Of a stretch of DNA of 34,524 bases, positions 1 through 34,524 are shown piece by piece (position 1 is the stretch's first letter; each line of letters begins with the position of its first letter). A model generated the notes under the pieces. It had not been told where the DNA came from and did not search any database. It saw only the letters and a program-made list of their open reading frames with translations. The stretch comes from Ilumatobacter sp. Lineage in GTDB: Bacteria; Actinomycetota; Acidimicrobiia; Acidimicrobiales; Ilumatobacteraceae. Position numbers and translations under genes: made by a program. Where the stretch lies: the NCBI RefSeq assembly GCF_030065885.1, contig NZ_JASJCS010000059.1:1-34524 (forward strand), written 5' to 3'.

Positions 1-174
1 GAAGAACTGCTCGAGCATGCCGTAGGCCTCGTCGAGCAGGTCGTCGCTGAGATCGTGGCTGGTGTAGACGAAGCCGGTGCGGAGGCTCTGCATCACGCCG
101 TCGACCACCGCCGACCGCTGGGCGTCGGTTCCCTGCTCGAAGGCCAGGAGGTCGACGTCGAGGATCTCGTTCAT
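1..174 (-). CDS. Isopenicillin-N-synthase-like 2OG/Fe(II) oxygenase, N-terminal fragment
   Basis: This is the first 58 codons of a gene that runs off the left edge. It starts with ATG at 174. The peptide begins MNEILDVDLLAFEQG, continues with a VVDGVMQSLRTGFVY helix/strand, and reaches a YGMLEQFF helix. This is the layout of the DIOX_N domain that precedes the catalytic barrel in the isopenicillin N synthase / ACC oxidase family of non-haem iron oxygenases. The iron-binding His/Asp residues lie outside the window, so activity and substrate cannot be judged. The start lies 12 bp after the stop of the upstream PLP-enzyme gene on the same strand, so the two are probably co-transcribed. Family assignment is moderately sure; the substrate is unknown. 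Confidence 0.6.
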   Translation of the reverse strand, partial: MNEILDVDLLAFEQGTDAQRSAVVDGVMQSLRTGFVYTSHDLSDDLLDEAYGMLEQFF

Positions 175-186
175 CGGTGCCGAACG

Positions 187-1209
187 CTACTGCCCGCGCC
201 GAGCCAGGCCAGGGGCGCCGCCCGGAGCGAACAGCGCCGGCTGGCCACCGGTGTGGATGAAGACCACATCGCTCCCCTCCGGCCACCGCGCGCGCTCGGC
301 GTTGCCGACCAGTCCTGCGAAGCCCTTCCCGCTGTAGGTCCGGTCGAGCACCCAACCTCCGTGCCGGGCGGCCCATCGAATCGCTGCGTCGCCGGACCTG
401 GTCGGGACGCCGTAGTCCTCGCCCATCCAGTCCGGGTCGACGCGGACATCGGCTCGTTCCACGATCGCTCGATCGGCGCCGGCCAGCTCGACGACGTCGC
501 GGGCGAGCTCGGCGACGTCGGGGCGACCCATGTTGACGCCTTGTGCGACGCCGATCGCGAGAACCTCGGGCACCTCGTGACCACGTGACCGCCACAGCGC
601 ACGGCCGGCGACGAGCCCTGCGTGCGTTCCACCGCTCGACGAGGCGTGCACGATCGCAGCGGGCCGGACGCCGAGCTCGTGGCACTGCTCCATCAGCTCG
701 GCGAACGCCACCGCGTAACCGACCGCACCGACAGCCGTCGAACCGCCGATCGGGATCGAGTAGGGCCCAGCGCCGGCGGCCGTCAGCTCCTCGGCCAGCG
801 CCTCGCGGGCGATCTCGAGCTCGCCCCAGTGGCTCTCCTCGGCACCGGTGAAGTGCAGCTGAGCACCGAACAACGTCGAGAGCAACTGGTTGCCGCTCGG
901 CGTCTCGGGACGATCACCCGACAGCACGAGGTGCACCTCGAGCCCGAGCATCGCTCCGGCGGCGGCGGTCATGCGGCAGTGGTTCGACTGCGACGCCCCG
1001 ACCGTGATCAGCGAATGTGCGCCCTCCGCCACCGCCGCGCCGCAGAGGAACTCGAGCTTGCGCGCCTTGTTGCCGCCCAGACCGAGGCCCGTCAGGTCGT
1101 CGCGCTTGACCCAGAGCCGCAGGTCGCCGGGCATCTGCGGGCCCCGCTCCAACGGTGTCGGCAGCGTCGCGAGCCGCGATCGCGGGAGATGACCGAACAC
1201 GCCGGGCAT
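187..1209 (-). CDS. D-cysteine desulfhydrase / ACC deaminase family PLP enzyme
   Basis: A 340-residue fold-type II PLP enzyme. The PLP lysine is K48 in GLGLGGNKARKLEF, and QSNH at 74-77 is the substrate-binding loop. SSGGTHAGL (about 190-199) should hold the PLP phosphate, and HTGG is at 319-322. The family cleaves D-cysteine to pyruvate, sulfide and ammonia, or opens the ring of 1-aminocyclopropane-1-carboxylate. True ACC deaminases carry a Tyr-Glu pair before GK; here the pair is Tyr292-Ser293, which favours the desulfhydrase branch. The start at 1209 (MPGVFGHLP) gives the usual family length. The open frame continues upstream to 1995, but that part is antisense to ung. It is probably the first gene of an operon with the oxygenase fragment and is transcribed away from ung. 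Confidence 0.85.
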   Translation of the reverse strand: MPGVFGHLPRSRLATLPTPLERGPQMPGDLRLWVKRDDLTGLGLGGNKARKLEFLCGAAVAEGAHSLITVGASQSNHCRMTAAAGAMLGLEVHLVLSGDRPETPSGNQLLSTLFGAQLHFTGAEESHWGELEIAREALAEELTAAGAGPYSIPIGGSTAVGAVGYAVAFAELMEQCHELGVRPAAIVHASSSGGTHAGLVAGRALWRSRGHEVPEVLAIGVAQGVNMGRPDVAELARDVVELAGADRAIVERADVRVDPDWMGEDYGVPTRSGDAAIRWAARHGGWVLDRTYSGKGFAGLVGNAERARWPEGSDVVFIHTGGQPALFAPGGAPGLARRGQ

Positions 1210-1242
1210 GATAGGCACGATGCCCGTGACGACCCGCCGGAC

Positions 1243-1296
1243 ACCGCGTCGACCGCGTCGACCGCGTCGACCGCGTCGACCACGTCGACCACGTCG
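1243..1296. repeat. Six-copy 9-bp tandem repeat between divergent genes
   Basis: Six adjacent copies of ACC(G/A)CGTCG fill this stretch: four with G and then two with A at the fourth base. It lies between the start of the PLP-enzyme gene (1209, minus) and the preferred ung start (1324, plus), so it occupies the shared promoter/leader region. It is open in the ung frame (Thr-Ala-Ser and Thr-Thr-Ser triplets), so an extended ung reading from ATG 1189 would translate it. The better-placed GTG start leaves it untranslated. Confidence 0.9.
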
Positions 1297-1323
1297 ACGG
1301 ACACGACCGCCGCGGAGCACGCC

Positions 1324-1980
1324 GTGACGACCGACTGGAATCCGCTGCTCCGCGGCGAGTTCGAGAAGGCGTACTGGAAGCAGCTGATCGGCTTCGTCGC
1401 CGACGAGCGACGTCGGGCCACGGTGTACCCGCCGCACGAGGACGTCTTCGCCGCGCTGCACCTGACGCCGTACGCCGACACCCGCGTGCTGATCCTCGGT
1501 CAGGATCCCTACCACGGCCCGAAGCAGGCGCACGGTCTCTGCTTCTCGGTCCGGCGGGGCGTCCGCGTGCCGCCGTCGCTCGCCAACATCCACCAGGAGC
1601 TCGCCGACGACGTCGGTGTCTCGATCCCCGACCACGGCGACCTCGAGCCGTGGGCGCGCCAGGGCGTCTTGCTGCTCAACGCCACCCTGACCGTTCGCGC
1701 CGGTCAGGCCGGTTCGCACCAGGGCAAGGGGTGGGAGACGTTCACCGACGAGGTGATCCGCACGGTCGACGCGAAGCCGGACCACGTCGTGTTCATCCTC
1801 TGGGGCGGCTACGCACGCAGGAAGAAGTCGCTCGTCGACGGCGAGCGCCACACGATCATCGAGTCCCCGCACCCGTCGCCGCTGTCGGCCCACAACGGCT
1901 TCTTCGGCTCCAAGCCGTTCAGCCGTGCGAACGACGCGCTCGCGGCCCACGGCCAACCGACGATCGACTGGAGCCTGTGA
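1324..1980 (+). CDS. ung: Uracil-DNA glycosylase, family 1
   Basis: A 218-residue cytoplasmic enzyme that removes uracil from DNA to start base-excision repair. It shows the family-1 signatures: GQDPYHGP at 59-66 with catalytic Asp61, a GVLLLNATLTV strand near 114-124, and HPSPLSAHNGFFG at 183-195, whose His183 and minor-groove loop are diagnostic. The GTG at 1324 is chosen because GGAG at 1314-1317 is well spaced and the length matches the family. An in-frame ATG at 1189 would add 45 residues of repeat-encoded Thr/Ala/Ser and overlap the divergent gene, which is unlikely. The stop overlaps the ATG of the next gene by one base, so translation is probably coupled. Confidence 0.95.
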   Translation: MTTDWNPLLRGEFEKAYWKQLIGFVADERRRATVYPPHEDVFAALHLTPYADTRVLILGQDPYHGPKQAHGLCFSVRRGVRVPPSLANIHQELADDVGVSIPDHGDLEPWARQGVLLLNATLTVRAGQAGSHQGKGWETFTDEVIRTVDAKPDHVVFILWGGYARRKKSLVDGERHTIIESPHPSPLSAHNGFFGSKPFSRANDALAAHGQPTIDWSL

Positions 1981-2846
1981 TGCCCTGGACGACACATCCG
2001 AAGGTGGTCGAACTGCGGCAGCGCTCGGCGCCCGTCGACGTCGTCGTCGAGACGTTGGACGGGTTCCGGCGTCACCTGACCGGCCGCAATGCAGCGGTGC
2101 TCGCCTACTACGGGGTGCTGACCCTCTTCCCGCTGCTGATGGCCGCGACGACCATCCTCGGATTCGTGCTGCAGGACCGACCGGACCTCCAAGAGGACAT
2201 CGTCGACTCGGCCATCAGCCAGATTCCCGTGATCGGCGATCAGATCCAAGCGAACTCGGGTCGGATCAGCGGCAGCTGGTGGGCCCTGATCATCGGCCTC
2301 GCGATCGCCGTGTGGGGCTCGCTCAAGGCGTTCGTCGGGCTCCAGCTCGCCCTCGACGACACGTGGGAGATCGCCGTCGACGACCGGGCGAGCGGCGCGA
2401 TCCAACGGGCGAGGGCGCTGATCGGCGTCCTCGTCATCGGTCTCGCCCAGGTCGGCGCCGTGACGCTCGCCGCAGTCGTCGGCCAGGCCGGGCTACCGCG
2501 CACCGGGCAGATCCTGATCACACTCGGCGGGTTCGCGCTCAACGTGGTCGTCGTCGCGACGATGTACCGGTTCCTGACCTCGAAGTCGGTGACATGGGCG
2601 ATGGTGTGGCCGGGTGCGGTCTTCACCGGTGCGCTCTACACGGTGCTCCAGTTCGTCGGCGCGAACGTCATGGCCAACACGCTCGACAACGCCGAGGACG
2701 TGTACGGCACGTTCGCCGGCATCCTCGCCCTGATGAGCTGGCTCAGCCTGCACGCGCTGATCAGCCTCGTCGGCGCCGAGCTCAACGCCGCGCTGCACCG
2801 CCTCGGCGATCGCGGCGCCGCACGGCCGCTCGCGACGACCAGCTGA
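1980..2846 (+). CDS. YihY/virulence-factor BrkB family membrane protein
   Basis: A 288-residue integral membrane protein. The family signature NAAVLAYYGVLTLFPLLMAA lies at 37-56. At least six hydrophobic segments are visible, roughly at 38-62, 99-123, 142-165, 178-200, 209-230 and 243-265. The family was once called ribonuclease BN in error; its molecular role is not settled, although transport or envelope roles have been proposed. The start ATG overlaps the ung stop (TGATG), which places the gene in a two-gene unit with ung. The tail ends in a short basic cytoplasmic stretch. The family assignment is firm; function is unknown. Only 51 bp separate it from the convergent HhH gene, and I saw no clear terminator there. 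Confidence 0.85.
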   Translation: MPWTTHPKVVELRQRSAPVDVVVETLDGFRRHLTGRNAAVLAYYGVLTLFPLLMAATTILGFVLQDRPDLQEDIVDSAISQIPVIGDQIQANSGRISGSWWALIIGLAIAVWGSLKAFVGLQLALDDTWEIAVDDRASGAIQRARALIGVLVIGLAQVGAVTLAAVVGQAGLPRTGQILITLGGFALNVVVVATMYRFLTSKSVTWAMVWPGAVFTGALYTVLQFVGANVMANTLDNAEDVYGTFAGILALMSWLSLHALISLVGAELNAALHRLGDRGAARPLATTS

Positions 2847-2897
2847 GAGAGCTCTGCGCCGGGTCACGCGGGCGACGACCTGCGGGCGGCCACGACC

Positions 2898-3566
2898 TCA
2901 GCTGCTCGACGCTCGGGCCGCCACCGCGATGATGTCGTCGCCGTCGCGGGCGAGGTCGGTCCGGACGAGGGCCGCAACGAACACGGCGAACGGGGTGGCG
3001 CCGGCCACCGCGAGCAGCTCGTGCGGCTCGCTCGGCAGTCCGAGGGACACCGCGCCAGCGCGGGCCCGTTCGTCGACGAAGGGGACGAGCTCCTCCCAGG
3101 CGATCTGCACCTCGCGCAGGAAGAACGCGGCGCCGACCCGGCCGATGCCGGGGAACCCGGTCAGACCGCTCTGCAGCGCGGCGATCGATCCGGTCGCCTC
3201 GGCTCGGAGGCGGCGCAAGTCGCCGCGACAGCGCTCGACCACGAGATCGGCGGTGCGGCCGAGGTAGCGCGACGTGCTCTCGTCGTAGCGGGCGTAGCCG
3301 GCCGCGTCCAGGACGCGCACCCGTTCCGCCCAGGCGGCTGCCGCCATGCGCTCGGGCGTGCCCCAACCGGCAGCGACGAGCGCCCTGGCCGCCTCGAGCG
3401 CGACCTCCCCGCGGATCCGAGCGCTGACCAGCAAGGACAGGCACAACAGTTGGAAGAGCACCGAGGGAACGTTGCGCTCCACGCGGATGCCCGCCTCGGC
3501 CGCGAAGGTGCGCCCGTGACGGTGCATCAGCACGTCGATGACGGCCGGGTGCGAGGGTCCGGTCAC
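2898..3566 (-). CDS. HhH-GPD-like DNA glycosylase-family protein, probably non-canonical
   Basis: The 222-residue product resembles the endonuclease III/HhH-GPD fold. It is helical, with a helix-hairpin-helix motif LTGFPGIGRVGAAFF at about 135-149, followed by PFVDERARA where the catalytic aspartate of the fold would lie. The Lys that follows Gly-Arg in bifunctional glycosylase/lyases is Val here (GIGRVG). No C-terminal Cys4 iron-sulfur loop is present. It may therefore be a monofunctional glycosylase or a DNA-binding relative. GTG 3566 begins the conserved-looking part (VTGPSHPAVIDVL); an in-frame ATG at 3659 would add 31 low-complexity residues. No good ribosome site marks either start. The 189-bp gap upstream holds no gene I can support. 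Confidence 0.65.
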   Translation of the reverse strand: MTGPSHPAVIDVLMHRHGRTFAAEAGIRVERNVPSVLFQLLCLSLLVSARIRGEVALEAARALVAAGWGTPERMAAAAWAERVRVLDAAGYARYDESTSRYLGRTADLVVERCRGDLRRLRAEATGSIAALQSGLTGFPGIGRVGAAFFLREVQIAWEELVPFVDERARAGAVSLGLPSEPHELLAVAGATPFAVFVAALVRTDLARDGDDIIAVAARASSS

Positions 3567-3755
3567 GCTTCGACCGTACGCCGCCGGTGGGCGCTCCGAC
3601 CCTGCTCGCCCTCGACCACTTGCAGACCGATCTCGCTCCGGTGGTCGATCCGTCGGCATGGTCGACGCAGCCGGCGCGACACGACGCGACCGACGATCGG
3701 CCGCGCACAACCTGACGCGCGGCGCTCCGAGGAGCCGGCGCAGCCGGCGCCACGG

Positions 3756-4556
3756 TCAGAGGCGGTACCCGCCGTCGATCGGCAGCACGGCGCCGCTGAC
3801 GAACGACGCTGCGTCGGTGGCGAGGAACCCGATCACACCGCCGATGTCGGCGGGCATGCCGATTCGCCCCACGGCCGTGTTCGACCTGATGTAGTCGCGG
3901 GCGGGCGGGAAGATCTCGTCGAACAGCAGCGCGTTGAAGTCGTCGTCGAGACCACCGGGCGCAACCGCGTTGACCGTGATCCCGCGAGGACCGAAGTGCG
4001 CTGCGAGGTACTTGGTCAGGCTGTGCAGCGCCGCCTTGACGGGGCCGTACGACACGAGCGGCGCGAATGCGATCTCGGCGGTGCCCGACCCCAGGTTGAC
4101 GATGCGGCCACCGTCGTTGATCACATCGGCGAGGCGCTGCGTCAGGAAGAAGAGGCTCTTGTAGTTGGTCTCGAAGATGGCGTCGAGATCGTCCTCGGTG
4201 ACGGCGTCGAACGTCGCGATGCGCAGCGTCCCGGCGTTGTTGACGAGGATGTCGAGGCCCTCGGCATCCCACGCCGCGAGCTGGGCGCGCACGTCGTCGA
4301 CGAAGCGATCGAGTGCGCCGGTGCCGGTGAGATCGACCTGGATCGCGGCGGCTCGGCGTCCGGATCGTTCGAGCTCGTCGACCACCTCGGCGGCCGCCGC
4401 GGCGCTCGAGTGGTAGGTGACGACGACATCGGCGCCCTGCCGGGCGAGCTCGGCTGCCGTCTCGCACCCGATGTTGCGACTGCCGCCCGTCACCAGGGCG
4501 ATCTTGCCCGTCAGGTTCGTCGCGGCTGGAGGTGTGATGGCGGTGGAGGAGGTCAT
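3756..4556 (-). CDS. Short-chain dehydrogenase/reductase (SDR)
   Basis: A 266-residue classical SDR. The NAD(P)-binding motif TGGSRNIG is at 23-30, NNAG at 106-109, Asn131 in ETNYKSL, the catalytic Ser near 157, and Tyr170-x3-Lys174. The C-terminal GAVLPIDGGYRL is typical of FabG-like SDRs. Asp75 in VDLTG is the usual adenine-contacting residue. It is a cytoplasmic NAD(P)H-dependent oxidoreductase acting on an alcohol or ketone; the substrate cannot be named from sequence. It is divergent from a LysR-type regulator gene 61 bp away, with an inverted repeat between them. By the usual LysR logic it is the probable regulatory target. Confidence 0.9.
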   Translation of the reverse strand: MTSSTAITPPAATNLTGKIALVTGGSRNIGCETAAELARQGADVVVTYHSSAAAAAEVVDELERSGRRAAAIQVDLTGTGALDRFVDDVRAQLAAWDAEGLDILVNNAGTLRIATFDAVTEDDLDAIFETNYKSLFFLTQRLADVINDGGRIVNLGSGTAEIAFAPLVSYGPVKAALHSLTKYLAAHFGPRGITVNAVAPGGLDDDFNALLFDEIFPPARDYIRSNTAVGRIGMPADIGGVIGFLATDAASFVSGAVLPIDGGYRL

Positions 4557-4592
4557 GCTGCGACCATCGCATCCGATGAATCGGCTCGCAAC

Positions 4593-4613
4593 ATCAATTG
4601 CTCATAGATTGAT
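4593..4613. promoter_or_regulatory. Inverted repeat, candidate LysR operator
   Basis: ATCAAT and ATTGAT form a perfect 6-bp inverted repeat with a 9-bp spacer, in an AT-rich patch of an otherwise GC-rich window. It lies in the 61-bp gap between the SDR and LysR starts, ending 4 bp before the LysR ATG. LysR-type regulators bind interrupted dyads in such gaps to repress themselves and activate the divergent gene. The spacing is not the textbook T-N11-A arrangement, so assignment to this regulator is an inference. Confidence 0.55.
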
Positions 4614-4617
4614 CGCC

Positions 4618-5529
4618 ATGGAGCATCAGTTCGACCTCCGCCATCTCGCCGCCCTCACCGCGCTCGCCGACGAGCTGCACTTCGGCCGGGCTGCGACTCG
4701 TCTCCATCTCGCTCAGTCGGCACTGAGCCGCACGATCCAGCAGCTCGAGCGCTCGCTCGACTGCCAGCTCGTTGACCGCACGACACGATCGGTCTCGCTG
4801 ACGCCCGCCGGTGCCGAGCTCGCCATGCGCGCTCGCGAGTTGCTCGCCGCGACCGACCAGGCTGCCCGACGCACCCTCGACGTGGCAGCGGGGCGGGCAG
4901 GTCGGCTCCGGGTCGGCTTCACCGGCCCTGCCCTGTCCGGCCCGCTACCGGGGCTCCTGCGCCGGTTCCAGGCGGACCAGCCGTCGTGGCGGCTCGATCT
5001 CGTGGAGCTCCCGTCGACCGAGCAGATCGAGCGCCTCGTCGACGGCGAGCTCGACGTCGGGTTCTTCCTCGCCGGCCCCCGGATCCCACGTGAGCTGGAC
5101 CACGTCGAGGTGACGTCGGAGCGCTCGTGCGTCGGGGTTGCGATCGACCACCCGCTCGGCGGCCGCAGCGAACTCGCCCTCCGGGAGCTGGCGGGCGAGA
5201 GGCTGATCCTCTTCCCCCGCGACCGGAATCCGGGTCTCTACGACGAGATCGTCGACCTCGTGACCGATGGCCACACGCGGCGGGTCGAGATCCAGCATGC
5301 GTCGAGTCGCCTGATCGCGGCGAGCCTCGTGGCAGCCGGGCTCGGCGTCTCGACGTTCACCGAGTCGATGACGACGGTCTGCGGGCCGGACGTGGTGCTG
5401 ATCCCGCAGGTCCGTCCCGAGCGCACGACGACACTCGTGATGGGTTGGGACGGGCGGCGGCGGAACCCCTTGCTCGATGCGATCGAGATCGGAAGGTCCC
5501 CGGCGCTCAGTCCGTCTGCAACTGCGTGA
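4618..5529 (+). CDS. LysR-type transcriptional regulator
   Basis: A 303-residue LysR-family regulator. The N-terminal winged helix-turn-helix covers about residues 4-62 (FDLRHLAALTALADELHFG, then AATRLHLAQSALSRTIQQLE), followed by the linker helix. A substrate-binding co-inducer domain starts near residue 90 (GRLRVGFTGPALSG). ATG 4618 matches the normal LysR start a few residues before the helix-turn-helix; the frame stays open upstream, but that part is antisense to the SDR. It is likely to regulate the divergent SDR gene and itself through the dyad at 4593-4613. The last 23 bp overlap the 3' end of the convergent hydrolase/OsmC gene. The co-inducer is unknown. Confidence 0.92.
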   Translation: MEHQFDLRHLAALTALADELHFGRAATRLHLAQSALSRTIQQLERSLDCQLVDRTTRSVSLTPAGAELAMRARELLAATDQAARRTLDVAAGRAGRLRVGFTGPALSGPLPGLLRRFQADQPSWRLDLVELPSTEQIERLVDGELDVGFFLAGPRIPRELDHVEVTSERSCVGVAIDHPLGGRSELALRELAGERLILFPRDRNPGLYDEIVDLVTDGHTRRVEIQHASSRLIAASLVAAGLGVSTFTESMTTVCGPDVVLIPQVRPERTTTLVMGWDGRRRNPLLDAIEIGRSPALSPSATA

Positions 5530-6736
5530 CGATGTCCGACGACTGCTCGAGCGTACGGTGCACGGGGCAGCGGTCGGCGATTCGCAGCAGGCTCTGGCGC
5601 TGCTCGTCGTCGAGGTCGCCCTCGACGACCAGGACGCGGGTGAAGCGATCGATGCGCGGCCCGGCTGCCTCGGCCGCCCGATCGGCATCGTCGGGATGCA
5701 CCTTGTCGTGCGACACCTCGACGGTGACGCGGTCGAGCGGCATCTGCTTGCGCTCGGCGTACATGCGCAGCGTCATCGACGTGCAGGCCCCGAGCGCCGT
5801 CGCGAGGAAGTCGTAGGGTCCCGGTCCCGCGTCGAACCCGCCGATCGACTCGGGCTCGTCGGCCAGGAATCGATGCCGGCCCGACACCACGTGGTTGAGG
5901 AAGGGCCCCTGCGTCGTCTCGGCCACCACCACCTGCGCGGTCGGCTTCGGCACCTCCGCGGCGCCGCTCTCGTCGACCAGATACCTCGCCGCCCACGTGC
6001 CGATCATCGACGCGGTGTACTCGGCATCCGACGTCCGGGTCAGCAGGTGGTCGGCATCATCGAGCGTGACGAAGCTCTTGGGATGGCGAGCGGCCTGGAA
6101 GATCTCGGCCGCGTGGCCGACCCCCACCGTGTTGTCGATCGGCGAGTGCAGGACGAGCAGCGCCCCCTTGAACGCTGCCGCTGCGTCGGTCACGCCGCCC
6201 GCCCGCAGGTCGTCGATGAACTGCCGCGTGATCGTGAACCGGCGGCCGTGCAGCTCGACTTCGGCTGCACCGGCGCGCTCGATGCGTTCGAGGCAGCCGT
6301 CGAACAGCTGCGCGACATGGCCGGCGTCCGATGGCGCCCCGATGGTGGCGATCGCCCGCACCTCGGGCAGCTCGGCGGTGGCGGCGATGACCGCGGCGCC
6401 GCCCAGGGAGTGGCCGACGAGGAGCTGCGGCGCAGCATGGTGCTCGCGGAGCCACGCCGCCGCCGCGAGCAGGTCGTCGACGTTCGACGAAAAGTTCGTG
6501 TTCGCGAACTCGCCGTCGCTGGCGCCGAGCCCGGTGAAGTCGAACCGCAGGAGCCCGTAGCCGAGATCGGTGAGCACGGCCGCCAGCCGAGACGCGGCAC
6601 GGAGGTCCTTGCTGCACGTGAAGCAGTGGGCGAAGAGAGCGAACGCACGTGGCGGGCCGGCGGGCAGGTCGAGCCGCGCCGAGAGCTCGTCGCCGGCGCT
6701 GCCGGGGAAGGTCACACGCTGGATCCGGGTGGGCAT
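5507..6736 (-). CDS. Bifunctional alpha/beta-hydrolase and OsmC-family protein
   Basis: A 409-residue fusion. Residues 1-255 are an alpha/beta hydrolase with the nucleophile elbow GHSLGG (Ser110), a likely acid at Asp201 (SPIDNTV) and His230 (DADHLL). Residues 265-409 are an OsmC/Ohr-type domain with Cys318 in GACTSMTLRMYA and Cys390 in DRCPVH, the pair used to reduce organic hydroperoxides. This fusion architecture is known in bacteria. It may link ester or lipid hydroperoxide handling, but that is inference. ATG 6736 begins MPTRIQRVTFPGSAG, which fits the hydrolase fold; the longer open frame is low-complexity. It is transcribed as a single gene and is convergent with LysR. Confidence 0.9.
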   Translation of the reverse strand: MPTRIQRVTFPGSAGDELSARLDLPAGPPRAFALFAHCFTCSKDLRAASRLAAVLTDLGYGLLRFDFTGLGASDGEFANTNFSSNVDDLLAAAAWLREHHAAPQLLVGHSLGGAAVIAATAELPEVRAIATIGAPSDAGHVAQLFDGCLERIERAGAAEVELHGRRFTITRQFIDDLRAGGVTDAAAAFKGALLVLHSPIDNTVGVGHAAEIFQAARHPKSFVTLDDADHLLTRTSDAEYTASMIGTWAARYLVDESGAAEVPKPTAQVVVAETTQGPFLNHVVSGRHRFLADEPESIGGFDAGPGPYDFLATALGACTSMTLRMYAERKQMPLDRVTVEVSHDKVHPDDADRAAEAAGPRIDRFTRVLVVEGDLDDEQRQSLLRIADRCPVHRTLEQSSDIVTQLQTD

Positions 6737-7098
6737 GGGCGGAACGTACCAGGGCGACACGAGCCGCCGCGCTGGTGCGAGACTGGTGGTTCGTCGTCGC
6801 CTCCGAGAGCCCCCACCGCTCGTTCGAACGGTCGAGCCCTCGGCAGGCTGCGCTCCCATCACTGCCGCAGTTGGCGGCGAGGTCGTCCCGGCACCCATCT
6901 TCACCGGCCTCCACGGCGGCGGCGAGGGCAACGACGGGGTGGGGGCATCCCGGTGGCCACCGTTGCGCTGGTGGCGATCGTGCGGGCCGAGTCGCCGTGG
7001 TCCGACAACTCAGACGACCTCTGGCGACGCGAGGGGTCGTGCCACGGCGCCCGGGCCAGGGAAGTGGACGCCGCCTCACCCCCTCCGGGGCCCGCGAC
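6737..7098. other. Intergenic region with no gene seen
   Basis: These 362 bp lie between the start of the hydrolase/OsmC gene and the end of the Mrp operon, both on the minus strand. All open frames crossing it look like shadows. Two small structures are visible: a 12-bp palindrome CGGTGGCCACCG at 6951-6962, and an imperfect hairpin at 7022-7044 (TGGC and ACG pairing with CGT and GCCA, one bulged G). The hairpin could act as a weak terminator for the Mrp operon. The promoter of the hydrolase gene should be here, but no clear -10/-35 pair was recognised. Confidence 0.5.
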
Positions 7099-8829
7099 CT
7101 ACAGGACCGCGATGATCCCGATCACGCCGATCAGCACCACACCGGCGAGAACGAACACGAGCGCCACGGCGAGCGGCGGGCGGGCATCGTCGGCGTCGTA
7201 GGCGACCCCCGGCCGCTCGGGGCCGGCACTGCCGAGGAACCGCTGTAGACCCGGCGCCGGATTGCGCAGCAGTCGGGCCGCGCCGCTCGCGGCGCCGTCG
7301 CTCCAGCGCTCGAGGGTGGCGAATCCGGCAGCTCCTGCCGCGGCGAGTCGGCGAGCGGCATGGGCGGGCCGGCGGTAGAACCAGTCGGTGTCGAGCGCGA
7401 GCTTCGACTCGCCGGCCAGCTTGGCCCGCAGGATCCAGAAGGCCACGAACGTGAGCGCGCCGAGCTGGATCGTCTCCACGAGATGCGCCCCGTTGTAGGG
7501 GTGGTAGTCCACCGGGAACGGCAGGTAGCGATAGAGCAGGCCCGGAGCGACGCCGAAGAGGACGCACAGGGCGGCGACGACGCCCATGCCGGCGTACATG
7601 TTCCGCGGCGTGGGGCGGGGCCGGATGCCGCGGTCGTCGCCGAACCACGTCCAGTACGGCAGCTTGAGCCCGGTGTGGAGGAAGGTGCCGATCGAGGCGA
7701 GCAGCAGGAGCAGCATCACGGTCTCGTGGTGGGCCTCGCCGGCGGCCTCGATGACCATCGACTTGGAGATGAACCCGTTGAAGAGCGGGAACCCGGAGAT
7801 CGAGAAGGCGCCGATCATGTAGAGCCAGAACACGGCGCGCTGGCGCCCGTAGAACCCGCCGAGCTCGGTGAGCGCGCTGCGACCGGTGGTGTGGAGCACT
7901 GCGCCGGCCCCCATGAACAACAGGCCCTTGTAGAGGATGTGGCTGAAGGCGTGGGCGGTGGCCCCGTTCACCGCCAACTCGGTGCCGATGCCGGCCCCCG
8001 CCACCATGTAGCCGACCTGGCTGATGATGTGGTACCCGAGGATCTCCCGGATGTCGTTGGCGAGCACGGCGTAGACGACGCCGTAGAGCGCCATGACCAC
8101 GCCGGCGTAGATGAGCACGTCCCACCCGACGAACATGCGCAGGAGCACGTAGACGCTCGACTTCGTGGTGAAGGCGCTGAGGAACACGGCTCCGGTGACG
8201 GTGGCCTTCGGGTAGGCGTCGGGCAGCCAGGCGTGCAACGGCGGGATCGCAGCGTTGACCGCCACACCGATGAGCATCACCCAGGCGCCGGCCGATGACG
8301 TGTCCAGGGCGGTCACCGCGAGGCTCCCGGTCTCGCCGACGTACATCAGCATCCCGGCCATGAGGAACGACCCACCGGTGAGGTGGACGAGCAGGTAGCG
8401 GGTTCCTGCCCGCCGGGTTCCCTCGGTGCGCCGCGCCCAGATCAGGTAGGTGCTGAAGACGGCCATGATCTCGGTGAAGATGAGCAGGCTGAACAGGTCG
8501 CCCGAGAACGCGATCCCGATCGCGCTGCCGCCGTAGACGAGGGCCGCGACCTGCTGGCCGGTGTCGTCGATGTGCCAGGCGTAGAGGCCGCCGGCTGCCG
8601 CGGCGATGGCGAAGATCGCACCGAACACCCTGCTGAGGCTGTCGACGGCCAGCGGCTCGAACTCGTTCCCGAGGGTCTCGAACGACAGGGTCGACCCCTC
8701 CGCGAGCAGCCAGAGGTACACGAGGGTGACGACCGGGACCACCACGGCGGCGGCGCTGCGCCATCGCCGCGGCAGCAGCTGGAGGAGCAGGGCACCGGCG
8801 TACATCACGAAGGCCGGAGGGGCGCTCAT
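7099..8829 (-). CDS. Third MrpD/NuoL-like antiporter subunit, TM7 Lys replaced by Asn
   Basis: A 576-residue polytopic protein of the proton-conducting transporter family (NuoL/M/N, MrpA/D). The conserved TM5 glutamate is Glu120 (SLLIFTEIMAV). The family position in VAVNAAIPPLHAWLPDAY is Asn192, where the other two paralogues here have Lys. Lys223 follows in SAFTTKSSVYVL, and HILYKGLLFMGAG carries a later channel Lys. The C-terminus (about 480-576) is a long amphipathic, Arg/Ala-rich stretch ending in one membrane helix, longer than in standard MrpD. It is the last gene of the operon and overlaps the preceding small gene by 4 nt. It probably forms part of the antiporter membrane arm. Whether it pumps is uncertain because of the Asn. 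Confidence 0.88.
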   Translation of the reverse strand: MSAPPAFVMYAGALLLQLLPRRWRSAAAVVVPVVTLVYLWLLAEGSTLSFETLGNEFEPLAVDSLSRVFGAIFAIAAAAGGLYAWHIDDTGQQVAALVYGGSAIGIAFSGDLFSLLIFTEIMAVFSTYLIWARRTEGTRRAGTRYLLVHLTGGSFLMAGMLMYVGETGSLAVTALDTSSAGAWVMLIGVAVNAAIPPLHAWLPDAYPKATVTGAVFLSAFTTKSSVYVLLRMFVGWDVLIYAGVVMALYGVVYAVLANDIREILGYHIISQVGYMVAGAGIGTELAVNGATAHAFSHILYKGLLFMGAGAVLHTTGRSALTELGGFYGRQRAVFWLYMIGAFSISGFPLFNGFISKSMVIEAAGEAHHETVMLLLLLASIGTFLHTGLKLPYWTWFGDDRGIRPRPTPRNMYAGMGVVAALCVLFGVAPGLLYRYLPFPVDYHPYNGAHLVETIQLGALTFVAFWILRAKLAGESKLALDTDWFYRRPAHAARRLAAAGAAGFATLERWSDGAASGAARLLRNPAPGLQRFLGSAGPERPGVAYDADDARPPLAVALVFVLAGVVLIGVIGIIAVL

Positions 8830-9128
8830 CGGTCTGCTCCGCCGTCGCGAGCGGTGTCACCGGCGAGGCCGGGATCGGCGACGCCGGTGCGGACGTCGTG
8901 CGGGTCGGCGTCGCCGTGCACCTCGTAGTAGTCCTCGGTGCGCTGCACCCCGAACTTCCCGTACCACTTGGAGAGGAAGATGATCGCCACACACCCGATG
9001 AACCCGTAGACGACGAAGAACCCGGGGATGTCGGTGAACCAGTAGTGGTGCTCGTGGTGCACGAGCTGCTCGGCCACGAGCGACCCGGCGACGAGGGCGG
9101 CGAGGAGGGCCCACTGCCAGCGCTTCAT
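8826..9128 (-). CDS. Small two-helix membrane protein of the Mrp operon
   Basis: A 100-residue protein of unknown function. It has a hydrophobic helix at about 5-21, a His-rich loop (HHEHHYW, 24-30), then IPGFFVVYGFIGCVAIIFLSK (about 34-54) as a second helix. A basic, tyrosine-containing stretch (YGKFGVQRTEDYYEV) and an acidic tail follow. ATG 9128 overlaps the preceding stop by 4 nt, and its own stop overlaps the next ATG by 4 nt, so it is almost certainly translated as part of the operon. It matches no canonical Mrp A-G subunit. I recall similar small proteins in related antiporter clusters but cannot verify that here. A role as an assembly or accessory subunit is inference. Confidence 0.75.
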   Translation of the reverse strand: MKRWQWALLAALVAGSLVAEQLVHHEHHYWFTDIPGFFVVYGFIGCVAIIFLSKWYGKFGVQRTEDYYEVHGDADPHDVRTGVADPGLAGDTARDGGADR

Positions 9129-10612
9129 CCCACACCTCCGAACACGGCATCGGCGGACATGCGGGCGAGGTCGTAGAAGCGCACGAGCGCGTTCGGGAAC
9201 ACCCCGAACACCAGCGAGGTCGCGGCGGTGACCATGAGCGGCACCCGCACGAGGGCCGGTGCCTCGCCCAGGCCGTGGTGCTGCGTGGAGGGCCGCAGGA
9301 AGGCGCGGTGCACGATCGGGAGCAGGTAGGCGGCGTTGAGCACGCCGCTCAGGAGCAGCACCACGAGGGCGAGCTCCTGGCCGCTGGCAGCGGCACCGGC
9401 ACCGATGAACCACTTGCTCTCGAAACCGTTGACCGGCGGCAGCCCGGCGAGGCCGATGCTCGCGAGGGCGAACGCGCCCATCGTCCATGGCATCTCCCGG
9501 CCGATGCCGTCGAGCTCGCTCACCCGGTCGCGGTGGGCGTGGACGTAGATGGCGCCGGCCACGAAGAACAGCGTGATCTTCATGGTCGCGTGTGTCGTGA
9601 TGTGGAGGATCCCGCCGACGAAGGCGTCGGGATGGACCAATGCCGCGGCGAGCACGATGTACGAGAGGTGACCGATCGTCGAGTAGGCGAGGCGACGCTT
9701 GAGGTTGTCCTGGGCGAGGGCGGCGAGTGATCCGAGCACGATGGTCGCGCCGGCGACGATGGCGAGCGGGAGCGCGAGGCCGTGGTCCTCCATCACCGTC
9801 GGGCCGAACACGAACCCGGTCACTCGGAGCACGCCGAACACACCCGACTTGACCACGGCGACGGCGTGGAGCAGGGCGCTCACCGGCGTGGGCGCCACCA
9901 TGGCGGCAGGGAGCCAGGCGTGGAGTGGCACGATCGCCGCCTTCACGGCGACGCCGCCGACGAGGAGGGCGAAGAGGCCCCGCACCGTGCCGGACCCGGC
10001 GTCGACGCCGCCGAACACCCCGCCGGCGGTGAAGTCGAGGGTGCCGGCGGTCCGCGACAGCCAGACGGCCCCGGCGAGCAGGGCCACCCCGGCCGTGAGG
10101 GTGTAGGCGAGGTACTTGCGGCCCGCCCTGATCGCCTCGGGCGTCTCCTTGTGGATCACGAGCGGGTACGTGGCGATCGTGAGGATCTCGTAGAAGACGA
10201 TGAAGGTGATGAGGTTGGCGCTGAACGCCACGCCGATCGTCGACGAGAGGCACAAGGCGAACGCAGCGAAGTAGCGGGTCTGGTTGCGCTCCTCGGCGGC
10301 ACGCACGTAGCCGATCGAGTAGAACGACGTGAGCACCCACAGCGTCGAGGCGACCAGGGCGAAGACCATACCGAGCGGGTCGACGCGCAGTGCGAGGTCG
10401 AACCCCGGCACGAGCTCGCCGATCCGGGTCTCCGGGATCCGCCCGTCGAGGACGCGGGGCAGCAGCGAGATCACGAGGCCGAACTTCACGAGCGCGGCCC
10501 CGATGGTCCACGACTCCCGGAGACGCGGCGACCGAGACGACACGAGCACGAGGGGAACGGCGGCGAGCGACACGAGCACGGCCAGGAGGGGGACGGCGCT
10601 GTCGTAGGTCAT
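9125..10612 (-). CDS. MrpA/NuoL-like proton-translocating antiporter subunit
   Basis: A 495-residue membrane protein with about 14 helices. Family residues are present: Glu142 in FIVFYEILTIATY, Lys224 in GGVAVKAAIVPLHAWLP, and Lys255. The stretch APTPVSALLHA at 240-250 is the NuoL/MrpA signature, so this is the best candidate for the N-terminal half of MrpA. The MrpA C-terminal parts are encoded separately upstream (the MbhD- and MbhE-like genes). The later HATMKITLFFVAG holds another channel Lys. It should sit in the cytoplasmic membrane and carry H+ (or Na+) in the antiporter complex. It starts 4 bp after the preceding gene and overlaps the small downstream gene by 4 nt. Confidence 0.88.
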   Translation of the reverse strand: MTYDSAVPLLAVLVSLAAVPLVLVSSRSPRLRESWTIGAALVKFGLVISLLPRVLDGRIPETRIGELVPGFDLALRVDPLGMVFALVASTLWVLTSFYSIGYVRAAEERNQTRYFAAFALCLSSTIGVAFSANLITFIVFYEILTIATYPLVIHKETPEAIRAGRKYLAYTLTAGVALLAGAVWLSRTAGTLDFTAGGVFGGVDAGSGTVRGLFALLVGGVAVKAAIVPLHAWLPAAMVAPTPVSALLHAVAVVKSGVFGVLRVTGFVFGPTVMEDHGLALPLAIVAGATIVLGSLAALAQDNLKRRLAYSTIGHLSYIVLAAALVHPDAFVGGILHITTHATMKITLFFVAGAIYVHAHRDRVSELDGIGREMPWTMGAFALASIGLAGLPPVNGFESKWFIGAGAAASGQELALVVLLLSGVLNAAYLLPIVHRAFLRPSTQHHGLGEAPALVRVPLMVTAATSLVFGVFPNALVRFYDLARMSADAVFGGVG

Positions 10613-10616
10613 GCCA

Positions 10617-12098
10617 TCACCACCCCGCCGGCGGGATGCGGTCGAGCACGCCGTTCACGAGCACGGCGTTGAAGACACCGAGCACGAGGATGCCCGCGGC
10701 GAGCACGAGCGCCGGGACGAGCATGGCCGGACGCGCCTCGTGACGGACCACGGCATCGACGGGCTCGTCATCGTCGCGCCGCAGGTACGCCCGCTCGAGC
10801 ACCCGGAAGAAGTACACGGCGTTGAGCAGGCTCGACGCCATGATCACGAGCACCATGATCCACAGTCCCCGGTCCACCGCACCCGAGGCGAGGTACCACT
10901 TGCTGAAGAACCCGGCGGTCGGCGGGATCCCGATCATGGAGAGCGCCCCCACGGTGAACGCCGCCATCGTCCACGGCAGCCGCCGCGCCACGGCCGCGTC
11001 GATCCGGCCGATGTCCGAGTGGCCGAGCCGGGCCCGCATGATCCCGGCGACGAGGAAGAGGGCACCCTTCATGACGGCGTGGTTGACCACGTGGAGCACC
11101 GCCCCGATGAGGGCCACCGGGTTGGCGAGACCGACCCCGAGGCCGATGAAGCCCACCTGGGCGACGCTCGAGTAAGCGAGCATCCGCTTCAGCTCCCGCT
11201 GGGCGATGGCGAGGACCGAGCCGTAGATGATCCCGATCGCCGACAGCCACATCACCACGTCGGCGACGGGCAACTCGTCGGTGACGAGCGTGCCGCCGAA
11301 GACGAAGACGAGCAGTCGGATGAGTGCGTAGGCGCCGACCTTCGTACCGATGGGCGCCATGAGCGCCGTGGTGGCAGACGGCGCCTGTGTGTACGCATCG
11401 GGCAGCCAGCCGTGGAGCGGGAACAGCGCCATCTTCACCCCGACGCCCACGATCATCAGGCTCAGCCCGATGGCGAGCGCAGGATTGTCCCAGCTGCCGG
11501 GGAGGATCGCCGCCACGTCCCGCATGTTCAGCGACCCGGTCAGGTTGTAGACGAACCAGAGGCCGAGCAGATAGAGCGACGCGCCCGTGGCGCCGACGAG
11601 CAGGTAGCGGAACGATGCGAGCGGCGATGCCGGCTCCCCCACGGCGACGAGTGAGTAGCCCGCGAGGGCGGCGATCTCCATGAACACGAAGAGGTTGAAG
11701 AGATCGCCAGTCACGATGATGCCCTGGAACCCGGCGAGCATGAGGAGCGCGGTCACGAAGAATGGCACCTCCTTGCGGGGCAGCTCCTCCACGACCATCG
11801 AGCGGGCGCCCACCATCACGACGAGGGCGACCGACGCGATGACCGCGCTGAAGAAGGCACTCAGCGGGTCGAGCACGAACTCGATGCCGATCGGCGGCAG
11901 CCAACCGCCGAGCCGGTAGGTCATGGTCCCGCCGTCGACCACCTCGGCGAGCCCCCACAGCGCCACACCCGCGTCGGCTGCGACCGCGACGAGCGCCAAC
12001 CGGTACGCCCAGGTGTACCGGACGAGGCCGACGAGGGACGCCAGGAGCGTCGCGGTGAGGAGGATGAGCGGGATCAACACCGGCAGGTGCCGGGTCAT
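10617..12098 (-). CDS. mnhD: Mrp/Mnh antiporter subunit D
   Basis: A 493-residue member of the proton-conducting transporter family with about 14 membrane helices. Key residues include Glu141 in FNLFVFMEIAALAGYSL, Lys222 in VGVGVKMALFPLHGWLPDAY, Lys253 in APIGTKVGAY, and a later Lys in HAVMKGALFLVAG. APSATTALMAP replaces the NuoL-type TPVSALLHA, which is characteristic of the MrpD branch. It directly follows mnhC with a 4-nt overlap, the canonical C-D order. It forms an ion-translocating channel in the Mrp membrane complex and uses the proton gradient to expel Na+. Start ATG 12098 fits the family N-terminus. Confidence 0.93.
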   Translation of the reverse strand: MTRHLPVLIPLILLTATLLASLVGLVRYTWAYRLALVAVAADAGVALWGLAEVVDGGTMTYRLGGWLPPIGIEFVLDPLSAFFSAVIASVALVVMVGARSMVVEELPRKEVPFFVTALLMLAGFQGIIVTGDLFNLFVFMEIAALAGYSLVAVGEPASPLASFRYLLVGATGASLYLLGLWFVYNLTGSLNMRDVAAILPGSWDNPALAIGLSLMIVGVGVKMALFPLHGWLPDAYTQAPSATTALMAPIGTKVGAYALIRLLVFVFGGTLVTDELPVADVVMWLSAIGIIYGSVLAIAQRELKRMLAYSSVAQVGFIGLGVGLANPVALIGAVLHVVNHAVMKGALFLVAGIMRARLGHSDIGRIDAAVARRLPWTMAAFTVGALSMIGIPPTAGFFSKWYLASGAVDRGLWIMVLVIMASSLLNAVYFFRVLERAYLRRDDDEPVDAVVRHEARPAMLVPALVLAAGILVLGVFNAVLVNGVLDRIPPAGW

Positions 12099-12496
12099 CC
12101 GGGCTCACCCCGCATCTGCTCGAGCAGCTCGGCCTCGTCGAGGGTGCCGTAACGACGGTAGATGGAGATCAGGAGAGCGAACGCGACGCCGGTCGTCGCC
12201 ACCCCGACCACGATGGCGGTGAGCATGAGGGTGTGCGGCAGCGGGTTGAGGTACTCGGCCGGGTCGACGACCTGCTCGCCGTGCTCGCCGTGCTCTCCGT
12301 GCGTGTCGAGCACGGGGACGGTGGCGTCGGGCCGCGTCGCCGAAGCCACCCACGTGAGGATGATGGCGGCCTGCATGATGTTGAGGCCGATGAGCTTCTT
12401 GACGAGGTTGCGCTTGACGAGGATCGCGTAGAGCCCGATCACGAGCAGCAACGCGGTGGCGTAGTAGGCGTAGCCGCCGTCCCAGAACTCAGCCAT
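12095..12496 (-). CDS. mnhC: Mrp/Mnh antiporter subunit C (NuoK-like)
   Basis: A 133-residue NuoK-type subunit with three helices at about 10-26, 38-52 and 89-113. KKLIGLNIMQAAIILTWVA and LPHTLMLTAIVVGVATTGVA are the family's conserved helices. The loop between helices 2 and 3 is longer than I expect and carries HGEHGEHGE at 66-74. This is encoded by three copies of a 9-bp unit at 12273-12299 (two identical, one with a base change). It overlaps mnhB upstream and mnhD downstream by 8 and 4 nt. It is expected to bridge subunits of the membrane arm. Confidence 0.93.
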   Translation of the reverse strand: MAEFWDGGYAYYATALLLVIGLYAILVKRNLVKKLIGLNIMQAAIILTWVASATRPDATVPVLDTHGEHGEHGEQVVDPAEYLNPLPHTLMLTAIVVGVATTGVAFALLISIYRRYGTLDEAELLEQMRGEPG

Positions 12497-13010
12497 CGCC
12501 GGACTCCGCGTCCGACTCGGCGCCCTCCACCTGGTCGGCCTCGGCGACCTCGGTGGCCTCGTCGAGGCCCGCGAGCGGCCCCCGCGGCTCGCCGACGAGA
12601 TCGTCGTAGATCGAGATGAGGGTGGCCGTCACTGCGATCGCCACACCGAGCTCGATCGCGAGGATCCCGGCGTTGCGTAGCTCGGGATCGGGCAGGCCGA
12701 ACGGCAGGCCCGCGTGGTCGAGGAAGTTGAACCCGAGGAACATCACGATGAGCCCCGTTCCCAGGAAGACGAGGATGCCGATGGAGCTCACCGGCATCCC
12801 CCAGCTCCGCTGGAACTGGGACTGGGCCGCCGCAGTGCCGATGCTGAGCCGGATGAGGAGGAACGAGGCCGCGAGCATCGCCCCACCCTGGAATCCGCCG
12901 CCGGGGCTGTAGTGACCGTGGAACACCACGTAGAGGGCGAACAGCTGGATGAAGGGGGTCACCAACCGGGCCGAGAGGGCGACGATCCGGTCGTCGTAGT
13001 ACTCCCTCAT
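12489..13010 (-). CDS. mnhB: Mrp/Mnh antiporter subunit B
   Basis: A 173-residue MnhB-family protein. The signature HGHYSPGGGFQGGAMLAASF is at 31-50, preceded by the helix LVTPFIQLFALYVVF. Four helices are visible in the first about 130 residues. A long acidic tail from about 140 (EATEVAEADQVEGAESDAES) is not typical of the short canonical MnhB end. The ATG at 13010 forms an ATGA overlap with the preceding stop. In-frame upstream codons would add MCPHPAQEQA, but that part overlaps the preceding gene. Confidence 0.94.
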   Translation of the reverse strand: MREYYDDRIVALSARLVTPFIQLFALYVVFHGHYSPGGGFQGGAMLAASFLLIRLSIGTAAAQSQFQRSWGMPVSSIGILVFLGTGLIVMFLGFNFLDHAGLPFGLPDPELRNAGILAIELGVAIAVTATLISIYDDLVGEPRGPLAGLDEATEVAEADQVEGAESDAESGDG

Positions 13011-13303
13011 TGCTTGCTCCTGCGCAGGATGAGGGCACACGCCATGCCGGCGGTGAAGACGACGACGGTCTCGCCGAGGGTGTCGAATCCGCGATAGTCG
13101 GCCAGCGTGACCGTGACCATGTTCGGGGTCTCGGCGTCGATGTAGGCGTTCTCGATGTAGTAAGCGGCGGCGTTCGGGCTGCCGACGGCGCTCTCGGCGG
13201 CGTTCGGAGGCGACTCGGGGGCGCCGCGCTCGGGCAGGTGCCCGATGCCGTAGAGCAGGAGCCCGGCGAAGGCGAGGAGCACGACGAGGGTCAGGTGCCG
13301 CAT
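13007..13303 (-). CDS. MbhE-like subunit (C-terminal domain of MrpA as a separate protein)
   Basis: A 98-residue protein with a helix at about 5-20, a periplasmic loop, and the motif NMVTVTLADYRGFDTLGE at 61-78 followed by a second helix. This VT-x-VD(Y)-RGFDTLGE motif is the hallmark of the last domain of full-length MrpA and of MbhE in membrane-bound hydrogenases. Here it is a stand-alone gene, as in the ancestral split organisation. Its ATG overlaps the stop of the MbhD-like gene by one base (TGATG) and its stop overlaps the mnhB ATG by 4 nt. It should form part of the interface between the A-like and B subunits. Confidence 0.88.
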   Translation of the reverse strand: MRHLTLVVLLAFAGLLLYGIGHLPERGAPESPPNAAESAVGSPNAAAYYIENAYIDAETPNMVTVTLADYRGFDTLGETVVVFTAGMACALILRRSKQ

Positions 13304-13548
13304 CAGTCCGCGCTGTCTCGTTCGGTGTGATGGACGGCGACCACGAAGAGCACGCCCGTGATGCCGGCGGCCACCACGGCTTCGGTGAAGCCGACGTCCA
13401 CGGCCCCCATGACCACCTCGACGAGCGCAGTGAGGAACGAGAACACGGTGAGCGTGACCACCGCCGTGAGGAGGTCGCGGGCCTCGATCGCGACGATGGC
13501 GGCGACGATGAGGAACACGAACAACACGATCTCGAGGGGGACGCTCAC
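13303..13548 (-). CDS. MbhD-like (DUF4040) subunit, NuoJ-like part of MrpA
   Basis: An 81-residue protein made of three membrane helices, with LLTAVVTLTVFSFLTALVEV and DVGFTEAVVAAGITGVLFVVA at about 26-45 and 51-71. The D-(V/A)-(A/G)-FTEA motif is the signature of the MbhD/DUF4040 domain found inside full-length MrpA. GTG 13548 is the start because a GGAGGA ribosome site lies just upstream and the GTGA overlaps the mnhG stop by 4 nt. With the MbhE-like gene and the NuoL-like gene it makes up the parts of a split MrpA. Confidence 0.88.
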   Translation of the reverse strand: MSVPLEIVLFVFLIVAAIVAIEARDLLTAVVTLTVFSFLTALVEVVMGAVDVGFTEAVVAAGITGVLFVVAVHHTERDSAD

Positions 13549-13928
13549 CGCCCGTCCTCCTCGGGCTCGGCCACAGCGCCGCCGTCCGCGCCGTCGTGAT
13601 GGTGATCCTCGGTGGGGTCCTCGGGCATCGGCTGGCCCTTGAACCACGGACGGAGTCCGCTGAAGTGGGCGGAGCGGACGAGGGCGTGGGTGCCCACCGG
13701 GTTCGTGAGCGCAACGAACACCACCACGGCGATCAGTTTCACGTCGGTGAGGGACAGGCCTCCGTGGACGGCGATGCCGAGGATGGCGAGCACGAGACCG
13801 AGGGTGTCGCTCTTGCCGACCGCATGGGTGCGGGTGTAGAAGTCGGGCAGGCGGACCACCCCGATGCTGCCGACGAGGAGGAAGAAGGCGCCGGCGATCG
13901 CGAGGATCAGGGCGAAGACGTCGAACAC
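13545..13928 (-). CDS. mnhG: Mrp/Mnh antiporter subunit G
   Basis: A 127-residue MnhG-family protein with three helices at about 4-24, 42-56 and 62-78. The conserved GVVRLPDFYTRTHAVGKSDT lies at 23-42. The C-terminal about 30 residues are acidic and His-rich (EDHHHDGADGG), beyond the usual family end, and are presumably cytoplasmic. It lies 2 bp after mnhF and overlaps the GTG of the MbhD-like gene by 4 nt. Subunits E, F and G form one end of the Mrp membrane arm. Confidence 0.93.
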   Translation of the reverse strand: MFDVFALILAIAGAFFLLVGSIGVVRLPDFYTRTHAVGKSDTLGLVLAILGIAVHGGLSLTDVKLIAVVVFVALTNPVGTHALVRSAHFSGLRPWFKGQPMPEDPTEDHHHDGADGGAVAEPEEDGR

Positions 13929-13930
13929 GT

Positions 13931-14221
13931 CTACGGCGACTCCACCGGCAGGTGCCCGTCGGGCTTGGGCACCATGAAGTACTTGGCGATCGCCAGGTTC
14001 CCGATGAAGTTGAGGATCGCGTAGCCCACGGCGATGTCGACGAACATGTCGAGCCGCTCGAACATGACACCGACGAGGCAGATGAGCACCACCGTCTTCG
14101 TGGCGATGGTTCCGGCCCCCAGCAGCCGGTCGAACAACGTGGGCCCCACGATCACGCGGTACGCCGGGATCACGATGATGACGGCCAGGCCGACGGTGAC
14201 GACGACGAAGGCTTGCTCCAC
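13931..14221 (-). CDS. mnhF: Mrp/Mnh antiporter subunit F
   Basis: A 96-residue, three-helix MnhF-family protein. The signature RVIVGPTLFDRLLGAG lies at 22-37 between helices 1 and 2, followed by KTVVLICLVGVMFE and the helix DIAVGYAILNFIGNLAIAKY. Length and layout are canonical. It starts 2 bp after the mnhE stop and ends 2 bp before mnhG, so it is in a continuous operon. An in-frame upstream start is not available because of the tight spacing. Confidence 0.93.
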   Translation of the reverse strand: MEQAFVVVTVGLAVIIVIPAYRVIVGPTLFDRLLGAGTIATKTVVLICLVGVMFERLDMFVDIAVGYAILNFIGNLAIAKYFMVPKPDGHLPVESP

Positions 14222-14223
14222 TG

Positions 14224-14817
14224 TTACTCCTCCACCCAGCGGTGGATGCTCACGTCCGTGACCGCACCGCTCTCGTCGCCCTCGAAGAGGCGGACCACAC
14301 GCGCCGGCATGACGCCCTCGACGAGGTTCTCGCTCGAGGGGTCCGTGATGGCGTGGACGAGGAAGACGCCGTGCGCTACGTCGATCGTCACGGTCCCAGG
14401 TGTGAGCGTGATCGAGTTGGCGAGGACGGTTTGCGCCGCGGCGTTGGGCAGCTCGGCATGGAACTCGACGAGGGACGGATCCACGGGCATCCGCCGGGTC
14501 AGCACGATGCGGGCCACCTGGAGCGCGGCAATGAGGATCTCCTTCATCAGCCAGGGCAGGTAGCCGGCCAGCGCCAGCAGCCGGAGCGGGCGATGCACGT
14601 CACCCGGGTAGAGACGCACCTTGAACAGGCTGCGATTGAGCGTCAGGACGAACGCCACGCTGAGGACGCCGGCGGAGATGTGGAAGACGTCGTAATGGCC
14701 GCTGAAGAGCAGCCACAAGCCGAGGAGCAGCAGGCCCAAGATGATCTGCGACCGCCACCCGTGGCGCCGCTCCGGCATCTCCACGCCTCGTTCCGGGATG
14801 TTCCAGGACTGGGGCAT
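14224..14817 (-). CDS. mnhE: Mrp/Mnh antiporter subunit E
   Basis: A 197-residue MnhE-family protein and the first gene of the antiporter operon. Two or three N-terminal helices (about 24-40, 46-61 and 81-105) precede a soluble domain with the conserved LANSITLTPGTVTID (132-146) followed by VFLVHAI. The start is ambiguous. ATG 14817 has GAGGAG about 12 bp upstream. A second in-frame ATG at 14778 (MPERRHGW) has a GTGGAG directly before it and gives a length closer to canonical MnhE. The promoter should lie between 14818 and about 14950, where a long imperfect hairpin is present. Confidence 0.92.
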   Translation of the reverse strand: MPQSWNIPERGVEMPERRHGWRSQIILGLLLLGLWLLFSGHYDVFHISAGVLSVAFVLTLNRSLFKVRLYPGDVHRPLRLLALAGYLPWLMKEILIAALQVARIVLTRRMPVDPSLVEFHAELPNAAAQTVLANSITLTPGTVTIDVAHGVFLVHAITDPSSENLVEGVMPARVVRLFEGDESGAVTDVSIHRWVEE

Positions 14818-14918
14818 CGACGTGGGCAGCTCCTCGGAGGCCTGTACCTCCTCGCCTCGTGGTGTGGGCTCGTTCGGCGGCAGCGTAGCCCAGGCGTCGG
14901 ACGTCCCCGAAGCGGCGC

Positions 14919-14953
14919 TCGGGCCTCATGACACCCAGGGAGTCATCGCCCGA
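14919..14953. promoter_or_regulatory. Long imperfect hairpin upstream of the Mrp operon
   Basis: TCGGGC, ATGAC and CCC pair in order with GGG, GTCAT and GCCCGA, interrupted by an A-A mismatch and a small asymmetric loop, around a one-base centre. It lies about 100 bp before the mnhE start (minus strand) and ends exactly where the nhaA-like reading begins on the plus strand. It could be a leader structure of the Mrp mRNA, a terminator, or the scar of a rearrangement. No known riboswitch was recognised by eye. Confidence 0.45.
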
Positions 14954-15254
14954 ACCAGGTTCGCTCGACCGTGTCGGTCGTCAAGTGGCTCGAGCATCGG
15001 CTCCACAGGTACTCGGCGTTCATCGTGGTCCCGATCTTCGCGCTCGCGAACGCCGGCGTCCGAGTACCGGCCGACGAGGTCGGCAGTGCGCTCTCGAGCG
15101 AGGTGACGTGGGGTGTGTTCCTCGGCCTCGTGGTCGGCAAGCGGGGGGCATCTCGCTGTTCACGATGGACGAGCACATCAGCATCGACGACGAGGCCTCG
15201 GCGCTCGCCTCGGCGCTCGACGGGGCCGACGCGGCCGCCGCGCCGGCCCGCTGA
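14953..15254 (+). pseudogene. nhaA: Remnant of nhaA-type Na+/H+ antiporter gene, truncated and frameshifted
   Basis: The plus-strand reading from 14953 gives VSVVKWLEHRLHRYSAF, VVPIFALANAGVRV and WGVFLGLVVGK. These are hallmarks of a late section of NhaA: the amphipathic LEH helix, the FALANAGV helix and the GLVVGK motif. The usual continuation, GISLFT, is present but in another frame. The shift falls in a six-G run at 15143-15148 and equals one missing base. After GISLFT the frame reads an acidic/Ala-rich tail to a stop at 15254, with none of the last two NhaA helices. The N-terminal two-thirds are also absent. It is therefore a gene relic rather than a working antiporter. A single-base sequencing error would repair the frameshift but not the truncations. 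Confidence 0.75.
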
Positions 15255-15260
15255 CGACGC

Positions 15261-15294
15261 TCGCACACCGATCACCCGCCGGACCGGTGTGCGA
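15261..15294 (+). terminator. Perfect 10-bp hairpin after the nhaA remnant
   Basis: TCGCACACCG at 15261-15270 pairs perfectly with CGGTGTGCGA at 15285-15294 around a 14-base loop, 7 bp after the stop of the nhaA remnant. There is no U-run, as is common for high-GC actinobacterial terminators. It would insulate the antiporter gene that starts at 15369. Confidence 0.6.
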
Positions 15295-15368
15295 CTGCGG
15301 AAAATCGGCTAGAACACACCCTCGCGCGGCGAGTTCGGCAACCAGCTGAGCTCGCCTTCGACGTTCCG

Positions 15369-17186
15369 ATGCTCCTCGCCGCTTCCGAAACCACGCTCGG
15401 GCCGACGCTGGCCATCATCGTCGGCGTCGGCATGGCCGCACAGTGGATCGCGTGGCGCACGCAGATCCCGTCGATCATCCTGCTGCTCCTCGCCGGTCTC
15501 GTGCTCGGCCCGGTCGCCGGCGTCGTCGATCCCGACGAGTTCCTCGGCGGCACGCTGTTCCCGATCGTCTCGCTGTCGGTCGCGCTGATCCTGTTCGAGG
15601 GCGGCCTCGATCTCCCACCACGCGAGCTGCGAGCGACCGGCACCGTCGTCCGGCGGCTGATCACGCTCGGTGCGATCATCACGTTCTTCGTCGGGGTGTG
15701 GGGAGCCGAGCAGCTGTTCGACATCAGCCGCGGCGCCGCAGCGGTGATGGCCGCGGTGCTCGTCGTCACCGGGCCGACCGTGGTCGGGCCGCTGCTGCGG
15801 TTCGTGCGGCCGAGCGGCCGCACCGGGCCGATGCTGCGCGCCGAGGGCATCCTGATCGACCCGATCGGCGCCACGGCCGCGCTGGTGGCGTTCGAGGCGG
15901 CGCTCACCAACGAGCTCGGTGAGGCGTTGATCGAGGTCCTGGGCGTGATCGGGCTGACGCTCGTCGCCGGTTTCGGGATCGGGTTCGTGTCGGCCTGGGT
16001 GCTCGATCACGCGATGCGGCGGTTCCTGATCCCCGACTACCTCGGCAATCCGATGGCGGTGGCGGCCGTCGTCGTGGCGTTCGTGCTGAGCAACTGGGTG
16101 CAGGAGGAGGCGGGCCTGCTGACCGTCACCGTGATGGGCATCTGGCTGGCGCGCCGCGACTCGGCCGCCGTCCGCCAGCTGCTGGAGTTCAACGAGAGCC
16201 TCCGCACGCTGCTGATCTCGGCGCTGTTCATCCTGCTCGCCGCCCGCATCGAGACCGACCAGCTGCAGGACGTCGCGCTCCCCGCGCTCGCGTTCCTCGC
16301 CCTCCTGGTGTTCGTCGCCCGCCCGCTCAGCGTCATCGTCTCGACGATCCGCACCTCGCTGACCTGGCGGGAGCGGCTGTTCCTGATGGTGATGGCGCCG
16401 CGCGGCATCGTCGCCGCCGCGGTCTCGGCGATCTTCGCGCTGCGACTCGAGGAGGAGGGCGTGCGCGGCGCCGAGCTGATCGTGCCGGTCGTCTTCCTCG
16501 TCATCATCGGCACGATCCTCGTGTACGGCTTCCTCGCCGGGCCGACCGCCCGCCGCCTCGGCCTCGCCGACCAGCGCGCCAACGGCGTGCTCATCGTGGG
16601 CGCCCATTCCGCCGCACGCGGGTTCGCCAAGGCGCTCGACGACCTGGGCGTCCGGGCGCTGCTCGTCGACACCGACCCGTACAACGTGACCCGCTCGGTG
16701 GCGCTCGGCCTACCTGCCCGCCGGGTGAGCGTCCTCACGGAGGAGGCCACGCACGAGCTCGACCTGCGTGGCATCGGGCGGATCCTGGCGCTGACGTCGA
16801 ACGACGAGGTCAACGCACTCGCATCCAGCCGGTTCGCCCGTGTGTTCGGCCGCCGCGAGACATTCCAGCTCGCACCGTCCGAGAAGCGCCGCCGCGGCGC
16901 GCTCCCCGAAGAGCTGCTCGGGCGGATCATCGGTATCGACGGGCTCGAGTACGGCACGATCGACGAGCGCGTCCGCCAGGGGTGGCGGGTCCGCTCGGCG
17001 CCGGCCGGCGAGTCGATCGCGGCGTCCACCGAGGGGGGCCTCTTCTTCCCGATGGCGCGGGTGTTCGACGGCCAGCTCAGCTTCATCTGCCGGAACGACC
17101 CGGTCCCGACGCAGGGCGCGGTCGTCGGGCTGGCCGCACCGTCGGTCCAGCAGGAGCTCGACGCCGACGTCGCGACTGCGAAGTGA
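15369..17186 (+). CDS. CPA1-family Na+/H+ antiporter with C-terminal TrkA-N-like domain
   Basis: A 605-residue cation/proton antiporter. Residues 10-390 hold 12-13 helices. TGPTVVGPLLR (134-144) replaces the usual TDP of shorter NhaP proteins. RAEGILIDPIGA (157-168) gives the acidic transport residues Glu159 and Asp164. MAPRGIVAAAVSA (342-354) carries the conserved Arg345. From about 404 a Rossmann-like domain begins (NGVLIVGAHSAARGFAKAL), resembling TrkA-N/RCK domains that bind nucleotide and gate transport. The tail (about 490-600) is unassigned. The ATG at 15369 lacks a strong ribosome site. Its stop overlaps the next GTG by 4 nt, so the two genes are coupled. The ion (Na+ or K+) cannot be settled from sequence. 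Confidence 0.9.
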   Translation: MLLAASETTLGPTLAIIVGVGMAAQWIAWRTQIPSIILLLLAGLVLGPVAGVVDPDEFLGGTLFPIVSLSVALILFEGGLDLPPRELRATGTVVRRLITLGAIITFFVGVWGAEQLFDISRGAAAVMAAVLVVTGPTVVGPLLRFVRPSGRTGPMLRAEGILIDPIGATAALVAFEAALTNELGEALIEVLGVIGLTLVAGFGIGFVSAWVLDHAMRRFLIPDYLGNPMAVAAVVVAFVLSNWVQEEAGLLTVTVMGIWLARRDSAAVRQLLEFNESLRTLLISALFILLAARIETDQLQDVALPALAFLALLVFVARPLSVIVSTIRTSLTWRERLFLMVMAPRGIVAAAVSAIFALRLEEEGVRGAELIVPVVFLVIIGTILVYGFLAGPTARRLGLADQRANGVLIVGAHSAARGFAKALDDLGVRALLVDTDPYNVTRSVALGLPARRVSVLTEEATHELDLRGIGRILALTSNDEVNALASSRFARVFGRRETFQLAPSEKRRRGALPEELLGRIIGIDGLEYGTIDERVRQGWRVRSAPAGESIAASTEGGLFFPMARVFDGQLSFICRNDPVPTQGAVVGLAAPSVQQELDADVATAK

Positions 17187-17560
17187 CCGGCGAGCCGATC
17201 CGCCACCTCTTCGTCTACGGCACGCTGCGGCCCGGAGACGTCCGGTGGCGGCTGCTCGAGCCCTTCATCGCGGATCACGGCATCGACGACTCGGCCGGCG
17301 GCGAGCTCTTCGACACCGGGCTCGACTATCCCGCCGCGGTGTTCGGAGGAGGCGGGACGGTCCTCGGGCGGACCTACGAGCTGCGGGCCGAACGGATCGC
17401 CGAGGCCCTGGTCGTGCTCGACGAGGAAGAGGGAACCGTGGCCGGCCTGTACCGGCGCGTCCGCCTCACGACGAGCCGCGGCACGGGCGTGTGGGCCTAC
17501 GAGTACGGCGGCGGTCTCACGCTGACCCCGATCCCATCCGGCGACTGGTTCGACCGATGA
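17183..17560 (+). CDS. Gamma-glutamylcyclotransferase-fold (AIG2-like) protein
   Basis: A 125-residue protein with the GGCT-fold signature HLFVYGTLRPG at 8-18 and a LDEEEG acidic motif at 79-84, where the catalytic Glu of gamma-glutamyl(amine)cyclotransferases lies. A YEYGG strand near the end completes the fold. Family members cleave gamma-glutamyl amines or dipeptides; the substrate here is unknown. GTG 17183 forms a GTGA overlap with the antiporter stop, which supports this start and an operon. The longer open frame upstream lies inside the antiporter gene and is a shadow. Confidence 0.85.
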   Translation: MTGEPIRHLFVYGTLRPGDVRWRLLEPFIADHGIDDSAGGELFDTGLDYPAAVFGGGGTVLGRTYELRAERIAEALVVLDEEEGTVAGLYRRVRLTTSRGTGVWAYEYGGGLTLTPIPSGDWFDR

Positions 17561-17614
17561 AGCCCGACCACGTCGCCGGCGTCGACCGGTTCGACCGCTG
17601 GCGTTCGACCACGT

Positions 17615-17709
17615 CGCATCTCGGCGCACGAGATGCGTCAGCCGGCCGGGCCGACCGTGGCGGTGGGGCGTCCCGGACCGTCACCCAGCCGGCTCGGCCT
17701 CGCCGGCTG
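17615..17709. terminator. Two hairpins between convergent genes, bidirectional terminator candidate
   Basis: CGCATCTCG (17615-17623) pairs perfectly with CGAGATGCG (17629-17637) around a 5-base loop. CAGCCGGC (17686-17693) pairs with GCCGGCTG (17702-17709) around 8 bases. Both lie in the 169-bp gap between the plus-strand GGCT-like gene and the minus-strand M14 peptidase gene, the expected place for a shared terminator. Neither has a U-run. Confidence 0.6.
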
Positions 17710-17729
17710 CGGCGCGGGCCCCGGCGCGA

Positions 17730-18722
17730 TCAGAAGAACTCCACCGCAACCGCGTGGACCGCCGCGACGTGGGCGCCGACGAGCGCCTCGTCGAGTGACT
17801 CGCCGAGCTCGACGGTGAAGCCGATGCCGTCGGTCGGAGCGACGGTGCGCGACCACTGTGACGCCGTGCCGGTGTAGGTGCCACCGCTCACCTCGACGAG
17901 CGGGAGGCCGGAGATCTCTGCGTAGCGGGCTCGGACCTGGCCGTCGCGGCCCGACGCCGGGTTGATGCGGAACAGGTCCTGGTGGTACCAGAGGATCAGG
18001 TCCGGCCGAACGAGGTCGCCGAGTGCCACGATCGCCTGCGTCTCGGGTTCGCTCGCCGGTCCGGCGCCCCCGTACTGCCAGTCGCCGGGCACCCCGAGCT
18101 CGCCCCAGTTGTGCGGGAAGTTGCGGTTGAGGTCGACGGCGTTGGCGTTCTGGCGGATCTGGCGGGCCTGCCCGTCGGGGTTCATCGAGCGCACGAGCCA
18201 CAGCTCGACGCCGTCGGGGACCGGGTCGACGGCGAGCCGGTCGATGATGGCCGCGCCGGCGTCCTCGTTGCCGTGGATCACGCCGACCGCCAGCACGCGG
18301 GTGCCCCCGGGGGTGCCGCGGCGGATCACCGTGATCGGCCGCCCCTCGACCGATCGCCCGATCTCCACCTCGGCGTCGAGCGCATACGCCTCGGTGCCCG
18401 CCGGCAGCGTGGTCGACGTCGTCGTGGTCGTCGTGGTCGTAGATGTCGTAGATGTCGTTGTGGTGCTCGTCGTCGACGTGGTCGTGGTGGTGGTGGTCGT
18501 ACTGGTGCTGCCGATCGTGCTCGTGGTGGGGGTCGTGGTGGTCGTCGTGGGCGTGGTGCCGGCGGGGCTCGTCGTCGTCGCAGAGGGCGACGGTCTCGAC
18601 GTCGGCGGTGTCGGGACGCCCGACGAGACCGGGTCGGCGGCCTGCGCAGCGCACGCAGCCACCAGGCCGGCGGCGAGCAGCCCGACGGCTCCTCTCGTCG
18701 AGCGGGCAGCCCGGACGCTCAT
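17730..18722 (-). CDS. M14-family zinc carboxypeptidase, predicted lipoprotein with Thr-rich stalk
   Basis: A 330-residue exported metallopeptidase. The signal peptide ends in LVAAC with lipobox Cys24. Residues about 38-106 are an almost pure Thr/Ser stalk. The catalytic domain follows: zinc ligands His150 and Glu153 in GVIHGNEDAG, substrate-binding Asn199-Arg200 in DLNRNFPHNW, third zinc ligand His247 in WYHQD, and catalytic Glu305 in FTVELGES. These are the complete M14 set; the DLNRNFP and short-domain pattern resembles the murein-peptide amidase (MpaA-like) branch. It probably trims peptides or peptidoglycan fragments outside the membrane. ATG 18722 overlaps the M20 peptidase stop by 4 nt, so the two peptidases share an operon. 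Confidence 0.88.
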   Translation of the reverse strand: MSVRAARSTRGAVGLLAAGLVAACAAQAADPVSSGVPTPPTSRPSPSATTTSPAGTTPTTTTTTPTTSTIGSTSTTTTTTTTSTTSTTTTSTTSTTTTTTTTSTTLPAGTEAYALDAEVEIGRSVEGRPITVIRRGTPGGTRVLAVGVIHGNEDAGAAIIDRLAVDPVPDGVELWLVRSMNPDGQARQIRQNANAVDLNRNFPHNWGELGVPGDWQYGGAGPASEPETQAIVALGDLVRPDLILWYHQDLFRINPASGRDGQVRARYAEISGLPLVEVSGGTYTGTASQWSRTVAPTDGIGFTVELGESLDEALVGAHVAAVHAVAVEFF

Positions 18723-20137
18723 ACCCGGCGCGCGTGCGCGTCGAGCAGCTCGGCGACGGCGAGTGTGAGGCGGCGTGCGGTCGGCACGTGGAGGTACTCG
18801 TTCGGGCCGTGGGCGTTCGCATCGGGGCCGAGCACGCCCGTGATGACGAACTGCGCATCCGGGAAGCGGGCGCCGAGCATCCCCATGAACGGGATCGAGC
18901 CGCCCTCGCCGAACAGCCGCGCCGGCCGTCCGAACGCCCGCTCGGACGCCTGCTCGAGTGCGGCGTCGAGCCACGGGGCCGCGGCCGGGGCGTTCCAGCC
19001 GGGCCCCGAGTCGACGTCGTCGACAGTGACTCGCGCACCGTACGGCGGGTCGGTCGTGAGCGCCTCGCGCAACTCCTGCGCAGCGGCCTCGTGGTCGGCG
19101 GTCGGCGGGATCCGCAGCGACAGCTTCAGCGAGGTCGACGGCCGGAGCACGTTGCCGGCCCGCTTCGTCGGTGGGAGGCCGTCGGCGCCCACCACGCTGA
19201 GGGCGGCCCGCCACGTGCGAGCGAGCAGCTGATCGGCCGGCTCGGGCGACGTCGGTCCGGCGTCTTCGACGAACGGGTAGTGGTCGGCGATCGCACCGAT
19301 CTCGGCCGCGGTCGCCTCGGCCTGGGCGACCCGATCGGCGGGGATCTCGACGTCGCACGACGGCAGCAGCACCCTGCCCGTCGATTCGTCCTCGACGCGC
19401 GACAGCAGCGCTCGTGCGATCCGGAACGTCGACGGCACCATGCCGGACACGTCGCCCGAGTGCAGGCCCTCGTCGACGATGTCGACCGTCAGCGTCGCCA
19501 TCACCATGCCGCGCAGCGACGTGGTCACCCAGAGGCGTTGGTAGTCGATGCAACCCGAATCGAGGCAGACGACGAGGCTCGGCGACCCGATCCGGTCCGC
19601 GAGCGCCTCGACGTACGCCGGGAGATCGGGGGAGCCCGACTCCTCGCTCGCCTCGATCAGGACGACGCAGCGCGCGTGGTCGCCCCCTGCGCTGCGAACC
19701 GCCTCGATCGCCGTGAGGCTCGCGAACGCCGCGTACCCATCGTCGGCGCCACCCCGGCCGTACAACCGATCACCCTCGAGGACGGGCGTCCACGGGCCGA
19801 GATCCGGCCGCCACCCCTCCATCTCGGGCTGCTTGTCGAGATGGCCGTACAGCAGCACGGTGTCGTCGCCGGCGGCTCCCCCGGTCGCCGGCACCTCGAC
19901 CAGGATCACCGGCGATCGCCCGGGCAGCTCGTGCACCTCGACCTCGGCACCCTCGATCGGCCGCGCCTCGCACCAGGCGCGGATCAGCTCGACGGCGCGG
20001 TGCATGTGGCCGTGGTCACGCCAGTCGGGGTCGAAGGCCTCGCTGACGTTCGGGATCGCGATGTAGTCGTGCAGGACCGGGACGATGCCGTCCCAGACCC
20101 GGTCGACCAGATCGGATGCGGTGCTGTCGAGCGACAT
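18719..20137 (-). CDS. M20-family dipeptidase (ArgE/DapE/CPG2 superfamily)
   Basis: A 472-residue cytoplasmic metallopeptidase of the M20 dipeptidase type. The metal and catalytic motifs are complete: YGHLDKQP at 97-104 (His99, Asp101), GRGGADDG at 127-134 (Asp132), EASEESGS at 162-169 (Glu165-Glu166 pair), CLDSG near 193-197, and a final His in NAHGPNEYLHV near the C-terminus. The dimerisation domain with DEGLHSGDVSG lies in the middle. It should hydrolyse dipeptides or acylated amino acids with two bound metal ions. It is the first gene of a two-gene unit with the M14 carboxypeptidase, which suggests stepwise peptide use. It is divergent from the CapA-like gene across 50 bp. Confidence 0.92.
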   Translation of the reverse strand: MSLDSTASDLVDRVWDGIVPVLHDYIAIPNVSEAFDPDWRDHGHMHRAVELIRAWCEARPIEGAEVEVHELPGRSPVILVEVPATGGAAGDDTVLLYGHLDKQPEMEGWRPDLGPWTPVLEGDRLYGRGGADDGYAAFASLTAIEAVRSAGGDHARCVVLIEASEESGSPDLPAYVEALADRIGSPSLVVCLDSGCIDYQRLWVTTSLRGMVMATLTVDIVDEGLHSGDVSGMVPSTFRIARALLSRVEDESTGRVLLPSCDVEIPADRVAQAEATAAEIGAIADHYPFVEDAGPTSPEPADQLLARTWRAALSVVGADGLPPTKRAGNVLRPSTSLKLSLRIPPTADHEAAAQELREALTTDPPYGARVTVDDVDSGPGWNAPAAAPWLDAALEQASERAFGRPARLFGEGGSIPFMGMLGARFPDAQFVITGVLGPDANAHGPNEYLHVPTARRLTLAVAELLDAHARRV

Positions 20138-20187
20138 CCCGCCACCGTAACGAGCGGCGGATGGCCGCGCCGCGCGAGGCTGGTCGA

Positions 20188-21552
20188 ATGCGGCGCGCCG
20201 TGCTCGCCACGACCCTGGCCCTCGTGGCGGCCGGGTGCGCCGGCGACGATCGGCGCGCCGGCCCGGTCGCCGGTGCCGCTCCGACGCGGGTGGCGACGAC
20301 CACGACTCCGCAACCAGCCGCGCTCGGCGCAGCCTCGAAGCGAGCCGACCCGCCGAGCACGCTTGTCGAGTCGTCGACGACGACGACCACCAGCGCGACC
20401 ACGGCCGCGACGAGCACGACCACAGGGGTCACCGCGACCACGACGGTCACCGCGACCACCACGACGCTGCCGCCCTGGCCTCGGTCGATCACGATGGCGT
20501 TCACCGGCGACACGCTGCCCCACAGCCCGCTGTGGCGACGGGCGGCCAGGAACGCCGCCGACGCCGGCCGCGACGGCCACGACTTCGGCCCGATGCTCGC
20601 CGAGCTGGCGCCGCTGCTCGAGCCGGTCGACGTCGCCGTGTGCCACCTCGAGACCCCGATCGCTCCCGAGGGCGAGGAGTTCACGACGTTCCCGTTCTAC
20701 GGCGTGCCCGCCGAGATCGCCGACGCGATCGCCGACGCCGGCTACGACCGCTGCTCGACCGCCAGCAACCACACCGCCGATCGTGGCCCCGAGGGCATCG
20801 ACCGGACCGTCGAGGTCCTCGGCTCGCGCGGCATCGGGCAGTCGGGCATGGCGCGCACACCCGCCGAGATCGAGCCGCAGGTCGTCGACGTCGGCGGCGT
20901 CGGCGTCTCGCACCTGTCGTACACCTGGAGCTACAACGGCCTCTCGCTCCCTGACGGCGAGGAGTGGCGGTCCGCCCTGATCGACGTCGACCGCATCCTG
21001 GCCGACGCCGCATCAGCCCGCGAGCGAGGCGCCCACGTCGTCGTGGTGAGCCTGCATTGGGGCGCGGAGCGGGTGCACGGCGTGACGTCGTGGCAGCGCC
21101 GGATCGCCGAGGAGCTCACGGCCGGCGGAACGCTCGACCTGATCGTCGGCCACCACGCCCACGTCGTGCAACCGATCGAACAGGTCAACGGCACGTGGGT
21201 GGTGTTCGGGCTCGGCAACATCTTGTCGAACCTCCCGACCAACAGCAGCTGGCCCGCAGCGACGCAGGACGCGGTCGTCGTGACGGTCGAGCTGGCGGTC
21301 GGAGCGGGCGGCGCCGTCACCGTCGGCCGGCCGGTGGTCCACCCGACCTGGGTCGACAAGGATGCCGGCTGGGTCGTTCGCCAGGTCGACGCCGAGCTCG
21401 CCCGCGACGACCTCACCGCCGGCCAGCGTGGTCGGCTCGAACGTTCGCGGGCGCGCACCGAAGCGATCCTCGGCGACTTCTTCCCGGCGGTCGAGAGCGC
21501 CGAACCCGCAGAGCCCGCCCAGCCCTCCGAATCGACGCCGGTGGCGGGTTGA
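20188..21552 (+). CDS. CapA-family (PGA_cap) metallophosphoesterase-like lipoprotein
   Basis: A 454-residue predicted lipoprotein. The signal peptide has a lipobox ending at Cys17 (LVAAGC). Residues about 33-96 are a Thr/Ala-rich stalk. The CapA domain starts near 100 with MAFTGDTLPH (103-112) and contains CHLETPI (152-158), STASNHTADRG (190-200), VSLHWGAE (287-294) and IVGHHAHVVQPIE (319-331). These are the metal-ligand blocks of the PGA_cap family. Founding members take part in poly-gamma-glutamate capsule synthesis, but many relatives have unknown roles, and no capB/capC genes are nearby. The ATG at 20188 precedes the signal peptide exactly. The stop overlaps the next ATG by one base. Confidence 0.9.
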   Translation: MRRAVLATTLALVAAGCAGDDRRAGPVAGAAPTRVATTTTPQPAALGAASKRADPPSTLVESSTTTTTSATTAATSTTTGVTATTTVTATTTTLPPWPRSITMAFTGDTLPHSPLWRRAARNAADAGRDGHDFGPMLAELAPLLEPVDVAVCHLETPIAPEGEEFTTFPFYGVPAEIADAIADAGYDRCSTASNHTADRGPEGIDRTVEVLGSRGIGQSGMARTPAEIEPQVVDVGGVGVSHLSYTWSYNGLSLPDGEEWRSALIDVDRILADAASARERGAHVVVVSLHWGAERVHGVTSWQRRIAEELTAGGTLDLIVGHHAHVVQPIEQVNGTWVVFGLGNILSNLPTNSSWPAATQDAVVVTVELAVGAGGAVTVGRPVVHPTWVDKDAGWVVRQVDAELARDDLTAGQRGRLERSRARTEAILGDFFPAVESAEPAEPAQPSESTPVAG

Positions 21553-22028
21553 TGTCGCCCGGCGCGGTCGGCTGGCTCCTCGTCGCGACGCAGTTCGGTC
21601 TGCTCGCCACGCTGGTGCTCGTCCCCGACGGATCGGACTGGCCGACGCCGACCTGGCTCGGCGCGCTCGGCTGGGCCACGGTCGCCGCCGGCGCCACCGT
21701 CGGCCTCGTTGCGGCCCGCTCGCTCGGCTCCGCCCTGACACCGACGCCCGAACCGCGCCCGGACCGCCTCTGCCGCGACGGCCTCTACCGCCACGCTCGA
21801 CACCCGATCTACAGCGGTGTGCTGCTCGTCGTCCTCGGTCTCACGATCCGGAGCGGGCGGTGGGCGACGCTCGCCCTTGCCGCTGTGATCGCGGTGTTCT
21901 TCCAGGCGAAGTCGCGGTGGGAGGAGCGGCGCCTGCACGAGAGGTACCCGGAGTACGCAGAATACGCGGCGTCGACGCCCCGTTTCGTGCCGCGCGCGGC
22001 ACGTCGTCCGGGTGGCCGGGCAGCTTGA
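21552..22028 (+). CDS. Isoprenylcysteine carboxyl methyltransferase-like membrane protein
   Basis: A 158-residue membrane protein of the ICMT/PEMT-like family. Helices lie at about 7-25, 36-56 and 87-117. The SAM-binding signature DGLYRHARHPIYSG at 76-89 is followed by EERRLHERYPEYAEY, the conserved C-terminal block. Bacterial members are thought to methylate small lipids or polar head groups; no substrate can be assigned. The ATG overlaps the CapA-like gene stop (TGATG), so it belongs to that two-gene unit. The sugar-transport operon control region starts directly after it. Confidence 0.85.
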   Translation: MSPGAVGWLLVATQFGLLATLVLVPDGSDWPTPTWLGALGWATVAAGATVGLVAARSLGSALTPTPEPRPDRLCRDGLYRHARHPIYSGVLLVVLGLTIRSGRWATLALAAVIAVFFQAKSRWEERRLHERYPEYAEYAASTPRFVPRAARRPGGRAA

Positions 22029-22030
22029 CC

Positions 22031-22044
22031 TGTAAGCGTTTTCA
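22031..22044 (+). promoter_or_regulatory. cre-like (LacI/CcpA-type) operator before the sugar ABC operon
   Basis: TGTAAGCGTTTTCA fits every fixed position of the cre consensus TGWNANCGNTNWCA used by LacI/GalR-family regulators. A possible -35 element, TTGACC, lies directly before it at 22025-22030; the -10 element is not clear. It lies 89 bp before the binding-protein start. Repression of transport by a LacI-type regulator is the likely role. No such regulator gene is in the window. Confidence 0.65.
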
Positions 22045-22061
22045 TGACAAGGTGAGAAGCA

Positions 22062-22114
22062 CGTGGGCGTCTGCCCACGGGTGAACAAACCAGATCGGGC
22101 GGCCCCCGCCGCCC
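22062..22114 (+). promoter_or_regulatory. Two perfect hairpins in the leader of the sugar ABC operon
   Basis: CGTGGGC/GCCCACG (22062-22079, 4-base loop) and GGGCGGC/GCCGCCC (22097-22114, CCCC loop) are two perfect 7-bp hairpins in tandem. They lie between the operator and the AGGGGAG ribosome site just before ATG 22133. They could affect mRNA stability, attenuation or translation; no known riboswitch was recognised. Confidence 0.6.
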
Positions 22115-22132
22115 AGCTCAAGGGGAGAAACT

Positions 22133-23521
22133 ATGAGATCACGCCGGCTCAAGCTGCTGGCACCGCTGCTGGCCTTCGCGGTCGTAGCAGCTGCCTGTGG
22201 CGACGATGACGACGACGAAGCGACGTCTGACACAGCAGCGGAGGACGACACCGAGACGACGGACGCACCTGACGAACCAGAGGCCACCGATCCGCCCGCC
22301 GAAGCCGGCGGCGAGATCCTGGTCACCGGTCCCGAGCGTGACGAGTCCGAGGCCGGTGCGCTGCAGCAGGTCCTCGGCGAGTGGGGCGACGCGAACGGCT
22401 TCGAGGTCACGTACATCGGCGACGCCGACTGGGAGGCCAACATCAACACGCAGGTGCAGGGTGGCAACCCGCCCGACCTCTCGGTGTTCCCGCAGCCCGG
22501 CAAGCTCGCCGACTTCGCCCGTGAGGGCTTCGTCGTGCCGCTCAACGATGAAGCGGTCGCTGCATCCAACGCCAACTGGCCCGAATCGTGGAACGCGTTC
22601 GGCATCGTCGACGGCGTGCAGTACGGCGTGCCCGCCAAGGCCGACCTGAAGTCGCTGGTGTGGTACCAGCCGTCCGCCTTCGAGGCCAACGGCTACGAGG
22701 TACCGACGACGTTCGACGAGTTCACGGCCTTGGTCGAGACGATGGCAGCCGCCGGTGGCCCGAAGCCTCTGTGCGTCGGCATCGAGTCCGGTCAGGCAAC
22801 CGGTTGGACCTACACCGACTGGGTCGAGGACATGGTCCTCCGCCAGCACGGTCCCGACGTCTACGACCAGTGGGTCAACCACGACATCCCGTTCAACGAT
22901 CCGCGGATCGTCGAGACGATGCAGACCGTCGTCGACCTCTGGACCGAGGACAACGTGTTCGCCAGCTCCGGCACGATCGCCGCGACGGCGTTCCAGGACA
23001 ACGGCCAGCCGCTCGTCGACGGCGACTGCTTCATGCACCGCCAGGCGTCGTTCTACTCGGCCTTCATCCCCGAGGGCACGGCGTTCGCGGACGGCTCCGA
23101 GGGCGCGGTCGACGTCTTCTACTTCCCCGACATCAACGGTGACAAGCCGGTGCTCGGTGCAGGCGTGCTGGTCGCGGCGTTCAACGAGCGTCCCGAGGTC
23201 CACGAACTCGCTGCGCACATGTCGTCGGCCGAGTTCGCCGAGGCACGTCAGATCGCCCAGGCAGGGCTGAAGGGCGGCGGTACCGCCCTCTCCGGCTACC
23301 TGTCGGCCAACCCGAGCGTCGACCCGTCGGTGTTCCAGCCGCTCGAGCAGTCGTTCCTGGAGATCCTGGCAAGCGCCGAGATCGTCCGCTTCGACGCCTC
23401 CGACCTGATGCCGGCCGATGTCGGCGCCGGTACGTTCTGGACACAGGGCACCTCGCTGGTCAACGGCGACGTCACCGCACAGGAAGCTGCGGACGCGATC
23501 GAAGCGTCCTGGCCGACCTGA
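22133..23521 (+). CDS. Sugar ABC transporter substrate-binding lipoprotein (family 1, alpha-glucoside-like)
   Basis: A 462-residue extracytoplasmic solute-binding protein. The signal peptide ends in VVAAAC with lipobox Cys22, followed by a very acidic linker (about 24-57) and then the binding fold. The carbohydrate-binding family shows in GGNPPDLSVFPQPGKLADFA (about 109-128), GVPAKADLKSLVWY (165-178) and the DGDCFMHRQASF block. The overall layout recalls AglE-type alpha-glucoside binders, but the sugar is not proven. A strong AGGGGAG ribosome site supports ATG 22133. It heads an operon with two permeases under the cre-like operator, and is followed by a strong hairpin that should raise its mRNA above that of the permeases. 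Confidence 0.93.
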   Translation: MRSRRLKLLAPLLAFAVVAAACGDDDDDEATSDTAAEDDTETTDAPDEPEATDPPAEAGGEILVTGPERDESEAGALQQVLGEWGDANGFEVTYIGDADWEANINTQVQGGNPPDLSVFPQPGKLADFAREGFVVPLNDEAVAASNANWPESWNAFGIVDGVQYGVPAKADLKSLVWYQPSAFEANGYEVPTTFDEFTALVETMAAAGGPKPLCVGIESGQATGWTYTDWVEDMVLRQHGPDVYDQWVNHDIPFNDPRIVETMQTVVDLWTEDNVFASSGTIAATAFQDNGQPLVDGDCFMHRQASFYSAFIPEGTAFADGSEGAVDVFYFPDINGDKPVLGAGVLVAAFNERPEVHELAAHMSSAEFAEARQIAQAGLKGGGTALSGYLSANPSVDPSVFQPLEQSFLEILASAEIVRFDASDLMPADVGAGTFWTQGTSLVNGDVTAQEAADAIEASWPT

Positions 23522-23573
23522 TCGGGGTCGTCATCATCAACAACAACCTTCGTCACCGACTCTGGTGACACGT

Positions 23574-23607
23574 TCGGGGCACTGGCACTACGGTGCCAGT
23601 GCCCCGA
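23574..23607 (+). terminator. Perfect 15-bp intercistronic hairpin after the binding-protein gene
   Basis: TCGGGGCACTGGCAC (23574-23588) pairs perfectly with GTGCCAGTGCCCCGA (23593-23607) around the loop TACG. It lies in the 171-bp gap between the binding-protein and permease genes. In sugar operons such a hairpin often stabilises the upstream mRNA or partly terminates transcription, giving more binding protein than permease. The short GGTTTT that follows is compatible with termination. Confidence 0.8.
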
Positions 23608-23692
23608 TGCGGTTTTCGGGCAAACGATCTGACCTCGGGCCCGGGCGACAACCGGGGACGAGGTCGGCAACACAACAGAGGGGGTACACGAC

Positions 23693-25801
23693 GTGGGTGA
23701 CATCGTGAGCAAGGTCGTCAGCACCTTGATCACCGTGGTGATCGCCGTCGGCGGCAGCGCCGTCATCTGGATCGGGGCGAATCTCGTCTTCAACCAGGTG
23801 CGCGAACACTGGGATCGCTTCAATGCGATCGTCTACGGAGCCGCCGGCTTCGTCATCGGTGCGATCATCAGCGGCAACCGGCTGATCGAGGGATCCGGAG
23901 AAGGGGACAACGCGCTCGCGGAGTTCGGGTCCTGGGTCTGGTTCCCGATCGTCGCGGCGGCGGCCACCGCCGTGCTCGGACTGCTCCTCGCCAAGAACGA
24001 CGACCCGACGCGGCGCATCGCGATCGGCGTCGGCGGCTTCGGCGGCCTCGGCCTCGTGGTCGGGCTCCTGCTGCGTGCTGAGAACCGTCCGGAGGTCTCG
24101 ATCGGCGGTCTCGTCATCTGGATCGCCATCTTCGGCGGTCTCGGCGTCGGAGCGTCGCTGCTGCGCGGCAAACCGCCGATCGGCGGGGGCCTCGTCGGTG
24201 GTGCACTCGGTTGGGTGATCGGCGCGTTCGGCCAGCCCGACCTCGGCGACGGCAACGTCGGCTGGGCGATCGTCGCTGCGGTCGTGCCCGCCGCCCTGAT
24301 CGGGTTGCGGCTCGCGATGCACACCAACCCGAACCTGCAGCGTCGCGGCCTGATCGACCAGCGCTCGCGTGGGGTCATCTTCCTCGCCCCGGCTCTGCTG
24401 TTCATCTTCGCCACGCTCGTCGTGCCGGCGATCCGGACGATCTACCTGTCGTTCCTCGACGACAAGGGCGAGGAAGGGGTCGGCTTCGACAACTACGAGG
24501 CGACGTTCACCGATCCCGTCAGCTGGGACACGTCCAACTGGACGAACATGTTCACCAGCTGGCCGTTCCTGATCGGCGTCGGCCTCCTCGCGATCTTCGC
24601 GTACCTCGGTACCCGCGGTCGCCAGCTCACGGGCAAGGTCGTCGAGCTCGGCAGCCCCAGCATGGGACCGCTCGTGCTCGGCGGGCTGTTCGTCGCCTTC
24701 GGTGCCTTCACGGCGCTGCGAGGGACGATCATCAACAACCTCTGGTGGGTGATCGTGGTGACCAGCTTCTCGACCGGCCTCGGCCTGGCGGTCGCAGTGC
24801 TCGCCGACAACGCCAAGTTCGAGCGGGTGGCCAAGTCGATCATCTTCATGCCGATGGCGATCTCGCTGGTCGGTGCCTCGGTGATCTGGCGCTTCATGTA
24901 CGTCGCCCGCGACACCAGCAAGGAGCAGACCGGGGTGATGAACGCCCTCTGGGTCGGCATCGGCCGATTGTCGACCGGGCAGGACGTCCAGGCGACGGCG
25001 CTCAGCGCACTGGTCATCATCGGCGGGCTGGTGGCCGTCGTGCACTACGCCTCGGACCGCGAGTGGCCCAGGGCCGCGATCGCGCTGGTGGCGACGCCGG
25101 TCGCCGTGATCCTGTTGAACGTCGTGTGGAACGGGCTCAGCGACGACGCCGTCCGCGTCGTGGTCGGCCTGCTCATCACGTTGGCCTTCGTCGGCGCGCT
25201 GACGCTGGTCGCACGAGCGTTCGTGAGCCAGAACTACGGCAGGGCGCTCATGCCCGGCGTCGTCGCCGTGCTGCTCGGCTGGTTCCTGATCCGGTACTGG
25301 GCGATCGTCGGTACCGGCGTCGGCGGTCATCGCGTCGACGAGGAGACCGGGGAGGTGATCGGCGGTCAAGCGATCAACTTCGTCCAGGACGGTCCGTACA
25401 ACAACTTCTGGTTGATGGTCGTGCTGATCTGGATCCAGACCGGGTTCTCGATGGTCATCCTCTCGGCCGCGATCAAGGCCGTGCCCGACGAGTTGCTCGA
25501 GGCGGCCCGAGTCGACGGCGCCACGCCGTCGCAGATCTTCTGGCGGGTCACCCTGCCGCAGATCGGCACGACGATCGGCGTCGTGGTCACGACGCTGATC
25601 GTGCTGGTCATGAAGGTCTACGACATCGTGAAGGTGATGACCAACGGCAACTTCGGAAGCCAGGTCCTCGCCAACGACATGTTCCAGCAGGCGTTCCAGT
25701 TCAACAACATCGGTCGCGGCGCCTCGCTCGCCGTACTGATCCTGGTCTCGGTCCTGCCGGTCATGGTCTTCAACATCCGCCGCATGCAGAGGGAGATCTG
25801 A
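23693..25801 (+). CDS. Oversized MalF-type sugar ABC permease
   Basis: A 702-residue permease, against about 300-350 for most of the family. The standard core can be traced: SRGVIFLAPALLFIF at 225-239, VIVVTSFSTGLGLAVAVLAD at 353-372, FMPMAISLVGASVIWRFMY at 385-403, and the EAA loop ELLEAARVDGATPSQIFWRV at 600-619, which docks the ATPase. Three extra hydrophobic blocks are added: an N-terminal region of about 220 residues with about six helices, an insert at about 288-345, and one at about 432-540. GTG 23693 follows CAGAGGGGG, and the hydrophobic frame starts at once, so the long form seems real. It is paired with the downstream permease gene; no ATPase gene is present. Confidence 0.88.
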   Translation: MGDIVSKVVSTLITVVIAVGGSAVIWIGANLVFNQVREHWDRFNAIVYGAAGFVIGAIISGNRLIEGSGEGDNALAEFGSWVWFPIVAAAATAVLGLLLAKNDDPTRRIAIGVGGFGGLGLVVGLLLRAENRPEVSIGGLVIWIAIFGGLGVGASLLRGKPPIGGGLVGGALGWVIGAFGQPDLGDGNVGWAIVAAVVPAALIGLRLAMHTNPNLQRRGLIDQRSRGVIFLAPALLFIFATLVVPAIRTIYLSFLDDKGEEGVGFDNYEATFTDPVSWDTSNWTNMFTSWPFLIGVGLLAIFAYLGTRGRQLTGKVVELGSPSMGPLVLGGLFVAFGAFTALRGTIINNLWWVIVVTSFSTGLGLAVAVLADNAKFERVAKSIIFMPMAISLVGASVIWRFMYVARDTSKEQTGVMNALWVGIGRLSTGQDVQATALSALVIIGGLVAVVHYASDREWPRAAIALVATPVAVILLNVVWNGLSDDAVRVVVGLLITLAFVGALTLVARAFVSQNYGRALMPGVVAVLLGWFLIRYWAIVGTGVGGHRVDEETGEVIGGQAINFVQDGPYNNFWLMVVLIWIQTGFSMVILSAAIKAVPDELLEAARVDGATPSQIFWRVTLPQIGTTIGVVVTTLIVLVMKVYDIVKVMTNGNFGSQVLANDMFQQAFQFNNIGRGASLAVLILVSVLPVMVFNIRRMQREI

Positions 25802-25802
25802 G

Positions 25803-26774
25803 ATGAGCGTTCTGACCTCCGAACGACGCGACGTCGACGCCCTCCCCGACATGGTGGGTGGCAACGGCATCGTCGACCGCATCTACAAGGTGCTCAGGGG
25901 CATCCCGACCGCAGCGCTGTGGCTGATCGTGCTGGTGTGGAGCCTGCCGACCATCGGCCTGTTCGTGAACAGCTGGCGCAACCGCGACGCACAGCGGGCC
26001 ACCGGCTGGTGGGACTTCCGCCCGGACGATCTCACGCTCGACAACTACGACGAGATCTTCACGGCCAGCGCCAGCACCAGCCTCGGTGATTCGCTGCTGA
26101 ACTCGATGGCGATCGCCGTCCCGGCCACGATCATCCCGATCGCGGTCGCGGCGTTCGCCGCGTACGGGTTCGCCTGGATCGACTTCAAGGGCCGGAAGGG
26201 ACTGTTCATCGCAACGGTGTCGCTCCTCGCGATCCCGCTGCAGGTGGCCCTGATCCCGCTGCTCCAGATGTACGTCGGCGGCGCGCACTACACGCTGCCG
26301 ATCCTGGACAAGACGATCACGATCGTCCCCGACTGGGACCTCAACGGCACCGCTGCCTCGGTGTGGCTGACCCACACCGGCTTCGCGATGCCGTTCGCGA
26401 TCTTCCTGCTCCACAACTACATCTCCGGGCTTCCCCGGGACGTGTTCGAGGCGGCCCGCATCGACGGTGCGGACCACTTCACGATCTTCTGGCGACTCGT
26501 GCTGCCGCTGTCGGTGCCGGTGCTCGCCGCGTTCGCGATCTTCCAGTTCCTGTGGACCTGGAACGACTTCCTGATCGCGAACACGATGGTCGGCACGAAC
26601 CCCGACGCGATCCCGACGACGATCCTGATCGCCAACCTGGCCGGTGACTTCGGACGGAACGAGCACGTGCTGCCCGCAGCAGCCTTCGTCCAGGCGTTCG
26701 TGCCGCTGGTGGTGTTCTTCGCCCTCCAGCGCTACTTCGTCCGGGGCATCCTCGCCGGCTCGGTGAAGGGCTGA
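25803..26774 (+). CDS. MalG-type sugar ABC permease
   Basis: A 323-residue permease with about six helices (about 37-57, 104-124, 134-156, 185-205, 233-254 and 285-308) and the EAA loop VFEAARIDGADHFTIFWRLV at 215-234. Length and layout are normal for the family, in contrast to its partner. ATG 25803 lies one base after the stop of the large permease. It should form the heterodimeric channel with that protein. The operon ends here without a nucleotide-binding subunit or glycosidase; a shared MsiK-type ATPase elsewhere, as in other Actinobacteria, would be needed. Confidence 0.93.
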   Translation: MSVLTSERRDVDALPDMVGGNGIVDRIYKVLRGIPTAALWLIVLVWSLPTIGLFVNSWRNRDAQRATGWWDFRPDDLTLDNYDEIFTASASTSLGDSLLNSMAIAVPATIIPIAVAAFAAYGFAWIDFKGRKGLFIATVSLLAIPLQVALIPLLQMYVGGAHYTLPILDKTITIVPDWDLNGTAASVWLTHTGFAMPFAIFLLHNYISGLPRDVFEAARIDGADHFTIFWRLVLPLSVPVLAAFAIFQFLWTWNDFLIANTMVGTNPDAIPTTILIANLAGDFGRNEHVLPAAAFVQAFVPLVVFFALQRYFVRGILAGSVKG

Positions 26775-26785
26775 CTCCTCGGCCT

Positions 26786-26874
26786 CACTCGCTCGGCTTC
26801 GCCTCGCTCCGTTCGGTCCGAATGGGGCGCAGTCGGTGGCGAGCGAGTGGGGACCGGGCGGGCCGAGCCCGCCC
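26786..26874. terminator. Complex inverted repeats after the sugar operon
   Basis: CACTCGCTCG (26786-26795) pairs with CGAGCGAGTG (26840-26849), enclosing a small TTCGG/CCGAA hairpin. GGGCGGGC (26856-26863) pairs with GCCCGCCC (26867-26874) around CGA. The CTCGCT/TTCGCC words recur up to the next start (TCGCTCGCTAGCTTCGC at 26931-26947). This fits a terminator for the operon, built from a short dispersed intergenic repeat type. Confidence 0.6.
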
Positions 26875-26950
26875 TGGAGCGGACACGTTCTCGGCGCGAG
26901 CGCGCCGGTTCGCATCGGGCGCGTTCCTTCTCGCTCGCTAGCTTCGCTGC

Positions 26951-27889
26951 ATGACTGATCTGCCCACTGCGTTCGACAATCGCGTCTCGCGGGATCTGGG
27001 GGTGGCGATTCCGATCGTGCAGGCTCCGATGGGGTGGATCGCTCGCTCGCAGCTGGCGTCGGCGGTGTGCGAGGCGGGGGCGTGCGGGATCATCGAGACG
27101 TCATCGGGCGAGCTCGACGCGGTCAAGGGCGAGATCGCCAAGATGCGCGAGCTCACCGACCGACCGTTCGGTGTCAACATCGCCCAGGCGTTCGTCCGCG
27201 ACCCCGCGATCGCCGAGTTCGTGATCGACCAGGACGTCCAGTTCGTCACCACGTCGGCCGGCTCGCCGACCAAGTACACCTCGGTGCTCAAGGATGCCGG
27301 CCTGACCGTCTACCACGTCGTGCCGACGCTGGCAGCGGCGCTCAAGGCGGTCGACGCCGGCGTCGACGGACTGGTGGTCGAGGGCGGCGAGGGCGGCGGG
27401 TTCAAGAGCCCGACGCCGGTGTCGACGATGGTGCTGCTGCCCCTGGTGCGCGAGCGCGTCGACGTGCCGATCATCGCCGCCGGCGGCATCACCGACGGCG
27501 CCACCATGGCCGCCGCGTTCGCGCTCGGCGCCGAGGGCGTGCAGATGGGTACGCGGATGGTGTCGGCGGCCGAGTCGCCGGTCCACACCAACTGGAAGCA
27601 GGCGATCGTCGACGCCACCGAGACCGACACCCTGTTCCTCAACCAGCGCCACTCACCGGCGCTGCGCGCACTGCGCACCGAGCGCACGACACGCCTGGCC
27701 GACTCCCCCGACAACGTCTTCGGGCAGTTCGGCGACGCGCAGGCGCTCTACTTCGGCGGCGACATGGAGGCGGCGATCCCCCTCGGCGGGCAGGTCGCCG
27801 GCCGCATCGACGCCGTGCGACCGGTCGCCGACATCATCGCGGACACCGTGCGCGAGTTCGCCGAGGTGGTCGAGCGGTTGCGGGGCTGA
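26951..27889 (+). CDS. Nitronate monooxygenase-like FMN protein
   Basis: A 312-residue TIM-barrel flavoprotein of the NMO/2-nitropropane dioxygenase family. It shows VQAPMGW at 23-29, FGVNIAQAF at 73-81, VVEGGEGGGF at 142-151, IIAAGGITDGATMAAAFALG at 174-193 (phosphate-binding) and GVQMGTR at 196-202. In standard NMOs the middle block reads EAGGH with a catalytic His; here that position is Phe151. It binds FMN in all likelihood but may not be a genuine nitronate oxidase. It could be an enoyl-reductase-like or other family member. It is a single gene after the repeat region and is convergent with the ABM-domain gene 19 bp away. Confidence 0.85.
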   Translation: MTDLPTAFDNRVSRDLGVAIPIVQAPMGWIARSQLASAVCEAGACGIIETSSGELDAVKGEIAKMRELTDRPFGVNIAQAFVRDPAIAEFVIDQDVQFVTTSAGSPTKYTSVLKDAGLTVYHVVPTLAAALKAVDAGVDGLVVEGGEGGGFKSPTPVSTMVLLPLVRERVDVPIIAAGGITDGATMAAAFALGAEGVQMGTRMVSAAESPVHTNWKQAIVDATETDTLFLNQRHSPALRALRTERTTRLADSPDNVFGQFGDAQALYFGGDMEAAIPLGGQVAGRIDAVRPVADIIADTVREFAEVVERLRG

Positions 27890-27908
27890 ACAGCCACGGG
27901 CGGGGCCG

Positions 27909-28748
27909 TCAACGACGGAGCCAGCCGGCGAGCAGGCGCGTGAGCCACGGCATGAGCGCCCACGAGAGGATGATCACCCCGAACACGTTGCCGATCAGCA
28001 CGCCGAGCACCCACCAGACGTCGGGCCAGAACTGGCGGCTGAGGAACGTCAAGAAGAGGGCGGTCGGGTACAGCGCCAGCAACACGACCGTCGCCTGCTT
28101 CCACCGCTTCACCTCGACGGCGCCCGGTCCGCCGAACCAGCCCCCGAAGCCGCCGACCACGTTGAGCGTGCGGGCGTCGACGTACTCGTCGATGCCGTCC
28201 AGCATCTCCCGCCGGATGTCCGACTCCAGCCACGCGTCGAGATGGGCGCGAGTGTCGAACGAGAACACGACGACCGTCTCGTCCTGTACACCCCGGACCG
28301 GCTCGAACAGCTCGCTGCGCAAGAAGCCGGGGAACGTGGTCAGGCGATCGACGAGCTGCGTGTGGAAGTCGGCGAGCAGATGGTCGTGCCCGGGCTTCAC
28401 ACGGAACGACGCAACCGCAGTCACCGATTCCTGCTCGCTGGCGAGCGCGAGGACCTGCTCACGTGCCTCACCGTCGACGAGCTCGGCGCCTTCGTCGAGC
28501 AGTCGACGACGCTCGGGCGATTCGAGCCAGCGCTCACGCGACGTCGCGTCCTCGAACTGGTAGACGATCACCCACTCGCCGGGGTGCACGTCGTTCGGCG
28601 GCTGGACATCGGCGCCGAGGTGGCCCGGCGCGGCACGGGCCGCCGCGGCGAGGCGCCGGAGCCATCGCTCGAACTCGCGTTCGCGGCCCGGCACCGACGT
28701 GCGTGCGACGACGACGGTCGGCACCGTGCGGCCGGACATCGCTGACAT
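27909..28748 (-). CDS. Tandem ABM-domain protein with C-terminal membrane anchor
   Basis: A 279-residue protein with two ferredoxin-like ABM (antibiotic biosynthesis monooxygenase) repeats, at about 10-100 (VARTSVPGREREFERWL, then HPGEWVIVYQFEDATSRERW) and 108-200 (ASFRVKPGHDHLLADF, then DETVVVFSFDTRAHLDAW). Two hydrophobic helices follow at about 219-238 and 246-268. ABM domains may oxidise aromatic polyketides without cofactors or act as haem-degrading or stress proteins; no active site is certain, so the substrate is unknown. The start is MSAMSGR at 28748; an ATG three codons later is equally possible. It is divergent from the LOG-like gene across 62 bp. Confidence 0.82.
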   Translation of the reverse strand: MSAMSGRTVPTVVVARTSVPGREREFERWLRRLAAAARAAPGHLGADVQPPNDVHPGEWVIVYQFEDATSRERWLESPERRRLLDEGAELVDGEAREQVLALASEQESVTAVASFRVKPGHDHLLADFHTQLVDRLTTFPGFLRSELFEPVRGVQDETVVVFSFDTRAHLDAWLESDIRREMLDGIDEYVDARTLNVVGGFGGWFGGPGAVEVKRWKQATVVLLALYPTALFLTFLSRQFWPDVWWVLGVLIGNVFGVIILSWALMPWLTRLLAGWLRR

Positions 28749-28810
28749 GCGTCCCGACGCTACTCCCGCCCATCGGCCCTGGGTCCGGCCGGGTCGGTAC
28801 GGTGTGGCCG

Positions 28811-29944
28811 ATGCTCGAGATCGACTCCATCGATGATTGCCGGGCGTGGATCGGCCGGGGCGACGATCGGCCGCCGGCTGCGTTCCAGGCGCTCGATCTC
28901 CGCGACGTCGACGGCTTCGAGTCCGGCCGCTTCGACGGCTGCCTGTTCCTGTCGTGCGTGCTGACGCCCGCCCAGGCGGGCTTCCTCACCACCACGGGCG
29001 CCACCGTCATCCGCGACGACGGCGAGCGGCCCTACACCGCTCACCGTGCCGAGCTCTACACCCCCGCCGAGCTGTTCGCCGGCTTCGACCCCGTCCGGGC
29101 CGACGGGTACGACGCCACCTACGACGCGCTCGTGTACCGCCACTGGGAGACGACCGGCCGGCAGTACCCCGATCGGATCGACGAGAGCCTCGCCCGCCGG
29201 CTCCACGACCACTCGATCAGCGAGGCGCTCCACGAGTTCCTCGCCGATCGGCGACCGGTCGCGATCATGGGCGGCCACGGCCTCGAGCGGGCCGACCCGC
29301 TGTACGCGACCGTCGCTCGCATCGCTCGGCACCTGACGCGCCAGGACCGGCTCATGCTGTCAGGAGGCGGACCCGGCGCGATGGAGGCGACCCACCTCGG
29401 CGCCTGGATGGCCCACTTCGACGACGACGAGCTCGGGCGGGCACTCGGCGTGCTCGCGCCACGGCCACCAGGCGCCCCACCGCATCGCGAGTACGCCGAC
29501 CGCGATTGGCTGCATCGAGCGTTCGAGGTCCGCCGCCGGTGGCCGCTCGGCGATCCGGCACGCTTCGAGTCGGTCGGCATCCCGACCTGGATGTACGGCC
29601 ACGAGCCGCCTGCCGCACTCGCCACCAGGGTCGCCAAGTACTTCGCCAACAGCGTCCGCGAGGAGGGACTGCTGGCCGTCGCGACCCACGGCGTCGTGTT
29701 CGCCCCCGGCAGCGCCGGCACCATCCAGGAGATCTTCCAGGACGCCGCGCAGAACCACTACGCGAGCTTCGGGCCGGCCGCGCCGATGGTGTTGCTCGGC
29801 GTCGACTACTGGACGCGTCACCGCCCCGTGTGGCCGCTGCTCGAGTCGCTCGCCGAGGGCTACGGGTATCACGACCTGATCACCCTGACCGACGACGAGG
29901 ACGAGGTCGTCGAGCGGATCCTCGCCTACGTCCGGAGTGGCTGA
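28811..29944 (+). CDS. LOG-like Rossmann nucleotide-binding protein with N-terminal extension
   Basis: A 377-residue protein. Residues about 148-370 resemble the LOG/lysine-decarboxylase-like Rossmann family: IMGGHG at 152-157, MLSGGGPGAMEATHLGAW at 182-199 and VVFAPGSAGTIQEIFQD at 295-311. The last is a variant of the PGGxGTxxE motif. Canonical LOG proteins (cytokinin-nucleotide phosphoribohydrolases) are about 190 residues. Here there is a further N-terminal region of about 145 residues, with FESGRFDGCLFLSC and a helical part, plus extra residues between the motifs. The nucleotide-monophosphate hydrolase role is inferred from the fold; the substrate is open. ATG 28811 fits the sequence start. 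The gene ends 10 bp before the convergent MFS gene. Confidence 0.82.
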   Translation: MLEIDSIDDCRAWIGRGDDRPPAAFQALDLRDVDGFESGRFDGCLFLSCVLTPAQAGFLTTTGATVIRDDGERPYTAHRAELYTPAELFAGFDPVRADGYDATYDALVYRHWETTGRQYPDRIDESLARRLHDHSISEALHEFLADRRPVAIMGGHGLERADPLYATVARIARHLTRQDRLMLSGGGPGAMEATHLGAWMAHFDDDELGRALGVLAPRPPGAPPHREYADRDWLHRAFEVRRRWPLGDPARFESVGIPTWMYGHEPPAALATRVAKYFANSVREEGLLAVATHGVVFAPGSAGTIQEIFQDAAQNHYASFGPAAPMVLLGVDYWTRHRPVWPLLESLAEGYGYHDLITLTDDEDEVVERILAYVRSG

Positions 29945-29954
29945 CGGCGAGGCG

Positions 29955-31166
29955 TCACCCCTGTGCGTCGGGTGCCCTGATCATCCTCCCTCGTTCGTCG
30001 ACCGGTAGGCCGGCGAGCAGCAACAGGGCGGCCAGCGACGCCGCCACGCATCCCGCGATCGCCCAGCGGTACCCGTCGGTCGACTCGATCAGCCAACCGG
30101 CAACGGGTGGCCCGATCAGGCCGCCGAGACCGGGACCGGTGTAGAGCAGACCGAGGATCGAACCCAGCCCGATCACACCCATCCGGTCGGAGATCACGAT
30201 CGGCCCCAGCGCCACGAACCCGCCGTATCCCACGCCGAGCACGAGGACGAACGCGGTCAGCACCAGGTAGGAGTCACCGGCGACCAACCAGACGCAGAAG
30301 CTGAGGAGATGGATGGCGAAGCAGGTTCGGTAGAGGCGGAACGAGCCGAACCGGCGGACCAGACTGCCGAAGCCGACCCGCGACAGCACGCTCGAGCCTC
30401 CCAACACGCCGACCAGCACCGCCGCCTGCACCGAACCGACGCCGTTGTCCTTCGCGTACTGCCCGACGAAGACGAACGGGACGAAGAGCGCGAGGCCGAG
30501 CATCGTGCCGGAGAGATGGATGCGGCGGAAGACCGCGCTGCGGAGTGCGTCACCGAACCGTGAGGGTTGCGGTCCGCCGTCGCCGGGTGGGCGGTCCATG
30601 AGCGGGATGCACGCGAGCAGCACGGCAGCGCCGCCGATGCCGAACACCACGTAGGTGTCGCGCCAGCCGTACCGTTCGATGAGCGCCGCCGACAACGGAG
30701 ACAGCACCATGGTGCCCGCACCGATCCCGGCCACCGCGAGCCCCACGGCGACCGCCCGACGGCGCAGGAACCAGCCACCGACGGTCGCGACCATCGGCAC
30801 GTAGCCGCACGCCGCGGCCAGCCCGACGCCTGCGCCGTAGGTGACGTACCCCGCGCCGATGGAGTCGACACGGCTGGTCAGCAGGAGGCCGGCGCACAGG
30901 CTGACCGCGCCGATCACCAGCACGACGCGGGGCCCGAAGCGGTCGGTCAGCCGGCCGGTGACGACGCTGAGCCAGAAGAAGCTCCAGGTCGTGACGCCGA
31001 AGATCACGGCGGTCTCGCCCGCGTCCGACCCGAACTCCTCGCTCATCGACTCGAAGAACGCGCCGAAGCTGTAGGCCGTCCCGAGGGTGACCGCCGAGCT
31101 CGCGAACGCAGCGACGACGGTCAACCAGGCACGCCGTGAGTCGACGGCATGCTCGTGGTGCGGCAT
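29955..31166 (-). CDS. MFS transporter, monocarboxylate/oxalate-formate type
   Basis: A 403-residue major facilitator with 12 predicted helices. GRLTDRFGPRVVL (about 71-83) is the loop 2-3 signature, and its degenerate second-half counterpart is SLVRRFGSFRLY. The opening helix with GTAYSFGAFFESM and the GAGVGLAAACGYVPMVATVG block fit the oxalate/formate antiporter and monocarboxylate porter branch. It should move a small organic anion across the membrane. ATG 31166 (MPHHEHAVDSRR) places a short His-rich cytoplasmic tail before helix 1. It is downstream of hrpA on the same strand, 37 bp away with a hairpin between them, so it may have its own promoter or be read through. Confidence 0.88.
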   Translation of the reverse strand: MPHHEHAVDSRRAWLTVVAAFASSAVTLGTAYSFGAFFESMSEEFGSDAGETAVIFGVTTWSFFWLSVVTGRLTDRFGPRVVLVIGAVSLCAGLLLTSRVDSIGAGYVTYGAGVGLAAACGYVPMVATVGGWFLRRRAVAVGLAVAGIGAGTMVLSPLSAALIERYGWRDTYVVFGIGGAAVLLACIPLMDRPPGDGGPQPSRFGDALRSAVFRRIHLSGTMLGLALFVPFVFVGQYAKDNGVGSVQAAVLVGVLGGSSVLSRVGFGSLVRRFGSFRLYRTCFAIHLLSFCVWLVAGDSYLVLTAFVLVLGVGYGGFVALGPIVISDRMGVIGLGSILGLLYTGPGLGGLIGPPVAGWLIESTDGYRWAIAGCVAASLAALLLLAGLPVDERGRMIRAPDAQG

Positions 31167-31185
31167 CTCCGGACGATAGAGGGAT

Positions 31186-31201
31186 CGTCGGGGAGCCGAC
31201 G
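31186..31201 (-). terminator. Short hairpin after hrpA
   Basis: CGTCGG (31186-31191) and CCGACG (31196-31201) form a perfect 6-bp stem with a 4-base loop, 2 bp past the hrpA stop and 20 bp before the MFS start. There is no U-run. It could partly terminate hrpA transcription or lie in the MFS leader. Confidence 0.4.
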
Positions 31202-31203
31202 GG

Positions 31204-34200
31204 TCAGCCGACGACCCGCGCGAGCTCGCGGCGGATCCGCTTCGCGCTGACCGGTCCGTGGACGCCCAGCGGTTGGGCGAACACGCTCATCCTGAGCTCC
31301 TCGAGCAGCCAGGCGAGGTCGCGCACGTCGTCGCCGACCCGGTCGAGGCCCTCGACGGCCATCGCGTACTCCCGCTCGATCGGGCGGACATCCGCCATGC
31401 GGCGCCGGTCGCGGTGCACGTCGCCCGCGAGATGGTCGAGCCGGTGCTCGATGCCCCGCACGTACCGGTGCACGTCGGGCAACCGGTCGGTGCCGGACCG
31501 GCACACGAACCCTGGTGCGACGAGGCGTTCGAGGTGGGTCTCGGCGTCGGCGACCGTCGGGCGCAGCGCATCGGCCGTCAACGAGGCGGTGCGGCGCCGC
31601 ACGCGCTCGGCTGCGGCGAGGATGTCGGCCGCTGCCGCCAGCGCGTCGGCGGCGAGCTGGGGCGTGTCGGTGCGCACCAGGCGCTCGAGCTCGCCGAACG
31701 CACCTTCGTCCCAGGGGAGCTCGCGTCGCGCCATGACGGCATCGACCGCGGCTTCGATGCAGTCGCCGGCCAGTTCGTCGAGCCGCACGCCGGCGGTCGC
31801 CACCGCCAGTTGCGCCTGCTGGTCGAGCGACCGTTCGACACGCGAGGTCGTCGGCGCCGCCGCCATCAGCAGCAGACGCCGAACGCCACCTCGCATCGCA
31901 CGTTGCTGCAGGGCCTCGTTGTCGACCACTCGCAGCGACACGCTGTCGCCGCGGTCGAGCAGCGTCGGGTACGCACGGACGACGTGGCCGCCGTCGGCGC
32001 GCCGCTCGACCACCCGATCGAGCCGGCCGATGTCCCACCGCACGATGTCGCGCCGTTCGTCGACCGGCGTCGCTGCGGCCAGCGCCGAGCGCGTCGTGCC
32101 GGCCTGGCGGGCCCGGATCGCGTCGAGGTCATCGCCTGCATCGACCACCACGCCGTCGTGATCGACGACCACGATGTGCAGTCGCAGGTGTGGTGGGAGG
32201 CGATCGGGATCGAAGTCGCGGCTGCTCACCGGGTGGCCGCTCACCTCGGACAGCGCGGATGCCAGCGCGTCGACGAACGCCCCGGTCGGCGGGCCGATGC
32301 GCTGCAGGGCCGCCGTCGTCGTGTCGTTCATCGGGATGAGATGGCGCCTGACCTCCTTCGGCAGCGAACGCACCATGAGTGCGGCGAGCTCGTCGCGGTA
32401 CCCAGGGATCAACCAGTCGAATCCCCGGTCGTCGATCTGGTTCAGCGCCGTCAGGGGCACCTGAACGGTCGCGCCGTCGAGGGCGGTCCCCGGCTCGAAG
32501 CGGTACGTGACCGGGAACGTCGCGTCGCTGATCCGCCACGAGTCGGGGTAGTCGGCGAGGTCGATGCCCCGCCGATCGGCGAGCACGGCCGGCGTGAGGT
32601 CGAGCAACTCGGCGTCGTCACGCCGCACCTGCTTCCACCACGTCGCGAAGTGACGCGCCGACACGACGTCCGCCCCGAGGCGCTCGTCGTAGAACTCGAC
32701 GAGCGCCTCGTCGTCCAGCAGGTCGGCCCGGCGGACACGCGCCTCGAGCAGCCGGACCCGCTCGACGAATCGGGCGTTGCGTCCCATGAACTCGTGGCGC
32801 GCGTCCCAATCCCCGGCCACGAGGGCGTGCCGGATGAACATCTCACGCGCCAGTCGAGCGTCGACCCTGCCGAGCGCGATCGTGCGGTTGCTCACGATCG
32901 GCAGGCCGTACAACGTGACCGACTCGCCGATGACGGCTCGCCCGCTCCGGGCATCCCACCACGGGTCGCCATACGACCGCTTGACCAGGTGTTCGGCGAG
33001 TGACTCGGCCCATTCCGGCTGGATCGCCGCGACGCGCCGGGCCCAGAGCCGATTGGTCTCGACCAGCTCGGCAGCCATCACCCACCTCGGGGGGCGACGC
33101 GTGAGCGTCGAGCCCGGCGCGATCACGAAACGTGCCTCGCGGGCGCCGCGGAACTCCCGACCGTCCCCGTCGCGCTGGCCGACGTGTGACAGCAGCCCGG
33201 CGAGCACCGCACGATGCACATGGTCGGGGTGAGCCTCGTCGGCCCCCGGACGGATCTTCATCTGGCCGGCGACCTGACGCAGCTGGCTGTACAGGTCGCG
33301 CCACTCGCGGACGCGCAGGTAGTTGAGGTGCTCGTCGCGGCACAGACGGCGGAACCGGTTGCCCGACATCGAGCGCTGCTGCTCGCGCAGGTAGTCCCAC
33401 AGTGCGACGATCGACAGGAGATCCGACCCCTCGACATCGAAGCGCCGATGCAGCTCGGCCGCACGTTCGGGGGACTCCTTCGGTCGCTCGCGGACGTCCT
33501 GGATCGACAGCGCGGCGGCGATGACCAGCACCTCGCGGACGCACCCCTGCTCCTCCGCTTCGAGGATCATGCGCCCCAGGCGCGGATCGATCGGGAGCCG
33601 CGCCAGGCGACGGCCGATCGGCGTCAGCTGCCGCGGTGCGCCGATCCGACCCGGCACCAGCGCGCCGAGCTCGTCGAGCAGCAGGTACCCGTCGCGGATC
33701 GAGGCCGAGTCGGGGGGCTCGACGAACGGAAACCGGTCGACGTCGCCCAGCCCGATGGCCGTCATCTGCAGGATGACGGACGCGAGGTTCGTCCGAAGGA
33801 TCTCGGGCTCGGTGAACTCGCTTCGCTCCGCATAGCCGGTCTCCGGGTAGAGCCGGATGCAGACGCCGGGGGCCACCCGGCCACAGCGCCCGGCGCGCTG
33901 ATCCGCGGACGCCTGCGACACGGGCTCGATCGGGAGACGCTGCACCTTGAGCCGGCGGCTGTAGCGCGAGATCCTGGCGGTTCCTGCGTCGACGACGTAC
34001 CGGACCCCCGGCACCGTGATCGACGTCTCGGCGACGTTCGTCGAGAGCACGACCCGGCGCCCCCGGTGGGACCGGAAGATCCGGTGCTGCTCGGCCGCCG
34101 ACAACCGTGCGTACAGCGGGAGCACCTCGAGCCCCGAGCGCTGCTCCAGCCGCAACGCATCCGCGATGTCATGGATCTCGCGTTCGCCGCTGAGGAACAC

Positions 34201-34524
34201 GAGCACGTCCCCATCGCCCTCCGCCTCCAGCTCGTCGATCGCATCGATCACTGCGCGCACCTGGTCGCGCCGGTCGTTCGGATCGTCCTCGTTGTCGGCC
34301 CCGAACGCCCGGTAGCGGACCTCCACCGGGTAGGTCCGGCCCTCGACGACGAACACCGGTGCCGGTTCGCCGTCGTCGTCGGCGAAGTGGCGGGCGAACC
34401 GGTCGGTGTCGATCGTGGCCGAGGTGACGATCACCCGCAGGTCGGGCCGCTCGGGGAGCAACCGCTTGACGTATCCGAGCAGGAAGTCGATGTTGAGGCT
34501 GCGCTCGTGGGCCTCGTCGATGAT
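31204..34524 (-). CDS. hrpA: ATP-dependent RNA helicase HrpA, C-terminal 1106 residues
   Basis: A DEAH-box helicase whose 5' end lies beyond the right edge. The visible part begins IIDEAHERSLNIDF, so the Walker B DEAH box is at residues 3-6 of the fragment. SAT (motif III) is at about 35-37, then STNVAETSITVPGVRYVVD (motif V region) and QRAGRCGR (motif VI) at about 209-216. The winged-helix/ratchet part follows, then the long C-terminal HrpA domain (DUF3418), ending in RIRRELARVVG. Only about 190 residues (motifs I, Ia and upstream) are missing for the usual about 1300. HrpA unwinds RNA and acts on stalled ribosomes in Escherichia coli. No frameshift is seen over the 3.3 kb. Confidence 0.95.
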   Translation of the reverse strand: MIDEAHERSLNIDFLLGYVKRLLPERPDLRVIVTSATIDTDRFARHFADDDGEPAPVFVVEGRTYPVEVRYRAFGADNEDDPNDRRDQVRAVIDAIDELEAEGDGDVLVFLSGEREIHDIADALRLEQRSGLEVLPLYARLSAAEQHRIFRSHRGRRVVLSTNVAETSITVPGVRYVVDAGTARISRYSRRLKVQRLPIEPVSQASADQRAGRCGRVAPGVCIRLYPETGYAERSEFTEPEILRTNLASVILQMTAIGLGDVDRFPFVEPPDSASIRDGYLLLDELGALVPGRIGAPRQLTPIGRRLARLPIDPRLGRMILEAEEQGCVREVLVIAAALSIQDVRERPKESPERAAELHRRFDVEGSDLLSIVALWDYLREQQRSMSGNRFRRLCRDEHLNYLRVREWRDLYSQLRQVAGQMKIRPGADEAHPDHVHRAVLAGLLSHVGQRDGDGREFRGAREARFVIAPGSTLTRRPPRWVMAAELVETNRLWARRVAAIQPEWAESLAEHLVKRSYGDPWWDARSGRAVIGESVTLYGLPIVSNRTIALGRVDARLAREMFIRHALVAGDWDARHEFMGRNARFVERVRLLEARVRRADLLDDEALVEFYDERLGADVVSARHFATWWKQVRRDDAELLDLTPAVLADRRGIDLADYPDSWRISDATFPVTYRFEPGTALDGATVQVPLTALNQIDDRGFDWLIPGYRDELAALMVRSLPKEVRRHLIPMNDTTTAALQRIGPPTGAFVDALASALSEVSGHPVSSRDFDPDRLPPHLRLHIVVVDHDGVVVDAGDDLDAIRARQAGTTRSALAAATPVDERRDIVRWDIGRLDRVVERRADGGHVVRAYPTLLDRGDSVSLRVVDNEALQQRAMRGGVRRLLLMAAAPTTSRVERSLDQQAQLAVATAGVRLDELAGDCIEAAVDAVMARRELPWDEGAFGELERLVRTDTPQLAADALAAAADILAAAERVRRRTASLTADALRPTVADAETHLERLVAPGFVCRSGTDRLPDVHRYVRGIEHRLDHLAGDVHRDRRRMADVRPIEREYAMAVEGLDRVGDDVRDLAWLLEELRMSVFAQPLGVHGPVSAKRIRRELARVVG

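Follow-up and report, generated by a model that had tools for sequence, protein, structure and literature searches.

Described relatives of the cluster

Mrp clusters of Group 3 are described in a passage of PMC8415708 as having no full-length mrpA and sometimes several copies of mrpD, and in an excerpt of PMC5703873 the same group is defined otherwise, by an irregular gene order. According to passages of PMC8415708 and PMC7784846, the operon mrpEFGBB'CD of Pyrococcus furiosus is also devoid of mrpA. In a cluster of Nitrospira alkalitolerans, mrpD is followed by two NuoM/L-like genes, and the passage describing it does not mention a small protein (PMC7784846). Rhizobial green complex I has a pair of MrpD-like subunits where NuoL would otherwise stand (PMC9040806).

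The stretch of DNA analysed here (34,524 nucleotides from Ilumatobacter sp., hereafter the window) was found by a reading-frame check to carry eleven genes on the minus strand at positions 7099-14817, in the order E-F-G-MbhD-MbhE-B-C-D1-D2-SM-D3, where D1, D2 and D3 are antiporter-like subunits and SM is a small protein. No full-length mrpA was found in this cluster, several mrpD-like genes were, and B, C, E, F, G and the MbhD/MbhE-type subunits were all present, as in Group 3. The order E-F-G-(MbhD/E)-B-C-D is shared with the P. furiosus operon, which in the sources cited for it above contains a single D gene and lacks an end module, whereas the window cluster adds D2-SM-D3. As a type, the cluster has partly been described before, by Group 3 Mrp (PMC8415708, PMC5703873) and the Nitrospira cluster (PMC7784846).

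The first eight genes have counterparts, in the same order, in MbhA-H, the subunits that translocate ions in the membrane-bound hydrogenase (MBH) of Pyrococcus and give the membrane-module order of the MBH/MBS complexes, in agreement with the MBH-like order claimed earlier from the sequence alone; the letters A to H are taken by us to follow gene order. MbhA-H were compared with the aid of a subunit table in the available part of PMC8415708. The peripheral redox module of MBH/MBS (MbhJ-N, of hydrogenase or sulfane-reductase type) was not found among the 25 window proteins scanned. The D2, SM and D3 proteins of rhizobial green complex I are homologous to those of the window and are encoded in identical order. 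However, in rhizobia this cassette is part of a nuo operon, of which nuoA to nuoF/G were seen, and has nuoK on one side and nuoM on the other, whereas in the window it is attached to an Mrp core, and none of nuoA-K, nuoM and nuoN was represented among the window proteins scanned.

The same genome encodes a canonical Mrp on another contig, C188, with subunits homologous to those of the window. One long frame of C188 matches NuoL-, MbhE- and MrpB-like parts, which indicates an MrpA fused with MrpB; in the window, these parts are encoded by separate genes. A single MrpA with NuoL-, MbhD- and MbhE-like parts, as in canonical Groups 1 and 2, was thus absent from the window, and the earlier suggestion of an enlarged Mrp lacking full-length MrpA was supported. 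The C188 system has two antiporter-like subunits and an MrpC that reads GHGAN, whereas the window cluster has three such subunits and an MrpC without His in this segment.

Composition and distribution of the gene cluster

All eleven frames were intact, and adjacent frames either overlapped or were separated by 2-4 bases, as had been claimed for a mostly overlapping, one-strand arrangement. The Pfam families MNHE, MrpF_PhaF, PhaG_MnhG_YufB, MbhD, MbhE, MnhB, Oxidored_q2 and, in three proteins, Proton_antipo_M were each matched above their own cut-off, which also corroborated the presence of three antiporter-like subunits. The cluster begins with MrpE (14224..14817, 197 aa; PF01899, 5e-30), MrpF (13931..14221, 96 aa; PF04066, 6e-13) and MrpG (13545..13928, 127 aa; PF03334, 6e-26). 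These are followed by an MbhD-like subunit with a GTG start (13303..13548, 81 aa; PF13244, 2e-16) and an MbhE-like subunit (13007..13303, 98 aa from ATG; PF20501, 9e-11), which are counterparts of parts of the MrpA C-terminus. The motif DTLGE is present in the MbhE-like subunit and was aligned with MrpA of the genome's own canonical Mrp. MrpB (12489..13010, 173 aa; PF04039, 5e-27) and an MrpC/NuoK-like subunit (12095..12496, 133 aa; PF00420, 3e-21) come next. In the latter, Ala occupies the position of the His of the canonical MrpC; one residue before that position, Gln was found in 45 of 48 loci.

The remaining genes encode D1, an MrpD-like core subunit (10617..12098, 493 aa; PF00361, 3e-59; best NCBIfam model PRK12662, below its cut-off), D2, an extra antiporter-like subunit (9125..10612, 495 aa; PF00361, 6e-58; best NCBIfam model PRK07234, below its cut-off), SM (8826..9128, 100 aa, between D2 and D3) and D3, an antiporter-like subunit (7099..8829, 576 aa) that matched NF009310/PRK12668 with 670 bits against a cut-off of 564. 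SM had no significant family match. The gene adjoining the cluster encodes an Na+/H+ exchanger that also matched TrkA-N weakly. One scan for viral carriage revealed none.

A search of gene neighbourhoods for the exact eleven-gene order, which the sequence-only reading had proposed as a check, recovered it in 25 of the 86 other loci compared, from ten phyla. Because the identical order recurs so often, chance can be excluded as its source. Pairwise distances over 43 loci gave correlations (r) of 0.63 for D2-D3, 0.78 for D1-D3 and 0.83 for D1-D2. The idea that D2 and D3 move apart from the rest as a unit within Mrp loci was not supported, since the D2-D3 value was below the other two.

The accessory protein anticipated earlier proved to be a conserved family, with 56 members aligned. 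Hydropathy analysis of SM indicated two hydrophobic segments. At most three of the 56 members shared any Pfam family and at most eight any NCBIfam family, all as weak matches, and the best match of SM among PDB chains had an E value of 0.33. SM is a conserved likely subunit that is unmatched in the family libraries searched. Absence of the third D-like subunit and the small protein from close relatives had been named as a finding that would refute the sequence-only reading, and SM was indeed found in none of the nine other genomes of the genus, although other phyla carry it. Considering this absence within the genus and presence elsewhere, the patchy occurrence of SM looks like sporadic gain rather than a misreading. 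No SM was found in two haloarchaeal clusters. Fusion of SM into the haloarchaeal D2 was considered and rejected, as the extra residues there form an internal loop.

Key residues and identity of D1, D2 and D3

The TM7 Lys of antiporter-like subunits is described in part of PMC7419157 as absolutely conserved and essential, and the same source has protons travelling by way of the TM8 and TM12 lysines and their surroundings. In the window, D1 has the TM5 Glu, TM7 Lys and TM12 Lys, and D2 has the TM5 Glu together with the TM7, TM8 and TM12 Lys. D3 departs from this full set at the TM7 Lys alone, which is replaced by Asn192; in MbsH' of MBS, K217 is found in TM7, according to a passage of PMC7684303. 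The loss is family-wide: the TM7 Lys was present in 0 of 87 D3 copies and in 0 of 16 in a sample anchored on SM, whereas it was retained in all D1 (51/51) and D2 (79/79, and 15/15 in the SM-anchored sample). The other key residues of D3 were kept (TM5 Glu in 87/87, TM8 Lys in 86/87 and TM12 Lys in 87/87 copies), in the SM-anchored sample as well. The absence of the TM7 Lys suggests that D3 may not conduct protons. In a current model of coupling within Mrp and complex I (PMC7419157), neighbouring channels are coupled at TM7 Lys/TM5 Glu pairs. Because D3 lacks the Lys and keeps the other key residues, this widespread natural family offers a ready-made test case for the model.

The sequence-only reading had called D2 L-like and D3 D-like. 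Sequence similarity agreed in part with these names: D2 weakly matched a NuoL-type N-terminal Pfam domain, and D3 scored 102 bits against the genome's own MrpD and 75 bits against its MrpA. Anatomy pointed the other way. By hydropathy, D3 ends in a tail that holds a final membrane segment; D2 has no such C-terminal extension. The solved chain closest to D3 was 6u8y_X (1e-60), followed by MbhH and MrpD chains; from its length, 6u8y_X is taken to be MbsH' of MBS, while the search tool names it subunit M. At another locus, L122, D3 runs on into an MbhD/MbhE-like part. By anatomy, D3 therefore looks like an end subunit of MrpA-N/NuoL type; by similarity, it is nearer to MrpD of its own genome. Its placement at the end rests on anatomy, because the similarity scores and the MbhH and MrpD chains favour MrpD. 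D2 was also considered as the split NuoL-like part of MrpA; anatomy favours D3 for this role, and similarity does not decide.

The tail of the window D3 consists of an amphipathic stretch and the last hydrophobic segment. The amphipathicity was significant in the window D3 (0 of 2000 shuffles were as strong) and was not significant in six other D3 proteins (0.06-0.30). Among the 52 tails read from Mrp or unclassified contexts, one of them an outlier of 285, the median length was 95; for the 23 read from complex I contexts it was 104. The pattern used could not read the tail in 12 of the 87 copies. Lengthening of the lateral helix with the number of channels was rejected, since these lengths differ little.

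Predicted function and a possible link to complex I

The cluster is best read as encoding a predicted electrogenic antiporter whose core resembles MBH, to which one further channel has been added and whose end subunit lacks the lysine. Judged from sequence, it is probably, at roughly 0.57, a Group 3 Mrp-type cation/proton antiporter in which an MbhA-H-like core is extended at the far end by D2-SM-D3. The first eight gene products would form the route for the cation together with a single proton channel, D1. The added module would occupy the site of MrpA-N or NuoL, with D2, in which all key residues are present, as a second proton channel, D3 as the end subunit whose C-terminal lateral helix may tie the row together, and SM as a putative adaptor between D2 and D3. 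Driven by the proton motive force, 2-3 protons would enter for each cation expelled, the ion, direction and stoichiometry all being predicted, as are the subunit positions. Counted for this reading were the family matches, the recurrence of the exact order, the lack of a respiratory module among the window proteins scanned, the aligned DTLGE, the residue pattern of D1 to D3, the closest solved chain of D3, the D3 of L122 and the adjoining exchanger gene. Counted against it were the closeness of D3 to MrpD, its missing TM7 Lys, the MrpC without the canonical His, the missing haloarchaeal SM, the non-significant tails of the six other D3 proteins and the D2-D3 correlation of 0.63.

A respiratory link had also been proposed. 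Relatives of the cluster supported it, through the green complex I cassette and four nuo loci, and the window did not: the 25 proteins scanned there included no module of complex I, of a hydrogenase or of any other part of the respiratory chain. Complex I- or hydrogenase-type genes were found near 5 of the 25 same-order loci. The eleven-gene cluster is flanked by nuoM and nuoN, all on the same strand, in L052, is reversed between nuoK and nuoL in L062, adjoins nuoL-M-N in L075 and stands directly upstream of nuoA in L060, whose nuo operon contains a second D2-SM-D3; in L054, such genes are about 4 kb away. In the other 20 loci, the flank examined contained no labelled nuo gene set, several of these flanks being short; one of them, L071, gave one weak NuoI-like call (23 bits). 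Apart from the complete cluster, 22 of the 86 loci had D2-SM-D3 inserted after or before nuoM on one side and nuoK on the other, without a gene labelled nuoL, as in rhizobial green complex I (PMC9040806). In the rooted D3 tree, from which three long D3 rows were excluded, the complex I cassettes required two changes, on a tree with very long outgroup branches; in the D2 tree, the outgroup did not fall on one side. Its presence in both machines makes the cassette a tangible example of modules being exchanged between an antiporter and complex I. A broader proposal is tentative and rather unlikely as a whole: D2-SM-D3 would be a portable pump-extension cassette used on two machines, Mrp and complex I, with altered coupling in D3 (Glu with Asn/Ser instead of Lys), and the Mrp form would be tied to complex I in several phyla as a respiration-linked sodium exchanger.

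Other explanations were considered. With a similarly low probability, D3 might be a structural cap and gate, so that two working channels, D1 and D2, would operate as in canonical Mrp and D3 with SM would stabilise the end. This would fit the loss, in 87/87 and 16/16 D3 proteins, of a Lys reported to be essential (PMC7419157, in part), but the conserved TM5 Glu, TM8 Lys and TM12 Lys would be needless for a mere cap, the more so as that passage routes protons around the last two. Somewhat less probable is that the complex assists complex I, as its partner or as an additional arm, by exchanging Na+ against the protons that complex I pumps or by docking to it; respiration would thereby set up a sodium gradient. 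The four loci in or beside nuo operons, the more distant L054 and the 22 loci in which the cassette stands in for nuoL speak for it. The 20 loci with no labelled nuo set in the flank examined, and the lack of nuo genes among the window proteins scanned, speak against it, as do the two complex I operons of the same genome, which lie on other contigs and each have their own nuoL; moreover, adjacency of genes is not contact.

Transport mainly of a cation other than Na+ (K+, Ca2+ or several) is less probable again. The MrpC Gln and the Ala at the canonical His position could point to it, and one Mrp is reported in an excerpt of PMC5703873 to be a Ca2+/H+ exchanger; however, DTLGE is retained in MbhE. 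It is very improbable that the cluster is a non-functional fragment, whether in decay or wrongly assembled. An NhaA remnant does adjoin it, and the source assembly is a draft (90.68% complete, 5.06% contamination), but the eleven frames are intact, the key residues are retained with the sole exception that is lost family-wide, and the GC content of the cluster (0.69) is close to that of its flanks (0.70-0.71).

In the plasmid records examined, SM is annotated as a 'hypothetical protein'. The window also encodes an SDR and a monooxygenase-type protein.

The eleven-gene cluster and its genome

The window represented one entire contig (C33, 34,524 bases) of a 5.04-Mb draft genome with 90.68% completeness and 5.06% contamination. 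The sequence-only reading had described an eleven-gene Mrp-type antiporter with three large channel subunits (D1, D2 and D3), and this description was borne out. Eleven contiguous frames, overlapping or separated by 2-4 bases, ran on the minus strand from 14817 down to 7099 in the order E-F-G-MbhD-MbhE-B-C-D1-D2-SM-D3, and MrpE, MrpF, MrpG, MbhD, MbhE, MnhB, the MrpC/NuoK family and three proton-channel subunits were all matched above the Pfam cut-off. D3 matched the NCBIfam model NF009310 (PRK12668) with 670 bits (cut-off 564), and no significant family match was found for SM, the 100-residue protein between D2 and D3.

A canonical Mrp was also present in this genome (contig C188), where a single long frame matching NuoL-, MbhE- and MrpB-like parts is, judged by these matches, MrpA fused with MrpB. 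There were also two complex I operons, each with its own nuoL. In the second (contig C2, L134, 7521-18726), nuoA-B-C-D-H-I-J-K-L-M-N were labelled, and none of nuoE-F-G was found within the contig's first 20 kb. The eleven-gene cluster is a system additional to the canonical Mrp and complex I, and no nuo genes were present among the scanned proteins of the window.

Recurrence of the gene order and of the D2-SM-D3 cassette

Scanning of the D3 alignment against one genome per species gave at least 578 encoded relatives with E values up to 1e-3, some of which may not be D3. To the best 80 of these were added five loci from plasmids and a single genome from the same taxonomic order, giving 86 loci; phmmer searches with the proteins of the window and the Nuo proteins of rhizobia served to compare them with the window. 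Because the 80 loci were the top-scoring ones, the proportions of contexts among the 86 are not a census. The neighbourhood search suggested earlier demonstrated that the exact order recurred in 25 of these 86 loci, from ten phyla: Chloroflexota (8), Acidobacteriota (3), Thermodesulfobacteriota (3), Bacteroidota, Balneolota, Verrucomicrobiota and Bacillota (2 each), and Spirochaetota, Eiseniibacteriota and the archaeal Methanobacteriota (1 each). MbhD and MbhE shared a single frame in 4/86 loci. The D2-SM-D3 cassette was carried by other or cut Mrp clusters in 13 loci and was found in a cut or other context in 12; only SM-D3 was visible in four cut loci, and SM was not seen in six by the single-seed search. 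A further channel-type gene followed D3 in the archaeal loci L088, L104 and L121.

In the remaining type of context (22/86), the cassette stood in a nuo operon, flanked by nuoK (or J) and nuoM, and no additional channel gene was labelled ahead of nuoM. The plasmids of S. meliloti, Ensifer and Rhizobium had the order nuoK-D2-small-D3-nuoM-nuoN. In this "green" complex I the cassette lies between nuoK and nuoM, whereas in the window it is attached to an Mrp core. In the D3 trees, 23 complex I rows were nested in a branch also containing Mrp copies, and two context changes were counted against a shuffled mean of ~20; this was unchanged when outgroups were added and three long rows were omitted. 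The D2 tree likewise had two context changes, with the outgroup not on one side. These trees fit a transfer of the cassette from Mrp into complex I, with very long outgroup branches and an insecure root.

Complex I- or hydrogenase-type genes were found beside or near the cluster in five of the 25 same-order loci. In L052 (Bacteroidota, 55-13209), nuoJ-K-L-M, the eleven genes and nuoN followed each other on a single strand; in L062 (Balneolaceae), the cluster lay in reverse between nuoK and nuoL; and in L075 it adjoined nuoL-M-N. In L060 (Syntrophaceae, 4185-21558), it was followed by nuoA-B-D-H-I-J-K-D2-SM-D3-M-N, the second SM matching at 1e-16; here and in L168, where a green-type operon also followed an Mrp cluster, nuoE-F-G were not labelled. 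In L054, B-, CD-, H- and N-like genes and a channel gene lay ~4 kb away. For the other 20 loci, the flanks examined, several of them short, carried no labelled set of nuo genes; L071 had a single weak NuoI-like match (23 bits).

Properties of D3 and SM and the predicted mechanism

The position of the TM7 lysine was set by alignment to K229 of E. coli NuoL. Lysine was absent from this position in all 87 D3 proteins (Asn in 84, Ser in 2, Asp in 1) and present in 79/79 D2 and 51/51 D1, excluding four D2 and two D1 below the length limit. In a second, non-overlapping sample reached through SM (15 phylum-sample loci and the G048 locus), D3 again had no TM7 lysine (0/16; 8 Ser, 5 Asn, 2 Gly, 1 Thr), and D2 had it in 15/15. 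The TM5 glutamate (87/87), TM8 lysine (86/87) and TM12 lysine (87/87) of D3 were kept. According to Steiner and Sazanov, the TM7 and TM12 lysines are absolutely conserved and essential, Lys/Glu pairs are the coupling points, and proton pathways run around the TM8 and TM12 lysines (PMC7419157); an exception to the TM7 rule is MbsH, which has Glu there (PMC7684303). Since D3 retained the TM8 and TM12 lysines and lacked that of TM7, it would have a proton path but an altered switch.

Several features argue for D3 as the end subunit. Its closest solved chain was 6u8y_X (618 aa, 1e-60), taken to be MbsH' of the Pyrococcus sulfane reductase, whose lateral helix and TM16 hold the channel subunits together (PMC7684303). 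In the window D3, the final hydrophobic segment was preceded by 44 residues whose helical moment was significant (0/2000 shuffles); this C-terminal part is termed HL in the complex I version (PMC9040806), and D2 had no such extension. In L122 (9983-12280), D3 continued, as read by eye, into an MbhD/MbhE-like part, a natural fusion that by its apparent layout recreates an MrpA-like protein. Counting against an end position, the moment was not significant in six other D3 (0.06-0.30), the solved chains MbhH and MrpD came close behind 6u8y_X, and D3 scored higher against the canonical MrpD of its own genome (102 bits) than against MrpA (75 bits).

Alignment of 56 SM members over ~70 residues gave a consensus near W..IPGF.A.FGF.GC..II..SK.LG...L.K.EDYYD, with only weak and scattered Pfam and NCBIfam matches; hydropathy indicated two hydrophobic segments in the window SM. 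The SM profile matched no solved chain (best E 0.33). It was positive in 83/87 loci, most of which had trained it, and reached 15 other actinobacterial loci, where single-seed searches labelled SM in 14, D3 in 15 and D2 in 14. SM was not found on two haloarchaeal plasmids with an otherwise identical cluster; because of this absence, SM is not needed everywhere.

The MbhE motif DTLGE aligned with DTLGE of the genome's own MrpA and, from its spacing, probably includes the cation-exit Asp and Glu described in PMC7419157. MrpC had Gln in 45/48 loci one residue ahead of the His position of the own canonical MrpC, where the window MrpC has Ala. Most likely, the cluster would encode an electrogenic cation/proton antiporter with a core like that of the membrane-bound hydrogenase, an extra full channel D2, and a modified end subunit D3, with SM joining the two. 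In the published Mrp model, two channels move two protons; with a third channel, up to three protons per cation would thus be possible, or two if D3 were non-conducting. The components are of known kinds, namely Group 3 Mrp and the pair of subunits in green complex I. Searches of one open-licence library gave no report of D2-SM-D3 as common to both, nor, in searches not worded for either, a name for SM or mention of the missing D3 lysine; part of these findings may already be in print.

Origin and surroundings of the cluster

The system was sporadic in the organism's own group. The small protein had been expected in close relatives, and this expectation failed: SM was found in one of ten genomes of the genus, the organism's own, and in 15/396 genomes of the phylum sample, own included. 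PRK12668 was above the cut-off in 2/296 genomes of the class. G048 and G134, from the same taxonomic order, had the rearranged order D2-SM-D3-E-F-G-MbhE-B-C-D1, and the very divergent small protein of G134, spotted by eye, was missed by the SM profile. The copies nearest to the window D3 were those of Myxococcota, Thermodesulfobacteriota and Balneolota, with identity of at most 62%. Horizontal gain would be the simplest reading; the GC content of the cluster (0.69) differed little from that of its flanks (0.70-0.71).

Divergent to the cluster, a Na+/H+ exchanger that also matched TrkA-N weakly was encoded at 15369-17186 (plus strand), and exchanger and cluster together perhaps form an ion-homeostasis island. 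Between them lay an NhaA antiporter remnant (14971-15153, plus strand), residues 3-59 of which matched positions 243-299 of 374 of PF06965 (8e-16). On the other side, the adjoining frame (5507-6931, minus strand) combined a hydrolase domain with an OsmC-like domain. A frame at 17730-19553 (minus strand) carried a long threonine-rich stretch.
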